DNA from: Nocardiopsis ansamitocini
Lineage (GTDB): Bacteria > Actinomycetota > Actinomycetes > Streptosporangiales > Streptosporangiaceae
DNA: 64,000 nucleotides
NCBI RefSeq assembly: GCF_030268225.1
Contig: NZ_BSQG01000012.1
Location: forward strand, 1-64,000
Reading direction: 5' to 3'
This document shows positions 1 to 64,000 of this stretch, piece by piece (within the stretch, counting starts at the first letter, position 1; each line of letters starts with the position of its first letter). Both the position numbers and the translations under genes were made by a program. The notes under the pieces were generated by a model, which did no database searches, had not been told where the DNA came from, and saw only the letters and a program-made list of their open reading frames with translations.

Positions 1-104
1 TAGGTGTCGCCGAACGCGGCGAAGCCGACCAGGCCGGGGTCGGGCAGGGAGTCGAAAAGAGCGTCCTCGCCGACGCCGAGCGGCCGGATGACGAGATCGG
101 GCAC
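1..104 (-). CDS. N-terminal fragment of a possible GNAT acetyltransferase
   Basis: The reverse strand opens at a GTG (bases 104-102) preceded by GGAGGGAA and reads VPDLVIRPLGVGEDALF, then a run containing SLPDPGLVGFAAFG, before leaving the window. The IRPL start and this layout resemble the N-terminus of GCN5-related N-acetyltransferases. Only about 34 residues are visible and no acetyl-CoA motif can be checked, so the family call is tentative. It lies beyond the end of the NRPS operon on the same strand and probably marks the flank of the cluster. Confidence 0.4.
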   Translation of the reverse strand, partial: MPDLVIRPLGVGEDALFDSLPDPGLVGFAAFGDT

Positions 105-263
105 GGGGGTTCCCTCCGGAGGGTGCGTTTCTGAAGCGGCGTCAAGGCGCCTCAAGACGGGACAGAGCTTGGGGCCGTTTACTTGACCATTGTCTGCTCA
201 TCCTCGACGATACAGGCGTTTTCGGTCCTGAAATTCAAAATATTTTGACCACGGCCAAGGAGG

Positions 264-3035
264 TCAGCCGAAACCGGGAGTCGAACGCGGCAAAGGCAAC
301 GCTTCCCGATCAAGTTTCCCGTTGCGGGTGAGTGGGAAACCGTCGAGCACGAAAATCACCGACGGCACCATATACGCGGGCAAACGGGACCGCAGCACTT
401 GCCGCAATTCGTTCGGATCGAGTCCGCGACCCTTTCTTCCCACCACGTATCCGACCAGTGTCCGAATACCGTTTACCGGCGGAGCAGCGGCGACGGCGGC
501 TTCGACACCCGGTTGGTCACGCAAGGCGGTCTCGACCTCCCCCAGCTCGACCCGGTTGCCCGCTATCTTGACTTGAAAATCCAGCCGTCCGATCAGCTTG
601 AGCACACCGTTGGGGAAATACTCCGCCGAATCGCCGGTCGCGTACATCCGGGAGCCTGGCGAAGGGGAGAAAGGGTCGGGAACGAATCGTTCGGCGGTTC
701 GCGCAGCGGCACCCGTGTATCCCCAGGCGAGTCCGACTCCTCCGAGGTAGAGTTCACCAGGCACCCCCACAGGCGCCAAATGGCCATCGACATCAACCAC
801 ATAGGCACGTTGGCCGGCCATTGGACGACCGTAGGGAACACTGCGCCGGTCAGGGGCGACCTGATCGATTGGATAGATCACGGAGTCCATGGACACCTCG
901 GTGGCTCCCCCGAGGCTGATCACTTGGGCAAACGGGGCGAGAGCGCGCACCCGGTCCGCCAGCCCGACCGGTATCCAGTCACCTCCGAGCAGGACCAACC
1001 GCAGCCCGGGAAGCTTTCGCACACCGAGTTTCTCCGCCGCGAACAGCACGAGGTCGAGCAGCGCAGGAACCGAATGCCATATGGTGACGCCGCACGTGCG
1101 CAACAGGTCCAGCCAGTGTGCCGGGTCACGGTCCCGCCCCGGATCGGGCAGTACGGTCGCCGCGCCGGCGATGAGCATCCCGAACAGGTCGTAGGTGGTC
1201 ATGTCAAAGCCCAGCGAGGAAACCGAGAGCACCGCGTCGCCCGGACCGACCTCGAATCTCCGGTTGAAATCACCGAAGTTGTTCACCCGTCCGCGTTGCG
1301 CCAGCAGGACTCCCTTGGGGCGGCCGGTCGAACCGGACGTGTAGATCACGTAACACAGGTCCTCGACGGTCGTCGCCCCGGGAGGTTCGGCCGCTGCCGG
1401 GCTCTGTTCCCGCAGTGCGATCAGCGGTACCCCGAACGGCGCGAGCCGCTCATGCTCTTTCTCGTCCGCCACCACCATGACCGCGCCGGCGTCGTCAAGC
1501 ATCAATCGCAGACGTTCGTCCGGATCGGACAGGTCGAGCGGAAGGCACGCACCACCGGCCCGCTGTACCGCCATCAGCGAGACGGGAAGATCCGGGGTCC
1601 GCCCGACAGCCACACCCACCACGTCCCCGCGCTGCACTCCTTCCGACCGCAGACGTGCGGCAAGGCCGTCCGCCTGCTCGGCGAACTCCTTGTACGACAG
1701 CTCACCGCTCGCGGTCCGTACGGCCGTCGCCCCAGGTGTTCGGCCGACGTGGCGCGTGAACAGCTCCGGCAGGGTGGCCGAGGCGGGAAACTCCGGTTCG
1801 GTCGCGTTCCACGTCTCGGCCGCCCGCCGGTGCTCCTCCTCTGTCAGAATGCGCAGTCCCGACACCTGGGACCCGGGCGCGTCAGCCATCGCGTTCAACG
1901 TCTGGTCGAGATGAGCCAGCAGGCGATCGATCCGTTCGGCGGAGAAGACGTCCGCGTCGTACCGGCAGCTGACCGCCACGCCCCCGCCCCGGTCCGCGAA
2001 GAGCAGGCTTACGTCGACCCCGGCGGGCAGCGCCGGCGGATCCTGCTCGACATCCACGCGCTCCACCTGGTGACCGGGCCACTTCGGTGCGCGTCCGGGC
2101 CCTTGGTGGTCGACCAGAACCTGATACGGGACCGCGCCGACTCCTATGACGCGGTCGAGCCGGGCGTGCCTGTGTCCGTGGGCGGCGGCGCCGTCGCGTG
2201 CGACCGCGCGCACTAGTTCTTGCACGCTCTGGCCCGGGCTGATCCGTATTCTCAGGATCAGGGGCGCGGTCGCGGCACCGACGAACCGGGGGTTCCTGCG
2301 GATGTCCGTGGTGACACCCACGAGGATGTCGTCCTTGCCCGTGTAGCGCCGCAGCACCACAGCCAGTGCCGCCATCAGTACGGCCCGGGTCGGCACCGCT
2401 TCGGTGGTCGCCAGACCGTGAGCCGCGGGACCGAGTCCGCGTTTCCTTGTCCCGACCGTATGTCGTGGTCCCTGCCGCCGCAACCGGTCGGTGGGCAGAT
2501 CCAGTGCCCCGTCGGCGCCTTCGAGAGCGGCCCGCCAGAAATAGTCGCCGTCCTGGCCCGCCTCCGCGATGGGTTCGTTCCCTGGGGTGGCGTCGTGCAG
2601 GATCTCCGTGAGTTGTCCGCAGAGAACATCCATCGACCGAGCGTCGACCGTGACGGGGTGGGCGGCCAGGACCACCAGGTGGTCTTCCGGGCCGACTTCC
2701 ACCAGCGCTGCCCGAGCCGTTGCCGACGCCAGGTCGAACCTGGCACGGACATAGCGTCTGACCAGATCCAGTGGTTCGTCGTCCTCGGCCCGGAATTGTT
2801 CCACGCCCAACTGTTCGGTCCGCAGCAGAACCCCCACCGGGTCCTCATCGGCCGTCCGGAAACATGTGCGCAGCGCCGGGTTGCGGTCCAACAGCGTGTG
2901 CAGTGCCGAGATGATCGGTTCCCGGTCGAGTGGGCCACGCAACCTGAGCACCAGCGACCGGTTGGCCGAACCGTCGTCGGGTTCTTTCAGCCACTGACGA
3001 AGACTTCTCCGTTGCGCCACCGAGAGCACGACCAT
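264..3035 (-). CDS. NRPS: inactive C domain + adenylation domain, no carrier
   Basis: This 923-residue protein has a condensation domain (about 1-420) and an adenylation domain (about 430-915). The C active site, normally HHxxxDG, reads HPVTVDA (H126-P127 to D131-A132), so the catalytic second His and the Gly are lost. The A domain looks intact: YTSGSTGRPKG near residue 563, GDSAEYFPNG, GRLDFQVKIAGNRVE, and the A10 lysine (K907). Hand-read specificity residues give about DMYHLGLMDK, in a scaffold (FDMTTYDLFG, SLGGATEVSMDS) that resembles cysteine-type A domains but has Asp where those have Trp. No PCP follows; the protein ends after A10, so it must charge a carrier in trans. The ATG lies two bases past the upstream SHMT stop. 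The substrate is unknown; a polar or basic residue is a guess. Confidence 0.9.
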   Translation of the reverse strand: MVVLSVAQRRSLRQWLKEPDDGSANRSLVLRLRGPLDREPIISALHTLLDRNPALRTCFRTADEDPVGVLLRTEQLGVEQFRAEDDEPLDLVRRYVRARFDLASATARAALVEVGPEDHLVVLAAHPVTVDARSMDVLCGQLTEILHDATPGNEPIAEAGQDGDYFWRAALEGADGALDLPTDRLRRQGPRHTVGTRKRGLGPAAHGLATTEAVPTRAVLMAALAVVLRRYTGKDDILVGVTTDIRRNPRFVGAATAPLILRIRISPGQSVQELVRAVARDGAAAHGHRHARLDRVIGVGAVPYQVLVDHQGPGRAPKWPGHQVERVDVEQDPPALPAGVDVSLLFADRGGGVAVSCRYDADVFSAERIDRLLAHLDQTLNAMADAPGSQVSGLRILTEEEHRRAAETWNATEPEFPASATLPELFTRHVGRTPGATAVRTASGELSYKEFAEQADGLAARLRSEGVQRGDVVGVAVGRTPDLPVSLMAVQRAGGACLPLDLSDPDERLRLMLDDAGAVMVVADEKEHERLAPFGVPLIALREQSPAAAEPPGATTVEDLCYVIYTSGSTGRPKGVLLAQRGRVNNFGDFNRRFEVGPGDAVLSVSSLGFDMTTYDLFGMLIAGAATVLPDPGRDRDPAHWLDLLRTCGVTIWHSVPALLDLVLFAAEKLGVRKLPGLRLVLLGGDWIPVGLADRVRALAPFAQVISLGGATEVSMDSVIYPIDQVAPDRRSVPYGRPMAGQRAYVVDVDGHLAPVGVPGELYLGGVGLAWGYTGAAARTAERFVPDPFSPSPGSRMYATGDSAEYFPNGVLKLIGRLDFQVKIAGNRVELGEVETALRDQPGVEAAVAAAPPVNGIRTLVGYVVGRKGRGLDPNELRQVLRSRLPAYMVPSVIFVLDGFPLTRNGKLDREALPLPRSTPGFG

Positions 3036-3036
3036 G

Positions 3037-4413
3037 TCACTGCCTCTTCCCAGAAGGTTCGCCCAACAGTCGGGGGTAACGGGGAAGTGGAAATCCCGAC
3101 ATCAGTTTGCGAACTTCCGCACGTACGAAATCGGCCGCGAAATCGTCCAGTGCGTAGGCGCGGTCGCCGTTCGGGCGGACCGCTTCGAGCACCTGGTGGA
3201 TCAGCTCTGCGCAGTGGCGCATCTCCGCTGCGCCGAAGCCCCTCTGCGCGACCGAATTCGTGCCGATCCGGATGCCGCTGCATGTCGAGGCCGATCGGCG
3301 GTCTCCCGGTACCCGGTTCTTGTTGACGATGATCCCGACACTTTCCAATGCCTTCTCGGCCACGAGCCCGCTGAGGGCGTTTCCTGTCAGGTCCAGTAGG
3401 ACGATGTGGTTGTCCGACCCGCCGGAGACGACGGTGTAGCCGAGGGCCGTCAGCTCGTCGGCGAGCGCACGGGAGTTGTCCACTGTCCTTCGCATGGTCC
3501 GCCGGTAAGCCGCGGTCCGGGCTAGCCCGAGCGCACGGGCCTTCGCGGCGATCATCGGGAGGATCGGCGCCCCCTGGAAGTATGGGAAGAGCGCCCGGGC
3601 CAACTGTTCGGCCAGGGTTCGTCCGGTGTCGCCGAAGGGTGTGCCCGCGTCTTTGCCGCACATGATGAGACCGCCGCGCGGACCGGCGAGCTGTTTGTGC
3701 GTACAGGTCGTGGTGACATGGGCATGATCGATGGGGCTGGTGTTCAATCCGGCCGCGACGAGGCCGGCGGTATGCGAGATGTCGGCCATCAACAGCGCAC
3801 CCACCTGGTCTGCGATACGGCGGAACCGGGCCCAGTCCACGTTTCGCGGATACGCGGTCGCACCACAGATGATGAGCTTCGGCCGGTGGAACGCCGCCAA
3901 GGCGGCGGCCTCGTCGTAGTCGATGAGGCCGTCGGCGTCCAAGCCGTAGCCGATCGCTTGGAAATACGTTCCGGAGTAGGCGGCTCGGGAACCGTGAGTC
4001 AGGTGCCCGCCCTGGTCAAGCCGCATCCCCATGATCGTGTCCCCTGGTCTCAACAGACTGGAGAGCACCGTGTAGTTCGCGGTGGTGGCCGAATGCGACT
4101 GGGTGTTGACGTACTGGGCCCCGAAGACCTCCTTGGCCCGATCCACGGCGAGCCGCTCGATCACGTCGGCCTGCTCGCAGCCGGCATGGTAGCGGGCCCC
4201 GGGGTACCCCTCCGCGGTGACGTTCATCGCGGCGGAGGAGAGGCAGGCCAAGACCGAGGGGTCGGTCACGCTCGAAGACGCGACCAACGACAACGCGGAT
4301 TCCTGGCGTTCGTGCTCACCGCACAGGGCGTCGTGGAGCTCGGGGTCATCACCCGCCAGCAGTTCCACCGCCGAAAGGACGAAATCGCCGAGTGGTGTCC
4401 CGGCTGAAGTCAC
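3037..4413 (-). CDS. SHMT family enzyme, probable alpha-methylserine hydroxymethyltransferase
   Basis: This 458-residue PLP enzyme aligns with serine hydroxymethyltransferase along its length (AEGYPGARY, GGHLTHG, PLP lysine K240 in TTTCTHKQLAGPRGG). Three normally fixed sites differ. SEN near the N-terminus is SSS (46-48). The Tyr before AEGYPG (E. coli Y55) is Thr. The second Tyr of RYY (E. coli Y65) is His. The Glu of AEGYPG is kept. Replacement of Y55 by Thr is known to open SHMT to alanine and to be typical of alpha-methylserine hydroxymethyltransferases. I infer that this enzyme makes alpha-methylserine from alanine and methylene-tetrahydrofolate for the serine-like A domain at 6480. A threonine-type aldolase remains possible. 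It starts at a GTG overlapping the upstream dioxygenase stop (GTGA). Confidence 0.85.
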   Translation of the reverse strand: MTSAGTPLGDFVLSAVELLAGDDPELHDALCGEHERQESALSLVASSSVTDPSVLACLSSAAMNVTAEGYPGARYHAGCEQADVIERLAVDRAKEVFGAQYVNTQSHSATTANYTVLSSLLRPGDTIMGMRLDQGGHLTHGSRAAYSGTYFQAIGYGLDADGLIDYDEAAALAAFHRPKLIICGATAYPRNVDWARFRRIADQVGALLMADISHTAGLVAAGLNTSPIDHAHVTTTCTHKQLAGPRGGLIMCGKDAGTPFGDTGRTLAEQLARALFPYFQGAPILPMIAAKARALGLARTAAYRRTMRRTVDNSRALADELTALGYTVVSGGSDNHIVLLDLTGNALSGLVAEKALESVGIIVNKNRVPGDRRSASTCSGIRIGTNSVAQRGFGAAEMRHCAELIHQVLEAVRPNGDRAYALDDFAADFVRAEVRKLMSGFPLPRYPRLLGEPSGKRQ

Positions 4414-5390
4414 TGATGCCCTCGATTCGTGTGAAGATCCGACATGGCTACAAGGATCCTGCGCTTACCGGTGAACGGTTCCCGGGCGTGCGCGGCCAAA
4501 AAGTTGTCCACCACCAGAACGTCCCCCCGTTCCCAGTCATAGGAGACCGCCGCGTCCCGGTAGAGCTCGCGGATCAGGTCGACGACCTCATCCTCGATCG
4601 GCTCCCCGTCCCCGTAGTAGGCGTTGCGTGGTAGGCCCTCGAACCCGAACTCCTCGACGAGCATCGAGGAAATCTCGGCCGGGAGATTCGAAACGTGGAA
4701 CAGGTGGGCGTGGTTGAACCAAACGGCTTCACCGGTGACCGGGTGCGCACTCACCGCTTGACGTACCGATGTGGTCCGCAGGCCGTCGTTCCCGACCCAG
4801 GAGAACTCGGTTCCTGCCCGGCGGCAGTACTCCTCGGCCTCGGCACGGTCGGTGGTCTGGAACGCCTCCTGCCAAGGCAGGTCGATATGCGGTCCGTAGT
4901 TGCGGACGTACCGGACTCCCCGCTCCTCGAACCGTTGTCGGATGCTCTGCGGGATCTGCGGGAGCACGGCTCGCTCACTGGCGACCGGTGTCGCGCCGCC
5001 TGTCGCGGGCGGCACGTCGCAGTAGAAGTACAGCCGGCTCGGCCAGTTGTGCGAATAGGACATCTCGTGATGGAACGGAATCCACTGGTCCTGAGCGAAC
5101 TCTGTGGACGTGAAAACACGGTCGGCGACCTCGATCCGCGGCGCGGCACGTTCCAGGTAGTCGAGCAACTCCGGGGAGAGAGCTCTGGCAGCTCGTCCGA
5201 ACTCTTCTGGGCCGTTTACCGAGAAACCACGGAACAGCACGGCGCCGTAGGTGTTGAGCTGGCTGATCACCCATTCGCGGCGAGCCGCGATCCAGGCATC
5301 CAGACGCTCTTCCGCGCCCCCTCCGTTCACCCGCAACAGGAACGGCTCGTCGTGCAACGGCCGACAGGTGATGTTCTCGTCGGGAATCAT
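4410..5390 (-). CDS. TauD/TfdA Fe(II)/2-oxoglutarate dioxygenase, copy 1
   Basis: This 326-residue TauD/TfdA-fold protein has the iron motif H107-x-E109 in PFHHEMSYSHNWP and a distal His plus 2-oxoglutarate-binding Arg in AHAREPFTGKRRIL. The use of Glu rather than Asp and the downstream SY resemble NRPS-associated hydroxylases of the SyrP/KtzO type, which act on carrier-bound amino acids; this is from memory of the family. It is a clear paralogue of the gene just upstream, with matching blocks such as YVRNYxPxIxLxWQEAFQT and YYGDG. The ATG at 5390 overlaps that gene's stop by ATGA, so the two are translationally coupled. Likely role: beta-hydroxylation or desaturation of a residue or acyl chain of the peptide. 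Confidence 0.88.
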   Translation of the reverse strand: MIPDENITCRPLHDEPFLLRVNGGGAEERLDAWIAARREWVISQLNTYGAVLFRGFSVNGPEEFGRAARALSPELLDYLERAAPRIEVADRVFTSTEFAQDQWIPFHHEMSYSHNWPSRLYFYCDVPPATGGATPVASERAVLPQIPQSIRQRFEERGVRYVRNYGPHIDLPWQEAFQTTDRAEAEEYCRRAGTEFSWVGNDGLRTTSVRQAVSAHPVTGEAVWFNHAHLFHVSNLPAEISSMLVEEFGFEGLPRNAYYGDGEPIEDEVVDLIRELYRDAAVSYDWERGDVLVVDNFLAAHAREPFTGKRRILVAMSDLHTNRGHQ

Positions 5391-6385
5391 CGCGGCGGCA
5401 CCTCGCTGATCGGGTCGGCCATAGCGGCAAGAATCCGGCGTGGACCTTTGAACGGTTCCCGGGCGTGCGCGGTGATCATGTTCTCGACGACCAGGACGTC
5501 GCCTTGTCGCCACTCGAAAGCCGTGGTCTCCTCGTCAAGCGCGGCACGGATCTCTGCCAACGTGGTGTCCGCGATCGCGCTGCCGTCCCCGTAGTAAGTG
5601 TTGTGGGGCAGGTCCTCTTCTGGAAGCACTTCCAGAAGCCCCGCGCTGACCTCGGAGGGCAACGAGGTGATATGGAAGAAGGCCGCGTGATTGAACCAGC
5701 TGCGCTCACCGGTGAACGGATGAACACGGACGGCGGGACGGACTTGGTGGGTACGGAGGTGTCCCCCGTCGACCCATTCGGCGACGATGTCTGCCTCGGC
5801 GCAGTAGGCGTCGACCTCGGCCTTGCGGTCGGTCTGGAACGCTTCCTGCCACGACAGGCCGATACCGGGCAGATAATTGCGCACGTACCGGACCCCCAGA
5901 TTTTCGAACTTGGCGACGGTCCGCGGCCGCAGTCGGGTGAGTACACGACGCGAATCGGCCAGCGGCGTACGGCCGCCGCTGGTCGGGGGCAACTCGCAGC
6001 AGAAGACGATCCGGACCGGCCAGTCAGTGGTGTAGGACTGTTCGTTGTGCAATTGGATGTACTGGTCGGCCGGATACTCGGTGGACGTGTAGACCCCGGC
6101 AGAGATCTTGGTCCGTGGTGACGAACGCTCCCCGTACTCGAGAACACGATCGGATAGAACGTCCATTACGGTCCGGAACCCGGCCGCTCCGTGTACGGCG
6201 AACCCACGCAGGAGAACCGCTCCCGCCCGGTGCGCGAGTCCGTCCACCAGGTCCTTGTTCGCCCTTAGCCATGTGTTCAGGTCGGCGCCCTCGATCTCGG
6301 CCCGAACAAGCGCCGGCAAAGCGCTTTGGGACATGCGCTCCCGGACCGTGATCGGGGGCGGCCCCGCTTCGGGCGAATACCTCAT
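5387..6385 (-). CDS. TauD/TfdA Fe(II)/2-oxoglutarate dioxygenase, copy 2
   Basis: This 332-residue paralogue of the following gene has iron ligands H113-x-E115 (LHNEQSYTTDWP) and a distal His in AHAREPFKGPRRIL. A further shared block is FNHAAFFHITSLPSEVS. The ATG at 6385 is preceded by GGAG at short spacing and lies about 94 bases after the serine-like NRPS stop. The cores look intact in both copies, so they probably hydroxylate different sites or act in sequence. Which carrier or residue each uses cannot be told from sequence. Confidence 0.88.
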   Translation of the reverse strand: MRYSPEAGPPPITVRERMSQSALPALVRAEIEGADLNTWLRANKDLVDGLAHRAGAVLLRGFAVHGAAGFRTVMDVLSDRVLEYGERSSPRTKISAGVYTSTEYPADQYIQLHNEQSYTTDWPVRIVFCCELPPTSGGRTPLADSRRVLTRLRPRTVAKFENLGVRYVRNYLPGIGLSWQEAFQTDRKAEVDAYCAEADIVAEWVDGGHLRTHQVRPAVRVHPFTGERSWFNHAAFFHITSLPSEVSAGLLEVLPEEDLPHNTYYGDGSAIADTTLAEIRAALDEETTAFEWRQGDVLVVENMITAHAREPFKGPRRILAAMADPISEVPPR

Positions 6386-6479
6386 GATGAACTCCAGATT
6401 CGTCGGTTTCCATCGTGGTGGCCTCCGCCCGATGGGGAGGAGTCAGGACAACCCCTGACTCGATAACGAAGGCTCGTTG

Positions 6480-9400
6480 TCAGCTTCGGTCGATACGCGG
6501 AATGGGAGCGGTTGCGACGTGGGGCTCCGGTTTTCGCCGTTCGATCAGTCGCGCCACCGAGGCGACGTCGGGAGCCTGAAAAAACTCACCGATTCGCAAA
6601 CTCACATCACAGGCCGCTCTGATTCGCGCGATCGCACGAATGGCCAGGAGCGAATGTCCACCGAGTTCGAGGAACGAGTCATGCACATCGACCTGTTCCC
6701 GTTGCAGTAGTTCGCTGAAGATGTCCGCGACCTTCTGCTCCAACGGGTTTCGCGGACCGACGTGGTCGTCGACAGGTGCCCGCCACCCCTCCGGGTCTGG
6801 CAGCGCGTTTGTGTCGACCTTGTTGTGTGGGCCGAGCGGCCATTCGTCGAGCACGACCACGTGAGCCGGCACCATCGGTCCGGGCAACCGTTCAGCCAGA
6901 TAGCGGGAGAGACCGGGGCCGGTCAATGCCGTGCTGCCGGAAACATACGCGACCAGGCGGACCGGCTCCGATTCCGCCCGGACGGCCACTAAGGCCCGGA
7001 CGACGTCAGGGTGATTCCGGAGAACCGCTTCGACCTCTCCTGTTTCCACGCGGTTGCCGCTGATCTTCACCTGGCTGTCCGACCGGCCGAGGAACTCGAT
7101 CGCCCCGTCGGGAGACAACCGGGCCCGGTCCCCGGTGGCGTAAAGGCGTTCGCCCGGTGTCGCGGCGTAGGGGTCCGGGACGAACCGGTCGGCGGTCTGA
7201 CCGGGCTGGTCGAAGTAGCCGCGTGCAAGTTGTGGACCACCGATGTACAGCTCACCGGGCACACCGGCTGGCTGCGGACGCAGCCGGTCGTCCAGGACAT
7301 GTACCCGGCTCCCGGGAACCGGGCGTCCGATCGGGACCCCGTCCTTTGAAGGGGCGGAGATCCGACCCGCTGTCACATCGATCGCAGCCTCGGTCGGGCC
7401 GTACTGGTTGTACAGCACCGCGTCCGGATAGCGCTCAAGAATGTGTTCGGCCAGATCGACGGTTGTTCGTTCGCCTCCGCTCAGCAGCAGACGCAGACAT
7501 GCGTGAGTGGGGCCGGAGACGAATTCCTGCCACATCGAGGGGACGAAATGGCAGACCGTTACCTGGTGACGCTCGACGACCTCGTGCAAATGGTCGGGAT
7601 CACGATGTCCTCCCGGTCGCACGGAGACGGCGGAAGCCCCCTGCGTCAGGGGCCACAGCATTTCCCACAGCGACACGTCGAACCCGATGGGCGCTTTCTG
7701 GAGCACCCGGTCATCCGCGGTGATTCGATACTCCTGCTGCATGCCGTCGAGCCGGTTGAGCAGTCCCCGATACGTGCCCAGTACCCCCTTGGGGCGACCA
7801 GTCGAGCCGGAGGTGAACAGACAGTATGCGGTGGCGTCGACCGGGGGTACGGCCCTGGGCGGCCGGTCCACCGGATACTGTTCGACGTCATCCGGCAGAA
7901 CGGCGACCGAGTGGTCCGCGAACAGTCCGGCCGGTTCGGCACTGGTGATGACGAGCCGCGGTTCCCCCTCGGCTATCAGCTGGGTGAGACGCGCCTGCGG
8001 ATAGCCGGGGTGTATGGGAAGGTAGGCGGCTCCCACTTTGTATATACCGAGCAGGGCCGCCGCCAGGTCGGCGCCGCCCTCCAAGCACACACCGACCCGG
8101 TCTTCGACACCGATTCCTCGGGCACGCAAGAGATGGGCGACACGATTGGCCCGTTCTTCCAGCTCACGGTAGGTGATCGGACCGGAGGGCTCGATCACCG
8201 CCGTTGCGTCCGGAGCCGCGTCCCTGTGAGCCTCGAACCGCCCGGCGATATCGGGAGCACCTTGGCGAACGGGAATCTCGATCGTGGACAGCCGGAGCAG
8301 TTCGTCCAGAACTTCGGCAGGCATCACGGGCAGCTCGGCCACCACAACGTCAGGGTCAGCGGCGACAGCGGCCAGCACCGTCAGGAAAGCAGTGGCCAAC
8401 CGATGCGCGGTCGGCGGATCGAACAGTTCCGTGGAGAATTCCAACCATCCGTCGAGCCCGCCTTCCGCACACGGGACGAGCTGAAAGGAAAGGTCGCAAC
8501 GCACCGAGCCGACGAGCGCGGGCTCCACAGCACATTCCAGATCCGGAAGCTGAAATTTCGGCGGCTGCGTGTTGTGCAGCACGATCCAGTGCCGGGCCAA
8601 CGAGGTCTGTCCCGACTCGTCCCGGTCCGGTTGCAGCTCGTTGATGATCTGCTCGAACGGGACGTCCTGATGCGTGTAGGCGCGCGTGCAGATCTCGCGG
8701 ATATTTGCCAGTAGTTCTCGAAAGGACTGGTTGTCGTCGAACCGGATACGCAGAGGGATGGTGTTGACGAAGAAGCCGGCCACACGTTCGAACTCGGAAC
8801 GTTGGCGGCCGGCCAGAGGCGTCCCGATCACCACGTCAGGCGTATTCGCCCAACGTCCCAGGACCACGCTCAACGCCGACAACAGCACCATGAACAGCGT
8901 CGCCCGGATACCGTCGGCAACGCCTCTCAACGAGCTGACGACCTGGGGAGGGACCCTGAACGGAACGACGTCCCCGGCATAGGACCTGCGCGCGGGCCGG
9001 GGCCGGTCGGTGGGAAGGTCCCCGGCAGGCAGGTCGACGAGCTCTTCCCGCCAGAAATTCAACTGGTCGGCCAGGATCGCCTCGGTCAGCCGTTCCCGTT
9101 GCCAAACCGCGAAGTCCACGTACTGGACCGTCAACTCTGGAAGCCTCGGTGGGCGGTCCGCATGCAGCGCCGCGTAGGTCTCGCTCAACTCGTCGATCAA
9201 CAACCCCAACGACCATCCGTCGACCACGATGTGGTGCACGCATAGCACCAAGACCCACTCGGGTCGTTCAGAGTCCCGCAGCCTCAACAACTCCGCGCGC
9301 ACCAGCGGTGGCCGAGCCAGGTCGAAGCCGGTCCGCGCCAGTTCGGCCACCCGATCGCGTACCCGGTCGCTGTCGATGTCCGACTGGTGGATGTCGACCC

Positions 9401-9740
9401 TGGACTGCTCGGATGAGTACACGACCTGGTGAGGCGCTCCCGCCCCGTCGGTGAACCCTGTGCGCAGGACTTCGTGCCGAACCACCAGTTGGTGTACTGC
9501 TGCCTGTAGCGCGTCCGTGTCCAACGCTCCGCACAGCCGCAAGGCGCCGCACACGTGGTAGGCGGCCGAACCGGGATGCAGCTGATCGAAGTAGAACAGC
9601 CGTTCCTGGCCGAACGACAGCGGCGCGCACGAGCGGTCCCCGGTCCACGGACGGATCTCGTCCGGAGCCTTCGCGATCCCGTTCTCGTCCAACAGGCGAT
9701 TGAGCATCCGGCGTTGGTTCTCTGTGAACTGCAGGCGCAT
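6480..9740 (-). CDS. NRPS module C-A-PCP, serine-like specificity
   Basis: This is a complete 1086-residue module. The C domain (about 35-470) has an intact VHHIVVDG. The A domain (about 500-975) has FTSGSTGRPKG, NQYGPTEAAID, YATGDRARLSPDG and GRSDSQVKISGNRVE. The PCP (about 990-1065) has LELGGHSLLA with the phosphopantetheine Ser. Hand-read specificity residues give about DVWHLGQIDK, close to the serine code DVWHLSLIDK but with Gly for Ser and Gln for Leu. That deviation, with an apparent alpha-methylserine synthase two genes downstream, suggests alpha-methylserine or another serine analogue. The A10 motif is GPHNKVD (Asn for Gly), lysine kept. MbtH lies 12 bases upstream and likely supports this A domain. 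Confidence 0.93.
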   Translation of the reverse strand: MRLQFTENQRRMLNRLLDENGIAKAPDEIRPWTGDRSCAPLSFGQERLFYFDQLHPGSAAYHVCGALRLCGALDTDALQAAVHQLVVRHEVLRTGFTDGAGAPHQVVYSSEQSRVDIHQSDIDSDRVRDRVAELARTGFDLARPPLVRAELLRLRDSERPEWVLVLCVHHIVVDGWSLGLLIDELSETYAALHADRPPRLPELTVQYVDFAVWQRERLTEAILADQLNFWREELVDLPAGDLPTDRPRPARRSYAGDVVPFRVPPQVVSSLRGVADGIRATLFMVLLSALSVVLGRWANTPDVVIGTPLAGRQRSEFERVAGFFVNTIPLRIRFDDNQSFRELLANIREICTRAYTHQDVPFEQIINELQPDRDESGQTSLARHWIVLHNTQPPKFQLPDLECAVEPALVGSVRCDLSFQLVPCAEGGLDGWLEFSTELFDPPTAHRLATAFLTVLAAVAADPDVVVAELPVMPAEVLDELLRLSTIEIPVRQGAPDIAGRFEAHRDAAPDATAVIEPSGPITYRELEERANRVAHLLRARGIGVEDRVGVCLEGGADLAAALLGIYKVGAAYLPIHPGYPQARLTQLIAEGEPRLVITSAEPAGLFADHSVAVLPDDVEQYPVDRPPRAVPPVDATAYCLFTSGSTGRPKGVLGTYRGLLNRLDGMQQEYRITADDRVLQKAPIGFDVSLWEMLWPLTQGASAVSVRPGGHRDPDHLHEVVERHQVTVCHFVPSMWQEFVSGPTHACLRLLLSGGERTTVDLAEHILERYPDAVLYNQYGPTEAAIDVTAGRISAPSKDGVPIGRPVPGSRVHVLDDRLRPQPAGVPGELYIGGPQLARGYFDQPGQTADRFVPDPYAATPGERLYATGDRARLSPDGAIEFLGRSDSQVKISGNRVETGEVEAVLRNHPDVVRALVAVRAESEPVRLVAYVSGSTALTGPGLSRYLAERLPGPMVPAHVVVLDEWPLGPHNKVDTNALPDPEGWRAPVDDHVGPRNPLEQKVADIFSELLQREQVDVHDSFLELGGHSLLAIRAIARIRAACDVSLRIGEFFQAPDVASVARLIERRKPEPHVATAPIPRIDRS

Positions 9741-9752
9741 CCGAGGCTCCCC

Positions 9753-9959
9753 TCACGCCCGTTCCGTCTGTTCCATCTGCCGCCGAAGGCTCAACGGCCG
9801 CATATCGGTCCATACTTCATCGATGTGCGCCAGACACTGTTCCCTCGTGCCGCTCGTTCCCTCGGGCCGCCAGCCGTTCGGTATGGCCAAGTCCGCTCGC
9901 CAGATGGAATACTGCAGTTCCTCGTTCAAAACGACGTGATACGTCTGCTCGTCAGCCAT
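9753..9959 (-). CDS. MbtH-like protein
   Basis: This 68-residue protein shows the MbtH family pattern: VVLNEELQYSIW, the Pro-Gly-Trp of IPNGWRPEG, CLAHIDEVWTD and MRPLSLRR. MbtH proteins bind the large subdomain of NRPS A domains and are often needed for their solubility or activity. It lies immediately before the C-A-PCP gene on the same strand with a 12-base gap, so that module is the likeliest partner; the two other active A domains may also use it. Confidence 0.97.
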   Translation of the reverse strand: MADEQTYHVVLNEELQYSIWRADLAIPNGWRPEGTSGTREQCLAHIDEVWTDMRPLSLRRQMEQTERA

Positions 9960-9997
9960 GAGTAACCTCCAACGCGGGGTCGGTGTCCCAGCCTCGT

Positions 9998-12472
9998 CTA
10001 AGCAGACTTGCGCACGCGGCCCACTGTTGTGATGTCCGGGGTTCGCCCGACGGTGGGCGCGGCGGTAGCCGACGGCCCGCCGATCGTCGCCGTGGACTGC
10101 CCGCTACGGCCGACTGTCGCGGCGACTTCCGCTCGTGAGGAAACGACCAGTTTCTTGAAGATTCGGGCCAGGTACGTCTCGACGGTCTTGTGGCTCAATT
10201 CCAGCCTTCTGGCGATCTGCTGATTGGTCCTTCCGTCGCTGACCAGGAGCGCGATCTCCATTTCCCGCCCGCTGAGGCTTTCCAGTTCGTCTTCGGACCT
10301 TCTCTCCGGACCGGTCGTCGCCTTGCCGTCCCAGACACACGAATCGACCACACGCGTACGGCCGGCGTTCCCCTCCGAAGGGGCCGGACCACGTCGCATG
10401 GGCCCCCGTGTGCCTTCCGGGGCCGCTCCGGCGATTCGCCCGAGATCAGCGGCAAGGGCCCGTAGGTAGTCATTACCGGTCCTGGTGGCCGCTTTCCCCG
10501 CACACGCGGCATGCCTCACGGCTCCGTCGAAATCGCCCATCCGCGATTGGAGACTCCCCAGGGCGACGGCGAAATGGGGAACCATGCTGTCGAGCTGGCG
10601 CTGTTCACATATCCTCAGGCCGCGCTCGTACTGTGCCATGGCCGCGGTGTACTCGCCGAGCTCCGTCTCGGTGTACGCCAGCCAATAAACGCCTTCGATG
10701 TCCACCTCGACGTCGGCGTCGGGCGAAGCGGTGAGGCTCCGGGCGGTGGTCGCGTACCGCCTGGCCTGCTCGTAATCACCTTCTCGACAGGCTGCCGCGG
10801 CCAGAACGGCGGCCACGTGACCGGCTCCGGCGCCGGACGGCTCCGGCCGTGTCTCGGTCAAGAGCTCGACGGCCTCCCGGTCCGCCTTGCCCGAACGCAG
10901 GGCGAGTACGACTTTCGCCCGGTAAACCGGGGCGGCGGACCGATCCGGCGGGGTGGCCGCCAGCAAGGCGTCCAGATCCGAGCCGGCATCGTCAAACCTG
11001 CCGGTCAGGTCGCGCACCCAGGCACGCCACCACATCGCCTCTCCCCGATGGGCCTCTTCCCGTCCGCCCTCCACCAGAGGGTCCAATACACGTGACGCCT
11101 CCAGGAACTTCCCGGCCAATGCCAACGCCTTGGCGAGAAGCAAACGGTGGTCAAGCTGGTGTTCGACGGACTGGACGTTCAGGTGTGCCGCGGCCTTCAC
11201 CCAGGAGACCGCTTTCAGCGGGTCGGTCCACAAACACTCCCGCGCACCGTCCAGGAGTATTCTGGCACCCTCCTCGTCACCATTCACGACAGCGTGTTCC
11301 AGATGCCCGGCGACCTGCTCGACCGCTTCCCCACGGGCGATCAGGGCATCGGCGACCCTCGTGTGGGCTCCGAGCATCCACCCCGGTCCGGCCGAATGAT
11401 AAGCCGTTGCCCGCAGCAGCCTGTTGGCGAATCTCAGTCGGCTCGATTGGCTTTCGACACGGATCACGTCTTCGGCGATCAACTCGTCGAGGGCCGCCCA
11501 CACGTCGTCGTCGTCGAGTTGGGCCACTTCCTTGAGCAGTCCGGGCTCGAACGGATCGTCCAGCACAGCAGCAGACCTGGCAACCAACCAGCCGTTGGCG
11601 GAAAGCTCCCGGAAGTCACGCAGACAGTCGACGAACACGTCGGAAGGCAACTGCGGTGGCGGACCGCAGGACAGATACCGGGCCGTTCTCAACGAGACCA
11701 ACGTCCGAAGCAGCCCGGGGTTGCCACCGGACTCGTCCAGAAGCTCCGCGCAACAAGAAGCGCTGAGGTCGCCGGGCAGCAAAGCCGCCGCGTCCCGTTC
11801 GGACAGCGGAGCGAGCAGGATACGCAGCGCCGTTCCGTTTCTCTCCGCGTTGGCGACCTGGCTGGGGAGCACCCCGTGGAACTGTCGCGGTCGTTGCGCG
11901 GTCATGATGAAGACGTTGCCGTCAGGGGGATGTCGCAGCAGGTGCGCGAGCAACGCCATCGACTTCTCATCGGCCCAATGCATGTCGTCGAGCAAGAGCA
12001 GCAGGTTTCCGAATCTGCCGACCGCGCTGATCAACTGACGGATGGCGTGCAACACGTGGTAGATCTGGCTCGGCCCCACCGGGGCGGCGAGTGAGGTCGT
12101 GCTGGCCAAAGCGGGGAAGACCCCACCCAGCCAGCGCACGTGCTCAGGTGGACAGTCGGCCACCAGTTCGGAACCGAAACGACTGATCAGTCCGTCCAGC
12201 GCTTCGGCGAAGACCCCGAACGGCACTCCTTGGGGCGGTGAAGCCGCGGACCCCGCTGCCACCTGCCAGCCCGCGTTCGTCGCGACCTTGGCGCAATCCT
12301 TCATCAACGCCGTCTTCTCGCTCCATCGGTCTCCGCTGATCTCGATCAGCCGGGCCTTTGGCGGTCCGCAGTTCAATAGGTGCTCGAATCGAGCAAGAGC
12401 CGCGGGGCGGCTTTGGGCGATTGGCTCGGACTTGAGCCCGGGACACGAACCGGGCAGCGCGCCGAGAATCAT
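9998..12472 (-). CDS. LuxR-family LAL-type transcriptional activator
   Basis: This protein of about 824 residues has an N-terminal AAA-type ATPase region, a long helical middle and a C-terminal LuxR helix-turn-helix (LSGREMEIALLVSDGRTNQQ, then ARRLELSHKTVETYL). Walker B is clear (LLLLLDDMHWAD). Walker A is weak: GDRWSEKT, without the usual second Gly. I chose the ATG at 12472 because GGAGGGG stands eight bases ahead; the longer in-frame starts at 12520 and 12595 have poor ribosome sites. LAL proteins commonly switch on antibiotic clusters in actinomycetes. This is the only regulator gene in the cluster and is probably pathway-specific. It sits within the minus-strand run after a 402-base gap that could carry its own promoter. 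Confidence 0.93.
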   Translation of the reverse strand: MILGALPGSCPGLKSEPIAQSRPAALARFEHLLNCGPPKARLIEISGDRWSEKTALMKDCAKVATNAGWQVAAGSAASPPQGVPFGVFAEALDGLISRFGSELVADCPPEHVRWLGGVFPALASTTSLAAPVGPSQIYHVLHAIRQLISAVGRFGNLLLLLDDMHWADEKSMALLAHLLRHPPDGNVFIMTAQRPRQFHGVLPSQVANAERNGTALRILLAPLSERDAAALLPGDLSASCCAELLDESGGNPGLLRTLVSLRTARYLSCGPPPQLPSDVFVDCLRDFRELSANGWLVARSAAVLDDPFEPGLLKEVAQLDDDDVWAALDELIAEDVIRVESQSSRLRFANRLLRATAYHSAGPGWMLGAHTRVADALIARGEAVEQVAGHLEHAVVNGDEEGARILLDGARECLWTDPLKAVSWVKAAAHLNVQSVEHQLDHRLLLAKALALAGKFLEASRVLDPLVEGGREEAHRGEAMWWRAWVRDLTGRFDDAGSDLDALLAATPPDRSAAPVYRAKVVLALRSGKADREAVELLTETRPEPSGAGAGHVAAVLAAAACREGDYEQARRYATTARSLTASPDADVEVDIEGVYWLAYTETELGEYTAAMAQYERGLRICEQRQLDSMVPHFAVALGSLQSRMGDFDGAVRHAACAGKAATRTGNDYLRALAADLGRIAGAAPEGTRGPMRRGPAPSEGNAGRTRVVDSCVWDGKATTGPERRSEDELESLSGREMEIALLVSDGRTNQQIARRLELSHKTVETYLARIFKKLVVSSRAEVAATVGRSGQSTATIGGPSATAAPTVGRTPDITTVGRVRKSA

Positions 12473-12874
12473 CAATGAAGCCCCTCCAGTAAGCTCAGCG
12501 CCACGGTCGCTGTTGTCCATAAACGACTGTAGGCAGCCGGGGAACAATTGACCTGAAAACGCTACGGGTGCGAGTGTCCCGCCCCAATACCCCACTCTTC
12601 GAAACGCAATTGAAGTGGAAGATGAATTACGTCCACCCTATTTTGGGACAACTTCAGGCTACGGTTTGGCCGAGAAACCTCACGCAAAAATTTGGGCGCG
12701 AACCACAGAGGCCGGACCCTCCCGAAGAACCAGCTTCACGAGCGAGCATTCCCCGAATCAAAGTTTTCTGAAAATAACTGCAACCAAATAGTAACCTCGC
12801 GTAGTGGCCCCGTCAAGATTTACGGTAAGATCCACCTTCCCCGGAAAAACTTCCCGCACACGAAAGCGATTCAT
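12473..12874. other. Intergenic gap upstream of the LAL regulator gene
   Basis: This 402-base stretch lies between the loading NRPS stop and the regulator start. It is visibly richer in A and T than its surroundings around 12596-12870. It has no credible gene and probably holds the regulator's promoter. I could not fix a convincing -35/-10 pair by eye. Confidence 0.4.
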
Positions 12875-15800
12875 TCAACTATCGAATTCCGTCTTGCCCG
12901 AAAGCAGCTGAGCTGCCTGTTCATCGGATATCCCGGCTATGCCCTCCAGCAGTTCCGCCAGATCATTGGCGCTCGCCCGGTCGAACTGATCGGCTTGAAC
13001 CCGCTCGGCCAGTCCGGCGACGGTAAGCCCTCCGGCCAGCAACGCGGCCACCGGAACATCGACCCCGAAGTCGCTCCGGATGCGGACGGCGACTCGGGTG
13101 GCGAGAAGCGAGTGTCCTCCGAGTTCGAAGAAATCCCTGTTCACCGGGACTTCAGCCAGACCAAGAACTTCGCTCCACATTCCGGCGAGCCTGAGCTCGA
13201 CCTGGTTGCGCGGCGCGATGTCCGTCTCCATGGCCGTTTGTCCGACGGGAACCGGCCGATCGGTCGGCCTGACCGTCTCCACTTTTCCCGCCGCTGTCCA
13301 ACGCCCTTGCCAACCGGTGCGGTACAGCCTGGAGCCATGGGTCACCGGATCGGGCGGGAAGCGTTCCGCCGTCCGCGCGGGTCCGTTTGCGTATCCCCGT
13401 GGGACGGCTTCTCCTCCGATGCGGATCTCCCCTACCGCTCCGAGGGGAAGGAGACGTCCTTTCGTATCGAAGACATCCGCCCGCGCAACGATGGCCGGCT
13501 CCACCAGTTCGGCAGACGGCAGCACGGTCCGTACCCGATCCACCAGAGAAAACGGGAGGGGCTCGCGGCAGACGATTCGCCGGAGCATCCCGACGGAGGG
13601 GTCTGGAAAAGCCAGGAGCCTGTCCACCGAGTCGGCCGACCCGACCAAGGTGGTGACGCCATGCTCGACAATCAAGTCGAGAACCGAATCGCCTTCCCGC
13701 CGGAGAACGACGGTGGCACCGGCGCCGAGCAACCACATCAGTTCCACGACAGACGGCTGGGCGAGTACGACCTCTGTTGCCCCCAACGTGGGTAGCGCCG
13801 CCATCCGACTGACCGCAGCGGTGTGATCGAACAACAATCCCGACTCGTCCACCAGCGCGAGCGACCGCGGGGAGACCGCCGCTTCGACGCGCTTCGCGGA
13901 ATAACCGGCCTGCGGCTCGGTATCAAGCCACACCTTGACGGCGTCACCCCACCGTTCTCCGGTCGCGCCCCCTCGAACGCCCAGCACAGCTTTCGGGCGA
14001 ACCTCCGATGCCCCCAGTGCGACGCACGCCCCGGCTTTGAGTACCGCCAGAACCGCGACGACGCTCTCCACCACCATGGGCGTCTCCACCAGAACGGTGT
14101 CCTCCGGACCGACTCCGTAGTCGCGCAGCAGACGGGCGAGCCGATTGGCGTCGGCTTCCATGTCCCGATAGCTGAGGCTCCTGGTTCCCACCGTTACCGC
14201 GCAAGCGTCCGCTTCACGGACGGCCCGCTCCTCCACCCGTTCGTGCAGAAACCGTTGGGGAAGGCTCGCGGGAGGCTGAGAGAGCCCGCGCTCCTCGGTC
14301 GGGACGAACAGAGGAAGATCCGCCACGGGAACGTCCGGAAGGGTCGGCGCCGTGTCGAGCAGGTTCCGCAAGGCGTCGAGCAGCGCCTGGATCGACGCAC
14401 TTTCAAAGAGTTCGGACATATAGACGACATGACCAGCGATCCTGCCGTCCTGATGCTCGGCCACCCTCAGATACAACTCGAACTGCGCCCCGGGAGCGGG
14501 GCGTTCGAACGGTTCGGCCCTCACATCCCCTACCTGCCATGGGTACATGGGCACGTTCTGCACAACGAGCACCACTCGGACCAACGGTGCTCGGAAGGAG
14601 GGCTTCTCCGGTCCGGCCAACCGCAGGATCTGCTCGAACGGCAGTCTCCGATGCGGGTAGGAGGACAGGGAGGCAGTGCGTGCCCGGTCGACCAGTTGCC
14701 CGAACGTCGGAGACCCAGACATGTCCAGGGCGGTCGGCACGACGTTGACGAACATCCCGATATGCTCCGCGGTAGCTGGATCCCGTCCGGTGGACGGAGT
14801 TCCGATCACCGGTTTGTCCTGTCCCGTCCACCGGGCCAGGACCGCGCCGAGCCCGGCGATCAGGACCATGAACGGCGTGGCGTCGTGCGCGGCCGCGTAC
14901 GCCTTGAGCCGCTCGGTCTGCGCAAGGCTCAATCCGAACGGCAGCGAGTCGGCCTTCCACTTCGGCTCGGTCGGCATCGGGTGGTCGAGAGGCAGATCAA
15001 CGGCCTGCGCCTCGTTGAGGTGCTCCCGCCAGAATCGCTCCGCCCCGACCGTGTCGGCCTGGGAAAGCGGACTGTCGGTAATGGCCGAGGCAGGACTCGG
15101 GAGGGCTGGCAGGGCTTCCTTCGAGACCAGCAGTCGGTAGCACGCGCCGAGTTCACTCAAAAGAAGACCCAATGACCACCCGTCGACGACGATGTGGTGG
15201 GCGCACACACCGAGGAACCAGTCGTCATCGGCGCCACGGATCAGGACAGCGCGCAGCAGTGGCCCTTCCTCCAGTTGAAACCGCTGTTCGGCCAGCTCGT
15301 CGATCACCGCGCGGACCGACAGGTCGGGCTCGGGCGTTCCCGATACGTCCACCTGGGTGGGTTCGAGCACGACCTCGTCCAGGACCTCGACGCCTATCCC
15401 TCCGTCCGCTCGGAGCCGGAACACCGAGCGCAATGCCTCGTGCCGGTCCACCAGGATGTTCAGGGACCTCCACAGCAGCAGCGGATCCAGTCCGCCGGTC
15501 AACCGCACGCCCCCCACCACATGACACGCTCCGCTGGCGCCGATCCTCTGGTCCAGCAGCCACATCCACTGCTGGGCCCGGGTCGCCCCGACCCGCCCTG
15601 GAGGCTCCTGCCGCGGTGGTCCGCTCGTCTTGGGCAGCGTGTTCACACAATGGTCGAGGCCGCAAAGCGTCATGCCGTCGAGGAGCTGGTCCACAGGAAC
15701 CTCGACACCGAACGAATCCCGCACGGCACCCGCCAGTCGGACCGCTGTGAGCGAGTCGAGGCCGTTGGCCACCAGTGAGGTGTCCGCCCCGACCTTGCCG

Positions 15801-17596
15801 GGGCTCACCCCGAGCACCGCGCCGACGGTGTCGGCAAGATCGGGGTTCCGCAGCCTCACCAGCGGGCGGGGACGCTCCACCGTCGGACTTGCCGAAACCG
15901 TCGGCAGACTGCGCTCCATCCACCGGTGACGGCAGGAACCACGCCGGATCTTCCCACTGGTGGTGCGCGGGATGGCGCCGCGCCGGACGAGGACGACGTC
16001 GTGCAGCGCAAGACCGTGTTCTGCGACGACAGCCTCGCGGACGGCCTCGACGACGGCTTCGGCCTTCTCAGGGCGAAATCCCCGGACAACCTCGTGCACG
16101 AGCACCACTTGCTCGGACACACCGTCATCCACCGAGAAGGCGGCCCCTCCCGATGGACGCAGATCCGGATGGGCACGTTCGGCCGTGTGCTCCAAATCGT
16201 GCGGGTAGTGGTTACGGCCGCGCACGATCATCAGATCCTTGTTCCGGCCGGTGACGAACAGCTCTCCGGCCAACACGAAACCCTGATCTCCTGTACGGAG
16301 AAAAGCGCGCTCGCCATGACCGGGCGACCTGGCGCCGAAAACCCTTTCGGTTTCCTCAGGACGCCCCCAATACCCGGCGGTCACCCCCCGGCCGCTGACC
16401 CAGATCTCGCCCACCGTCCCGGGTTCGCATTCTTCCCCTTCCTCTCCGACGACGATCAGAAGGTCATCGGAGCGAGGCCGGCCACAGCTGGTCAAAGCCA
16501 CCGATTTTCCGGACGCATCGATCCCCGTAACGGCACGCCCCGACGCGAGTTCCTCCCGGCCGACCTCGATGACGGCGGGAGGCGATTCGCGGCCGGCATT
16601 TCCGGAGACGAACAACGTGGCCTCAGCGAGTCCGTAGCACGGAACGAACGCCGACCGCCGGAAACCGGATGGCGCGAATGCCTCCACGAATTCCGCCATC
16701 GTGCTCGCCCGAACAGGTTCGGCACCGGTCAGCGCATGGCGCCAATTACTGAGGTCCAACGAGGCCCGCTGCTCGGGATCAATCCGTCGTGCGCATTCCA
16801 GGTACGCGAAGTCCGGCGCGACCGATGCTGTGGCGCGCGTCCGGCTGATCGCGGCCAACCAGACCATCGGCTTGCGAAGAAACGTCATAGGGGCGAGCAG
16901 CGTAGAGGGGTAGCCCGCGTAGACCGGTTGGAGGATAGCGCCCACGAGCCCCATATCATGATAGGGCGGCAGCCAGCTCACGCATCGGCTGTCAGGATCG
17001 GCTCCGATCACGTCCCTGATGACGGCGGAGTTGTGGATGAGGTTGGCGTGCCGGACCATCACGCCTTTCGGCGCTCCGGTCGTCCCAGACGTGTATTGCA
17101 GAAAAGCCAGGTCCTCACTCCCCGGCGCCTGCCCGGACCAGTCATCGGCGGCCTCGTCCGGCACCTCATCGGTGACCAGGGTGGCCAGTTGGGCTATCGC
17201 GGCGGCGGAGTCGGGCCTGGACCGTATTGCCGTCAGACTCGCCCGGTCGCCGAGGGCCACGGTGACGCCCGCGTCACCGCTGACCGCGATCATGCCGGGA
17301 AGCCCTCGCTGCCCAGTAGGCAGATAGACGGGTACGGCGATCACTCGGGCGTACAGGCAGCCGAAGAACCCGACGATGTAATCGATTCCCGGCGAGTACA
17401 GCAGCAAGGCACGCTGCCCCGCCCGGCCGAGCCCTGCCGCGACCGCCCTGGCCCTCATGTCCAATTCGCCGTAGGTGATCGAGCGGGTGGCCCCGTTCGC
17501 CTCGAGGAACTCGAAGGCCAGCCGTGCCGGCGTGTTCGCGGCACGTTCACGCAGTACGTCGACGATGGTTTGGTGGGTCGTGGAAGAAAAAATCAC
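12875..17596 (-). CDS. Loading NRPS: FAAL-ACP-C-(degenerate A)-PCP
   Basis: This protein of about 1573 residues starts with a fatty-acyl-AMP ligase (about 1-580; LQYTSGTTGAPKGVMV, SWLPPYHDMGLVG, MIVRGRNHYPHDLE). An ACP (NGLDSLTAV), a C domain (CAHHIVVDGWS), a ruined A domain and a PCP (FFELGGHSLLATR) follow. The FAAL charges a fatty acid onto the ACP, and the C domain joins it to the first amino acid, so the product should be N-acylated. The A region is dead: the place of TSGSTG reads LALVDESGLLFDHT, there is no GPTE motif, and after LYRTGWQGRW the whole A8-A10 subdomain is missing. The PCP must be loaded by another protein. I prefer the GTG at 17596 (GGAGGAG upstream, FAAL-like start IFSSTTHQTIVDVL); an in-frame GTG at 17635 is possible. 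Confidence 0.93.
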   Translation of the reverse strand: MIFSSTTHQTIVDVLRERAANTPARLAFEFLEANGATRSITYGELDMRARAVAAGLGRAGQRALLLYSPGIDYIVGFFGCLYARVIAVPVYLPTGQRGLPGMIAVSGDAGVTVALGDRASLTAIRSRPDSAAAIAQLATLVTDEVPDEAADDWSGQAPGSEDLAFLQYTSGTTGAPKGVMVRHANLIHNSAVIRDVIGADPDSRCVSWLPPYHDMGLVGAILQPVYAGYPSTLLAPMTFLRKPMVWLAAISRTRATASVAPDFAYLECARRIDPEQRASLDLSNWRHALTGAEPVRASTMAEFVEAFAPSGFRRSAFVPCYGLAEATLFVSGNAGRESPPAVIEVGREELASGRAVTGIDASGKSVALTSCGRPRSDDLLIVVGEEGEECEPGTVGEIWVSGRGVTAGYWGRPEETERVFGARSPGHGERAFLRTGDQGFVLAGELFVTGRNKDLMIVRGRNHYPHDLEHTAERAHPDLRPSGGAAFSVDDGVSEQVVLVHEVVRGFRPEKAEAVVEAVREAVVAEHGLALHDVVLVRRGAIPRTTSGKIRRGSCRHRWMERSLPTVSASPTVERPRPLVRLRNPDLADTVGAVLGVSPGKVGADTSLVANGLDSLTAVRLAGAVRDSFGVEVPVDQLLDGMTLCGLDHCVNTLPKTSGPPRQEPPGRVGATRAQQWMWLLDQRIGASGACHVVGGVRLTGGLDPLLLWRSLNILVDRHEALRSVFRLRADGGIGVEVLDEVVLEPTQVDVSGTPEPDLSVRAVIDELAEQRFQLEEGPLLRAVLIRGADDDWFLGVCAHHIVVDGWSLGLLLSELGACYRLLVSKEALPALPSPASAITDSPLSQADTVGAERFWREHLNEAQAVDLPLDHPMPTEPKWKADSLPFGLSLAQTERLKAYAAAHDATPFMVLIAGLGAVLARWTGQDKPVIGTPSTGRDPATAEHIGMFVNVVPTALDMSGSPTFGQLVDRARTASLSSYPHRRLPFEQILRLAGPEKPSFRAPLVRVVLVVQNVPMYPWQVGDVRAEPFERPAPGAQFELYLRVAEHQDGRIAGHVVYMSELFESASIQALLDALRNLLDTAPTLPDVPVADLPLFVPTEERGLSQPPASLPQRFLHERVEERAVREADACAVTVGTRSLSYRDMEADANRLARLLRDYGVGPEDTVLVETPMVVESVVAVLAVLKAGACVALGASEVRPKAVLGVRGGATGERWGDAVKVWLDTEPQAGYSAKRVEAAVSPRSLALVDESGLLFDHTAAVSRMAALPTLGATEVVLAQPSVVELMWLLGAGATVVLRREGDSVLDLIVEHGVTTLVGSADSVDRLLAFPDPSVGMLRRIVCREPLPFSLVDRVRTVLPSAELVEPAIVARADVFDTKGRLLPLGAVGEIRIGGEAVPRGYANGPARTAERFPPDPVTHGSRLYRTGWQGRWTAAGKVETVRPTDRPVPVGQTAMETDIAPRNQVELRLAGMWSEVLGLAEVPVNRDFFELGGHSLLATRVAVRIRSDFGVDVPVAALLAGGLTVAGLAERVQADQFDRASANDLAELLEGIAGISDEQAAQLLSGKTEFDS

Positions 17597-18011
17597 GCTT
17601 GGCACTCCTCCAACCGATTGAACCGGTGAAGCCACATGATCAGTCCCTCGCTATGGGAAAGTGATCGGATTCCAGGCGCTCACCCAAAACCGCGCGTCGT
17701 CCTCTCGACGCGCACCCCTGTCAGGGCCATTCGTTTGACAGTGGAATCCGTGTTCCGACACCGGTCTCCCCGGACCTTCAGGGCAAAAAATTTCTTGCCC
17801 CAGGGACGATCTTCTTATCCGCTCACGAACCGGCCCTTCTCGTGCGATCGGTCAGAGTTCGCTTTGCGCCATGCCGGCCGCGGCTGCCCCTTTCTCCCAC
17901 TTGCGCACAAACCGACCACGGTGGAGTTCACCTTCGTCCCGAGGCGGGGCGCCCCCGCCAGGAGAAGCGGACAGGCACCGCCGTACCGGCCCGTGGAATC
18001 GGCGATCGCGT
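17597..18011. other. Intergenic gap upstream of the loading NRPS gene
   Basis: These 415 bases separate the amidotransferase stop from the loading NRPS start and break the otherwise tight operon, so a promoter here is likely. They contain the near-perfect palindrome at 17781-17800 and a short GC hairpin near 17943-17959. No gene is credible. Confidence 0.4.
17781..17800. promoter_or_regulatory. 20-bp near-perfect palindrome, candidate operator
   Basis: GGGCAA and TTGCCC face each other across an A/T-rich centre; the full 20-base element is symmetric except for one base pair. It lies about 185 bases upstream of the loading NRPS start, inside the largest gap of the cluster. Such a site fits binding by a dimeric regulator. 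No second copy was noticed elsewhere in the cluster. Confidence 0.3.
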
Positions 18012-18743
18012 TCATCCACGCATTCCACCCCGATCGTTCGTGACCGGAGAACACGCTGCGACGAACGCCGCGAACACCTCTTCGCCTTTCGCGATCTCGG
18101 GGTGCCACTGCACCCCGAGGACGAATCGCGCTTCCGGATCCTCCAGCGCCTCGATCAGACCGTCCCCGGTGTGGCCGGTCGGCGTCATCTTGCCGGGGTC
18201 CGCGACCCCCTGATGGTGATGGGAGTTGACCGAGGCACGCTCGCCGAAGAGGTCCGCGGCACGACTTCCGACAACGAATCGAACCTCGTGCTCCCCCATT
18301 TCCCCTTCCCGTGGGCAATGCTCTTCGTTCCCCAAGGAATCCGGTAGGTGCTGGTACAGGCTTCCCCCTGTCGCGACCGCAAGCAGCTGCATGCCGCGGC
18401 AGATGCCGAGGACCGGTGTCCCCTTGGCCAAAGCCGCTCTGAGCAGGAGTAGTTCTGTGGCGTCTCGTTGCGGACGAGCCCGGTCGGTGGCACTGTGCCG
18501 GGGGCTGCCATAGAGCGCGGGGTCGATGTCGGCACCGCTCGGCAGCAACAACCCGTCAAGGTGGTCGAGGATGTCGGCCTCGACGGCGCCTGGCGGTAGA
18601 ACCACCGCTTGAGCGCCATTATCCGTGACCCCTTGGACGTAAGAGTGCTGGATGAGGGTCGCCTGGGAGTCCCAGATATCCCAACGAGCCGACTCACAAT
18701 AGCCGGCGATACCGATCACGGGTCGACGTGTACCGCGATTCAT
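18012..18743 (-). CDS. Class-I glutamine amidotransferase-like hydrolase (PuuD / peptidase C26 type)
   Basis: This 243-residue protein has the class-I amidotransferase triad: nucleophile C115 in VLGICRGMQ, His and Glu in GVQWHPE, plus the NSHHHQGV block typical of gamma-glutamyl-GABA hydrolases (PuuD, peptidase C26). Such enzymes cleave gamma-glutamyl amides. In natural product pathways they can remove a gamma-glutamyl protecting group or feed ammonia. No glutamyl ligase is seen nearby to pair with it. I start it at the ATG at 18743, which overlaps the upstream SHMT-like stop (TGATG); a longer frame to 18788 exists. Its place between precursor enzymes and the NRPS suggests a precursor role. 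Confidence 0.87.
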   Translation of the reverse strand: MNRGTRRPVIGIAGYCESARWDIWDSQATLIQHSYVQGVTDNGAQAVVLPPGAVEADILDHLDGLLLPSGADIDPALYGSPRHSATDRARPQRDATELLLLRAALAKGTPVLGICRGMQLLAVATGGSLYQHLPDSLGNEEHCPREGEMGEHEVRFVVGSRAADLFGERASVNSHHHQGVADPGKMTPTGHTGDGLIEALEDPEARFVLGVQWHPEIAKGEEVFAAFVAACSPVTNDRGGMRG

Positions 18744-20125
18744 CACGACCTTGAAACCTGCTCTCGACCGCTTCGGATATCCGGCCAACCGGGCAACCCC
18801 GGGTTGTCGGAGTTGTCATGGCCGGCGGTGACGGCCTCGGTGTACAGAGAAGCCGCATCACTCAGCACCGGTGAGTCCGGTTCGAAGGTGAAGCCGTACC
18901 CGGGACGCCCGCGCAACCGGGCAACACGCGCCGACAACGCGGACGGGTGTCCGGTGTCACGGACCGCGTCCGCAAAGATGTCCGCGAGTTCCGGCAAGTC
19001 GTCCACCGTGATACCGCGGTAGGTCGGCTCGTTCAGACCGACACGGACTCCGGCCTCCACGAAACCGGGCAGACCTGTCATGAAGTTCACCCGGATACCG
19101 GCTTGGAACAGGCGGTGGCTTGCCACCTTTGCCGCGATACCTTCCGCTGCCGTGTCCAACCACAACTGATGCCCTGCCGAACATCCACGATCGGCGGCGA
19201 CCACGGGGATTCCGCGCTCGACCAACAGCCGGCCGAACCGCCGGGTGTTGTCGGCGACCGCGCGCGCGTACTGCTCACCACCGAAATCACGGAATTCCAA
19301 TAGCGCCATACCGAGACTTATGGTGGTGGCGAAATGGTGGCTGCTGATCAGATAGTCCTGGGTCTGCTCGACCCGTTCGGCGACCTTGGGACTCCGTGTC
19401 AGGAAGACCGCCTTCTGCGGCCCGGGAAAGGTCTTGTGGGTGGAGCCGCCGAAACTGTCGGCGCCGCAGTCCAAGGGGTTGGCGTACACACCGCCGAGGA
19501 CCAGACCGAACCAGTGGCTCGCGTCGACGTGTACCAGTGTTTCGGGACTGGCAGTGCGAACCGTCCGCACGAGGCTTGGGATGTCCACCGGGAAAAGGCA
19601 ATGGGACTGATCGACGTAGACCAGGGAAGGGCGTTTCTCAGCCAACAACTGGGCCGCGTGCTCCAGGTCCAGGCAATGCGGGTCGGGTCCGCTGAGGCAG
19701 TCGACGCCTAAACCCATCCGTTCGGCGATCAAACCGGTCGCGTAGTGGCCGCCGTTCTCCGGCGAGATCGTCATCACCGTCGAACCGGGCGAGCCGCCCA
19801 GCGAGGCCAAGACCAATGCCATCGCGCTCAGTCCGCTCAGCGGCCGAACCGACACGTGCCCGGCCTTTCCCAACTGGGCCAGCAACGGCACGGTCAGACT
19901 CGTCTCCAACTCCCACAGGTTCTGTCCCCCGCGAAAGTTCCAGCGGTCCGGGTTCCCCTGCTCGTTGAAGAAATACCGGTGATAGGCATCGGTGAGCATG
20001 GGCAGTTTCGCCAGACCGGACATGGCGTTCTCGGACGGCACCATGTTCAGGACGTGAGAGGCCGCCCGCTCATTGGCCACGAGCATTCGCAGAACGTCTT
20101 CCACGGTGAGATCCGGTTTCTGCAT
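18743..20125 (-). CDS. Divergent SHMT-like PLP aldolase/transaldolase
   Basis: This 460-residue fold-type I PLP protein is distantly SHMT-like. It keeps VPSEN (30-33), THKTFPGPQ with the PLP lysine at K231, and HVDASHWFG, but it lacks the AEGYPG and GGHLTHG signatures, reading FFNEQGNPDRWNFRGG instead. It is clearly different from the canonical-looking SHMT at 3037. SHMT relatives of this degree include threonine aldolases and transaldolases that make beta-hydroxy amino acids. A role in supplying an unusual beta-hydroxy or alpha-branched amino acid is inference. Start: ATG at 20125 behind AAGGAGG; the longer frame is out-of-gene sequence. It follows HypF by 20 bases and overlaps the amidotransferase start. 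Confidence 0.82.
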   Translation of the reverse strand: MQKPDLTVEDVLRMLVANERAASHVLNMVPSENAMSGLAKLPMLTDAYHRYFFNEQGNPDRWNFRGGQNLWELETSLTVPLLAQLGKAGHVSVRPLSGLSAMALVLASLGGSPGSTVMTISPENGGHYATGLIAERMGLGVDCLSGPDPHCLDLEHAAQLLAEKRPSLVYVDQSHCLFPVDIPSLVRTVRTASPETLVHVDASHWFGLVLGGVYANPLDCGADSFGGSTHKTFPGPQKAVFLTRSPKVAERVEQTQDYLISSHHFATTISLGMALLEFRDFGGEQYARAVADNTRRFGRLLVERGIPVVAADRGCSAGHQLWLDTAAEGIAAKVASHRLFQAGIRVNFMTGLPGFVEAGVRVGLNEPTYRGITVDDLPELADIFADAVRDTGHPSALSARVARLRGRPGYGFTFEPDSPVLSDAASLYTEAVTAGHDNSDNPGLPGWPDIRSGREQVSRS

Positions 20126-20145
20126 CCCTGCCTCCTTGGGTTCGT

Positions 20146-22530
20146 TCACTGGTTCTCCTGCCGGGCCCGGATCAGAGCTCCGGCAACCATCACCTGACCG
20201 AGTGAGATCCCGCCGTCGTTGCACGGCACCAACCGGTGGCCGTACGCGTGGAAACCGGCTCGACGCAGCTTCACAAGGCAGTTCACCGCCAAGAACTCGT
20301 TGAGGAAAACGCCACCGGAGAGCACGACCTGCCGGATTCCCCGGGCAGCGCGAAGTGCGAGGCACCGGTCGACGACCAGCCCGACCACTCCTGAGTGGAA
20401 TCTGCGACTGATCACCGAAAGCGTTTCGCCGGCCGCGAGGTCCACCGCGATCTGTCGAACCACCGGGCGCGGGTCGACCTCCACACCGTCGGCCCGCGGG
20501 ACATGATCGAACGAATAAGACTCGGTCAAGGCGAGGTCTCGATCCAGCAGTCCTTCCAGCTCTATCGGCCCTTGCGCCTCGTATTCGGCCCGGGTGCAAA
20601 GACCCAGCAACGCGGCGACTCCGTCGAACAAGCGCCCCATACTGGATGTCGGTGGCGCGTTGACCCCTTTGCGGATCATCGTGGTGAAAACATGCCTCTC
20701 CCGCTGCGACAGGTCACGGAGGGCCGGGAAAGCGGCGCACGCGGCCTCCGAGGTGCGGAAAGCGTCCAACGCAAGGGCGAAACCGGTCCGGACCGGTTCG
20801 CGCACCGCCTTGTCGCCTCCCAACAACGGCAGGTACCGCAACCGGGAAACTCGATCGACACGCTCGAAATCACCGAGCAGGAACTCGCCGCCCCAGATCG
20901 TTCCGTCCCCTCCATAACCCGCACCGTCGAAGACGACTCCAAGCGTGGTTCCCGACAACCGGTTCTCCGCCATGCAGGCGGCCATGTGCGCATGGTGATG
21001 TTGCACCGGCAGCACCTCGGCCACGTCCTGTTCCACGGCCGTCCTGGTGGCTCTGAACGACGGGTGGGAGTCGCAGGCTATGTACCGTGGCTGCAATTCG
21101 TGCAACGCGGCCACGTGGGAGGCGGTCGTCTGATGTGAGGAGAAGGTGGCGTCGTTCTTCAGGTCTCCGATGTGCTGGCTGATGAACACCGATTTCCCGT
21201 CGGCCACCGCCACGGTGGTCTTCAATTCCGCCCCTAGTGCGACCACCGGCTCCTGGGAATCGTCCACGCGCACCGGATAGGGCGCGTACCCTCTGGACCT
21301 TCGCAGGAAACTGACCAACGGTTCGTCGAGTTCCGGGTGGACCGAACAGCGCACCACGGAGTCGTCGACCCTGATCTGGATGTCCCGGTCGTGGTGGAGT
21401 ACGAGGTCGGCGACGGAGAACAGCCGGGCAAGGGCTTCGTGGTTGCGGTACTCGATGGGGTGACCGGAGGCGTTTCCGCTCGTCATCACCAGCAGGTCCG
21501 GGCCAGGGGGTAGCAACAGCAGGTGGTGCAACGGTGTGGAGGGCAGCATCACCCCGAGACTGGGATTGCGCGGCGCCACCTCTTCGGGGATCGCGCCCGG
21601 TATCTTTCGCAGCAGGACGATCGGGCGCGCAGGTGCGATGAGCAGCTCCGCCTCGGCCGGGCCCCACTCGGCGAAGCCCGAGACGCCTGCGAGGTCCGCG
21701 GCAAGCAGGGCGAACGGTTTGGAGTCGCGTCGCTTGGCACGCCGCAGCCGTAGCACCGCGTCCCGGTCGCGTGCGTTGACTGCGAGGTGAAAACCACCAA
21801 CGCTTTTCACTGCGACGATCCGACCGTTGGCCAACGCGTCGCTGGCCAGCCGAAGCGCGTCCTCGCCTTCGGCGAAATCACCTGTCGGCCCAGCGAGCGT
21901 CAACCTTGGGCCACAGGCAGGGCAGGCATTCGGCTGGGCGTGGTACCGCCGGTCGCCCGGGTCGGTGTACTCCTTTGCGCAGTCGGGGCACATCGCGAAC
22001 CGGGCCATGGTCGTCTGCGCGCGGTCGTAGGGCAACTTCTGGATGAGGGAGTACCTCGGACCGCAGTGGGTGCAATTGGTGAACGGATAACGGTAACGGC
22101 GGTCGGCCGGATCAAGGACCTCCTGGAGGCAATCCCCGCACACGTGCGAATCCGGCGCGACGAATGTCCGTGCCCGCACGGTGCGAACGCTTTTCCTGAT
22201 CTCAAATCCGGTCGGCGCTGTCGCGGTGTCGACCGGGACAGCTGTCTCGAGCGAAATACGATCGACGCGCGCCAACAATGGAGCTTGTTCGGTCAACGCG
22301 GCAAGAAATTTTTTGAGGACCGGAACGAAACCGTTCACTTCGATCCTGACGCCAAGGGTGTCGTTGAGCACCCAACCCGTCAACCCCATCGCGGTGGCCG
22401 TCCGGTAGACGAAGGGCCGGTACCCTACTCCTTGGACGACCCCGTTGACCTCGATCGACCAACGCTCGACAGGCGCTCCCGGATCCGCTTCAGCAGGATG
22501 ACGGATGTTCTGATGCCGCATGTGTCCCAT
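20146..22530 (-). CDS. hypF: HypF-like carbamoyltransferase
   Basis: This protein of about 794 residues has the full HypF architecture. An acylphosphatase domain (VQGVGYRPF with its Arg; GWVLND with its Asn) is followed by two zinc-finger pairs (CGDCLQE, CTHCGPRY, CPDCAKEY, CPACGPR), a YrdC-like domain (KSVGGFHLA, KPFALLAA, MTSGNASGHP) and a Kae1-like domain with metal-binding HHHAHMAACMAEN. HypF turns carbamoyl phosphate and ATP into a carbamoyl-adenylate and passes the carbamoyl group to the C-terminal Cys of HypE. Nothing catalytic looks lost. The start at 22530 lies just past the HypE stop; 22521 is also possible. With no hydrogenase genes in view, it probably serves the peptide pathway. 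Confidence 0.95.
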   Translation of the reverse strand: MGHMRHQNIRHPAEADPGAPVERWSIEVNGVVQGVGYRPFVYRTATAMGLTGWVLNDTLGVRIEVNGFVPVLKKFLAALTEQAPLLARVDRISLETAVPVDTATAPTGFEIRKSVRTVRARTFVAPDSHVCGDCLQEVLDPADRRYRYPFTNCTHCGPRYSLIQKLPYDRAQTTMARFAMCPDCAKEYTDPGDRRYHAQPNACPACGPRLTLAGPTGDFAEGEDALRLASDALANGRIVAVKSVGGFHLAVNARDRDAVLRLRRAKRRDSKPFALLAADLAGVSGFAEWGPAEAELLIAPARPIVLLRKIPGAIPEEVAPRNPSLGVMLPSTPLHHLLLLPPGPDLLVMTSGNASGHPIEYRNHEALARLFSVADLVLHHDRDIQIRVDDSVVRCSVHPELDEPLVSFLRRSRGYAPYPVRVDDSQEPVVALGAELKTTVAVADGKSVFISQHIGDLKNDATFSSHQTTASHVAALHELQPRYIACDSHPSFRATRTAVEQDVAEVLPVQHHHAHMAACMAENRLSGTTLGVVFDGAGYGGDGTIWGGEFLLGDFERVDRVSRLRYLPLLGGDKAVREPVRTGFALALDAFRTSEAACAAFPALRDLSQRERHVFTTMIRKGVNAPPTSSMGRLFDGVAALLGLCTRAEYEAQGPIELEGLLDRDLALTESYSFDHVPRADGVEVDPRPVVRQIAVDLAAGETLSVISRRFHSGVVGLVVDRCLALRAARGIRQVVLSGGVFLNEFLAVNCLVKLRRAGFHAYGHRLVPCNDGGISLGQVMVAGALIRARQENQ

Positions 22531-22534
22531 CCGC

Positions 22535-23581
22535 TCAGCACAGTCGCGGCAGTTCGGCGCCCTGCAATTCCTCGAGTATCCGAATATGGCCGTCCCGGTC
22601 CCGCATTCGCACGGCTGACTCGGTGTCATCCGCCACCTCACCGACGACGACCGCTCGGCGACCATATGGATGGCTATGAAGTGCGGCGAGGACGCGTTCC
22701 ACCGCTCCTGGATCGAGGAAGAGGCACACGCAGCCCTCGTTCGCGGTGTTCAGGGGGTCGATACCCAGCATGTCGCACGCCATTTTGACCTCCGGGTCGA
22801 CCGGTAGCGCCTGTTCATCGATTCGCAGCCCGGCTCCCAGCGCTTTGGCGTACTCATGCAGAACCGCCGCCAGGCCACCACGGGTCACGTCCCGAACGGA
22901 CCTCACGGCGCCGTCCTCGACTGACTCGAACGCTTCGGTGATCAGACCGTTGAGTGGGGCGCAATCGCTGGATACCCGACTCTCGAAGCCGAGGCCTTCA
23001 CGAACGGACAGCAAATGCACGGTGTGATTGCCGATCGGTCCGCTCAACACGATTTGATCGCCCGCTCGCACGTCGGTCATCCGCAAAGGCGTCCGCTCGA
23101 ACACACCGATCCCGGTCGTGTTGAGGTAGATCTGGTCCGCTTCTCCCGGACGGACGACCTTGGTGTCGCCTGCCACTATCAGCACACCGGCCTGACGTGC
23201 GGTCTCCCGGATCGACTCGAGCACCCGGGTCAGTGCCGCGACCGGAAGACCGGCTTCAATGATCATGCCGAGCGTGAGGTACTTCGGGGTGGCGCCTATT
23301 ACAGCCAGGTCGTTGACCGTCCCACAGACCGCGATCTTTCCGACATCCCCGTTTCCGAAAAACGGCGGGTCCACCACGAACGAGTCGGTGGTCATCGCCA
23401 ATTGTCCGGCCGCGACGGAGAGGACGGCGCTGTCTTCCATCTGTCCGATATAGACATCGCCGAGCACAGCCACGACGTACTCGACCAGCTCACGGCTGAG
23501 CCGGGCTCCGGTCCCGTGGTCGAGCACGATCTGCCGGCCTGCGAAAGAACGTGTTCCTGTCAGCACGCGGTTCCCGTCCAT
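22535..23581 (-). CDS. hypE: HypE-like carbamoyl dehydratase (thiocyanate-forming)
   Basis: This 348-residue protein of the PurM/HypE superfamily has the ATP-binding region DSAVLSV ... MTTDSFVVDP and FFGNGDVGKIAVCGT, the DVTRGGLA motif, and the diagnostic C-terminus ELPRLC ending in Cys348. In hydrogenase maturation this Cys receives the carbamoyl group from HypF, and HypE then dehydrates it to an enzyme-bound thiocyanate. Retention of the terminal Cys implies that the reaction is intact. The cyanide-accepting HypC/HypD pair and hydrogenase subunits are absent from the window. It lies between the cysteine hydrolase and HypF with small gaps. The ATG at 23581 has only a weak ribosome site. Confidence 0.95.
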   Translation of the reverse strand: MDGNRVLTGTRSFAGRQIVLDHGTGARLSRELVEYVVAVLGDVYIGQMEDSAVLSVAAGQLAMTTDSFVVDPPFFGNGDVGKIAVCGTVNDLAVIGATPKYLTLGMIIEAGLPVAALTRVLESIRETARQAGVLIVAGDTKVVRPGEADQIYLNTTGIGVFERTPLRMTDVRAGDQIVLSGPIGNHTVHLLSVREGLGFESRVSSDCAPLNGLITEAFESVEDGAVRSVRDVTRGGLAAVLHEYAKALGAGLRIDEQALPVDPEVKMACDMLGIDPLNTANEGCVCLFLDPGAVERVLAALHSHPYGRRAVVVGEVADDTESAVRMRDRDGHIRILEELQGAELPRLC

Positions 23582-23610
23582 CGGTGCGTCGGATACATGA
23601 TCGGTACGGG

Positions 23611-24195
23611 TCAGGGGGTGACGAAGACCTTGCGCGGCAGCCCGCCTTCGACATCCAACGTCCGAAGGATCTCGTCGGATTCGGCGACCGTGGCGCAGTA
23701 GCCGTCCAACCAGTCCAGTGCCCTGATCCGGTCTTTGTCCCGGGCCGAGACCACGCAGTCACTGGGCACCCAGACGTTGTAACCGCGGAAGAAGGCATCC
23801 GCGGCGGTGGTCTGGACACAGATCTGCCCCTGCATCCCGGTCACGATGACGGTGTCCACGCCAAGCGACTGCAGGCGCTCGTGAAGGTCGGTCTCGAAAA
23901 ATCCGCTGTCCTTGTTCTTTTCGACGAGGATGTCGGACTCGTCGAGGAAAACGGGCAGGATCTCGACTCCCTGAGTACCGCGTTGCGCCGGCAATCTGCC
24001 CTCGTAGCGTTCGGCGATGGGATCATCCGGCAGGTTGACGAGCTGAAGATGCAGTACGTGGTGTCCACGACGGCGGATCTCGTTGAGGAATCGCGAGAAA
24101 CTCGGAGTCGCCTCCTCGATCGCTCTGATCCGTTCTTCGTTCTTGTTCACCAGGTCGTACTGCAAATCGTTGGTGAGCACTGCGACCTTGCCCAT
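23611..24195 (-). CDS. Isochorismatase-like cysteine hydrolase
   Basis: This 194-residue protein of the isochorismatase/nicotinamidase superfamily has a readable triad: D10 (LTNDLQYD), K93 (LVEKNKDSGFF) and C126 (GMQGQICVQTTAADA). The superfamily includes nicotinamidase, N-carbamoylsarcosine amidase and isochorismatase. Residues around the Cys lack the aryl-enterobactin pattern and there is no ArCP domain, so a siderophore role is unlikely. Being next to HypE/HypF makes an amide- or ureido-cleaving role attractive, but that is inference. The start at 24195 is chosen for GGGAG upstream and the family-typical N-terminus. Confidence 0.85.
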   Translation of the reverse strand: MGKVAVLTNDLQYDLVNKNEERIRAIEEATPSFSRFLNEIRRRGHHVLHLQLVNLPDDPIAERYEGRLPAQRGTQGVEILPVFLDESDILVEKNKDSGFFETDLHERLQSLGVDTVIVTGMQGQICVQTTAADAFFRGYNVWVPSDCVVSARDKDRIRALDWLDGYCATVAESDEILRTLDVEGGLPRKVFVTP

Positions 24196-24301
24196 GAGGA
24201 CTCCCACCCTTGATACGGCGATGCGCGACGTTTCGTACAACACGTTGGCATCGGCCAGATGCATTCAGTAGTCGGGCGAAACCCTGACAGACGCTACGAT
24301 C

Positions 24302-25708
24302 TCAGTCGAATACTCGTCTGTGCTGCTGCGCGGCCAACTCGCCGAGCAACGCTATGTAGTCGGTCGCCAATTGTTCGGCTCTGGCGTGGGTGAACCTGTT
24401 CGCCCGGTAACGGAGCAGTACGAACGCGTCTTGATCATCGTGCCTCAACCGCAGGCTCAACGGACGCAGCACGTATTGGCGGGGCGGGTTGACGCGTTCA
24501 ACTCGAAGGCCGAGGGCCTTCTCCACGATTTCCGGTTCGCGCTCCGCCGTGAACTGGACCTGGGCCATTCGCTCCATCAAGTCGGTTCCGTCGAGGTGGG
24601 GGGCCAACAAGTGCGGTGGCAGGTCATTGTGGAGGAAATCGCGGACGACCTGATCGTGGGTCCTCCGGATCAGTTCGTCCCAGGTCGGGTTCGCGGACAG
24701 GTCGACGCGCACGATCACGTCATTGGAGAAGTCCGCGACCAGGTCGCGAAGTTCGGTGCGGTCCCGATAGGAGATCGGTGCGTTCACACCAATGTCTTGT
24801 TGTCCGGAGTTCCTGGCCAACAAGACAGCGAACGCGACAAGCCCCACTGTGTAGAGCGTCGTGTGCCGTTTCTTCGCCGTCTTCCACAGCTCGGCGAACA
24901 GAGAACAGCCGACAGGCATATTCACCATGCCGCCGAGCTGCGCCTCTTCCGGTGTCTCGTCCCCCGGCTCGACATCGGTGGGCAATTCCGCCGGCAGCGC
25001 GCCTGCCATCCGCTCGGACCAGTAGGCAGTCAGCTCGGCCCCCCGCGCACCGGCAAGGCGTCGGGCGTGCCACGACGCGAAATCGGACCACTGGACCGAC
25101 AGCGCGGGCAGCACCGGCTCGGTTCCGCTTACAACAGCGCCGTAGCACACCGCCAGGTCCCGGACCAATACCTCCAGAGTCCTGGCATCGGCGATGATGT
25201 GATGGACGAGAAGGAGTGCGATGTGGTCGTCGTCGGCCAACCGGAGCAATCGCAACCGGGCCAGGGGACGCTGATCGAGCGGGAACCGCCGGTCGACTTC
25301 CTGTCGACTGATCTCATCACACTCCGCCAGGCCAGACACACGGGTAACCTCGATCGGGACCCTCAGCCGATCCGCGATCACTTGTGTCAACTGGCCGTGC
25401 TCCATGCAGAGCGCGGTCCGCAACGTCTCGTGTCGGGCGATCACCATGTTCCACGCGTCCGTCAATTTTCCCACGTCGAGCTGGCCGCGCAAACGCAATC
25501 CGCTGATAATGGCCAGGGCCGGACCGGGCCGCCGTTCGATCCCTTGCCACATCCCTTGTTGGGACACGGCCGCGGGGAACCGGGATTCCCCCGGCTGGCG
25601 GGGAAGCGACGGGATCCGCTCGGCCCTGCCTCTCCGCGAGCGCAACAGCTCGGCCTCAAGTTCCCCTCGCTTTGCGAAGTCCGAGGCGTCCACCCGTGAC
25701 GTGCTCAT
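24302..25708 (-). CDS. Free-standing condensation-domain protein
   Basis: This 468-residue single C-domain protein has active site HHIIADA (H169-H170 to D174-A175): both His and the Asp are kept, but the usual Gly is Ala. Later motifs such as PISYRDRTELRDLVADFSND correspond to the C-domain core that in modules reads GTPxAGRxxxEL and GxFVNT. It carries no A or PCP domain, so it must act between carriers on other proteins or join the chain to a free amine or alcohol, including a release step. Start: ATG at 25708 behind GGAGGAACGAGC, overlapping the thioesterase stop by ATGA; the longer frame upstream is not needed. Confidence 0.88.
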   Translation of the reverse strand: MSTSRVDASDFAKRGELEAELLRSRRGRAERIPSLPRQPGESRFPAAVSQQGMWQGIERRPGPALAIISGLRLRGQLDVGKLTDAWNMVIARHETLRTALCMEHGQLTQVIADRLRVPIEVTRVSGLAECDEISRQEVDRRFPLDQRPLARLRLLRLADDDHIALLLVHHIIADARTLEVLVRDLAVCYGAVVSGTEPVLPALSVQWSDFASWHARRLAGARGAELTAYWSERMAGALPAELPTDVEPGDETPEEAQLGGMVNMPVGCSLFAELWKTAKKRHTTLYTVGLVAFAVLLARNSGQQDIGVNAPISYRDRTELRDLVADFSNDVIVRVDLSANPTWDELIRRTHDQVVRDFLHNDLPPHLLAPHLDGTDLMERMAQVQFTAEREPEIVEKALGLRVERVNPPRQYVLRPLSLRLRHDDQDAFVLLRYRANRFTHARAEQLATDYIALLGELAAQQHRRVFD

Positions 25709-26478
25709 GCTCGTTCCTCCGTTCGCGCCGGCGACAGGCCGTCGGCGAACAAGGCGATCAGCTCCGGAGGAGCGTCGATGAAACTGTGGTGGTTCCCGCC
25801 CAAGAGCCGGAAGGTGGTCTTTCCGGTTTCCGACCACCCGCCCATGAGTTGGTGCGGAACCTCGACGTCCTGGTCCCATCCGATCGACGTGATCGGGCAG
25901 GCCACCCTTGCCGGTCGCTCGACGCGGTATGCCCTGTGCACCTCGATGTCGGAGAGCAGCACGTCAAGGGTCAACGAAACCATGTCCGCCCGTGGTTCAC
26001 CACCGAGCCTCGTGAGCAGGCCCCGTACTTCCTCGGCGAGTTCGTGGGGAGCCATCGACAGGAACCGGCCGTATGGCCCGTCGTGAGGCGCGACTTGCGA
26101 CGAGACGAACAATCGGGCCGGCGTGGAGGCACCGTTGCGGGCCGTCCGCAGGACGGCTTCATAAGCGAGCAGAGCCGAGCTGCAATGACCGAAGAACCCG
26201 AACGGACGGTCCAGGTAAGGCGTCAAAGCATCGACCATCTCCTCTGCGAGGGCATCGAACGAGGAGAAGTTCGGCTCTCGCAACCGGTTCTCCCTCCCGG
26301 GCAGCTGGACCGCGCACAGTTCCACCTCGTCGTCCTCGCCGATGAACCTCGGCCAATGCCGGTACATGCTCGCACCGCATCCCGAATAGGGAAGACAGAA
26401 CAGACGGGCAGCCACCCACTCGGAGGGCTGGCTCAGGAGCCATCGGGTGGACCGAACCGACTTCGGCCGCATAGTCAT
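25705..26478 (-). CDS. Type II-like thioesterase with a Cys nucleophile
   Basis: This 257-residue alpha/beta hydrolase of the NRPS/PKS external thioesterase type shows FCLPYSGCGASMYRHWP, VQLPGRENR, FGFFGHCSSALLAYE and GWDQDVEVP with GGNHHSFID. The nucleophile elbow, normally GHSMG, is GHCSS: the codon at the nucleophile is TGC, so Cys99 replaces Ser. Acid (Asp) and base (His) positions look intact. Cys thioesterases are known in a few NRPS systems, for example in beta-lactone release. No thioesterase is fused to an NRPS here, so this one may perform release as well as proofreading. It starts at the ATG at 26478, overlapping the P450 stop by ATGA. Confidence 0.9.
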   Translation of the reverse strand: MTMRPKSVRSTRWLLSQPSEWVAARLFCLPYSGCGASMYRHWPRFIGEDDEVELCAVQLPGRENRLREPNFSSFDALAEEMVDALTPYLDRPFGFFGHCSSALLAYEAVLRTARNGASTPARLFVSSQVAPHDGPYGRFLSMAPHELAEEVRGLLTRLGGEPRADMVSLTLDVLLSDIEVHRAYRVERPARVACPITSIGWDQDVEVPHQLMGGWSETGKTTFRLLGGNHHSFIDAPPELIALFADGLSPARTEERA

Positions 26479-27713
26479 CGCCTCCTGGCAACCAATGGGA
26501 GATGTTTGATGCCGGCGATGAAGTTCGAGCGCAAGTGCTCGCTCTCCCCTGCCGGTTCGAAATTCGAAAAGGACTGGTCCAGCTCGTCGAACAGCACTCT
26601 CAGGGAAAGTCTGGCGACCGAATGGCCGACGCAGTAGTGCGCACCGCTGCCGAACGCGATGTGTCTGTTGCCCTTGCGGGAGGGGTCGAATGTGTACGGC
26701 GCTTCGAACACCTCTTCGTCCCGATTGGCCGAACCGATCCAAACGACGATCGCGTCGCCGGCACGAATGCGGCGGCCCGCCATTTCCAGATCGCTCTGAG
26801 CATGCCTCATGAAGTGATTCGCCGGTGACGACCAGCGCAACGCCTCCTCGATGGCCGGATCGTCGATCCCCGGCCCGGCCAGCATCCGCGTCAGTACGTC
26901 CGTGCCGGCGAGTTCCGCCAGCATCGCGGTGGGCACGTACGGTGTGGTCACCAGGGCCCCCAGCAGCAGGCTGTAGCAGTTGGCGACCACCTCGCCCGGG
27001 GCCGCCGCGCGGCCGTCGACCTCCATTCCCAGCAGCAGACCGATCAGGTCGTCGCGCTGTGGTTTTCGACGGCGGTCCCGGATGGTGTCGGAGAAATAGG
27101 CGAACAACTCTCGATGCGCGCGAACCAGAGTGCTCCCAGGATCGCCGTCCACCGTGTACTCGGGGTCGTCTGGGGCAACCGCCATCAGGGACAACCGGGA
27201 AATCTCAGGGTAATCGGCCTCGGGCAACCCGAGCAGCGAACCAGCGGCGGCCACGGGCAGCCCGCCGATCGCGTCCGCGAAGTCGAAGGGTTCCTGGCTT
27301 CTGGCAGGGAGCAGCAAACGCCGAACGTGGGCGGTGAGATCGTCCCGGAGCCGATCGATCGACCGCATGGCCAACGCCCTGCGCAACGGCTCGCGCATCT
27401 GTCGGTGTCGTGGCGGGTCGGTGGCCACCAGCTGCCGACCGGCAGCCGGATCAGACTTGCCCAGCAGATTGAGCAGGGTACCGCGTTCGGAGGTGAACGT
27501 GGCCGAATCGCGCAGTACCCGGATGCCCAGCTCGTGTGTGGTCACCGACCAGAACCCGGGACCGCGGTCCGTCTCCTGCCAGCGCACAGGCTCACGCAGT
27601 CGCATCTCGCGCCACACCGGGTGCGGGTCGCCGTGCGCGTACAGTGAGGGATCGGCCAGGTCGACCCTGTCGAGATCGATCTCCCCGGCATGTGGCGGGC
27701 AAGCCATCCTCAT
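26475..27713 (-). CDS. Cytochrome P450
   Basis: This 412-residue bacterial class I P450 has the haem motif AFGSGAHYCVG, the ExxR helix in EEALRWSSP and the I-helix LLLGALVTTPYVPT. The Thr-Thr is present, but the usual acidic residue ahead of it is not. The GALVTT form and the setting between NRPS genes fit P450s that hydroxylate carrier-bound amino acids, which is inference. No ferredoxin gene is within the cluster. It overlaps the upstream A-PCP stop and the downstream thioesterase start by ATGA, so the three are coupled. Confidence 0.93.
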   Translation of the reverse strand: MRMACPPHAGEIDLDRVDLADPSLYAHGDPHPVWREMRLREPVRWQETDRGPGFWSVTTHELGIRVLRDSATFTSERGTLLNLLGKSDPAAGRQLVATDPPRHRQMREPLRRALAMRSIDRLRDDLTAHVRRLLLPARSQEPFDFADAIGGLPVAAAGSLLGLPEADYPEISRLSLMAVAPDDPEYTVDGDPGSTLVRAHRELFAYFSDTIRDRRRKPQRDDLIGLLLGMEVDGRAAAPGEVVANCYSLLLGALVTTPYVPTAMLAELAGTDVLTRMLAGPGIDDPAIEEALRWSSPANHFMRHAQSDLEMAGRRIRAGDAIVVWIGSANRDEEVFEAPYTFDPSRKGNRHIAFGSGAHYCVGHSVARLSLRVLFDELDQSFSNFEPAGESEHLRSNFIAGIKHLPLVARRR

Positions 27714-29890
27714 GGTGTTCCCCCGTTCTTTCCGGCCGGTGACGCATCAAACGAATCGATCAGCTCGGCCAGCTCCAGCACGGTGGGTCGGAGATAGAAC
27801 GTCCGTGCCGACACTTGGATCCCGCGGTCGCTCTGGAGCCGATCAAGAAACTCCGCAGCGGTCAGGGAATGTCCTCCGAGTTCGAAGAAGTCGTCCTCGA
27901 CTCCGACCTGTTCGATCTCGAACAGCTCGGCCCATAGCTCACACAGATACCGCTGGACGAATCCGACCGGAGGTACATACGGATTTGGCGACGGTCGGGA
28001 AAGGGAATCGTCTGGTGGGCGCAGCGCTGCTCGATCCACCTTTCCGGCAGTCGTGAGCGGCACCTGATCGATTACGACCAGCTTGGACGGGACCAGATGC
28101 TCCGGCAACCGTTCGCGCAGCCATATTCGTACCCGACCGGCCAGATCCCCCTGGCCTTCATCCTCGGCGACCAGGTAGCCAACGAGTTCTTTGCCGTTCC
28201 GCGCAGGAAACGCGACCACCACGCACCCCGCCACGGCGGGATTCTGGTTCAACACGTTTTCGACCTCACCGGGCTCCACCCTGTAGCCGTTCACCTTGAC
28301 CTGATGGTCCAGGCGGCCCAAGTAGTCCAGCTGTCCGTCCGGCCTGGCGCGGACCATGTCTCCCGTCCGGTAGAGCCTGGAACCGGGATGCCTGCCGGTA
28401 GGGTCCGGTACGAATCGATTCGCGGTCCTCGCGGGATCGCCCAGATAACCGCGGGCCAGCCCCGATCCACCGGCGTACAGCTCTCCGGCGATCCCCGGAG
28501 GAACCGTCTGAAGGTCCGGGTCGAGTACCAGGACTCGTGACCCCCTGATCGGTACACCGATAGGCAACGGCGCATCCGGGTCGACAGATCGGATCCTCGC
28601 GCAAGTCGTGAAAGTGGTGTTCTCGGTCGGTCCGTAGCCGTTGGTGAACTCGATGTCCGGATAGGCCTCCAGCAGACGGGCCGCGGCAGACGGGTCCACC
28701 ACGTCGCCTCCGACGAGCAGGTGGCGTACCCCGGCCAGATCCGGTAGATGTGCGACGACAAACCGATGGAACAAGCCGGAGGTCAACCACAGCACCGTGA
28801 CGCCCTCATCGCGTATGGTCGCGCCGAGTCGGCTCAGATCCGGGCGGCCGGGCGGGAACAACACGAGCCGGCCACCGTTGCACAACGGCGCCCAGAGCTC
28901 CAGTGTGGACGCGTCGAAAGCGATCGGCGCGGCTTGCAAGAACACGTCGTTGCGCTGGAAGTCGGCCCAGTCCGGGCGACGTACCAGCCGTGTCACCGCC
29001 GAATGCGGAACAGCGACTGCCTTCGGCACCCCGGTAGATCCGGATGTGTAGCTGACGTACGCGAGGTTTCCCGGTGCCCCGACGAACTCCGCACCGGGAG
29101 CGCGGGCGGACGGCTCCAGTGGCACGACGTCGGCTCCCGACTCGGCGAGCCGCGAAATCAGCGCGCGATCGGACAGGACGACCCGAACCCCCGCCTGCCT
29201 GATGAGAGCGGCCAGCCGTTCGGGAGGCGACTCCGGGTCAAGTGCGAGGTAGGCGGCCCCCGCGTTGAGCACGGAGAGCAGTCCGGCCACCAACCGCGGC
29301 GACCGTTCGGCCAGGACGCCCACTACCTCCTCTTCGCGTACCCCTCGCTCTCTCAGCCGCTGGGCCAGCCCTTCGGCCTGTTCGGTCAGCTCCTGAAATG
29401 TAAGGGAACCGTCGGCCTCAGAAGTCACGGCGACCGCCTCTGGCGTACGCGTGGCCCATTCCCCGACCATGTGGTGCAGGCACCCGTGCGAGAGCGATGA
29501 GTCGTTTTCATCGGGGACCCCGGGGGGTCCGGTGAAAGGAATGGTCGCTACCGGCTGCTCAGCCGGGGCAAGGGCGGCTTGACCGACCAGACCGGCCGTG
29601 AGCTCCACATCCGGCCGGCTCATGGTCGCGGACCTCAGGGCGGGGCCTGTCACCAGTTCCACGCCGTCCACTACGGCCCCGTCCGCCTCCGGCAATCCCT
29701 CGGCCAGGTCCCCGAGCGTGGTGAGCGGCGTGAACGCGACCGTGATGCTGCCAGTAGCCCAGCGGACCGGCACATGGTCGCTCCCTGTGCGCCGGTGCAT
29801 CACCGCCACAAACGCGGCGAGTATTTCACGGAATGGCAGATCCGCTGCGGCCGGCGCCAACCGGACTGGTTCCACACCCATCCACCTCAT
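27710..29890 (-). CDS. NRPS: C-domain remnant + A (valine-like) + PCP
   Basis: This protein of about 726 residues has a 130-residue N-terminal piece that looks like the tail of a C domain (REILAAFVAVMHRRTGSDH). A full A domain follows (SYTSGSTGVPKAV, NGYGPTENTTF, YRTGDMVRARPDG, GRLDHQVKVNGYRVE, TTAGKVDR), then a PCP (FFELGGHSLTA). The HHxxxDG half of the C domain is gone, so it cannot condense. Specificity residues read about DALWVGGTFK, matching the branched-chain aliphatic (valine) family DAxWxGGTFK. I use the ATG at 29890, which overlaps the upstream stop by ATGA. Its aminoacyl-PCP must be used by a C domain on another protein. Confidence 0.92.
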   Translation of the reverse strand: MRWMGVEPVRLAPAAADLPFREILAAFVAVMHRRTGSDHVPVRWATGSITVAFTPLTTLGDLAEGLPEADGAVVDGVELVTGPALRSATMSRPDVELTAGLVGQAALAPAEQPVATIPFTGPPGVPDENDSSLSHGCLHHMVGEWATRTPEAVAVTSEADGSLTFQELTEQAEGLAQRLRERGVREEEVVGVLAERSPRLVAGLLSVLNAGAAYLALDPESPPERLAALIRQAGVRVVLSDRALISRLAESGADVVPLEPSARAPGAEFVGAPGNLAYVSYTSGSTGVPKAVAVPHSAVTRLVRRPDWADFQRNDVFLQAAPIAFDASTLELWAPLCNGGRLVLFPPGRPDLSRLGATIRDEGVTVLWLTSGLFHRFVVAHLPDLAGVRHLLVGGDVVDPSAAARLLEAYPDIEFTNGYGPTENTTFTTCARIRSVDPDAPLPIGVPIRGSRVLVLDPDLQTVPPGIAGELYAGGSGLARGYLGDPARTANRFVPDPTGRHPGSRLYRTGDMVRARPDGQLDYLGRLDHQVKVNGYRVEPGEVENVLNQNPAVAGCVVVAFPARNGKELVGYLVAEDEGQGDLAGRVRIWLRERLPEHLVPSKLVVIDQVPLTTAGKVDRAALRPPDDSLSRPSPNPYVPPVGFVQRYLCELWAELFEIEQVGVEDDFFELGGHSLTAAEFLDRLQSDRGIQVSARTFYLRPTVLELAELIDSFDASPAGKNGGTP

Positions 29891-31803
29891 TCTTCGACGA
29901 TCCGTCGCATTACCAGCCAAGCCGTTTCCGCGACGGTGTCATTCATATAGAGGTCCCGAACGGTCAGTTCGACATCGAATTCGTCAAGGATCCTGGCGGT
30001 CAGGCGAACGGCGATCAAGGACTGGCCTCCCAGCTCGAAGAAACCGTCGTGCACGCCTACACGGTCGGCGTCGAGCAATTCGGCCCACATAGAAGCGATT
30101 TCCCGCTCGAACGGAGTTCGTGGCGCCACATAGCCGTTCGGGGAATTAGTCTGCCCTGCCTTTTCACCGGCCAATCGGCCATAGTCGATCCCGCCCGACG
30201 ACAACCGGGGCAGCTCTTCGAGTTCGACGAATCTTTCCGGGACTTTCCCATCGGGGAGTCGCTCCGCGGCAAGATCGAGCAGCCTTCCCCCATCGAATCG
30301 GGTGTCTGGTTCCGGCACCACGAAGGCGACGAGCGTCGATTCCTGAATGACGACGGCAGCGGCCTCGACCCCGGGGAGTTCGGCGACGACCCGTTGCGTC
30401 TCGACCGGGTCCGCCTGTCGGCCCCCGGTGGCAGCCTCCCGCTCGGAGGGAGCCGAACCTCCGGCACGGATGGCTCTTCGGCCTCGAACCGGTTCGGGCA
30501 ACGGGATCCGGGAGAGGCGCAGGCTCGGATCTGACGCAACCGTGTCCAGCACGGTCAGCAGGCTCGCGGCCATCCGTTCCGCTGTGGACCGATCGAACAA
30601 ATCCGTGCGGTACTCCAATCGGGCGGGATAATCGCCCGCCCCGGGTTCGATGTCGAACAACAGGTCCGCCTTGGCCGTGCCGGTGTCCACGTCCAACTGC
30701 TCGAACACCAGGCCGGCTGCTCGCAGAACCGGACGCCCCATGTTCTGGAGCGCGAGGATCACCCGTGCGGGGTCGGCGTCGCTCCTCTGCGCTCGTGCCA
30801 GTTCGAGTACCCGGTCGAATGGCATCTCCTGATGGTCGAAGTCGCCCGTGCAATTGTGTTTGACCTGTTCGAGCAGGTCACCGAAGGACGCCTCTACGGC
30901 CACGGCTGTTCGCACTACCGTCGGGTTGACGAAGCAGCCGATCAAGGATTCGAGTTCGGGCCGGATCCGGCCGGCCATCGGAGTGGTGACGGCGACATCC
31001 CGCTGACCGCTGCAACGTGCCAGCACAACGTTCAGACCGGCCAGGATCACCATGAACAGGGTGGCCCTTCGACGTCGGCCCAGTTCCTGGAGCCGGGTGA
31101 TGAGAGCGGCGGGCATCACAAACCGGTGAACCGCACCCCGACCGCTGGGAACCGCCGGACGCGGCCGGTCCGCGGGCAGTTCCAACGGGGCCAGCCCTGC
31201 GAGGCGATCGGTCCAGTAGCCGTTCAACCGGGCGAGGTGGGCACCGCTGAGCAGGTTCCGCTGCCACACGGCGAAGTCCGCGTACTGGATCGGTTGCTCC
31301 GGGAATTCGAGCGGCATGCCACTGAGCAGTGCCTCGTATTGGGCGGCCAACTCGTCCAACAGCAAGGTCGAGGACACTCCGTCAGTGATGATGTGGTGCA
31401 TCACCAAGAGGGCCACGTGTGCTTCCTGGCCCAACCGCAGCAGGCTGAGCCGGAGCAGGGGTCCTTCCCCGAGGTCGAAAAGCCGACCCGCTTCGGCCTT
31501 GACCGCTTGTGACAGGTCTGTCGGGCGTATCCGCGAAACCGGAACGGTCAGCGGACGGTGCCGCCGGATGATCTGGACCGGCGCCCCGTCCCTCAGCTCG
31601 AAAACCGTCCGCAAGACCTCGTGCCGGTCCACCACAAGATTGAGCGCGGCCTCCAGGACGGCCGTGTCCAGCGGACCGCTCAGCCGCAGTATCCCGGTGA
31701 CGTTGTAGGTCGGTAGATCGGGGTCGATCTGGTGCTGCAACCACAGGCTCTGTTGAGCGAACGACGTCTGGACCGCCAGTGCGTCGACTGCGCCATCGGA
31801 CAC
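29887..31803 (-). CDS. NRPS: C domain + collapsed A remnant + PCP
   Basis: This 638-residue protein has a complete C domain (about 10-450) with MHHIITDG. After a linker come about 80 residues that align only with the C-terminal subdomain of an A domain (VETQRVVAELPGVEAAAVVI ... LSSGGIDYGRLAG). The whole adenylate-forming core is missing and the A10 lysine is lost. A PCP follows (FFELGGQSLIAVR). The carrier must be charged in trans. The gene starts with GTG behind AGGGAGGAG, and no earlier cluster gene is seen, so the main cluster promoter should lie in 31804-32320. Confidence 0.92.
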   Translation of the reverse strand: MSDGAVDALAVQTSFAQQSLWLQHQIDPDLPTYNVTGILRLSGPLDTAVLEAALNLVVDRHEVLRTVFELRDGAPVQIIRRHRPLTVPVSRIRPTDLSQAVKAEAGRLFDLGEGPLLRLSLLRLGQEAHVALLVMHHIITDGVSSTLLLDELAAQYEALLSGMPLEFPEQPIQYADFAVWQRNLLSGAHLARLNGYWTDRLAGLAPLELPADRPRPAVPSGRGAVHRFVMPAALITRLQELGRRRRATLFMVILAGLNVVLARCSGQRDVAVTTPMAGRIRPELESLIGCFVNPTVVRTAVAVEASFGDLLEQVKHNCTGDFDHQEMPFDRVLELARAQRSDADPARVILALQNMGRPVLRAAGLVFEQLDVDTGTAKADLLFDIEPGAGDYPARLEYRTDLFDRSTAERMAASLLTVLDTVASDPSLRLSRIPLPEPVRGRRAIRAGGSAPSEREAATGGRQADPVETQRVVAELPGVEAAAVVIQESTLVAFVVPEPDTRFDGGRLLDLAAERLPDGKVPERFVELEELPRLSSGGIDYGRLAGEKAGQTNSPNGYVAPRTPFEREIASMWAELLDADRVGVHDGFFELGGQSLIAVRLTARILDEFDVELTVRDLYMNDTVAETAWLVMRRIVEE

Positions 31804-31875
31804 GGGCCTCTCCTCCCTCTGGCCTCCGAGCGACCGGGCTCGCGGTCAGGCTTCAAGAGGATGGTCGGCCAACGC

Positions 31876-31923
31876 GCGCGAGGCACGGTAGTCGGTGCTC
31901 TTCCCGACTACCGTGCCTCGCGC
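31876..31923. repeat. Perfect 20-bp inverted repeat (hairpin, 8-base loop)
   Basis: Bases 31876-31895 are the exact reverse complement of 31904-31923 (arm begins GCGCGAGGCACGG). It starts 73 bases upstream of the first NRPS start. No T-tract follows on either side, so it is not a classical terminator of either operon. It could be a folded leader of the cluster mRNA, a regulator target, or the trace of an inserted element. Confidence 0.8.
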
Positions 31924-32328
31924 CTCGCGCCTCGCACTGTGTCGCGGTCGCGGTAGGCCACCCGGTCGAAAGCCGGGGCCGACCTCCCGTCGATCCTCTG
32001 CGTTTGCGGTGCTCGCGCTGTTCACGGGACTCAGCGATCGTCGCTTCGGTGGCGCAGCGCCTCGGATGCTCCCGCTTGGCCCGGCTGGAGCGGGCCTTGC
32101 CTCCCAGCCCCCGGGCTCCGGGCGGGCCCGGGGCCGCCCCTTCGGCAGACCTCCCCGACCGCCCGGGAAACACGTCCGCGCGGCCCGGCGGAGGCGTTCC
32201 CTCGGCACCGGCAGACCCCTCGCGCCGCACGGCAATCGCAGGCCTCCATCCCGCCCCGCATGGGGCAGACCCCCGCCACGCGGCGTCGGCGGCCCCGTGA
32301 CGAGGGAGAAGAGCATCCTTTGTGACCC

Positions 32329-32358
32329 TTGACACTCTGCACCCGACAAACATAACCT
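32329..32358 (+). promoter_or_regulatory. Sigma-70-type promoter of the catabolic operon
   Basis: A perfect -35 TTGACA (32329-32334) is followed after 18 bases by TAACCT (32353-32358), a fair -10. The start of transcription would fall about 32365-32370, some 55 bases ahead of the first gene, right at the GTCTAGAC operator. Confidence 0.55.
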
Positions 32359-32368
32359 CCCATCTAGT

Positions 32369-32378
32369 TGTCTAGACA
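32369..32378. promoter_or_regulatory. HutC/GntR operator TGTCTAGACA
   Basis: This perfect 10-base palindrome contains GTCTAGAC, which fits the GT-N-TA-N-AC pattern of HutC-subfamily GntR operators. It overlaps the predicted transcription start. The operon's sixth gene encodes a HutC-type GntR protein, so autorepression with release by a pathway intermediate is the natural reading. Confidence 0.6.
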
Positions 32379-32420
32379 CATTGCGTTAACAATGTCCTGC
32401 TTCACCCCGACGGAGGACCT

Positions 32421-33371
32421 ATGGCATCCCTGAAGGAAGCCCGTTACGAACTGGTCGAGATCCCGGAGCGCTTCGGCCCGGTCACCCTCGACGTCGACCG
32501 GCAGAAAGTCCTGGACTACGCCTACGCACAGCGCGACTTCGGCGACTGGTACTTCCACGGGTCCCCGTTCGGCGGACCGATCGGGCACCCCCTCGTGCTC
32601 GCCAACGACCTGCTGTTCCTCTTCTACCAAGGCTACGACGGCAACACCGCCCAGGGGCTGCACACCCACGAGACACTGCGCTTCCACTCCCCGGCGGCGG
32701 TGGGCGAGACGGTGACCGTCGAGGGCGGCTACACCGAGAAGTACGAAGCCCGGGGCCAGGGCTACGTCACCCTTGAGGCCACGGCGCGCGGCGCCGACGG
32801 CCGTGTGCTCGTCGAGCACACGGGCAAGGAGATCATGCGTACCGTCGCCGGCGACGTCGTCGGCAAGGGCCGCTCGGCCGGGGCGGCACGCAAGCGCTCG
32901 GTGCAGGCACTCGTCGACGGGAGCGTCCCCGCGATCACCGTCGCCGCCCACAACGTTCCCGTGCGTGCGGGGATCCCCGCACGGACCGTCTCCTTCACCC
33001 AGGACCAGATGTCGCTGTTCTCCTGGGCCGGCAAGGGCTACTCCAACGTGCACACCAGCCCGGAGAAAGCCGCCGCGAGCGGCCTCGACCGCACCATCGT
33101 GCAAGCCCAGCAGCAGACCGGGCACATCATCGCCAACCTCGTGGACGTCTTCGGAGCAAGCTGGTTCACCAGCGGCGAGCTGGACCTGCGCTTCGTCTCC
33201 CCCGCCTACGTCGGTGACGTGCTCACCACCACCGGTGCGGTCCTCGGCGAGACGGACGGCCGCCTCGAACTCGAAGTATGGGTCGAAAACGGCCAGGGCA
33301 CGAAAACCGCCGTCGGCTGGGCCTCAGCCGCGATCGACGAGGACACGGCGCGCCCTGTCCAACTGATCTGA
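32421..33371 (+). CDS. Double-hotdog MaoC-type protein, paralogue 1
   Basis: This 316-residue protein has two hotdog halves like FAS1-type/MaoC acyl-CoA hydratases. Where the next paralogue has the hydratase pair D-x-x-P-x-H, the N-terminal half here reads DFGDWY, keeping Asp but with Tyr for His. The C-terminal half reads AGKGYSNVH. The catalytic pair is therefore incomplete in both halves, and this may be a structural or divergent partner of the second MaoC protein. First gene of the plus-strand operon, behind GGAGG. Confidence 0.8.
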   Translation: MASLKEARYELVEIPERFGPVTLDVDRQKVLDYAYAQRDFGDWYFHGSPFGGPIGHPLVLANDLLFLFYQGYDGNTAQGLHTHETLRFHSPAAVGETVTVEGGYTEKYEARGQGYVTLEATARGADGRVLVEHTGKEIMRTVAGDVVGKGRSAGAARKRSVQALVDGSVPAITVAAHNVPVRAGIPARTVSFTQDQMSLFSWAGKGYSNVHTSPEKAAASGLDRTIVQAQQQTGHIIANLVDVFGASWFTSGELDLRFVSPAYVGDVLTTTGAVLGETDGRLELEVWVENGQGTKTAVGWASAAIDEDTARPVQLI

Positions 33372-33414
33372 CCGGCTCGTTCCGGCCATCCCTCAGACGC
33401 CAGAGGAACCAACC

Positions 33415-34773
33415 ATGACCAACACCGACCCATCAGCCCCACAAACGCCCGAAGGACGCGCCAAACTCGCCAAACGGGCAGCCGTCGCAAGCCTCGTCGG
33501 CACCGCCGTCGAATGGTACGACTACTTCATCTTCGGCACGGCCTCCGCCCTGGTCTTCGGGCGCCTGTTCTTCCCGAACCCCGACGACCCCATCCTCGGC
33601 ACCCTTTCGGCGTTCGCCGTGTTCGGGGTCGGATTCGTCGCCCGCCCCCTCGGTGCCGTCGTCTTCGGTCACTTCGGGGACAAATTCGGCCGCAAGGTCG
33701 CACTCATCACCACCCTGATGATGATGGGCGTCTCCACCTTCCTCATCGGCCTGCTGCCGACAGCCGAGCAGATCGGTATGTGGGCCGCGGCACTGCTGGT
33801 GCTGATGAGGCTCATCCAGGGCTTCGCCGTGGGTGGCGAGTGGGGCGGGGCCTCACTGGTGGCCGTCGAGTACGCCCCGGAGGACAAACGCGGCGCCTAC
33901 GGCAGTTTCCCGCAGATCGGCAACGCCATAGGACTCGTGTTCTCCACCGGCATCTTCGCCGTCGTCTCCCTTCTCCCCGACGAACAGCTCTTCTCCTGGG
34001 GCTGGCGGATTCCCTTCCTGCTCAGCGCCGTACTGATCGTCGTCGGCCTGTTCATCCGCTTCAAGCTCACCGAGACCCCCGCCTTCCAGGCCGCGCAGGC
34101 GCAGGTGGAGGCCGAGCAGGCGGCCGTGCAGGTCAAGGAGAAGATGCCGCTGGCCGAGATCTTCAGGCACTTCAAGAAGCCGCTGCTGCTGGCGATGGGC
34201 ATGCGCTTCGGTGAGGCGGTCTTCGGCTACATCGTGCTGACCATCGGCCTGACCTTCGTGGAGAACTACACCGACATCCCGCGCACGCACGTGTTGATCG
34301 CCTCGTCGGTCGCCGCCGGATTCGCGATCTACACCTATTACTTCTTCGGCAAGATCAGCGACAGGGTCGGGCGGCGCACGGTGTTCATCTTCGGCTCCGC
34401 GTTCGGTGCCGCCGTCGTCTTCCCCTTCTTCTGGGTCCTCGCCGCCGACAACATCGTGCTCATGTACGTCGTCTACACACTCGCCTACGCCATCGGCGTC
34501 GGCGCGGTGTACGGGGTGGAGCCGGCGTTCTTCTCCGAACTGTTCGGCACCAAGGTCCGCTACACGGGGGTCTCCCTGGCAGCGCAGATCCCCTCCATCC
34601 TGGTCGGTTTCTGGCCCTTCCTCGCCACCGCGCTGTTCGCGGCCACCAACGGCGACCCGTGGCCCATCGCACTGCTGACCGTGGTCTCCCTGGGCATCGG
34701 TCTGCTCTGCGCCTACCTCGCCCCGGAGACCAACCGGTCGGACATCAACGAGATCGGGGAAGAGGCCCGATGA
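33415..34773 (+). CDS. MHS-family major facilitator transporter
   Basis: This 452-residue MFS protein with about 12 membrane segments opens with GTAVEWYDYFIFGTAS, the hallmark of the metabolite:H+ symporter (MHS) group. The loop motif GHFGDKFGRK is followed by GGEWGGA, and a second loop motif GKISDRVGRRT appears. MHS members import small carboxylates, betaines and similar acids by proton symport. It lies between two MaoC genes and probably imports the substrate of the pathway. Its stop overlaps the next start by ATGA. Confidence 0.92.
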   Translation: MTNTDPSAPQTPEGRAKLAKRAAVASLVGTAVEWYDYFIFGTASALVFGRLFFPNPDDPILGTLSAFAVFGVGFVARPLGAVVFGHFGDKFGRKVALITTLMMMGVSTFLIGLLPTAEQIGMWAAALLVLMRLIQGFAVGGEWGGASLVAVEYAPEDKRGAYGSFPQIGNAIGLVFSTGIFAVVSLLPDEQLFSWGWRIPFLLSAVLIVVGLFIRFKLTETPAFQAAQAQVEAEQAAVQVKEKMPLAEIFRHFKKPLLLAMGMRFGEAVFGYIVLTIGLTFVENYTDIPRTHVLIASSVAAGFAIYTYYFFGKISDRVGRRTVFIFGSAFGAAVVFPFFWVLAADNIVLMYVVYTLAYAIGVGAVYGVEPAFFSELFGTKVRYTGVSLAAQIPSILVGFWPFLATALFAATNGDPWPIALLTVVSLGIGLLCAYLAPETNRSDINEIGEEAR

Positions 34774-35777
34774 GCGCTGGAGCTTCCTGGCGGGACCTCA
34801 CCGATCCCCGAGCGGCGGAGACCGGGGAGAGCCCCGAGACGGGCCTGAAGGAACCGCTCTTCGAGAACCTCGACATCCCGGAGCGGCTGGGCCCGGTGAC
34901 CGTGCTGATCGACGACCACAAGATCAAGCGGTTCGCCTTCACCCAGGACGACCACCACCCGTGGCACCTGGAGTCCAGCCCCTTCGAGGGCAGGCGGATC
35001 GGCCACGCCGCGCTGCTGGGAAACGACCTCGTCCAGCTGTTCACCACGGTCTACGCGGCCAGCGAGGTCGTCGGGCTGCACACCGAGGAACAGCTGTGGT
35101 TCGACTCCCCGGCGTTCCTCGACGAGGCCGTCACCCTGGAAGGCGCCTACACGCAGGCCTACGAACGGCGCGGCCAGGGCTACGTCGTCATGGAGGCCGC
35201 CGCCACCGGCCAGGACGGGCGCAGCGTGCTGCGCCATCGCGGGGTCGAGATCCTGCGCACCCGACCGGGTGACGTCGCGGGCCGCGGCTCCTCAGCACCC
35301 GGCCCGGACTCGCGCCGCGTCACCGGCGAGGTCCCGGCCGGTGCCCCCGCCTTCGACCCGGTGGCACCGCGACCGGGCCAGGTCCTGCCTCCCCTGGTCA
35401 AGGCCATCACCACCGAGCAGGCGGCCGTGTTCTCCCGCATCGGGGAGTACGTGCGCAACATCCACAACGACCTCGATCTCGCCCGTGACGCAGGAATGCG
35501 GGTGCCGATCGTGCAGGGGCAACAACAGTTCGGCGTACTCGCGGAACTGCTGACCCGGGCTTCGGGCGCCGCGTTCTTCAGCGGCGGCTGGATGCGCGTC
35601 AAATTCCTCAACACCGTGAACGTGCACGAGCCGATCGAGGCGAGCGGCGTCGTCACAGCGGTCGACGAGGAGAACGTCGAATTCGAGATATGGGTGCGCC
35701 GAGCGGACGGAAAGCTCAGCACCGCGGGGTGGGCAAGCGCGCCGCTCCGCACAACCACCGAACGAGAGGGACAGTAA
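34770..35777 (+). CDS. Double-hotdog MaoC-type acyl-CoA hydratase, paralogue 2
   Basis: This 335-residue protein is homologous to the product of 32421 along its length (ERLGPVTV, the SPF block, YERRGQGYVxxEA, PIVQGQQQFG). In the N-terminal hotdog the sequence TQDDHHPWH provides the Asp/His spacing of the R-hydratase motif, so this copy is the likely active hydratase/dehydratase. The C-terminal half has GEYVRNIH, with Glu where Asp is usual. The start at 34770 gives an ATGA overlap with the transporter, and its stop overlaps the next start (TAATG). Confidence 0.82.
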   Translation: MSAGASWRDLTDPRAAETGESPETGLKEPLFENLDIPERLGPVTVLIDDHKIKRFAFTQDDHHPWHLESSPFEGRRIGHAALLGNDLVQLFTTVYAASEVVGLHTEEQLWFDSPAFLDEAVTLEGAYTQAYERRGQGYVVMEAAATGQDGRSVLRHRGVEILRTRPGDVAGRGSSAPGPDSRRVTGEVPAGAPAFDPVAPRPGQVLPPLVKAITTEQAAVFSRIGEYVRNIHNDLDLARDAGMRVPIVQGQQQFGVLAELLTRASGAAFFSGGWMRVKFLNTVNVHEPIEASGVVTAVDEENVEFEIWVRRADGKLSTAGWASAPLRTTTEREGQ

Positions 35778-37465
35778 TGACGGAGATGACCGGCGGAGCA
35801 CTGGTGGTCAAGATGCTGGAATCGCTCGGAGTCACCCACGTCTTCGGCGTGGTCGGCGGGCAGACGCTCGCCATCACCGACGCGATCATCGACACCGACT
35901 CCATCGAGTTCGTCCACACACGCCACGAGAACGCGGCGGCGGTCATGGCCGACGCCTACGGAAGACTCACCGGCCGCCCCGCGGTGGCGATCTCCACCAC
36001 CGGGCCCGGCGCCACGAACCTGCTCACCGGCGTCGGCGGAGCGTTCCGCGACTCCAGCCCCGCGATCATCATCACCTGCAACAACAACGGCGAGAACATC
36101 CACAAGGACGACGCGCAGAACGCCGACCACATCGACATCTTCCGCAACTACGTCAAATACGGGCGGCTGGTCGCACACGCCACCTCGATCAAGCAGGCCA
36201 TGGAAGAGGCCTACATCAACGCCATGACCGGGAGCCCCGGGCCGGTGCACCTGGACTTCGCCCGCGACACCATCGAGCAGCCGGTGGAGAACCCGCCGAC
36301 GGTGCCCGCCGTGCATCCCGCCCGTTCCTGGGTGGGCACCCGACCGGTCGCCCCGAGCGAGCAGATCGAGGCGGTCGCCGCCCGCGTGCTCGCCGCCGAG
36401 AAACCGGTCATCTGGCTCGGCAACGGCGGAAACCGCGGCCAGGCCTCGAACGAGGTCCTCGCCCTGGCCGAAGCGCTGAACATCCCGGTCATCACCACGT
36501 TCAACGGCATGGGCGCGGTCCCGACCACCCATCCACTCGTCTTCGGGGCACTGAGCCGGATGGGAACCAACCTGAGCACCCGCGTGATCGGCGAGGCCGA
36601 CCTCGTGCTGGCGTTGGGCAACAGCCTCAACGCGGTCTCCACCACGCGCTGGCGCCGCCGGCTCCCCGAGATCGTGCAGGTCGACATCGACCCGGCCATG
36701 ATCGGCCGGTACTACGCGGACGTGACCACCGGCGTCGTGGGCGACCTCGCGTCCTTCGCCCGGGACCTCACCGCGGCCACCGCGGCGCAGGCCGGGCAGG
36801 CACACGGCTCCCGCGCCGGCTGGATAGCGGAACTGCAGAAAGCCGAGCAGGAGTGGTGGGAGCTCAGCGCCGCCGTCGAACCGGAGAACCCGGGGACCGT
36901 GTCCCCGGCCGTCGTCGTGCGCCGGCTGCGCGACGTCACCCCCCAGGACGCCGTGCTGATCCCCGACGCCGGAAACCCCGGGGTGTGGTCGTTCCTGTGG
37001 GAGATGCCGGTCCCCTACCGCTACATCAAGCCGGTTGGGTTCGGGAACATGGGGTTCGCCCTCCCCGCCGCGATCGCCTCGGTCTGCGACGCCCCGGAGC
37101 GGCCCGTGCTGGCCCTGATCGGCGACGGATCCCTCGGCATGAGCCTCGGCGAGCTGGAGACCCTCGCCCGGGTCGGCGGCCCCGTGGTCGTCGTGGTGCT
37201 CAACGACTCCAGCTACGGCAACATCCGCCAGGAGCAGGTCCTGCACTTCAACGGACGTACAGTCGGAGTGGATTTCCGGGACGTGGACTTCGCCCAGGTG
37301 GCGCGCGGCATGGGTCTGGAAGGGGTCCGGGTGGCCGACCAGGAGTCGATGGTGCGCGCGGTACGCGAGGGCTTCTCCTCCGGTGCGCCCCTCGTCGTCG
37401 ACGTCGTGCTGGACCGCGAGGCGAACGCCTGGACCTACGAGGCGTTCACCCCCTACGAGGGCTGA
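35777..37465 (+). CDS. Thiamine-diphosphate enzyme (acetolactate synthase superfamily)
   Basis: This 562-residue enzyme has the three-domain ThDP layout: pyrimidine-binding region with catalytic Glu in HTRHENAAAVMADAYG and STTGPGATN, a central domain, and the cofactor motif GDGSLGMSLGELETL running to LNDSSYGN. IlvB-like relatives include acetolactate synthase, glyoxylate carboligase, oxalyl-CoA decarboxylase and 2-hydroxyacyl-CoA lyase. I do not see the distinctive oxalyl-CoA decarboxylase blocks. Next to a CoA-transferase, a lyase or decarboxylase acting on a short acyl-CoA or 2-oxoacid is plausible. Start chosen at 35777 for the TAATG overlap. Confidence 0.88.
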   Translation: MTEMTGGALVVKMLESLGVTHVFGVVGGQTLAITDAIIDTDSIEFVHTRHENAAAVMADAYGRLTGRPAVAISTTGPGATNLLTGVGGAFRDSSPAIIITCNNNGENIHKDDAQNADHIDIFRNYVKYGRLVAHATSIKQAMEEAYINAMTGSPGPVHLDFARDTIEQPVENPPTVPAVHPARSWVGTRPVAPSEQIEAVAARVLAAEKPVIWLGNGGNRGQASNEVLALAEALNIPVITTFNGMGAVPTTHPLVFGALSRMGTNLSTRVIGEADLVLALGNSLNAVSTTRWRRRLPEIVQVDIDPAMIGRYYADVTTGVVGDLASFARDLTAATAAQAGQAHGSRAGWIAELQKAEQEWWELSAAVEPENPGTVSPAVVVRRLRDVTPQDAVLIPDAGNPGVWSFLWEMPVPYRYIKPVGFGNMGFALPAAIASVCDAPERPVLALIGDGSLGMSLGELETLARVGGPVVVVVLNDSSYGNIRQEQVLHFNGRTVGVDFRDVDFAQVARGMGLEGVRVADQESMVRAVREGFSSGAPLVVDVVLDREANAWTYEAFTPYEG

Positions 37466-37481
37466 AGGCGAGGAGGCCGAC

Positions 37482-38690
37482 ATGGAGCAGCAGGACAGCG
37501 AGCACACCCCGGGACCGCTCGACGGCGTGAAGGTCCTCGACCTCTCACGCTTCATCGCGGGCCCGCTGTGCGCCCAGATCCTCGGGGACTTCGGTGCCGA
37601 GGTGGTGAAGATCGAGCGCCCCAGCGGCGAGGACTCCCGTCACCACGGGCCGTACTGGCAGGGCGAGAGCATCTACATGTTCCTCTACCACCGCAACAAG
37701 CAGGCCGCGACCCTGGACACCCGCCACCCGCGCGCCAAGGCGATCCTGGAGGACCTGGTGCGCTGGGCCGACGTCGTCGTCGAGAACTTCCGGCCCGGCA
37801 CCCTGGAGAAAATGGGGTTGGGGTACGAGCGGATGAAGGAGATCAACGAATCCGTCGTCCTCGTCTCGATCTCCGGGTTCGGGCAGACCGGGCCGGAATC
37901 GCCCCGTGCCCTGTTCGACGCGATCTCCCAGGCCTCGTCCGGCCTGATGAGCATGACGGGTGATCCTGACGGCAGGCCGACCCTGAGCGGGACCTACATC
38001 GCCGACTACACCACCGGGTACCAGGGGGCGATCGGTGCCATGGCGGCGCTGACGCACCGGGAACGCACGGGAGAGGGGCAGCTGGTCGACATCGCCAGCT
38101 ACGACACGATGTTCTCCGCGCTGGGCACCCGGCTGATCGCGGAGCTCATGCTGGGGCTGGAGATGCCCCGTTCGGGGTCGCGCGACCTCCTCACCGCCCC
38201 CGTGAACGTGTACGAGGCGGCCGACGGTCCGATCTACATCCAGGCCGGGACGGCGTCACTGTTTCCGAAGCTCTGCTCGGTGATGGGCCGCGAAGAGCTC
38301 TCCGCCGATCCGCGCTACGCCACGGTGGAGGGCAGAATGGCCGACCAGGCCGCCCTGGAGTCGGCGATCCAGCAGTGGGCCGAGGGGCTCACCCGTGAGG
38401 AGATCGCCCGCCGGCTCGACGCGGCGGGGGTGCCCTACGCCAATGTCGCCAGCGTCCGCGAGGTCGCGGCCTCTCCGCAATTGGCGGCGCGTGGCATGAT
38501 CGTCGAAGCAGAACATCCGTCGCTGGGAACGATCCGCATGCCGAACAATCCCATCCACATGGAGAAGTCGCCGCCCACGGTGCGCAAGGCACCGCCGCAG
38601 GCGGGCGAGGACAACGACTACGTGTACGGGAGCATCCTGGGGTTGAACGCCGAACAGATCCGGCAGCTCCGCGCCGAGGGCGTCATCTGA
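37482..38690 (+). CDS. CaiB/BaiF family (class III) CoA-transferase
   Basis: This 402-residue protein shows LDGVKVLDLSRFIAGPLC, LGDFGAEVVKIERPSGEDSR, RNKQAATLD and NFRPGTLEKMG. The catalytic Asp is likely that of IADYTTGYQGAIGAM, with the following GEGQLVDIA. Class III CoA-transferases move CoA between carboxylic acids (formyl-CoA:oxalate, carnitine, benzylsuccinate). It should activate the imported acid for the MaoC and ThDP enzymes. The ATG at 37482 follows GAGGAGG at good spacing, 16 bases past the previous stop. Confidence 0.93.
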   Translation: MEQQDSEHTPGPLDGVKVLDLSRFIAGPLCAQILGDFGAEVVKIERPSGEDSRHHGPYWQGESIYMFLYHRNKQAATLDTRHPRAKAILEDLVRWADVVVENFRPGTLEKMGLGYERMKEINESVVLVSISGFGQTGPESPRALFDAISQASSGLMSMTGDPDGRPTLSGTYIADYTTGYQGAIGAMAALTHRERTGEGQLVDIASYDTMFSALGTRLIAELMLGLEMPRSGSRDLLTAPVNVYEAADGPIYIQAGTASLFPKLCSVMGREELSADPRYATVEGRMADQAALESAIQQWAEGLTREEIARRLDAAGVPYANVASVREVAASPQLAARGMIVEAEHPSLGTIRMPNNPIHMEKSPPTVRKAPPQAGEDNDYVYGSILGLNAEQIRQLRAEGVI

Positions 38691-39406
38691 TGCCGCGGAG
38701 CGTCCTCTACCGGGTGATCTACGACGACATCCTTTCCCAGATAACCTCGGGCGCGCTGAAGGCCGGTGCGAAGCTGGAGAGCGAGCCCGAGCTCGCCCGC
38801 CGGTACCAGGTGAGCCGCATGACCGTGCGGCAGGCCCTCGACCTGCTCATCACCGATGAGCTGGTCACGCGCAAGCGCGGCAGCGGCACGTATGTGCGGG
38901 AGAACCCGCGTCGTGGACGGCGGCTCAACCGGTTGCGCTCGTTCGCCCAGGAGCTCGCGGGCTCCGATGTGGCCGTTACCAGCAGGACTCTCTCGGCGAC
39001 CGAGGAAAAGGCTCCACAGGAGGTCGCCGAGGGACTGGGCCTGGAGGTCGACGACGCGGTGAACCGGATCAAGCGCCTGCGCCTCGTCGGCGGGGTGCCG
39101 GCGGCGGTGCAGGACGCGTGGGTGCCCTACGCCGCCGCCCCCGGTCTGGCGCGCGACCCTCTGGTGGACGGCTCCCTCTACCGGACCCTGACGGAGAGAC
39201 ACGGCCTGAAGCTCCGATGGGCGGATCAGACGATGACGGCGGCCCTGCTGGAACCCGCTGAGGCGGGGGCGCTCTCGGCGCCGGTGGGCGGAGCGGTGCT
39301 GCATTCCCTCCGCATCACCTACTCCGACACCGAAAGCGCCGTGGAGTACACCAACAGCTGGACGCTCCCGGAATTCCCGCTCCTGCTGCGGATCGACGCC
39401 GAATGA
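38690..39406 (+). CDS. GntR-family regulator, HutC subfamily (UTRA domain)
   Basis: This 238-residue protein has an N-terminal winged helix (YDDILSQITSGALKAGAKL, then SRMTVRQALDLLITDELV and RKRGSGTYV). About 160 residues of UTRA-type effector-binding domain follow (VNRIKRLRLVGGVPAAVQDA). HutC proteins usually repress their own operon and are released by a substrate or intermediate. The GTCTAGAC site at 32370 fits their operators. It overlaps the CoA-transferase stop (TGATG) and the kinase start (ATGA). Confidence 0.94.
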   Translation: MPRSVLYRVIYDDILSQITSGALKAGAKLESEPELARRYQVSRMTVRQALDLLITDELVTRKRGSGTYVRENPRRGRRLNRLRSFAQELAGSDVAVTSRTLSATEEKAPQEVAEGLGLEVDDAVNRIKRLRLVGGVPAAVQDAWVPYAAAPGLARDPLVDGSLYRTLTERHGLKLRWADQTMTAALLEPAEAGALSAPVGGAVLHSLRITYSDTESAVEYTNSWTLPEFPLLLRIDAE

Positions 39407-40827
39407 GCGCTTCCGAGCAGACCGTCGTCGCCGTCGACGTCGGTACCTCCGCGGTGCGGTCCGGACTGTTCGACCTCTCCGGCGGGTTGCTGCGCTCCGC
39501 ACGGGTCGCGCGCACCACGGGTGTCGGTGACCTCTTCGACGCCTCCGGGCTCTTCGCCGAGGTCGGCGAATCGCTGCGCGAGCTCGCCGTGGAGTCCCGG
39601 CCCCGCGCGCTGTGCGTGTCCGCGCACATCGGCAGTGTCGCCGTGGACGCGTGCCTCGATCCGGTGCTGCCGGGCGGCGGGTGGTCCGACACCCGGGGCC
39701 TGGACCTGCTGAGCCGCCTGCCGCGTGCGCGGCAGGCGGCGCTGCTCGCCGCCGCCGGACGTCCCGCGCTCTCGGGCGGGGCTGTCGCGCTCGCCTTGAC
39801 ACTGGGCGGGTCCGGTCCCGGGGAGCAGGTCCACGCGCTGCTGAGCCCGAAGGACTTCCTCGTGGCCCGGCTGACCGGCCGCGTGGCCTCGGACACGGTA
39901 AATGCCGCCTACACCCTGGGCTCCGACGTGCGCGCCCGGTCCTGGCAGTTTGACGCGCTGCGGTCCCTGGGGCTCCCGAAAAGCTGGTTCCCTGCGCAGG
40001 TGGAACCGACCTCGGTGGTCGGGGAGGTCCACGGTGTCGGAGCACGGTGCACCGGCCTGCCGGAGGGGACACCGGTCGTCTCGGGTGGCCCGGACGGCTC
40101 GGTCGGCATCGGCGTACTGCTCGGCACCACCTCCTCGGGGATCGCGAACGTGGCGGGAACGACCGATGTGCTGGCCCGTTTGATCGATGATCCCGCCCGT
40201 GCACGGGACGGGGCCGTGGTGAATCCGTCCATGGTTCGCGCGATGTGGACCGCCGGGGGCGCGACCGGGATGACCGGCGGCGCGGTCGCCCGTTGGCGGT
40301 CGTTGGTGGGGGCGGTCGACGACGAGAGGCTCGGTGCCGTGCCGGTGGGCAGCCGCGAGCTGCTGGTCTTCCCCGGCTTCTCCGGTGAGAGGTTCCCCCG
40401 CTGGCGGCCCGATGCGCGGGGCGCCGTCCTCGGGCAGGGCCCGGAGCACGGGCCGGCGGAGATTCTCCGTGCCGCGCAGGAAGGAGCGGGCTTCACCGTT
40501 CGGGAAGGGGCCGATCTGCTGGATCCGCACCGTGGACTGCCCATGCTGTTCGCGGGGGGCTCTGCCCGTTCCACCCAGGTGGCGCGGCTGCGCGCGGACG
40601 TCCTCGGGCGGGCGGTGCACGTCGCGAGCAATCCCGATGTGACCCTGGTCGGTGCGGCCGCCCTGGCACTGGTGGGGATCGGTGAAGTGCGCGACCTCGA
40701 CGAGGCGCGCGACCGGCTCGGCCTCACATTCAGCGTGGTGACGCCGGACGAACGGCGCAGTTCCCGTTACGACGAGGTGTTCGCGCGCTGGACCGCCGCG
40801 CGGGAGTCCGACCGGGCGGCCGCCTGA
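39403..40827 (+). CDS. FGGY-family carbohydrate kinase
   Basis: This 474-residue ASKHA-fold kinase has VAVDVGTSAVRSGLFD (phosphate 1 motif), SGGPDGSVGIGVLLG, NVAGTTDVLARL, and GFSGERFPRW with LFAGGSARSTQ near the C-terminus. The family phosphorylates sugars and polyols (xylulose, glycerol, ribulose, erythritol). It is unusual in an operon otherwise devoted to acyl-CoA chemistry, which suggests that the substrate or a product is a hydroxylated acid or polyol derivative. Last gene of the operon; overlaps the regulator stop by ATGA. Confidence 0.9.
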   Translation: MSASEQTVVAVDVGTSAVRSGLFDLSGGLLRSARVARTTGVGDLFDASGLFAEVGESLRELAVESRPRALCVSAHIGSVAVDACLDPVLPGGGWSDTRGLDLLSRLPRARQAALLAAAGRPALSGGAVALALTLGGSGPGEQVHALLSPKDFLVARLTGRVASDTVNAAYTLGSDVRARSWQFDALRSLGLPKSWFPAQVEPTSVVGEVHGVGARCTGLPEGTPVVSGGPDGSVGIGVLLGTTSSGIANVAGTTDVLARLIDDPARARDGAVVNPSMVRAMWTAGGATGMTGGAVARWRSLVGAVDDERLGAVPVGSRELLVFPGFSGERFPRWRPDARGAVLGQGPEHGPAEILRAAQEGAGFTVREGADLLDPHRGLPMLFAGGSARSTQVARLRADVLGRAVHVASNPDVTLVGAAALALVGIGEVRDLDEARDRLGLTFSVVTPDERRSSRYDEVFARWTAARESDRAAA

Positions 40828-41157
40828 TCTCACCTCTTTCGCAATGCCGGGAAGGCGACGCGGTCAAGGGCGCGGGGCACGGAGGTCCGGCCGTAGGTTC
40901 CGACAGGCCGTCCCAGCCGGTGAGTCCGCGGTGGTGGTCGACGCGAATTCCCTCGTCCGGACGGGGCGCACCCGGATCGTCGGGTTCGCCCCGTCCGGAG
41001 CAGGTGGACGCCCCTGCCGGAGAAAACGGCCGCTCGTCCTGCAAGCCGGCCTGCACAGCACTGGACTGCCCCATTGGCGCGAACCCTTCCCGGCCGCCAT
41101 CGACCGGTGAACGGTCCTGGCGCCTCGACGCCAGGACCGCAGCGACACACCCGGTCG
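40828..41157. other. Intergenic region after the kinase gene
   Basis: These 330 GC-rich bases lie between the convergent kinase and Sel1-repeat genes. I see no credible gene and no clear hairpin terminator. Confidence 0.4.
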
Positions 41158-41460
41158 CTATCGGCCGGTGCCCCTGACCTCGGCAGCGCGCGCCCACCAC
41201 CGCTGCCCCTGATCGGCGTCACCTCGTTCGTGGGCGAGGGTGCCCAGGTTGGCCATGGCGAGGGTGTCGCCGGTCTCGGCCGCTCGGCGATACCACTCCC
41301 GGGCGTCCTCGACATCACCCCACCCGTGGAACAGGTTGCCCAGGTTGATCATGGCATCGGTGTGGCCGGCATCGGCGGCTCCGACGGTTTGTCGGTACCA
41401 CTCCCGGGTCTCGGCGGCCCCTCCTCGTTCGTGGAGCAGATGATCCGGATCGGTGGTCAT
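41158..41460 (-). CDS. Small Sel1-repeat (TPR-like) protein, possibly a gene remnant
   Basis: This 100-residue protein is built of Sel1-type repeats: GHTDAMINLGNLFHGWGDVE with AREWYRRAAE, then GDTLAMANLGTLAHERGDAD with WWARAAE, and a weaker first unit REWYRQTVG. Such repeats form helical scaffolds for protein contacts. The ATG at 41460 lacks a good ribosome site and the frame stays open upstream to 41859 with low-complexity sequence, so this may be the surviving end of a longer gene. No partner is evident. Confidence 0.6.
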   Translation of the reverse strand: MTTDPDHLLHERGGAAETREWYRQTVGAADAGHTDAMINLGNLFHGWGDVEDAREWYRRAAETGDTLAMANLGTLAHERGDADQGQRWWARAAEVRGTGR

Positions 41461-41871
41461 GGCGTGGGGTGTGGGTCCGGGACGGACCGACGCCGCACCG
41501 ACCGGTGCCCGCGCAGGTGTACTTCTTGGCGGCCGGAGCTCGTGGTGCCCGACCGAAGAACCGACAGCCGTGGAGCGGCGGCCGCGTACTGCGCTACTCC
41601 GTGCCGGGCGCCGGCCTTCGACAGCCTCGGTCGAGCACTCGTCGGCAGGCTCGTCAACGGGGCAGCGCGGGCTCAGAGCCCGCGCACACGAAGGCCCTGT
41701 CCGTCCGGGCTTGGGGGAGGACGTCTGAACTCGCCCCCTCCACGCATCGTCGTGCCATCGACGCGCATCCGCTGCCCGCGCCCCCTCAATGCGATGTCGA
41801 CGCTGGAGCGGGGCTGCTAGCGCGGCGCCGTGTGCGTCCGGGACGCCGGTGGAGAGCACAGCTCCGGGCGG
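41461..41871. other. GC-rich stretch between two minus-strand genes
   Basis: Open in several frames, as expected for such composition, but the translations are Arg/Ser/Pro-rich without any motif. Nothing supportable was found. Confidence 0.35.
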
Positions 41872-42288
41872 TCATTCCTCGTCGGCGCCGTCCTCCGGCC
41901 GTTCCCCGGACGAACGGATGCGGCCGGCCAGCCGGTAGTCGACGTGGATGTCCTCGTAGACCACCCCGGGTTCGACGGGCCTGGGCACACCCGACCGGGT
42001 GCTGCCCGCAGTGCCCTCCGACTGTGGTTCCCCCCAATACCGGGACCGGACTTCCGGCTCCTCGTGGAACGTCAGTTCGTCCGCGGACACGGCGGCACCG
42101 ATCTCCACGTCGTATTCGGGTTCCTTCTGGTCATCCATGATCTCCGCGTCCACTCCGGCCCTCTTCGCCGCCTCCGCGTCCTCGGCCGCGCCGCCTGCCC
42201 CCTCGGTGTCCTCGACCGCGGTTCCTGCGCCCCGACCGATGCCCTCCACCGTGTTTCCGTGCGTCCTTGCCGCCGTCCTCGCCCGCAT
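41872..42288 (-). pseudogene. Displaced 3' part of the 11-residue-repeat gene (other frame)
   Basis: In this frame the reverse strand gives NTVEGIGRGAGTAVEDTEGA, continuing the upstream gene's 11-residue repeat, then a coherent acidic tail (EPEYDVEIGAAVSADELTF, ... GVVYEDIHVDYRLAGRI) ending in Glu-Glu. Codon usage looks genuine, while the competing frame is a run of Arg and Gly. No ribosome site precedes its ATG. The simplest reading is that this is the true C-terminus of the protein from 43201, separated by a frameshift near 42240-42290 (one base too many or two too few). Confidence 0.6.
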
Positions 42289-43201
42289 CGCCCGGGCCCT
42301 GACCGGCGCCCTCCACGGTGCCGGCTACGCCCTGACCGGCATCCCCGACAGCGGTGCCCGCACTCTGACCAACGTCCCCCACAGTGCCGGCCACACCATG
42401 ACCAACGCCCCCGACCGCAGCACCCGCACCTCGACCGGCGCCCTCCACAGCACCAGCCGCGCCCCGACCAACACCTTCCACAGCACCAGCCGCACCCCGA
42501 CCGACGTCCCCGACGGCGGTGCCCGCACCCCGACCGACATCCTCCACAGCACCAGCCGCGCCCCGACCAACACCTTCCACAGCACCAGCCGCACCCCGAC
42601 CGACGTCCCCGACGGCGGTGCCCGCACCCCGACCGACATCCTCCACAGCACCAGCCGCACCCTGTCCCAGGGCTCCCACGGCCTGCCCCGCGCCGCCCGC
42701 CACCTGGTCGAGAGTGGATTCCACCCCTCGGGCCACGTGTTCCAGGATCTGCGGGTTCGCGTCGATGGTCTGGAGGACGCGCGTAATGATTTCCCGGACG
42801 TTGTCGAGCCGGACCTTGAGCAGGGCCTGGGCCTCGACCCCCTTGATGTTGAGGTGGACACGGCCGAGTCCGACGTCCGCCCCCACTTTCAGTTTGAGCA
42901 GGTCCAGCACTTCGGCCTGGAGCGAGACGGAGGCCAGCAGGTTCTCGACCTCGAGTTCGATCTCGTCGACCTTCAGGGTCGGGACGTCGAGGAGCACGTC
43001 CGTCTCCCCGCTTCCGGCGACACGGTCGACGGGAGCGCGACGGGGCTCCGGAACCTTCTCTGCGCGCTGCGACTGCTTCGCCTGCGTGGGTACGGACTCC
43101 ACGGTCCCCTGCCCCGACGCGTCGTCCTCCCGGGTTCTCTTTTCACTGTCATGGCTGGTCTGGCTCTTGCTGTTCTCGGCCTCCTGAGTACTGTGATTCA
43201 C
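42131..43201 (-). CDS. 11-residue-repeat protein with conserved N-terminal domain, probably frameshifted
   Basis: From the GTG at 43201 the protein has a charged N-terminus and then a compact domain (TDVLLDVPTLKVDEIELEVE, LLKLKVGADVGLGRVHLNIK, RLDNVREIITRVLQTIDANP). About 13 copies of an 11-residue unit such as RGAAGAVEGVG or RGAGTAVGDVG follow. Eleven-residue repeats of this kind form long amphipathic helices in LEA-like, synuclein-like and lipid-droplet proteins. The last ~45 residues in this frame are Arg/Gly-rich and look like out-of-frame reading; the sense continues in the neighbouring frame. Function unknown; membrane surface binding or desiccation/stress protection is a guess. Confidence 0.7.
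   Translation of the reverse strand: MNHSTQEAENSKSQTSHDSEKRTREDDASGQGTVESVPTQAKQSQRAEKVPEPRRAPVDRVAGSGETDVLLDVPTLKVDEIELEVENLLASVSLQAEVLDLLKLKVGADVGLGRVHLNIKGVEAQALLKVRLDNVREIITRVLQTIDANPQILEHVARGVESTLDQVAGGAGQAVGALGQGAAGAVEDVGRGAGTAVGDVGRGAAGAVEGVGRGAAGAVEDVGRGAGTAVGDVGRGAAGAVEGVGRGAAGAVEGAGRGAGAAVGGVGHGVAGTVGDVGQSAGTAVGDAGQGVAGTVEGAGQGPGDAGEDGGKDARKHGGGHRSGRRNRGRGHRGGRRRGRGRGGGEEGRSGRGDHG
42442..42659. repeat. Exact 99-bp tandem duplication plus partial third copy
   Basis: Bases 42442-42540 and 42541-42639 are identical, and a third copy begins at 42640 and diverges after about 18 bases. Each 99-bp unit contains three 33-bp subunits coding for 11 residues. Perfect identity implies a recent duplication or ongoing gene conversion and offers a substrate for slippage. 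Confidence 0.92.
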
Positions 43202-43739
43202 CTTCCCGGCACCCTTCTGCGTGGTTCGCGGCACATCCCCGCGATCGCTACGCCCTCCTGGGGATGCGATCTCCCCGGTCGGCCACGGCGCGAACACCCG
43301 CACCGGATATCCGGTTCGTCGCCGTTCAGGAGTGATGAGAGCGTGTTCGCCCCATGTACCCACGACCACCGCCGGGAAACTGTTCTCCCTGTTCAGGGCA
43401 TGTTTTGGAGCGGCATTTCAGGGCTCTGGGCGCGGAGGGACGGTCGTTGACGGCTACCTGGGCACGATCCGATCGTCCCCCTCAGGAAGGGCCTGCGTCG
43501 GCAAGACCCCGTGTCCACTTCCGAGCCGCGGTCAGGGCTCGGACCGGGATCGGAGCCGTGGCGCACGCTGCCCCGGGGGGACGGGGAAGAGGCTCCTCGG
43601 CTCCACCACGTGTATGCGACGGGAGCGCACGCCGGAACTTCTCGGCGCGGCCGGGAACTTCCATGGACCGGGGCCCGACTTGTCTACCCGTTGCCCCTTT
43701 TTTCGCTCATCGGAGCGGAACACACACAGGAGTCCGCGC
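43202..43739. other. Divergent intergenic region
   Basis: This 538-base region lies between the repeat-protein gene (leftward) and the PepSY gene (rightward). It should hold both promoters; none could be fixed by eye. The open frames here are compositional. Confidence 0.4.
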
Positions 43740-45182
43740 GTGTCCACCGACGATCGACCATCCCCCACTGTCCCTTCCGGTCCTCCCGACTCTCCCGGCC
43801 AACAGGATCCGCAGCCGGCCCCCGGACCGGCCCCGGCCGGAAAAGGGCCGACGTCCTCGACCTCCGCATGGTCCCTGTTGCGCCCTCTGGTACTGCGTCT
43901 GCACTTCTACGCCGGCGTGCTGGTGGCGCCGTTCATCTTCGTCGCGGCGCTGAGCGGACTGCTCTACGTCTGGACACCGCAACTCGAAGAGGTCGTCCAC
44001 CGCCACGAGCTGTACGTACCGGTCGGCGACGAGCGGCTTCCCCTGCGCGAACAGGTGGCCGCCGCGGAGGAAGCACTGCCCGCGGGAACCCTGCGGGCCG
44101 TTCGTCCCGGCGAGGGCCCCTCCGACACCACCCGAGTGCTCTTCGACCTCGACGGGCTGGGCGAGAGTCACCGCCAGGCCGTTTTCGTCGACCCCTACAC
44201 CGGCGAGGTCCGAGGGTCCCTGGTGTCCTACGGCAGCAGCGGGGCCCTTCCAGTGCGCACCTGGATCGACCTGCTGCACCGCAACCTGCACATGGGCGAC
44301 GTGGGCCGGGTCTACAGCGAACTCGCGGCGAGCTGGATGTGGTTGATAGCAGCGGGCGGCGCGGCGTTGTGGGTGGCGCGGCGTCGGCGCAGGAAGCGCG
44401 TGCGGGGGGTGCTCCTGCCCGAACCGACGGCGCGGGGGCTGCGCAGGACGTTGTCCTTTCACGGAGCGATCGGGGTCTGGGCGCTGGCCGGCCTGTTCTT
44501 CCTCTCGGCGACCGGTCTGACCTGGTCGCAGTTCGCCGGGGAGAACGTGGCCGGCATCCGCGCGGCGCTCGCGTGGGAGACGCCTTCGGTCACCGCGGAG
44601 GTCCCCGCCGGCTCCGACGGTCCGATCGGCGTCGACGTGGGGGTCGACCGGGTGCTGGAGAGTGCCCGGGCCTTCGACGTCGACGGCCGGGTGGAGGTCG
44701 TCTACCCGGTGGCGGACGGCGCCACCTACACCGTGAGCGAGTTGGACAAACGGTGGCCGACCAGTGCCGATGCCGTGGCTGTGGATCCCGGCACCGGTGC
44801 GGTCGTCGACGAGGTCCGGTTCTCCGACTATCCGCTGATGGCCAAGTTCAGCCGCTGGGGCATCGACGCGCACATGGGGCTGCTGTTCGGGGTCGCCAAC
44901 CAGGTCGTCCTCACCGCCTTGATGCTGGGGCTGCTCACAGTGATGGTGCTGGGCTACCGGATGTGGTGGCAGCGCCGCCCCACCGGTCGCGGTCCGGCGT
45001 TGGGCCGTGCTCCTGGACGGGGGACGTGGAAGGCGCTCCCGTGGTGGTTGAAGGCGATCGTGGCCGTCGCGGCCGTTGCGGTCGGTTGGCTGATGCCGGT
45101 GCTGGGGGTGTCCCTGGTGCTCTTCCTCGTCGTCGACGCCCTGCTCGGACGACTGCGCTTTGGAACCGTCAAGACGGACTGA
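43740..45182 (+). CDS. PepSY-associated membrane protein
   Basis: This 480-residue integral membrane protein of the PepSY-TM family has a Pro-rich cytoplasmic start, a first helix (LHFYAGVLVAPFIFVAALSG), a large outside region (LHRNLHMGDVG, PYTGEVRG), further helices around AASWMWLIAAGGAALWVA, GVWALAGLFFLSATGLTW and VVLTALMLGLLTVMVLGY, and a final pair at the C-terminus. The family is linked to iron uptake and ferric/cupric reduction. Here it converges on a copper/peroxidase operon, which fits metal handling. Start: GTG at 43740 behind AGGAG. Confidence 0.88.
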   Translation: MSTDDRPSPTVPSGPPDSPGQQDPQPAPGPAPAGKGPTSSTSAWSLLRPLVLRLHFYAGVLVAPFIFVAALSGLLYVWTPQLEEVVHRHELYVPVGDERLPLREQVAAAEEALPAGTLRAVRPGEGPSDTTRVLFDLDGLGESHRQAVFVDPYTGEVRGSLVSYGSSGALPVRTWIDLLHRNLHMGDVGRVYSELAASWMWLIAAGGAALWVARRRRRKRVRGVLLPEPTARGLRRTLSFHGAIGVWALAGLFFLSATGLTWSQFAGENVAGIRAALAWETPSVTAEVPAGSDGPIGVDVGVDRVLESARAFDVDGRVEVVYPVADGATYTVSELDKRWPTSADAVAVDPGTGAVVDEVRFSDYPLMAKFSRWGIDAHMGLLFGVANQVVLTALMLGLLTVMVLGYRMWWQRRPTGRGPALGRAPGRGTWKALPWWLKAIVAVAAVAVGWLMPVLGVSLVLFLVVDALLGRLRFGTVKTD

Positions 45183-45229
45183 ACAACCGACCGGCCGCCG
45201 GTTCGGCCGGTCACGACGGTTCCTCACGG

Positions 45230-45261
45230 GGAGGGCCCCGGCGCGCGCACCGGGGCCCTCC
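45230..45261. terminator. Hairpin between convergent genes (bidirectional terminator)
   Basis: GGAGGGCCCCGG (45230-45241) pairs perfectly with CCGGGGCCCTCC (45250-45261) across an 8-base loop. It sits between the stops of the PepSY and Dyp-peroxidase genes, so it can end both transcripts. It lacks a T-run, as is common in high-GC actinomycetes. Confidence 0.7.
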
Positions 45262-45263
45262 GG

Positions 45264-46520
45264 TCAGGCCGGGAACAGGGTCTCCCCGATGAAACCGCCC
45301 TCGGCGCAGCCCGGCGGAACGGCGAAGACCGCCGAACCGATGGGGCTGATCCACTCGTTGAGGAGGTCCAGCTCGTCCAGGCGCCGCTGGATGGGGACGA
45401 ACTGGAGGTCGACGTCGGACTGGTAGGAGACGAAGATCAGTCCGGCGTCCTGCCCCTCATCGCCGAGGGTGGGGACGTCGTAGTTGTAGGCGCGGCGGAA
45501 GACCTGTTCGTCGGGGTTGTCCGAGCGGGCACGGCGGATGTGGGCGTACTCGGCGATGCGGGGGAAGCCCAGGGGGGTGAGGGCGTCGAAATCCGGTTCG
45601 TCGTGCTCGGTGCCGCCGGTCAGCGGCGCCCCGTCGAAGAGGCGGCGCCCGACCGACTCCTCCCTGCCCGGACGGTCCAGGCGGTCCCATTCGTCCAGGT
45701 CCATCGCGATGCGGCGGACCACCATCCCGGTGCCGCCGTGCAGCCATTCGGGGTTGTCGCGGGGCTCCCACACCATCGTCTCGAACGCGTCGGTGTCGGG
45801 TCGGGCGTTGACGGTACCGTCGACCTGTCCCATGAGGTTGCGCATGGTGGTGCCGTCGGGTTCGGCCCCATAGGCGCGGCGGAACCCGTCCTGGGTCCAG
45901 CGCACGGTGCCGAAGGCCCGGGTGTCCTTGATCAGCATGCGGGCCGCGTGGGAGACGGTGAGCGGATCGTCGGCGCAGATCTGCATCAGGAGGTCGCCGC
46001 TGTTCCACTCCGGGCGGAGCCGGTCCACCGAGAACTCCGGGAGCGGCTTGAGCCAGGCGGGCGCGGGTACTCCGGGGACGCGGTCGACGAGTCCGGGGCC
46101 GAACCCGAACGTCACCGTCAGGCGGGCCGGGACGAAGGCGAGTTCGGGTTCGGAGTCGGCCAGCGCCGCCTTCCCCTGGGTGAGCTTTGCGGCGTCGTCG
46201 CTGAGCAGGGTGAGGAGGCGGCGGATCTTCTCGGCGTCGACGTCCTCGGCGAGGTCGACGGCCACGAACTTTCCGTGGGCCTGCGGGGGCGTCTCGACCC
46301 CGGCCTGGTGCGTGCCGTGGAAGGGGACGGTCTGCCCTCCGTGCGCGGCGGCGCCAGGTGTCTCCCCCAAGGGCGGGGTCGAGCGCGTGTTGAGCAGGGA
46401 GTCCGCGCCGACCAGCGCCGCGGCGCCCACACCGGCCGCGGCGCCCCCCAGGAGGAGGTGACGCCGGCTCAGCCGCCCCGTGGAGGGGGCGGCCGGTTCC
46501 GGGGATCTGTCGGGGTGCAT
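45264..46520 (-). CDS. Tat-exported Dyp-type haem peroxidase (EfeB-like)
   Basis: This 418-residue protein has a twin-arginine signal (SRRHLLLGGAAAGVG) and Dyp-peroxidase features: MGQVDGTVN containing GxxDG, AHIRRARSDNPDEQVFRR with a candidate proximal His, and FVSYQSDVDLQFVPIQRRL. Dyp peroxidases use H2O2 to oxidise dyes, lignin models or porphyrins; EfeB-type members act in the envelope with iron systems. It follows the PCuAC gene by four bases and forms an operon with copC and that chaperone, suggesting export and metal loading in the same compartment. Confidence 0.93.
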   Translation of the reverse strand: MHPDRSPEPAAPSTGRLSRRHLLLGGAAAGVGAAALVGADSLLNTRSTPPLGETPGAAAHGGQTVPFHGTHQAGVETPPQAHGKFVAVDLAEDVDAEKIRRLLTLLSDDAAKLTQGKAALADSEPELAFVPARLTVTFGFGPGLVDRVPGVPAPAWLKPLPEFSVDRLRPEWNSGDLLMQICADDPLTVSHAARMLIKDTRAFGTVRWTQDGFRRAYGAEPDGTTMRNLMGQVDGTVNARPDTDAFETMVWEPRDNPEWLHGGTGMVVRRIAMDLDEWDRLDRPGREESVGRRLFDGAPLTGGTEHDEPDFDALTPLGFPRIAEYAHIRRARSDNPDEQVFRRAYNYDVPTLGDEGQDAGLIFVSYQSDVDLQFVPIQRRLDELDLLNEWISPIGSAVFAVPPGCAEGGFIGETLFPA

Positions 46521-46524
46521 TTCC

Positions 46525-47073
46525 CTAGTGCTCCTCGCCGTGGCCCGCGCCGTCGTCGTAGTTCTCGTTGGCTCCCTCGTAGTCCTTCACCGGGGCGCTG
46601 AACTCCAGGGTGGATCCGTCGGAGAACTCCAGTTCCACAGCGACCTCGGTTCCGGGATCGAGATCCTCGGTGAGGCCCATGAGCATGATGTGGTCGGCCC
46701 CGGGCTCCAGGACGTGGGTGTCCCCGGCCGGCACGAGGAAGCCTCCGTCTTTCTCCTGCATGACGGCGTTGCCGTCGTCGCCGGTGACGACCTCGTGCAG
46801 TTCGACCATGCCGGCCACCGGCGAGGACGCCGCCACCACGGAGAGGTCGCCGTCGGCGGGGTTGTTCAGCAGGCCGAAGGCACCGGTCATCCCGTCCTCG
46901 GCGGTCACCGCCTTGACCCAGGCGTCCTCGATCGCGAAGGAGTCGGCCTGCGTGTGCTGTTCGGCCCGGTCGGCGTCGGCCTGGGGTTGTGCACCGTCCT
47001 GCCCGGCGCAGCCGGTGAGGAGAAGGGCGGCAAGGGTGCCGGCGGCCAGTGGAGTGACGGCTGTCGTTCGCAT
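46525..47073 (-). CDS. PCuAC copper chaperone lipoprotein
   Basis: This 182-residue lipoprotein (lipobox LLLTGC) carries a PCu(A)C domain with the copper ligands H-x(n)-M-x(n)-H-x-M visible in MVELHEVVTGDDGNAVM and GADHIMLMGL. The tail is acidic with His (GAGHGEEH). PCuAC proteins pass Cu(I) to cytochrome oxidase or other extracytoplasmic sites. Start at 47073 (MRTTAVTP) because it gives a clean signal peptide; a longer frame reaches 47133. It lies between copC and the Dyp peroxidase on the same strand. Confidence 0.93.
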   Translation of the reverse strand: MRTTAVTPLAAGTLAALLLTGCAGQDGAQPQADADRAEQHTQADSFAIEDAWVKAVTAEDGMTGAFGLLNNPADGDLSVVAASSPVAGMVELHEVVTGDDGNAVMQEKDGGFLVPAGDTHVLEPGADHIMLMGLTEDLDPGTEVAVELEFSDGSTLEFSAPVKDYEGANENYDDGAGHGEEH

Positions 47074-47129
47074 GTGCGGTGTCTCCCTGTTCTTTCGTGT
47101 GGTTGCTGATGGTGGATCGCGGTCTGGGG

Positions 47130-47759
47130 TCATGCGGGTGGGTGTGTGGTGCGGGAACGCCTGGCGGAGGTCTTCGCGGCGAGGAAGTAGAGGAGCGCGC
47201 CCGCACCGGCCCCGATCACGGCCGGCGTCAGCATCCGTGGAAGGGCGGAGGGGTGGTCCACGGCGGAGGCGTCGGCGGACGGTGCGGGGTCCGTTGCCTG
47301 CCCGGTCTCCTCCTGCGGGACCAGGGCCGGGGGCGCGGCCGAATGGTCGCCGAGGGTGAAGGTGAAACTCCCGCTGATGGGGTGCCCGTCGCTGGAGATG
47401 ACCCGCCAGCGCACCCCGTAGCCGCCGTCGGGCAGTCCGGCCCGCACCGTCTGGGTGACGTCGGGTCCCTCGACTTCGGCCTCGCCCTCCGCCACCACCT
47501 GGGAGTCCCCGTCCAGGACGGTGACGGCGGCCCCGATGTCCATGACCGTGTTGTTGAAGGTCAGCACGATCTCGGCAGGAGGGTCTTCGAGTTCGGCTCC
47601 GTCACCCGGCGTCGAGGAGATCAACCGGTCGTGGGCCGATGCGGGTGCCTGTCCCACCGCAGCCACCGCAGCCACCGCCAGTGGAACCGCGAGCATCAGG
47701 GCGAGCGCGCGCGACCGGCGCACCCGACGGGAGTCGGCACTCCCCTTCTTTTTCTGCAT
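47130..47759 (-). CDS. copC: CopC/YcnJ-type copper resistance protein
   Basis: This 209-residue protein has a signal peptide ending ASA, then a mature N-terminus HDRLISSTPGDG whose first His is the CopC Cu(II) ligand. The CopC beta-barrel follows (EIVLTFNNTV, WRVISSDGHPISGSFTF). A Pro/Ala-rich stretch and one C-terminal membrane helix (TPAVIGAGAGALLYFLAA) with a basic end anchor it. Start ATG at 47759 behind AAGGAGAAG. First gene of the copC-PCuAC-Dyp operon. Confidence 0.93.
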   Translation of the reverse strand: MQKKKGSADSRRVRRSRALALMLAVPLAVAAVAAVGQAPASAHDRLISSTPGDGAELEDPPAEIVLTFNNTVMDIGAAVTVLDGDSQVVAEGEAEVEGPDVTQTVRAGLPDGGYGVRWRVISSDGHPISGSFTFTLGDHSAAPPALVPQEETGQATDPAPSADASAVDHPSALPRMLTPAVIGAGAGALLYFLAAKTSARRSRTTHPPA

Positions 47760-48334
47760 TCCCCGCTTCTCCTTACCGGCGACCGCGCCTAGCGGCCCGT
47801 TCGTGCTCTCCTTCGACAGGAGTCGGCTGCGGGAGCACGGAAGTTCCCTCCCACCCCGAAGCCTGTCGGGTGACGTGCGCCACTCACTCGATGGGCGTCC
47901 CCTCTCCTCGTCGGAGCGACGTTCGCCTGCGCCGGAGCGGACAGCGGGTGCACCGGGTCCGGGCGCTTCGGTCGAAGACACGGGAGGCACGGCGTCCGCA
48001 CGGGAGAGCTCCGGCCCGGCGCTTTCGACACGGGGCGGTGGACGCGATCCGCGGCCGCGTGGACATTCCCGGGAACTTCTCGGCGACGGGCCACGACTTC
48101 TTGGCCGACACCCGCGGGAGGCTCGGCGAAGGAGCCGGCGGGAAACCGAACGGGCGAGGAGAGGAAGACGTGTTCGCACGCACGAGGCAGTACGTGTCAC
48201 CCCTTGATCACGATGCCGGGGCCGCGGTCGCGGACCGATCGTCGCGGCGGGAGGCCGGAGCGGGCCGGGGCGCCGGGCGCGGTCACCGCACGGACGGACA
48301 CCCCACCGTCCCGGACACCGACAGAGGGGGCCTC
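47760..48334. other. Divergent intergenic region between copC and the second PCuAC gene
   Basis: These 575 GC-rich bases have no supportable gene and probably contain the two promoters. I looked for a copper-regulator palindrome and did not find a convincing one. Confidence 0.4.
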
Positions 48335-48946
48335 GTGACGGCCGCGCACCGAAGCCGCCCCCGCCGCTCGAAGCCGGACAGGAGGGGGCGCCTCTCCCTC
48401 GTGGTGGCATGGGCGGCCCTGCCCCTGGCCGTACTGGCCACCGGGTGCGGCGGCGGCACCGCATCGGACGCGCTCGGCGACGCTTCCGACACCCGACACA
48501 CCGGCCCCGACAAAGGCGCCGCGCGTTCGGGCGACCTCCGGGTGGAGGAAGCGTGGATCCCTGAACCGGCGATGCCGGAGATGTCGGTCGCCTACCTCAC
48601 GATCGCCAACGACTCCACCGAGGACGACGCCCTCGTGGACGCCTCCACCTCGGCCTCGCCGGACACCGACCTGTGCTCGACGGTGACGACCGACAGCGGG
48701 GCCTCACAGATGCGCGTCGTCGAGGAGATCCCCGTCCCCGCAGGCGGTTCCACGCAACTGAAGTCGGGCGGATTCCACCTGATGGTCAACGACATCCCCG
48801 ACCCCGTCGGGGTGGGCGACACCGTGACCCTGACGCTTAGTTTCGTCAGCGGAACCGAGGTGGAGGTCGAGGCCCCCGTACTGGAACGCACCGCCGGCAA
48901 CACCGAAGAGCGGGATGCGGGCGGCGACCACTCGGGCCACCACTGA
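48335..48946 (+). CDS. PCuAC-like lipoprotein with altered metal ligand
   Basis: This 203-residue lipoprotein starts at the GTG at 48335 behind GAGGGGG, with lipobox LAVLATGC and a PCuAC domain (VEEAWIPEPAMPEMSVAYLT, MRVVEEIPVPAGG, GFHLMVNDI). The first ligand, usually His in a LHE-type motif, is Cys here (DTDLCSTVTT; codon TGC). The Met, second His and final Met remain. A His-rich tail (DHSGHH) may also bind metal. It is divergent from copC and probably shares copper control, but its metal affinity should differ from that of the first PCuAC. Confidence 0.87.
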   Translation: MTAAHRSRPRRSKPDRRGRLSLVVAWAALPLAVLATGCGGGTASDALGDASDTRHTGPDKGAARSGDLRVEEAWIPEPAMPEMSVAYLTIANDSTEDDALVDASTSASPDTDLCSTVTTDSGASQMRVVEEIPVPAGGSTQLKSGGFHLMVNDIPDPVGVGDTVTLTLSFVSGTEVEVEAPVLERTAGNTEERDAGGDHSGHH

Positions 48947-49263
48947 ACCCGGTGGCACGGCGCCTTCCGAGCGCCCCCGTACAGGCGACGACGGGACGTG
49001 GCGGACCCGCCGGGTCCGGAAAAACGCTTCTACCGGAAATCCAGTATTTCTCCGGCGACCGACACGGCGGGCCGGAACCAGTTTTGCGGAGGTCCGGGTT
49101 CACTCATCGTCAAGGACCTGTCGCCTCTCGGTCATGGCCAGGCCCTGGAATTCCTGCCAAAATTGCAAAGGCAAGCGATTCCACTGGCTTTCGGCCGATC
49201 GAAAAACATTTCCTCGCGAATCGGTTGCCCTTTGCTCTCGCCCTCGAACACCAGGAGGAATGC
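48947..49263. other. Intergenic region before the small secreted protein gene
   Basis: Some 317 bases, less GC-rich toward 49140-49230, likely the promoter region of the following gene. No gene or hairpin stands out. Confidence 0.35.
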
Positions 49264-49650
49264 GTGGGAATTACGAGAATGCCCGCGACCGTCAAGGTCT
49301 GTGCCGCGCTGCTCCTGCTGGGCGTGCTGCCGACCGCTCCGGCGTCTGCGGCCGAGACCTCTACCGCGCCCGCTCCCCGGCCCTCGACCGACGCGGCCCA
49401 ACAGACCCTGTACATCCCCTGCGACGGGGAACCGGGGCTGAGGGCGCAGTTCACCCTGCGTCCGATCGGCGCCGTCGCCACCAACCTGAACTTCACCAAC
49501 CCGTGCGGACATTTGGTGAGTGTTCGGGTGCTGGTGTCGAGGAGCGAGGGCGGCGTTCGCGAATGCCTGCGCGTGGGGCCCGGGACGAGGGGAAACAAGA
49601 ATTACCAGCACGGCCCGGGCGGAGGGGTCCAGATCAGCCCGGGCTGTTGA
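49264..49650 (+). CDS. Small secreted Cys-containing protein
   Basis: This 128-residue protein starts at a GTG behind AGGAGG (an ATG four bases earlier is in another frame) and has a signal peptide (VKVCAALLLLGVLPTAPASA). The mature part has four Cys (YIPCDGEPG, TNPCGHL, RECLRVG, SPGC at the end), suggesting two disulfides. It is basic and glycine-rich near the C-terminus. I do not recognise a family. A textbook terminator follows at once, so it is transcribed alone. Confidence 0.75.
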   Translation: MGITRMPATVKVCAALLLLGVLPTAPASAAETSTAPAPRPSTDAAQQTLYIPCDGEPGLRAQFTLRPIGAVATNLNFTNPCGHLVSVRVLVSRSEGGVRECLRVGPGTRGNKNYQHGPGGGVQISPGC

Positions 49651-49662
49651 GGCCGTTCGACC

Positions 49663-49694
49663 GGGCCGGGACGGGACGGGTCCCGGCCCTTTTT
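49663..49694 (+). terminator. Intrinsic terminator
   Basis: GGGCCGGGAC (49663-49672) pairs with GTCCCGGCCC (49680-49689) and is followed by TTTTT. It lies 13 bases after the secreted protein stop. Confidence 0.85.
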
Positions 49695-49848
49695 CCTGGG
49701 TTTTCCCCGCACCGGAACAGGCCACTCCGGAAGAAGCCGCATCCGGAGATACTCACATGTCCATACGATTCGAATTTTTCCGCACCCCGCCGATTCGGCG
49801 GCGAACAAAATTGCAAGGCACCGAAAAACCAACTTGGGGAGCGAATTC

Positions 49849-50391
49849 ATGCAGAAAACCTCCAGAGGAATCACGGGCCGGCTTTTCGCAGCCTGCACGG
49901 CACTGGGGATGGGAATCTCCCTGATGGCCGCTCCGGCGGCCGCGGAGAGCACTGATACCCGCGCTGAAGGTGTCACCGGTTTTTCGGACGAGGAGCTTCT
50001 GGAATACGGCGACCTGACACGGTCCGACAGTGGGACGGTCACCTACTCGATCGAGCTGACCTCCTACGACGACGGCTCGGTTCTGCCCTCCCAGGCGCCC
50101 ACGACCCTCGGCGACACCAAGACGGAACTGCACAACGGCACCCTTCGCCTGACCACCACCAACTGCCATTCCGTGAAGGTCAGTTACACCAAACTGAACG
50201 GGGCCACCATCGAACGCCGCCTCGGGTACAGCCATCTCGGCGTCCGGTCCTACCGGAGCTGGGGGTCACAGCGTGATCTGACCACACACTCCTCCAGTTG
50301 GTCCGGCCTCCGGCTGACCGGAACAGTGACCGGGATCTTGGACGTGCGCAACCAGCAGATCTTCCTCACCCCCGCGATCGGATGCCGCTAG
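49849..50391 (+). CDS. Secreted protein, tandem paralogue A
   Basis: This 180-residue exported protein has a signal peptide (LFAACTALGMGISLMAAPAA). The mature domain contains GFSDEELLEYGDLTRSDSG, YSIELTSYDDGSVLPSQAPT, a mid-domain Cys (TTTNCHSVKV) and a terminal Cys (TPAIGCR), probably forming one disulfide. It is clearly homologous to the next gene (EEL/QEL LxYGDLTR, SYDDG/VYDDG, PTTLG, RRLGY, WxxLRLTG, final CR). No known family is recognised. GGGGAG precedes the ATG. Confidence 0.8.
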   Translation: MQKTSRGITGRLFAACTALGMGISLMAAPAAAESTDTRAEGVTGFSDEELLEYGDLTRSDSGTVTYSIELTSYDDGSVLPSQAPTTLGDTKTELHNGTLRLTTTNCHSVKVSYTKLNGATIERRLGYSHLGVRSYRSWGSQRDLTTHSSSWSGLRLTGTVTGILDVRNQQIFLTPAIGCR

Positions 50392-50392
50392 G

Positions 50393-50418
50393 CCCCGGCC
50401 CAGACCCCTGGACCGGGG
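50393..50418 (+). terminator. GC hairpin after paralogue A
   Basis: CCCCGG-C-CCAG pairs with CTGG-A-CCGGGG across four bases, starting two bases after the stop. There is no T-run. It may reduce read-through into paralogue B. Confidence 0.5.
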
Positions 50419-50535
50419 ACGGCGCCCCCACCACCGAAGCAAAAACGGGAAACACGAAGACGGGTGGGACTCGACGCCTCAACGGGCCCTTCCGTCCACC
50501 ATCCCCACCGACTGAAGAATTGGATCGACTCGCAC

Positions 50536-51072
50536 ATGGGCGAAAGAACAAGGAGCACGACCCGCCTGGTGTCCGTACTGTCAACACTTGCCCTGGGCAT
50601 CGGACTTCTCGCGCCTCCCGCAAACTCGAAGGAAGTCGCCCAGGGCGGTGACGACCAGGTCGTATTCTCCGACCAGGAACTCCTCGCCTACGGGGACCTC
50701 ACCCGAACTGAAAACGGAAAGGTCTCCTACTCCATCGACATCGTCGTCTACGACGACGGCACCATCATTCCTGCCGACGCGCCGACCACACTCGGCCGCA
50801 CCAATACGTCGCTCTCCAACGGGGTTCTTCACCTGGAGACGACCTACTGCCAGAATGTCGTGGTCCGATACAACAAGACCGCCGGTAACACGATCACCCG
50901 GCGCTTGGGTTACCAGCACGGCGGATCCCAACATTTCAGGGTATGGCAGAACCACCCCATCGGTTCACGTTCCAACAGCTGGAACAATCTCCGACTCACG
51001 GGAAACGTCATCGGGATGATGGACGTCCTCGGACAGGGACTGTTCATGACGCCGCCCATTCCCTGCCGCTGA
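50536..51072 (+). CDS. Secreted protein, tandem paralogue B
   Basis: This 178-residue paralogue of the preceding gene has a signal peptide (LVSVLSTLALGIGLLAPPAN), then VVFSDQELLAYGDLTRTENG, YSIDIVVYDDGTIIPADAPT, TTYCQNVVVRYN and a C-terminal TPPIPCR with the second Cys. Both copies keep length, both Cys and the terminal Arg, so both are likely functional. A tandem pair of exported, disulfide-bonded proteins suggests an extracellular role (binding, inhibition or signalling), but no function can be assigned. Confidence 0.8.
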   Translation: MGERTRSTTRLVSVLSTLALGIGLLAPPANSKEVAQGGDDQVVFSDQELLAYGDLTRTENGKVSYSIDIVVYDDGTIIPADAPTTLGRTNTSLSNGVLHLETTYCQNVVVRYNKTAGNTITRRLGYQHGGSQHFRVWQNHPIGSRSNSWNNLRLTGNVIGMMDVLGQGLFMTPPIPCR

Positions 51073-51077
51073 CCCTT

Positions 51078-51108
51078 CCTGCCCGGGAGTGCCGCACTCC
51101 CGGGCAGG
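51078..51108. terminator. Strong hairpin terminator after paralogue B
   Basis: CCTGCCCGGGAGTG (51078-51091) and CACTCCCGGGCAGG (51095-51108) form a perfect 14-bp stem with a 3-base loop, between paralogue B and the convergent GPP34 gene. Confidence 0.8.
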
Positions 51109-51116
51109 ACCGGCGC

Positions 51117-51178
51117 GCAACGCGGTTTCCGAACGCGCGGGGAGGATCGTCCGCCCTGTGATCCGGGAACCGCGTTGC
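51117..51178. repeat. Second inverted repeat between convergent genes
   Basis: Arms 51117-51130 and 51165-51178 (GCAACGCGGTTTCC against GGGAACCGCGTTGC) pair with one mismatch over 14 bases, with a 34-base interior. Probably a second terminator for the leftward GPP34 transcript. The remaining bases to 51343 show nothing. Confidence 0.5.
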
Positions 51179-51343
51179 ACGGCCGTCCCGCTCGCCCCAT
51201 CGCTGCCACCGACGCCCCGTCCCGGAGAAAGCACCACCCCGACAACTCATGACTTTCATGTCGAGGCCGGTCCTGCTCACGGGACGTCGTGCCGGTGACT
51301 GCCCGGCCGGTCGGGGGGACCCGCAGGGCGCATGGAGCCGGCA

Positions 51344-51991
51344 TCAAGCGAACCGCATTCCCGCCCTGCTGTTCACGACGGTCGTGAGGATCGCGTTGCG
51401 GAGTGCGGGGACCTCCGAGTCGAAGCGCTTTTGGAGCGCCTTGAGCGCTGCTTTGTGCGTGCCGCGCTCCTGCGGGCCGAACACGGTCCAGATGTCGCCT
51501 TCGACCGCGATCACGGCCAGCGCGGCGTCCTCGATGGGGACCGTCGCCGGGTCGTGGCCCGCGACGACCGCGTTACGCGTGTGCTCGCGCAGCAGGCGGA
51601 CCTGTCCGGGATCATTGGGGGTGACGGTGCGGGTGGGGAACACCCCCAGCATCCGGCCGCGCTCCACCGTGATCGACCCGTTCGCGACGAGCTGCTCGCA
51701 CACGGCCTCCTCGGCTCTCACCGTCCCGCGCTGGACGGCGTTGATCCAGTGGCCGGGTTCGTTCGGAGCGACGTCGGCCAGCACTTCGGCGAGGAACGGG
51801 TCCTCCGGCGGTCGGACCGCGGTGTGTTCCGCCTTTCCCCCACGGCCGTGCAGCAGCCCGCCGATGATCAGCTCGGCCAGTGCCGCGGCGCGCAGCAGCG
51901 GGCCGCGGTAGGTGGTGCTGACAGGGTCGAACCGGCCCTTGTCGGTGTCGTAGCTGATCAGGTAGAGCCGTTGCGGCAGTGTCAGGTCCAT
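51344..51991 (-). CDS. GPP34 (GOLPH3/VPS74-like) family protein
   Basis: This 215-residue protein has the GPP34 layout: DLTLPQRLYLISYDTDKGRF, AAALAELIIGGLL, the GxITVERGRMLGV region, then long helices to the C-terminus. In eukaryotes GOLPH3 binds PI4P in the Golgi; bacterial GPP34 genes are common in actinomycetes with mostly unknown function. Start ATG at 51991 behind AGAGGAG; the longer frame is spurious. No obvious operon partner. Confidence 0.88.
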   Translation of the reverse strand: MDLTLPQRLYLISYDTDKGRFDPVSTTYRGPLLRAAALAELIIGGLLHGRGGKAEHTAVRPPEDPFLAEVLADVAPNEPGHWINAVQRGTVRAEEAVCEQLVANGSITVERGRMLGVFPTRTVTPNDPGQVRLLREHTRNAVVAGHDPATVPIEDAALAVIAVEGDIWTVFGPQERGTHKAALKALQKRFDSEVPALRNAILTTVVNSRAGMRFA

Positions 51992-52190
51992 GCGGTTCTC
52001 CTCTGGATCGTCTCCCCACGCCCGCGGACTCGTGCGGGCGCTGTCGTGTGGGTACCCCGCCCACGGCCTCCCGCACGAGGGCACCCGGTCGGCCGGGCCG
52101 ATCCCACTGTGGCGCATCGGCTGGAGCGTCCGGCGGGTGAAGGGGACGGGCGGTGCGCCGCTTTACCGATCGCGCGGTTCAACGGGGGTG

Positions 52191-52907
52191 TCATCGGCGG
52201 GGCTCCCAGCGAAAGATCCGGGCCGCCAGCGCGACGGCGACGACGACCCAGCCCAGTGTGGGCACCAGGAGAACCAGCGAGTCCATGACGGGGGTGCCGC
52301 CGTTCCAGGCGTTGACCAGCAACTCGGTGGCCGAGCCGCCGGGGAGCAGCCTCTTGAACAGGGTGAGTTCCTCGGTGCCGGTGAACCCCACCCAGCCGGA
52401 CAGGGCAAGGGTCCCGATCATGATGGGAAGCGTGGTCACCTGGGCGTGCTCGGGAGAGTTGGTGAGTCCGGCCGTGGCCAGCCCCAGGCCGAGCATCATG
52501 GCCACCGTCGAGAGGACGGCCACGGCCAGGAGGAGAACGTTGGCCGGTCCGCCGGCGACCACGCCCAGCACGGTCAGGATCACCGCCACCTGGGCCAGCG
52601 TGATGCCGGTGACGGGGAGCAGGAGCCCTGTGAGGATACCGGCATCGCCCAGCGCGGTGGAGCGCAGCCGCTTGAGGAAGAGGTTCTGCCGACGGGAGGC
52701 GAGCGTGGTCACCGTGGTGGCGTACAGCCCCATTGCCACCACGAGGAACACGAGTATCGCGGCGACCCCGCCGAGGTCCACGATCGTGAACTGCTGGTTC
52801 AGGTAGATGTAGAACGCGCTGGACGCCGCGGGGAGAACGAGCATGGTGACCAGAACCAGGCGGTTCCGGAAGATCTGGATCAGCTCGCCGAGAGCGATCG
52901 AGGGCAT
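52191..52907 (-). CDS. ABC-2 type transporter permease
   Basis: This 238-residue membrane protein with about six helices (LVTMLVLPAASSAFYIYL, VAAILVFLVVAMGLYATTVT, LLLAVAVLSTVAMMLGLGLA, LVPTLGWVVVAVALAARIF) has a hydrophilic segment RRQNLFLKRLRSTAL typical of ABC-2 exporters. It lies 25 bases downstream of its ATPase gene. Such pairs export drugs, lipids or peptides, or give self-resistance. It is too far from the NRPS cluster to be assigned to it. Confidence 0.9.
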   Translation of the reverse strand: MPSIALGELIQIFRNRLVLVTMLVLPAASSAFYIYLNQQFTIVDLGGVAAILVFLVVAMGLYATTVTTLASRRQNLFLKRLRSTALGDAGILTGLLLPVTGITLAQVAVILTVLGVVAGGPANVLLLAVAVLSTVAMMLGLGLATAGLTNSPEHAQVTTLPIMIGTLALSGWVGFTGTEELTLFKRLLPGGSATELLVNAWNGGTPVMDSLVLLVPTLGWVVVAVALAARIFRWEPRR

Positions 52908-52932
52908 CGTGAAGGTCCTTTTCTCGGAAGGT

Positions 52933-53838
52933 TCAAAAAGTGGTCTGGTCGCTGCCGATGGAGCGGAAGACGTCGTCGAGGCGAGTCGGTCCGGCTGCGA
53001 GTTCCCGCAACTCCACGGCGTGGTCCTGCGCCCAGCGGAGCAGGGCGTGCAGGTCCTTTTGCAGGTCGGGGGTCTCGATGAGGAACGTCCCGTCGCTCTC
53101 GCGCACTGCCTGGAGCGGTGGCTCCGGCGCGGGGACCGGAAGGGAGAAGCGGATCGTGGCCGGCAGGGTCCGCGTCAGTTCGACGACGGATCCCTCCTTG
53201 TGGAAGACGCCTTCGTGCATGAGTCCGATGCGGTCGGCGCGCTGCTGGGCCTCTTCCAGGTAGTGGGTGGTGAGGACGATAGTGGAGCCGTCCTCACGCA
53301 GCTTGTCCACGGCGTCCCACAGATCGTCCCGGGCCTGGATGTCCAGGCCGGTGGTGGGCTCGTCCAGGAAGATCAGCTCCGGAGCCCCGTACACGGCGGT
53401 GGCGAAGTCGAGGCGCCGCTTCTCGCCGCCGGAGAGCTGGGACACCTTGGTGCCGGCCTTGCGCGTGAGGCCGACGATGTCGAGGACGCGTTCGACCTTG
53501 TCCGTGCGCCGGGTGAGGCTTCCGATCAGCCGGACCGATTCCCGCACCGTCAGGTCCGGTGAGAATCCGCTCTCCTGCAGCATGATTCCCGTCCTGGGCC
53601 GCACGGCGCGGCGGTCGCGCGGGTTCTGCCCGAAGACCCGCACGGTGCCCGAGGTGGGAAGGCGGTGGCCTTCGACGGCCTCCAGGGTGGAGGTCTTACC
53701 CGCCCCGTTCGTGCCGAGCAGGGCGTAGAACTCGCCCCGCCGTACCTGGAAGGACAGGTCCTTGACGGCATGGAAGTCGCCGTAGGCGAGGTTCAGACGT
53801 TCGACGTCGATGACTGGAGTAGAGGACATACCGTCCAT
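52933..53838 (-). CDS. ABC transporter ATPase, drug-export type
   Basis: This 301-residue ATPase has Walker A GTNGAGKTS, the signature LSGGEKRRLDFA, Walker B LIFLDEPTTGLD and an H-loop TTHYLEEA. About 80 extra C-terminal residues are typical of DrrA/CcmA-like exporters. It probably works as a dimer with two copies of the downstream permease. The first ATG (53838) is used; a second in-frame ATG at 53829 is equally possible since neither has a strong ribosome site. Confidence 0.94.
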   Translation of the reverse strand: MDGMSSTPVIDVERLNLAYGDFHAVKDLSFQVRRGEFYALLGTNGAGKTSTLEAVEGHRLPTSGTVRVFGQNPRDRRAVRPRTGIMLQESGFSPDLTVRESVRLIGSLTRRTDKVERVLDIVGLTRKAGTKVSQLSGGEKRRLDFATAVYGAPELIFLDEPTTGLDIQARDDLWDAVDKLREDGSTIVLTTHYLEEAQQRADRIGLMHEGVFHKEGSVVELTRTLPATIRFSLPVPAPEPPLQAVRESDGTFLIETPDLQKDLHALLRWAQDHAVELRELAAGPTRLDDVFRSIGSDQTTF

Positions 53839-54211
53839 CTCAGCCGTCGGCGCGTCGATCCGTCAGTGGTGCCGCGTCATGGCTTGCCCCGGAGGAATGT
53901 CACGGCGGAGCAATGACGTGGTGTCACTGGTGGCCTCACGGGACCGACGGCACACCGGGGACGAACCCCGTGGTTCTGGTTCCGGGGAGTCCCGCACGCC
54001 CGTCCGCGCCCCCGCGCATCCCGCCAGGGCCTCTGCACCCTCGATGCGCTCGCCGGGGGGCACCCGGCAGTCCAACGGCGGCCGGCCCCGTCCCGTGCCT
54101 GTGCGAGGCTCGGCGCGCGGGAACGGGACGGTACGTGCGCCACCTCGATGATCGAGGTCGCAGAGGTTTCCGGACCGACCGGCGGCGCGGGTCGGCCCCA
54201 GCGCCCCGGGG
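53839..54211. other. Intergenic region between the SDR and ABC genes
   Basis: These 373 bases contain no credible gene. The one structure seen is a perfect 17-base inverted repeat, ACCTCGAT-G-ATCGAGGT at 54142-54158, which could be an operator for the ABC operon or a weak terminator of the SDR gene. Confidence 0.4.
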
Positions 54212-55018
54212 CTACCGCGAGGACGGGGCCGGCTGTGACGTCTGCCTGCGGTGGGCGTTCTCGGCGACACGCCCCATCGCGTAGTCGTAGAGCGGGCGCG
54301 TCAGGCGTTTGGCGAGCAGTGCCAGACGCCCGTCCCGGTCGGTGAGGATGAGCCGGCGGCGCCGGTCCACACCCCGCAGGATCCGGGCGGCGACGTCGTC
54401 CGCGCCCAGCCTGGACCCGTTGATCAGCGACACCGCTCCCGCCTCCACCTCGGTGTCGCTCCCCCGCAGGGAGGAGGCGAGGCCGCTGCGGAAGAACGAG
54501 GGGCAAGTCACCGACGTGCGGACCCCGTAGGGGGCGAGCTCGTGGGCGAGGGTCTCGCTGAGCGCCACCACCGCGGCCTTGACCGTGTTGTAGGAGCTCA
54601 TCTGCGGTGGGTGGACCAGCCCGGCCATGGAGGAGACGTTGAGGATGTGGCCCGATCCCTGGCGTTTGAACAGCGGGGTGAAGGTACGGCATCCCCGGAC
54701 GACCCCGAAGAGGTTGGTCTCGGTGATCCGCCGCCACTCCTCCAGGGTGACCACGTCTATGCGTCCGCCCGCGGCCACACCGGCGTTGTTCACCAGCAGG
54801 TCCAGCCCGTCCCAACGCTGCTCGACACGGGCGAGCGCCATCGCCCAGTCGTCGTCGGAGGTCACGTCCAGCCTCAGGTACTCCACGCCTTCGGGGAGAT
54901 CCTCGGGAGCCTGTTCGGACAGGTCGGTGGCGAGGACGCGGTCGCCTCGGGCCGCGAGTGCCGCGACCAGCGCGCGGCCCAGGCCCGAGGCTCCTCCGGT
55001 GACCAGTACGCGTTTCAC
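54212..55018 (-). CDS. Short-chain dehydrogenase/reductase
   Basis: This 268-residue classical SDR has the NAD(P) motif TGGASGLGRA, NNAG (LLVNNAGVA), catalytic Ser in LNVSSMAG and the YxxxK pair in SSYNTVKAA. A short C-terminal extension is basic. Start: GTG at 55018 with GAGGAG seven bases ahead. It lies downstream of the Baeyer-Villiger-type monooxygenase on the same strand (217-base gap), a pairing often seen where the SDR makes or uses the ketone. Confidence 0.92.
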   Translation of the reverse strand: MKRVLVTGGASGLGRALVAALAARGDRVLATDLSEQAPEDLPEGVEYLRLDVTSDDDWAMALARVEQRWDGLDLLVNNAGVAAGGRIDVVTLEEWRRITETNLFGVVRGCRTFTPLFKRQGSGHILNVSSMAGLVHPPQMSSYNTVKAAVVALSETLAHELAPYGVRTSVTCPSFFRSGLASSLRGSDTEVEAGAVSLINGSRLGADDVAARILRGVDRRRRLILTDRDGRLALLAKRLTRPLYDYAMGRVAENAHRRQTSQPAPSSR

Positions 55019-55235
55019 TTCTTGACTCCTCGGCGGGGTTCGGGCTCGAAGCAGCGGTGTCGTCGGGCGGGGCCCGGTCGACGACGGCTCGGGGAGACGG
55101 TGCCCGGCGCAACGGGCACCGTGTACGGACCGCACGCGTCCGCGTCACCGGATCAGGCTACCGGGAGCGCCGCCGCCGGATTTTGCTCCGATCCTCCGGG
55201 AGGAGGGTTTCCCGGAGGATCGCGGTACCGGCCGT

Positions 55236-56747
55236 TCATGCCGTCCTTCTGCCCGAGGGCGCGCCCTCGGGTTCACGCCGGAAGGCGAGATTTCCGTCCT
55301 GGACCGGAGCACGGCGCAGCAGCCGCACGTCGTCGTGGTAGTCCTTCGACATCAGCCACGGGGACTCCTGCCCCTGCCGGGGCAGGTCCTGGATCGAGCG
55401 TTGGATGTAGCCGGCCCCGAAGTCCAGGAACGGTCGCGTCGACCCCGCGTCGGCGGGCAGCACCGGAGCGCACACGGCCCAGGAGTTGGCCTCCATGTAC
55501 TTCAGGAGCCGGACGAGGTACTCGCACAACAGGCCGACCTTCAACGTCCACGACGCGTTGGTGTATCCGATCGCGAACGCGAAGTTGGGCACTCCGTCGA
55601 GCATCATCCCCCGGTAGACCACGTGTTCGGCGAAGTCCACCGGCTCGCCGTCCAGGTCGAGCCGGATGCCGCCGAGGGGAAGCACGTTCAGTCCGGTGGC
55701 GGTCACGATGATGTCGGCCTCCAACGCGCGTCCCGATTCGAGTTCGATCCCCGTCTCGGTGAAGGTTCGGACGCGGTCGGTCACGATCGACGCACGACCG
55801 GAGCGGATCGCGGCGAAGTAGTCCCCGTCCGGTGCCAGGCACAGCCGCTGGTCCCACGGGTCGTAGGGCGGGTTGAAGTGCACGTCGACCGGGTAACCGT
55901 TCGGCAGCTGTTTCGCGGTGGCCCGCCGGATGAACCTGCGGGCCACCGTGGGGAAGCGTTGGCAGAACTTCCAGACCCAGCGCTGCACCAAGATGTTCTT
56001 GCGGCGGGCCAGCGCGTGTCCGCGGCCGTCACCCAGGAGCTTCCTGGCCGCAATCGCGAAGGGGTCCCGCGCCGACTGCGCCAGCACATAGGACGGGGTG
56101 CGCTGCAACTGGGTGACGTGTCCGGCCGTGGCCGCCATCGCGGGAACGACCGTGACCGCGGTCGCGCCGCTGCCGATCACCACCACGCGTTTGCCCGCGT
56201 GGTCGAGGTCCTGCGGCCAGTGTTGGGGGTGGACGACCGGCCCGCGGAACCGGTCACGACCCTCGAAGGCGGGAGCGTACCCCTGGTCGTACCGGTAGTA
56301 GCCGGTCGCCGAGAAGATCCATGAGCAGGTGAGCGTCTCCGCCTCGTCGCCATGGGTGCCCTGGACCCGCAAGGTCCACAACGCGGTCCGGGACGACCAG
56401 GACGCGGCGACGACGCGTCTGCCGTACTCGATCCGCTTGGCTGTTCCTTCCTCTTCGACGGTCTCTCGCAGGTAGGACATGATGCGGTCCGCCTTCGCGA
56501 TGGATACGTCCTCCCGCCACGGCCGGAACCCGTATCCGAAGGTGAACAGGTCCGAATCCGACCGGACACCGGGGTAGCGGAACAGGTCCCACGTTCCGCC
56601 GGGGGAGTCCCTCGCCTCCAGGATCGTGTACGACTTTCCCGGCAGTTCCCCGGCCACGTAATGCGCCGCACCGATGCCCGAGATGCCGGCACCGATGATC
56701 ACCACGTCCCGATGACGGGGGACCGTCTGCGTTGGCTCCGCGCTCAT
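55236..56747 (-). CDS. FAD-dependent Baeyer-Villiger-type monooxygenase
   Basis: This 503-residue flavoprotein has the FAD fingerprint VVIIGAGISGIGAAHY, a second Rossmann motif VVVIGSGATAVTVVPAMA, the BVMO-like block FRGPVVHPQHWPQ (FxGxxxHxxxW) and the downstream VTATGLNVLP. BVMOs convert ketones to esters or lactones with NADPH and O2. This subgroup also includes EthA-like enzymes. The ATG at 56747 is chosen over a GTG 12 bases earlier. Likely acts with the downstream SDR in degradation of a ketone or sterol-like compound; substrate unknown. Confidence 0.92.
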   Translation of the reverse strand: MSAEPTQTVPRHRDVVIIGAGISGIGAAHYVAGELPGKSYTILEARDSPGGTWDLFRYPGVRSDSDLFTFGYGFRPWREDVSIAKADRIMSYLRETVEEEGTAKRIEYGRRVVAASWSSRTALWTLRVQGTHGDEAETLTCSWIFSATGYYRYDQGYAPAFEGRDRFRGPVVHPQHWPQDLDHAGKRVVVIGSGATAVTVVPAMAATAGHVTQLQRTPSYVLAQSARDPFAIAARKLLGDGRGHALARRKNILVQRWVWKFCQRFPTVARRFIRRATAKQLPNGYPVDVHFNPPYDPWDQRLCLAPDGDYFAAIRSGRASIVTDRVRTFTETGIELESGRALEADIIVTATGLNVLPLGGIRLDLDGEPVDFAEHVVYRGMMLDGVPNFAFAIGYTNASWTLKVGLLCEYLVRLLKYMEANSWAVCAPVLPADAGSTRPFLDFGAGYIQRSIQDLPRQGQESPWLMSKDYHDDVRLLRRAPVQDGNLAFRREPEGAPSGRRTA

Positions 56748-56933
56748 TCGCCTCCCCACACCACGTCGTCCGATCTGCCCCTATGGTCGCGTACGACCAC
56801 GACCCCCGCCAACGGCTTCGACCGAAACGCCTCGGACGGTGCGGCCTGTACGACGGTCGAGGGGAGGTTGCGTTCACGCGGAGGGGCGACTCACTGGTTC
56901 ACGGCGCAGCGGCACCCGAACGCTGAACGTGGT

Positions 56934-57815
56934 TCAGGAGAACGTGTCGGGTCCGACCTCGTCGGGGTCGGGTCCACCACGCACCCCGGTGTCGAGCGCG
57001 TCGATGGCGGCGACCTCGTCGGGTGGCAGCACGAAGTCGAAGACGTCGAAGTTCTCCGCGATACGGTGCGCCTTGACCGACTTCGGGATCGGCGACAGAC
57101 CGTGCTGGATGTGCCACCGGAGCACGATCTGCGCCGGTGTCTTGCCGTGCCCGTCGGCGATGTCGACGATGGTCCGATGCCGCAGAGGGTTCTTCGCCGC
57201 GTGCGGATCGGCTGCGGAGTAGACGTTCACCCCGCCGATGGGCGACCACGACTGGGTGATGACGTCGTGCCTGGTGTCGAAGTCGCGCACCTCCTGCTGG
57301 GTGAAGAACGGATGCAGCTCGACCTGGTTGACGGCCGGGACCACGCTGGTGCGTTCCACGAGGTTCGCCAGGTGCCCGGGTCCGTGGTTGCACACACCGA
57401 TGGCCCGTACCCGGCCGTCGGCCAGGAGCTTTTCCGCGGCCCGGTAGGAATCGACCGTGGCGTCCAGCACGGCCGGGGCGGGCCAGTGCAGCAGGTACAG
57501 GTCGAGGTAGTCCAGGCCGAGCTTGGCGAGGCTGATGTCGAAGGCGTTCAGCGCGGAGTCGTAGCCGTAATCGGTCAACCACAGCTTGGTCGTCACGAAG
57601 ATGTCGTCGCGGGCGACACCGGAACGGCGGATCCCCTCACCGACCTCCTTCTCGTTGCCGTAGGCGGCTGCGGTGTCGATCAGCCGGTATCCGTCCTTGA
57701 GCGCGGTCTCGACCGCCGGCACGGTCTCCTCGGGCGTGCTCTGGTAGACACCGAGCCCCAGAGCCGGCATTTCGACTCCGTTGTTCAGCGTCAGGAACGG
57801 GCTCTGTTCGGTCAT
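56934..57815 (-). CDS. Aldo/keto reductase
   Basis: This 293-residue AKR has GLGVYQ at the N-terminus, DTAAAYGNEKEVG with the catalytic Asp and Tyr, the Lys of VTTKLW, the His of LYLLHWP, then AIGVCNHG, NQVELHPFF and PIPKSVKAHRIAEN for NADPH binding. The tetrad Asp/Tyr/Lys/His is complete. It resembles 2,5-diketo-D-gluconate reductase-type enzymes that reduce a wide range of aldehydes and ketones. Single gene with GAGGAG before the ATG. Confidence 0.95.
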   Translation of the reverse strand: MTEQSPFLTLNNGVEMPALGLGVYQSTPEETVPAVETALKDGYRLIDTAAAYGNEKEVGEGIRRSGVARDDIFVTTKLWLTDYGYDSALNAFDISLAKLGLDYLDLYLLHWPAPAVLDATVDSYRAAEKLLADGRVRAIGVCNHGPGHLANLVERTSVVPAVNQVELHPFFTQQEVRDFDTRHDVITQSWSPIGGVNVYSAADPHAAKNPLRHRTIVDIADGHGKTPAQIVLRWHIQHGLSPIPKSVKAHRIAENFDVFDFVLPPDEVAAIDALDTGVRGGPDPDEVGPDTFS

Positions 57816-58194
57816 GGGTGCTCCTCGAAGTTGTGTGGTGGAGGCGGGGCCGCAAGACCTGCCTCGCCACTGTTTGCGCAGGCCCTGCTACCCAACCGCG
57901 CGTTCTGACGCACACGGGAGCCGTAGTCTGCGCCTCCCGGGGCCCGTCCGGTCCCGCCGGCCCGCTCGGCCCGGACCATTGCGCCGATCATGACGCCCAC
58001 CGCACGAAGACCTCGCGCAGTCCTCCCACAGCGAGCCCTTCGACGTGACCGACGGGACCGTGCCGGCTCAGGGCCGAATCGCACCGACGCCGGATCGGGT
58101 CGACCGGGATCGGGTGGTGCGCGGCACCGTGTCCCCTTCCGTCTTTCGGTTCGTCGCGCCAGGTGCCTGCCCGGAGCGCTGTGCCGGTCAGGGA
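57816..58194. other. Intergenic region
   Basis: These 379 bases between the reductase start and the ABC ATPase stop presumably carry the reductase promoter. No other signal was found. Confidence 0.35.
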
Positions 58195-59610
58195 TCAGGG
58201 AATTGGAAGGGCAGACTCACCGAGTGTGCGCATGGCGGGGTCGAACTCCAGTACCCGATCGGCGCGCCGGGCCACCGAGCGGTCATGGGTGACGAGCAGG
58301 ACGGCCAGGCCACGGGTTGCCCGCAAGTGGTCGAGGAGGTCGAGGACCGTTCCTGCGGTCGCGGCGTCCAGAGCAGAGGTCGCCTCGTCGGCGAGGAGTA
58401 CGTCGGGCTCGGCTGCGAGGGCGCGGGCGAGGGCGACCCGCTGGCGCTGTCCGCCGGAGAGCTCCCCCGGGCGACGGGCGGCAAGGCGGGGGGCCAGTCC
58501 CACTGCGTCGAGCAGTTCGGGCACCCGGGCACGGGCGGTGCTCCGGTCCAGGCCGCCCAGAATCCGCAAAGGGCGGGTAAGAGCCGTGGCAACGGTGTGA
58601 GCGGGGTTGAGCGCGGTTGCCGGGTCCTGGCCGACGAACTGGACGGCACGCAGGTGGGAACGGGTGCGCTCGGCCAGGCCGCAAGGAAGTTCCTGGTCCT
58701 TCAGCCGCAGTTCCCCCTGTGCCGGGCGGTGCAGTCCGGCCAAGGCGGTGAGCAGGGTGGATTTTCCCGCCCCGGAAGGCCCCAGGACCACGACGCACTC
58801 TCCCGCGTGTACGGCCAGGTCGGCCTCGGTCAGCAGAGGGCGACCGCCCGGAGGCTGGGCCAGGGTGAGTCGGCGGGCCGTGAGAACGGGAACGCCGCCG
58901 GAGCGGACCCGCGCCCCGGGGCGGGGACGGACGGCAGGCACCTCCCCCACGTGGACCACCCGGTCGGCGAGCCCGGTGACGAAGTCGGTGTCGTGCGAGA
59001 TGACCAGGGTGGACATGCGGGGATCACCGCGCCGCCGTCGCAGGGCCACGCGTACGAGTTCCAGGGTGGCGGGGTCGAGGCCACCGGTCGGCTCGTCCAG
59101 GACCAGGAGCGGCGGCTCCCCGACCAGTGCGCGGGCCAAGGCCACGCGCTGTGCCTGGCCTCCCGACAATTCGTGGGGGCGGCGCGACCACAGTGCTTCA
59201 GGGGCCAGGCCGACCTCGGCCAATGCCCGGGCGACCGATTTCGCACGGTCGGCACGACGGCTCCCGAGGAGCCCTTCCCCCACGAGTCCGGCCACGCTGC
59301 GCAGCGGGTGAAGCGCACCCGCCGGGTCCTGGGCGAGCATCCCCACGTGCGAACGGCGCCATACCCGTGCGGCGCGACCGCGCCCGATCGGTACACCGTT
59401 CCACCTCACCGTGCCGGAGGACCGGTGCAGACCGGGGCCGAGCGCGTCCAGTGCGGCGAGCACGGTGCTGGTCTTGCCGCTGCCGGACTCCCCCATCAGC
59501 GCCACGACCTCCCCAGCGGCGATCGTGACGTCGGCGTTCTCGACGACGGGACGACCGGAGGCGTCGTGCACACCGATTCCGGTCAGGACGAGTCCGGTGG
59601 TCGGGGGCAT
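58195..59610 (-). CDS. Fused double-ATPase subunit of a peptide/nickel-type ABC importer
   Basis: This 471-residue protein has two complete nucleotide-binding domains in tandem. The first has GESGSGKTS, LSGGQAQRVALARAL, LLVLDEPTGGLD; the second has GPSGAGKST, LSGGQRQRVALARAL, VLLADEATSALD. In Dpp/Opp/Nik systems these are normally separate DppD and DppF proteins. Start: ATG at 59610 behind GAGGAG; the long frame beyond is spurious. It follows the two permeases and should energise uptake of the solute bound by the lipoprotein at 61518. Confidence 0.93.
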   Translation of the reverse strand: MPPTTGLVLTGIGVHDASGRPVVENADVTIAAGEVVALMGESGSGKTSTVLAALDALGPGLHRSSGTVRWNGVPIGRGRAARVWRRSHVGMLAQDPAGALHPLRSVAGLVGEGLLGSRRADRAKSVARALAEVGLAPEALWSRRPHELSGGQAQRVALARALVGEPPLLVLDEPTGGLDPATLELVRVALRRRRGDPRMSTLVISHDTDFVTGLADRVVHVGEVPAVRPRPGARVRSGGVPVLTARRLTLAQPPGGRPLLTEADLAVHAGECVVVLGPSGAGKSTLLTALAGLHRPAQGELRLKDQELPCGLAERTRSHLRAVQFVGQDPATALNPAHTVATALTRPLRILGGLDRSTARARVPELLDAVGLAPRLAARRPGELSGGQRQRVALARALAAEPDVLLADEATSALDAATAGTVLDLLDHLRATRGLAVLLVTHDRSVARRADRVLEFDPAMRTLGESALPIP

Positions 59611-59660
59611 CTCTGGTGGCTCCTCGGTGGTGGCGGTGGGGACGGGAGGGACGTGGTCCG

Positions 59661-60437
59661 TCAACGTTCCCTGTGCGCCGTGCTCTGGGCGAACAGGGCC
59701 AGGGTCGTGGTCATGAGGCCCAGCGCGACGGCCGGGGCCGCCACGGCAGCCGGGTTGAGTGCGACCCCGGTCATGTTCTCGCGCAGCATCAATGCCCAGT
59801 CGGGGGCGGGCGGGGCCGCGCCGAAGCCGAGCAACCCCAGGGCCGCGGCGATCTGCAGGGCGATGACCAGGCGCAGTCCGAGATCGGCACCCACCAGTCC
59901 GGACATGGCGGGCAGTACCTCGCGCACCAGGATGGCGACGGAGCGCTCCCCGCGGGTGCGAGCAGCAATCACGTAGCCGGTGTGGCGGATCTGGGTAACG
60001 GCGTCGCGCACCACTCGCAGGGTGAGTGGCGCTCCCCCGCACACGGTGGCGACGATGACGGCCGCGCTCCCGGGCAGGCGGGTCGCGGCGACCAGCGCGA
60101 GCAGCAGCGAGGGAACGGCGAGGAACACGTCGGCGACACCGGTGAGGATCCGGTCTGTTCGGCGGCCGGCCCATCCCGCGGCCAGACCGCCGGCCACCCC
60201 CACGACCGATGCGGCGAGGGCGGCGGGGATCGCGGTGAGGACGAGGGAGCGGCCGCCGGCAACGACCCTGGACCATACGTCGCGGCCCAGCGCGTCGGCG
60301 CCGAGCGGGTGGGCCGTGGTGGGGGCGGCCCAGGCAGCGGTGACGGGGCTGGTGGGGGAATACGGTGCCGCCCACTCACCGAGCAGGGTGAACCCGATCA
60401 GCACGACGGCGAGAACGGTACCCAGCACGCGGGTCAC
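59661..60437 (-). CDS. ABC importer permease, DppC/NikC-like
   Basis: This 258-residue permease has the family N-terminal pattern HPLGADALGRDVWSRVVAGG, about six membrane segments, and the EAA-like loop AARTRGERSVAILVREVLPA that contacts the ATPase. It overlaps the upstream permease stop by four bases and is 50 bases before the ATPase gene. It pairs with the DppB-like protein to form the channel. Confidence 0.93.
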   Translation of the reverse strand: MTRVLGTVLAVVLIGFTLLGEWAAPYSPTSPVTAAWAAPTTAHPLGADALGRDVWSRVVAGGRSLVLTAIPAALAASVVGVAGGLAAGWAGRRTDRILTGVADVFLAVPSLLLALVAATRLPGSAAVIVATVCGGAPLTLRVVRDAVTQIRHTGYVIAARTRGERSVAILVREVLPAMSGLVGADLGLRLVIALQIAAALGLLGFGAAPPAPDWALMLRENMTGVALNPAAVAAPAVALGLMTTTLALFAQSTAHRER

Positions 60438-61417
60438 GGCTGGACTCCTAGGTAACGGGGTGCACGCCGTTTCGGACGGGGCGCACGACGGGGGTCGGCG
60501 AGTACGGCGATGACATCGGCGAGCAGCAGACCGCCCAGGACGACGGCTGCGGCCGCCATCGCCACGGCCTGGACCACCGGGGTGTCACGGGCCGAGACCG
60601 ACGTGACCAGCAAGGAGCCGAGTCCGGGGTAGCCGAACAGGGTCTCCACCACCGTGGCGGCGGCGATGAGGCCGCCCGCGCTGATGGCGACGACCCGGGC
60701 CAGGGGGGTGAGCAGGAAGGGCACGACGTCGCGGGCGAAGAAGAGCACAGTGGGGGTGCCGCGCAATCGGGAATCGACCGCGTGCGGGCGGCGCACGGTG
60801 TCGGCGACGGCCCCGGCGAGCAGACCCGCCCCGAAGACCACCGTGGGCAGGGCCACCGACAGCACCGGAAGGATCAGGAGGTGGGGGCTTTCCAACGGGG
60901 AGCCCCCGGGGGGCAGCAGCGATACCGGAGGCAACCAGCCCAGAGCCCCTGCGAACAGGGCGCTCAGGACCGCGGCCAGAACCACCTGGGGAACGGCGGC
61001 CAGGCCGGTGACGACCGCGGTGCGGGTACCACGGGTCCGTGAGCCGGCACCGGCCCAGCATCCGATGACCAGAATCAGCGGGCCGGCGAATGCCAGGGCG
61101 AGGACCACCAGGGCGGTTGAGGCGGGCAGCCGTTGGGAGATCGCGTCGGCGACCGGGCGGTCGTTGACGAGCGAGGTTCCGAGCCGGCCGGTGGCCAAGG
61201 AACCGAGCCACGCGGTGTAGCGCTGCCAGGCCGGCCGGTCCTGACCGGTCTCGGCTCGCAGCGCGGCCACTTGCTCCACGGTGGCTCCGTTGCTGGCGCG
61301 GGCGCCTGCGGCATCACCGGGCAGCAGTTCGGTGGCGACGAACACCATGGCCGAGACGGCCAGCAGCAGGAGCAGGGCGCGCGCGATGGCTGTCAGGAAG
61401 GCGCGCAGCGCGGTCAT
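60434..61417 (-). CDS. ABC importer permease, DppB/NikB-like
   Basis: This 327-residue permease opens with an N-terminal helix and FVATELLPGDAAG, the DppB-type signature (LLPGDxA). Next come GSLATGRLGTSLVNDRPVAD, several membrane segments and a cytoplasmic loop around ARDVVPFLLTPLARV. It follows the binding-protein gene across a 100-base gap containing a hairpin. Substrate class (peptide, nickel chelate or similar) cannot be told from the permease. Confidence 0.93.
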   Translation of the reverse strand: MTALRAFLTAIARALLLLLAVSAMVFVATELLPGDAAGARASNGATVEQVAALRAETGQDRPAWQRYTAWLGSLATGRLGTSLVNDRPVADAISQRLPASTALVVLALAFAGPLILVIGCWAGAGSRTRGTRTAVVTGLAAVPQVVLAAVLSALFAGALGWLPPVSLLPPGGSPLESPHLLILPVLSVALPTVVFGAGLLAGAVADTVRRPHAVDSRLRGTPTVLFFARDVVPFLLTPLARVVAISAGGLIAAATVVETLFGYPGLGSLLVTSVSARDTPVVQAVAMAAAAVVLGGLLLADVIAVLADPRRAPRPKRRAPRYLGVQP

Positions 61418-61476
61418 CGGGTCGTCCTTGTCGCTCGGGGCGGGCGGGAGGCGCCCGCGTGCGGGGAGGGAAAGAA

Positions 61477-61505
61477 TGCGGGCCGCCGGGGCGGAGCGGC
61501 CCGCA
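61477..61505 (-). terminator. Intercistronic hairpin between binding protein and permease
   Basis: TGCGGGCCGC (61477-61486) pairs perfectly with GCGGCCCGCA (61496-61505) across nine bases, 12 bases after the solute-binding protein stop. Such hairpins partly terminate or stabilise the upstream message, giving more binding protein than permease. Confidence 0.65.
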
Positions 61506-61517
61506 CCGGGCCGGGGA

Positions 61518-63029
61518 TCAGCCGCCGACGGTGGCGTTCTCGATGAAGATGCGGTTGAAGCCGGGGCCGGTCGGCATGCCCCGGACGCCTTCAGCGATCA
61601 GGTCGAGGCCGTCGCCGAGCCCCCACACCACGTAGCCGCCCTCATCGGCGACCGTGCTCTGGAGCGCACCCAGAAGTTCGCCGCGTCGTGCGTCGTCCGC
61701 GGTGGCCAGGGCCTCCTGGAAGTCGGCGTCGAAGTCGGCGTCGGTCCAGCCCGTCTCGTTGATGGGCCCCTCGGAGAGCAGCGCCATGCGGGCGAAGTCC
61801 ACGAACCCGCTGCCGCCGAGGCTGTTGAGATAGAACGGTTCGACGTTCCAGACCTCGGTCCAGTAGGTGTCGGGCGGGTGGACCTCGACGGTGACGTCGA
61901 TGCCGGCCTCGCCCAGTTGTTCGGCGGCGAGGGTGGCGGCCTCCTCCATCCCGGGATAGGAGTTGGTGGTGGTCAGGGTCAGTTCGATGCCGTCCGCGCG
62001 GCCGGACTCCTCCAGCAGGCGCTCGGCCTCGGCGAGGTCGCGGCGGACGGGGGCCGCGTCGGGCGACGTCGGCTCGTTGGGTGAAAGGACGTCGGTGCCG
62101 GGCTCCCCGAAACCGAGGAATACGGTCTGCACCAGTTGGTCGCGGTCCAGCGCCAGTTTCACCGCACGGCGCACGTCGGGGTCGTCGAAGGGCTCGGTCC
62201 GGGTGTCCATGACCAGGGGATAGTTGACGGCTCCGGGACGGCGCAGCACCGTGAAGCCGTCCTGTTCCTCGTACCGGCTCGCTGTGGCGGGGCTGATGCT
62301 CCCGGCGGCGTCGGCCTGCCCGGAGGCGACCGCTTCCGCCCGGGTCTGGGCGTCGGGCATGGCCAGGATCTCCAGGCGTTCGACACCCGGAGTGCTCCCC
62401 CACCACGCGTCGTTCCGGGTGAGGACGGCAGTGGTGTCGTCACCCTCGCCCGTGTCGGTGAAGGGGCCCGATCCGGGGACGGGGTCGCCGGTGAAGTCGT
62501 CGCTGCCCTCGGGGACGACGAAGGTGAGGGAGGCGACCGCCGAGGCGAACTCCGCATAGGGACCCTTGGTGACCAGGTCGAGGGTGTGCTCTCCGGTGGT
62601 CGCGGAGGCATCGAGGTCGAACATGGAGAGCCGGCCGTTGTTCTCCGCGCCCTTGCCCTGGATGCGACGCAGCGAGAACAGGACGTCCTCGGCGGTGACG
62701 GGGGTTCCGTCACTGAACACAGCGTCGTCGCGCAGGGTCACCGCCCAGGTCGTGAGGTCCTCGGAGTCCCAGGACACGGCCAGCCTCGGCTGGATCCCGC
62801 CGTTCTCGTCGGGGTAGGTCAGCACGTCGTAGAGCATTGCGAAACGGGTGTAGTCGGACTCGTTGCCGACGCGGCCGTGGGGATCCGTGGCGGTGGCCGC
62901 CGGGGCTCCGACCGCGGCGTAGCGCAAGGCGGGGACGTCAGCCGAGCTGTCGGCAGTGTTCGCGCAGCCCGCCCCCAGCAGTAGGAGGGCCGAGGCGGCT
63001 GCGGCGACATGTCGGCGAGGTGTGTTCAT
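61518..63029 (-). CDS. Solute-binding lipoprotein of the peptide/nickel ABC family (SBP_bac_5)
   Basis: This 503-residue lipoprotein (lipobox ALLLLGAGCANT) shows family-5 binding-protein features: GNESDYTRFAMLYDVLTYPD, LAVSWDSEDLTTWAVTLRDD, AVFSDGTPVTAEDVLFSLRR, VRRAVKLALDRDQLV, and GIDVTVEVHPPDTYW. Members bind oligopeptides, nickel chelates or other small molecules. It lies just downstream of a P450-ferredoxin pair and could import that pathway's substrate. Start ATG at 63029 with AGAAGAG upstream. Confidence 0.95.
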   Translation of the reverse strand: MNTPRRHVAAAASALLLLGAGCANTADSSADVPALRYAAVGAPAATATDPHGRVGNESDYTRFAMLYDVLTYPDENGGIQPRLAVSWDSEDLTTWAVTLRDDAVFSDGTPVTAEDVLFSLRRIQGKGAENNGRLSMFDLDASATTGEHTLDLVTKGPYAEFASAVASLTFVVPEGSDDFTGDPVPGSGPFTDTGEGDDTTAVLTRNDAWWGSTPGVERLEILAMPDAQTRAEAVASGQADAAGSISPATASRYEEQDGFTVLRRPGAVNYPLVMDTRTEPFDDPDVRRAVKLALDRDQLVQTVFLGFGEPGTDVLSPNEPTSPDAAPVRRDLAEAERLLEESGRADGIELTLTTTNSYPGMEEAATLAAEQLGEAGIDVTVEVHPPDTYWTEVWNVEPFYLNSLGGSGFVDFARMALLSEGPINETGWTDADFDADFQEALATADDARRGELLGALQSTVADEGGYVVWGLGDGLDLIAEGVRGMPTGPGFNRIFIENATVGG

Positions 63030-63054
63030 CGGTGGCGTGTTCTCTTCTCGGGGT

Positions 63055-63285
63055 CTACTCGGTGATGGGACGTGCGCGAGGGAGGTCGCCGTGCAGGGCG
63101 ATCGCTCCCGATGGGCACAGGTCGGCCGCCAGGCGCGCCTGGGACAGCGCCTCAACGGGAGGGTTGGGGATCAGGAGAACGGCGAGCCCGTCGTCGTCCT
63201 GGTCGAACAGGGTGGGCGCAGTGCGCGCGCACTGGCCGGCGCCCGTGCACCTCGCACGGTCGGCACGGAGTCGGGGCGCGTTCAC
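63055..63285 (-). CDS. 3Fe-4S ferredoxin, P450 partner
   Basis: This 76-residue ferredoxin has the single-cluster Cys pattern: RCTGAGQCARTAPTLFDQDD followed by DLCPSGAI. Three Cys (C-x5-C ... CP) fit a [3Fe-4S] ferredoxin of the kind encoded beside actinomycete P450s, to which it passes electrons. It starts at a GTG that overlaps the P450 stop (GTGA), so the two are co-translated. Confidence 0.92.
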   Translation of the reverse strand: MNAPRLRADRARCTGAGQCARTAPTLFDQDDDGLAVLLIPNPPVEALSQARLAADLCPSGAIALHGDLPRARPITE

Positions 63286-64000
63286 CAGGAGACCCGGACC
63301 TGTTCGAGGCCGAAGATGGCGGAGGTGTCCTTGAGCGGAAGTTCCTCGAAGGGTTCCGTGAGGGCGAGGGCGGGTGCTCCGTCCGTGAGAACCCGCAGTG
63401 CGATCTCCAGTTCGAGGCGACCGAGGTTCTGACCGATGCACTGGTGCACTCCGTAACCGAAGGCGACGTGGTGGCGCTCGGGGCGGTCGATGTCGAAGAC
63501 GTGGGGGTCGGCGAAGGCGGCCGGGTCGTGGTTGGCCGCGCCCAACAGTGGGATGAAGGCATCGCCCGCGGGGATGGTGGCCCCCTCCAGCTCGATGTCG
63601 GCGGTGGCCACGCGCAGGGTGATGGTGTCGGCCACCGAAAGGTAGCGCAGGAGCTCGTCGACCGCCGCGGGCCAGCGGCCGGGGTCGTCGCGCAGCTTCG
63701 CCAGCTGGTCGGGGTGGCGCAGGAGGGCGACCGCGGCCAGGGGGATCATGTTGCGCGAGGTCTCGTGTCCGGCGTTGAGGGTGATGCCGATCTGGGAGAG
63801 CAACGAGGATCGGGTGATCTCCCCCCGCTCCAGCGGTCCGAGGGCCAGCCGGCTGATCAGGTCGTCGCAGGGGTTGGCCGTCTTGTCGTCGACAAGCCGG
63901 TTGATCAGCGCGAACAGGTCGTTCAGGGCCGCACCGACCTGTTCGGCGGTACTGGAGCGCGCACCGGTGACGGTGGTGATGGAACGGAAGAACTCAAGGT
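63282..64000 (-). CDS. Cytochrome P450, C-terminal part (runs off the window)
   Basis: About 239 residues are visible and the frame is open to base 64000. The I-helix GITLNAGHETSRN (AGxxT type), the ExxR helix DELLRYLSVAD and the haem motif AFGYGVHQCIGQNLG are present, with the usual helix after the Cys (LGRLELEIALRVLTD). The N-terminal half lies outside. It is the first readable gene of a P450-ferredoxin unit upstream of an ABC importer. Substrate unknown; no link to the NRPS cluster is suggested by position. Confidence 0.95.
   Translation of the reverse strand, partial: LEFFRSITTVTGARSSTAEQVGAALNDLFALINRLVDDKTANPCDDLISRLALGPLERGEITRSSLLSQIGITLNAGHETSRNMIPLAAVALLRHPDQLAKLRDDPGRWPAAVDELLRYLSVADTITLRVATADIELEGATIPAGDAFIPLLGAANHDPAAFADPHVFDIDRPERHHVAFGYGVHQCIGQNLGRLELEIALRVLTDGAPALALTEPFEELPLKDTSAIFGLEQVRVSW

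Follow-up and report, generated by a model that had tools for sequence, protein, structure and literature searches.

To our knowledge, the thiocyanate that forms on HypE is the sole route by which biology turns carbamoyl phosphate into a CN group, and so far it has been tied to hydrogenase. Antibiotic carbamoyltransferases of the HypF/TobZ type, such as GdmN, also use carbamoyl phosphate and the chemistry of a Kae1-like domain; they act without HypE and yield carbamates. For hydrogenase HypEF, passages in two papers describe chemistry that runs to HypE-thiocyanate (PMC12134894) and propose an isothiocyanate form of HypE (PMC4506123). The relevant passage of a 2020 decRiPPter study reports hypE and hypF with an ATP-grasp gene in a small-molecule cluster from which the other hyp genes are missing, and a novel function was inferred (PMC7794033). 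Beyond that study, a literature search with subscription journals mostly outside its coverage gave no further description of such a cluster that carries hypE and hypF but no other hyp gene.

Here we compare with these systems a hypE-hypF pair from Nocardiopsis ansamitocini, found in a window of 64,000 nucleotides (positions 1 to 64,000 of contig NZ_BSQG01000012.1). From sequence comparisons we propose, at a probability of roughly 0.6, that an isochorismatase-fold protein (Iso), HypE and HypF form a portable, hydrogenase-independent organic cyanation module that was recruited to a lipopeptide cluster.

The hypEF locus and its host genome

Open reading frame and profile annotation of the window places hypF and hypE within an 18-gene run on the minus strand (264-31803), which also encodes NRPS proteins, a FAAL, a stand-alone C domain, a thioesterase, an MbtH-like protein, a LuxR regulator, a P450, two TauD-type oxygenases and two SHMT-fold enzymes. 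The initial annotation was thus right about an NRPS gene run but had counted 17 genes in it. Both hyp genes are complete and situated in a FAAL/NRPS lipopeptide cluster, which continues past the contig start at position 1. The genes are as follows.

264-3035, minus: NRPS C-A protein, adjoining the contig end, where the cluster is cut
3037-4413, minus: SHMT1, belonging to the ordinary SHMT subfamily (S. fructofermentans cluster counterpart, 57%)
4410-5513 and 5387-6385, minus: two TauD/clavaminate-synthase-like oxygenases (S. albicerus cluster counterparts, 63% and 68%)
6480-9740, minus: NRPS C-A-T protein (domain annotation)
9753-9959, minus: MbtH-like protein
9998-12595, minus: large LuxR-family regulator
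12875-17635, minus: lipo-initiation NRPS of FAAL-T-C-A-T architecture, with two carrier domains and three AMP-binding stretches
18012-18788, minus: GAT, class-I amidotransferase/gamma-glutamyl hydrolase, C26 (PF07722, 198.6 bits)
18743-20599, minus: SHMT2, SHMT/threonine-transaldolase-like PLP enzyme (PF00464)
20146-22665, minus: HypF, carbamoyl-phosphate-dependent carbamoyl:HypE ligase (TIGR00143, Pfam domains)
22535-23581, minus: HypE, carbamoyl dehydratase (TIGR02124, C-terminal ELPRLC)
23611-24264, minus: Iso, the triad's third member, a cysteine enzyme with the isochorismatase fold (PF00857)
24302-25879, minus: stand-alone condensation domain, motif HHIIADA, adjoining the triad (PF00668)
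25705-26742, minus: thioesterase (PF00975)
26475-27713, minus: cytochrome P450 (59% counterpart in the Nonomuraea cluster, there too beside an A-T protein)
27710-29920, minus: NRPS A-T protein (domain annotation)
29887-31803, minus: NRPS protein with C, an A-domain remnant (A_C only) and T (domain annotation)

The annotated HypF ATG at 22665 overlaps hypE; the acylphosphatase domain does not start until about residue 68-70, and an alternative ATG lies just behind the hypE stop, so the real start is probably at 22530. SHMT2 probably starts at 20125 and Iso at the ATG at 24195. In the Nonomuraea and S. fructofermentans clusters, counterparts of the stand-alone C domain (47% identical) lie close to the triad, and no such domain was seen immediately before Iso in loci L070, L072 and L076. 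At what we take to be the Stachelhaus positions, the A-domain codes of the C-A-T protein (6480-9740) and the A-T protein (27710-29920) are Ser-like and Val-like, respectively, and give no hint of the loading site of the special residue.

In the whole host genome, rated 100% complete, profile searches for HypA, HypC, HypD and the NiFe hydrogenase large subunit (PF00374) came back empty, which extends to the genome an absence first noted for the window. A single hypE lies above the cut-off there (the second match, on contig 1, is far below it at 53 bits), and of three HypF matches at E <= 0.001, one of them at 729 bits, one reaches E <= 1e-150.

HypF and HypE retain their catalytic features

As the initial annotation had it, HypF possesses all four domains and HypE the C-terminal Cys. 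HypF belongs to TIGR00143 (728.9 bits against a cut-off of 466.1), with Pfam matches to the acylphosphatase domain, zf-HYPF (in two stretches), YrdC, HypF_C and HypF_C_2; a Kae1-like domain is among the four. The acylphosphatase Arg and Asn, eight zinc-finger Cys and the HHHAH of the Kae1-like domain, which we take to be the catalytic and zinc-binding residues, are all present in the window copy, and each position is kept in 41-42 of 42 triad copies (the one exception being a gap) and in 57-58 of 58 other copies. HypE likewise falls within its family (TIGR02124, 426 bits, cut-off 251.6), and a profile of three HypE sequences scores 300 bits against a HypE of solved structure. The C-terminal PRLC occurs in 42 of 43 triad copies, the exception (L119) being a truncated sequence, and each of three checked motifs, with Lys and Glu in their presumed roles, is kept in 42/43. 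Because these features of both proteins are conserved, HypE-thiocyanate should form.

Distribution and phylogeny of the triad

From a scan of 84,980 genomes we kept 80 hypEF loci, 35 from close actinobacterial relatives and 45 others. Iso adjoins hypEF in all 35 of the former and in 7 of the latter (Sorangium, Citrobacter, Psychromonas and others); since the seven distant triad loci were chosen for carrying Iso, only 35/35 is an unbiased count. HypD is found in none of the 42 triad loci versus 30 of 32 ordinary hypEF loci, among which no Iso match was found, these same-locus counts being limited by locus length (7/42 triad loci and 15/32 ordinary ones span less than 19 kb). Neither Iso nor HypD is present at six scan loci (L104, L105, L107, L108, L109 and L138). 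The gene order is Iso-HypE-HypF at every triad locus except L114. Among 341 genomes, those with Iso at E <= 1e-35 were the same as those with a HypF of >= 65% identity, namely the host and G302; among 396 genomes, the two again coincided (the host and G501). That the pair does not serve a hydrogenase, as first suggested, agrees with our genome searches: in 21 of 34 searched genomes with an actinobacterial triad HypD occurs nowhere in the genome. The other 13, which speak against it, keep a HypD elsewhere.

We grouped the triad loci into six contexts. The actinobacterial NRPS type comprises 10 loci, and the block recurs in NRPS clusters of several genera, a recurrence that the initial annotation had proposed to look for. 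ATP-grasp genes are found in contexts B and C, and aminosugar-type genes in context E, which consists of two Amycolatopsis, one Saccharothrix MAG and one Streptomyces. One Amycolatopsis triad locus includes a carbamoyl-phosphate-synthase-like gene. The isochorismatase gene, which the initial annotation had already named in this block, is constant in the actinobacterial clade, and the module extends far beyond NRPS clusters.

Trees were quick IQ-TREE runs with SH-aLRT support only. Of 100 collected sequences, 67 entered the HypF tree. It excludes L104 and L119, whose best matches were of insufficient length, as well as L027 and L030, which were not part of the set; the HypE and Iso trees omit L119. 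The triad HypF copies group in a clade of their own, separate from the ordinary HypF sampled and with an NRPS-linked group inside it, a point that the initial annotation had wanted checked, and the HypF, HypE and Iso trees sort into near-identical context groups. The NRPS label needs two changes on the HypF tree (L087 lies near the base), one on the Iso tree (support 58) and one on the HypE tree (84). The supported HypF clade of 47 rows includes five of the six loci without Iso and HypD and so is not purely a triad clade; its Rhizobiales and Clostridia members that have no Iso match leave the base of the triad clade unsettled.

Iso and the accessory enzymes

The best PDB matches of the AlphaFold model of Iso (pLDDT 93.6) are 3hb7 (Z 25.9, with an rmsd of 1.9 over 177 aligned residues) and, in a tie with it, 3hu5 (Z 25.2). 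In fold and sequence its nearest relatives are isochorismatase-like amidohydrolases, including N-carbamoylsarcosine, biuret, triuret and maleamate amidases, and the window protein has both the fold and the intact Asp-Lys-Cys triad of such cysteine hydrolases, the residues being presumably catalytic. Cys149 is present in 43/43 triad copies and the complete Asp-Lys-Cys in 37/43. The six Nocardia copies keep Cys149 and have lost the hydrolase Asp and Lys (D33G, K116R), a pattern that would be expected for thiol transfer and not for an amidase. Because the other 37 copies retain all three residues, Iso may nevertheless be an ordinary amidohydrolase that acts on the product. Iso also has a QICVQTTAADAFFRGY core in most copies, an invariant Cys190 and a near-invariant Cys170.

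SHMT2 and GAT are both present in 10/10 actinobacterial NRPS-type loci (9/9 scan loci with NRPS matches plus the window); of the 80 scan loci, none outside this group has them. The PLP Lys of SHMT2 is kept in all ten, and GAT keeps its catalytic GICRG and WHPE. Because SHMT2 is absent from the non-NRPS contexts and from the three Sorangium NRPS loci, it is not a general acceptor-maker. At 200 bits it lies below the cut-off of 650 for the fluorothreonine transaldolase family (TIGR04506), and its model (pLDDT 70.3, residues 18-68 low) matches SHMT and ObiH (7k34) about equally (Z 32.1 and 31.7, tied), so that the structure leaves its reaction undecided. In the Nonomuraea cassette, one of the 10 NRPS-type clusters, a nitrilase gene directly follows that of the gamma-glutamyl hydrolase. 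Its product sides with the true nitrilases: PDB nitrilases match it at E 1.6e-51 and cyanide dihydratases at about 1e-37, the rest of the CN_hydrolase family at 3.7e-13 or weaker; against the Nit6803 family (TIGR04048) it scores 190.8 bits, under the cut-off of 502.6.

A proposed route to organic cyanation

How might such a module work? HypF would convert carbamoyl phosphate and ATP to carbamoyl-AMP and carbamoylate the C-terminal Cys of HypE, which would then dehydrate the carbamoyl group with ATP to give HypE-Cys-S-CN; both steps are established for hydrogenase HypEF and are predicted here from conservation. The CN group would not be handed to iron on HypC/HypD, which are absent from the genome. 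Instead, Iso would bind the cyanated HypE tail and pass CN to an organic nucleophile, and the best reading is that it takes the place of HypC/HypD as thiol partner. In NRPS-type clusters the acceptor might be a small amino acid that SHMT2 makes or activates, reacting as a PLP carbanion or through an amine or hydroxyl to a nitrile or cyanamide, or alternatively to a cyclised 2-aminooxazoline or guanidine; the gamma-glutamyl-hydrolase-like enzyme would trim the residue, and the stand-alone C domain would perhaps attach it to the peptide. In other clusters (aminosugar, diaminobutyrate-type and dipeptide clusters, for example) the triad could serve other amines. The CN transfer put forward in the initial annotation is thus something that we, too, infer, from the kept HypF and HypE features, the C-terminal Cys and the nitrilase of one related cluster.

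Would a simpler reaction suffice? If only carbamoyl were transferred, Iso would move the thiocarbamate formed by HypF and HypE to an amine or hydroxyl, giving a urea or carbamate, which would suit both the kinship of Iso with amidohydrolases and its intact triad in 37/43 copies. However, single-protein HypF/TobZ-type carbamoyltransferases presumably suffice already in other clusters, and the nitrilase of one cluster also speaks against this reading. Since a carbamoylation-only pathway would not need HypE, yet its tail and each checked motif are kept in 42/43 copies, CN rather than carbamoyl transfer is implied, and we regard carbamoyl transfer as unlikely. We are somewhat more doubtful still that cyanation is real but Iso a housekeeping hydrolase (clearing, for example, carbamoylated or cyanamide by-products), with transfer left to another enzyme or to spontaneous attack: its canonical triad in 37 copies and the five HypF copies of the 47-row clade without Iso at their locus would fit, but the Nocardia copies have given up Asp and Lys while keeping Cys149, and Iso adjoins hypEF in every one of the 35 close relatives.

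Free cyanide or thiocyanate, released as an active product or as a Strecker-type or cyanohydrin reagent and tuned or detoxified by Iso or the nitrilase, strikes us as quite improbable. Thiolysis of a thiocyanate can, we take it, liberate cyanide, and the Nonomuraea nitrilase is also near cyanide dihydratases; against this, a nitrilase is found in only 1/10 NRPS-type clusters, and the many amine-building contexts suit a tailoring step better than a poison. Hardly any weight attaches to a displaced or relic hydrogenase maturation pair with no role in the peptide. The proteins are indeed full HypE and HypF family members, but the genome is devoid of HypA, HypC, HypD and the hydrogenase large subunit, and the genes are open, conserved, placed in a separate clade and present as one and the same block in the NRPS clusters of several genera. 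Orphan hydrogenase maturation was ruled out by those whole-genome searches together with the locus comparison, and the relic reading is largely refuted.

Returning to organic cyanation, we give even odds to the broader idea that the triad is a general mobile system turning carbamoyl phosphate into an electrophilic CN donor, freed from metal-cofactor building, with a cysteine enzyme replacing HypC/HypD, and serving, across several phyla, the pathways to peptides, amino acids and aminosugars to make nitriles, cyanamides and cyclic isoureas or guanidines without arginine-type amidino donors. Trehazolin and allosamidin carry a 2-aminooxazoline on an aminocyclitol; because our literature search found no gene-cluster paper for either, a link between their chemistry and the aminosugar genes of context E stays a guess. 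If small-molecule use is true, it would represent a new C-N bond-forming logic for natural-product biosynthesis, predict a nitrile, cyanamide or cyclised chemical handle in dozens of uncharacterised clusters, and offer a simple three-protein in vitro system for studying HypE-bound CN transfer without the HypC/HypD iron scaffold.

Comparison with known systems

The triad shares with [NiFe]-hydrogenase maturation the HypE and HypF families, their domains, checked catalytic residues and C-terminal Cys. It differs in its own clade, its Iso partner and loci without HypD, often with none in the genome, and the HypC/HypD scaffold and hydrogenase that maturation requires are missing from the host; the HypE tail is PRLC, whereas the passage on hydrogenase HypE gives PR(I/V)C (PMC4506123). 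The decRiPPter locus resembles contexts B and C in combining hypE and hypF with ATP-grasp genes, and the passage describing it names no isochorismatase-type partner, NRPS clusters, clade, other phyla or mechanism (PMC7794033). SHMT2 has the SHMT fold and PLP Lys of L-threonine transaldolases (ObiH, 7k34) and fluorothreonine transaldolase, but scores 200 bits against the 650 of TIGR04506 and is equally near to ordinary SHMT. Iso is like N-carbamoylsarcosine amidase, BiuH, RutB and maleamate amidase in fold and, in 37/43 copies, in Asp-Lys-Cys, and unlike them in its HypEF neighbour, its QICVQTTAADAFFRGY core (most copies), Cys190 and Cys170, and the six Nocardia copies without Asp and Lys. Finally, HypF has in common with HypF/TobZ-like carbamoyltransferases, as we understand them, carbamoyl phosphate and Kae1-like chemistry, and what sets the triad apart from them is HypE.

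The HypE/HypF pair and its NRPS cluster

That the HypE/HypF pair lies within an NRPS lipopeptide cluster, as the initial annotation had claimed, was borne out: both proteins clear their NCBI curated cut-offs by a wide margin, the arrangement is conserved, and it extends beyond what that annotation had seen. The source genome, actinobacterial judging by its relatives, is 5.53 Mb and 100% complete, the window being the start of contig 12, and the lipopeptide-type cluster is made up of the genes read on the minus strand between 31803 and 264. Its NRPS parts are FAAL-T-C-A-T, C-A-T, C-A, A-T, C-(A_C)-T, a stand-alone C, a TE and an MbtH protein, accompanied by a LuxR regulator, a P450, two TauD-type oxygenases and two SHMT-fold enzymes. 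The following genes lie mid-cluster:

23611-24264, minus strand: Iso, an isochorismatase-fold cysteine enzyme
22535-23581, minus strand: HypE
20146-22665, minus strand: HypF
18743-20599 (real start near 20125), minus strand: SHMT2, an SHMT/threonine-transaldolase-like PLP enzyme
18012-18788, minus strand: GAT, a C26 gamma-glutamyl-hydrolase-like enzyme

Because the contig starts inside the cluster (1-264), with a C-A protein that has no T domain, part of the NRPS is probably on another contig. In the NRPS protein at 29887-31803, the A domain between C and T is represented by its C-terminal part only. Plus-strand genes of clearly higher GC3 at 32421-39403 (MaoC-like, MFS, MaoC-like, TPP enzyme, class III CoA transferase, GntR/UTRA regulator) look like an ordinary catabolic operon bounding the cluster.

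The HypE and HypF of this cluster are not a hydrogenase system. No match to HypD, HypC, HypA or the NiFe hydrogenase large subunit was found in the whole genome, in searches for which control genomes gave matches every time, and there is a single HypE over the cut-off and a single HypF at E <= 1e-150, so that the second hypEF set considered by the initial annotation is absent at these thresholds. At the same threshold HypF was matched in 181 of 341 genomes of the family, at no more than 49% identity to the window protein among the matches listed (the window itself aside) except for 65% in Nonomuraea guangzhouensis. The NRPS cluster of this Nonomuraea has Iso (71%), HypE (68%), HypF (65%), SHMT2 (58%) and GAT (59%), with homologues of the stand-alone C, P450, TE and A-T; its second HypF is ordinary (45%), and next to it lie a HypE with the C-terminal sequence PRIC and a HypD-like gene. 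One further close HypF copy came from 396 genomes sampled across the phylum, in which two other genomes reached 48% only. This copy, in Streptomyces fructofermentans (67%), is accompanied by Iso (82%), HypE (73%), SHMT2 (66%), GAT (59%), the stand-alone C (47%) and the ordinary SHMT, SHMT1 (57%). The Iso subfamily (E <= 1e-35) occurs in 2/341 family and 2/396 phylum genomes, the same genomes as those with HypF at 65% identity or above.

Distribution and genomic contexts

We scanned 84,980 species genomes with the C-terminal part of HypF. This confirmed 142 relatives, of which we retained the best 80, a capped list that rests on two short peptide patterns and is not a census. Among these 80 were 35 actinobacterial copies at 63-72% identity (L070-L103, L146), and in all 35 Iso adjoins HypE and HypF, a set we call the triad. 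It was also found in 7 of the 45 other loci (Citrobacter, three Sorangium, Psychromonas, an Acetobacteraceae MAG and Lonsdalea). The genes run Iso-HypE-HypF in every one of these loci but L114, in which Iso comes after HypF; the Lonsdalea britannica copy (L119, 7464-10875) has apparently broken HypE and HypF reading frames. HypD is present in 0/42 triad loci and in 30 of the 32 ordinary loci among the remaining 38 (L115-L149 minus L119, L138 and L146), none of which has Iso (0/32), the loci compared being of unequal length (<19 kb in 7/42 triad and 15/32 ordinary loci). The other six have neither Iso nor HypD: L104 from Paraburkholderia, cut by a contig end, three from Rhizobiales (L105, L107, L138) and two from Clostridia (L108, L109). 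At the genome level, HypD occurs somewhere in 13 and nowhere in 21 of the 34 actinobacterial triad genomes searched (L101 left out).

The block of hypE, hypF and isochorismatase genes beside NRPS genes thus recurs in Nonomuraea and in further NRPS-type loci; S. fructofermentans, S. fragilis and Kitasatospora mediocidica are among the carriers of the NRPS-type cluster. We grouped the triad loci into six contexts of our own, named from representatives, with profile annotation on part of the loci.

Genomic contexts of the triad
A: actinobacterial NRPS with SHMT2 and GAT, 10/10 (window, L070-L076, L078, L087)
B: ATP-grasp, MutE, decarboxylase, FA-desaturase-like
C: diaminobutyrate transaminase, ATP-grasp, GNAT, weak haem-oxygenase-like, M20, EamA exporter
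D: Nocardia; TPP enzyme, Fe-S protein, FMN dehydrogenase, aminotransferase, P450
E: epimerase, DegT aminotransferase, inositol-monophosphatase-like, NUDIX, MFS, carbamoyl-phosphate-synthase-like; set incomplete in some loci
S: Sorangium C-A-T-C-A-T-TE; ABC exporter in 2/3 loci

No locus outside context A among the best 80 of 142 has SHMT2 or GAT. The context B decarboxylase scores 296.8 bits against L-2,4-diaminobutyrate decarboxylase, short of the cut-off, and in context C the transaminase is over its cut-off (TIGR00709, 515 bits) and the haem-oxygenase-like match is weak and below cut-off. Part of the context C gene set is shared by Psychromonas sp. SP041 (L112, 1592-12142), where the triad is found, as in Streptomyces, with a diaminobutyrate-type transaminase, the weak haem-oxygenase-like protein, GNAT and EamA, and additionally with a glyoxalase and an M19 dipeptidase; the set recurs across phyla. 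In two Amycolatopsis loci (L080, L090; 10800-17300) the triad is accompanied by an epimerase, a DegT aminotransferase, a NUDIX protein, a sugar transporter and a carbamoyl-phosphate-synthase-like gene, and L090 also has an inositol-monophosphatase-like family. Their product could be an aminosugar or aminocyclitol, and trehazolin-like chemistry is no more than a guess. The three Sorangium cellulosum loci (L110, L111, L113; about 1-12600) are a minimal version, one dipeptide NRPS with Iso-HypE-HypF (domains annotated in L111, the ABC exporter family in L111 and L113), and would probably offer the simplest product to solve.

Phylogeny

The 36 actinobacterial triad copies come out as a single clade (SH-aLRT 100) in a HypF tree with 67 rows; within it the window copy groups with eight other NRPS-type copies (SH-aLRT 99), L087 lying near the base; ordinary HypF proteins of the window's own family are placed far away. 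The NRPS-linked grouping that the initial annotation had raised is thus recovered, apart from L087. In a wider clade of 47 rows (SH-aLRT 100) the actinobacterial copies are joined by those of Sorangium, Citrobacter, Psychromonas and the Acetobacteraceae MAG, and also by five copies with no Iso, three from Rhizobiales and two from Clostridia. Did the cluster capture a hydrogenase pair at a late stage? Context groups change 5 times on the HypF tree, 6 on the HypE tree and 5 on the Iso tree, the minimum possible being 5, and this near-minimal sorting argues for Iso-HypE-HypF travelling as one unit and disfavours such a late capture.

Proposed chemistry

In hydrogenase maturation, HypF is described as converting carbamoyl phosphate to carbamoyl-AMP and then carbamoylating the C-terminal Cys of HypE, which dehydrates it to a thiocyanate (PMC12134894); an isothiocyanate form has also been proposed (PMC4506123). 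Among triad copies, every HypF feature that we checked is retained in 41-42 of 42; for HypE, the figure is 42 of 43 both for the PRLC tail and for each of three motifs. The initial annotation had proposed transfer of either CN or a carbamoyl group to an organic acceptor. Since a carbamoyl-only pathway would need no HypE, the likely output of the triad is a CN donor, and the kept features favour the CN half of that proposal; organic use of CN is our best reading, at a probability of about 0.6.

Iso would act as a thiol enzyme in place of HypC/HypD. Among triad copies Cys149 and Cys190 are kept in 43/43 and Cys170 in 42/43. Asp33 and Lys116, which we take to be the expected residues of a cysteine-hydrolase triad, are present in 37 copies; the six Nocardia copies that belong to context D have Gly and Arg at these positions. 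These six (L086, L091, L094, L095, L098, L100), with D33G and K116R and Cys149 kept, constitute a natural test of the mechanism; L146, titled Nocardia alni, retains both residues.

What, then, would accept the CN? It may be carbon, through a PLP carbanion, or nitrogen, giving a cyanamide and then perhaps a cyclic isourea or guanidine. SHMT2 keeps its PLP Lys in 10/10 copies and scores below the threshold of the curated transaldolase family. In Nonomuraea a CN-hydrolase gene directly behind GAT encodes a protein whose strongest matches are to solved nitrilases (E 1.6e-51), followed by cyanide dihydratases (about 1e-37), with other CN_hydrolase-family chains reaching 3.7e-13 at best; against the curated Nit6803 family it stays under the cut-off. 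Judged by these similarities, this nitrilase-like gene suggests that the Nonomuraea pathway involves a nitrile or cyanide. For the NRPS type, SHMT2 and the nitrilase favour CN on carbon; in the other contexts the enzymes that make amines favour CN on nitrogen.

Comparison with known systems

Our search of the open-licence literature found no description of the triad, its NRPS link or the chemistry. The nearest precedent is a passage of the decRiPPter paper, which reports homologues of hypE and hypF that are accompanied by an ATP-grasp gene and by none of the remaining hyp genes, and infers a new function for them (PMC7794033).
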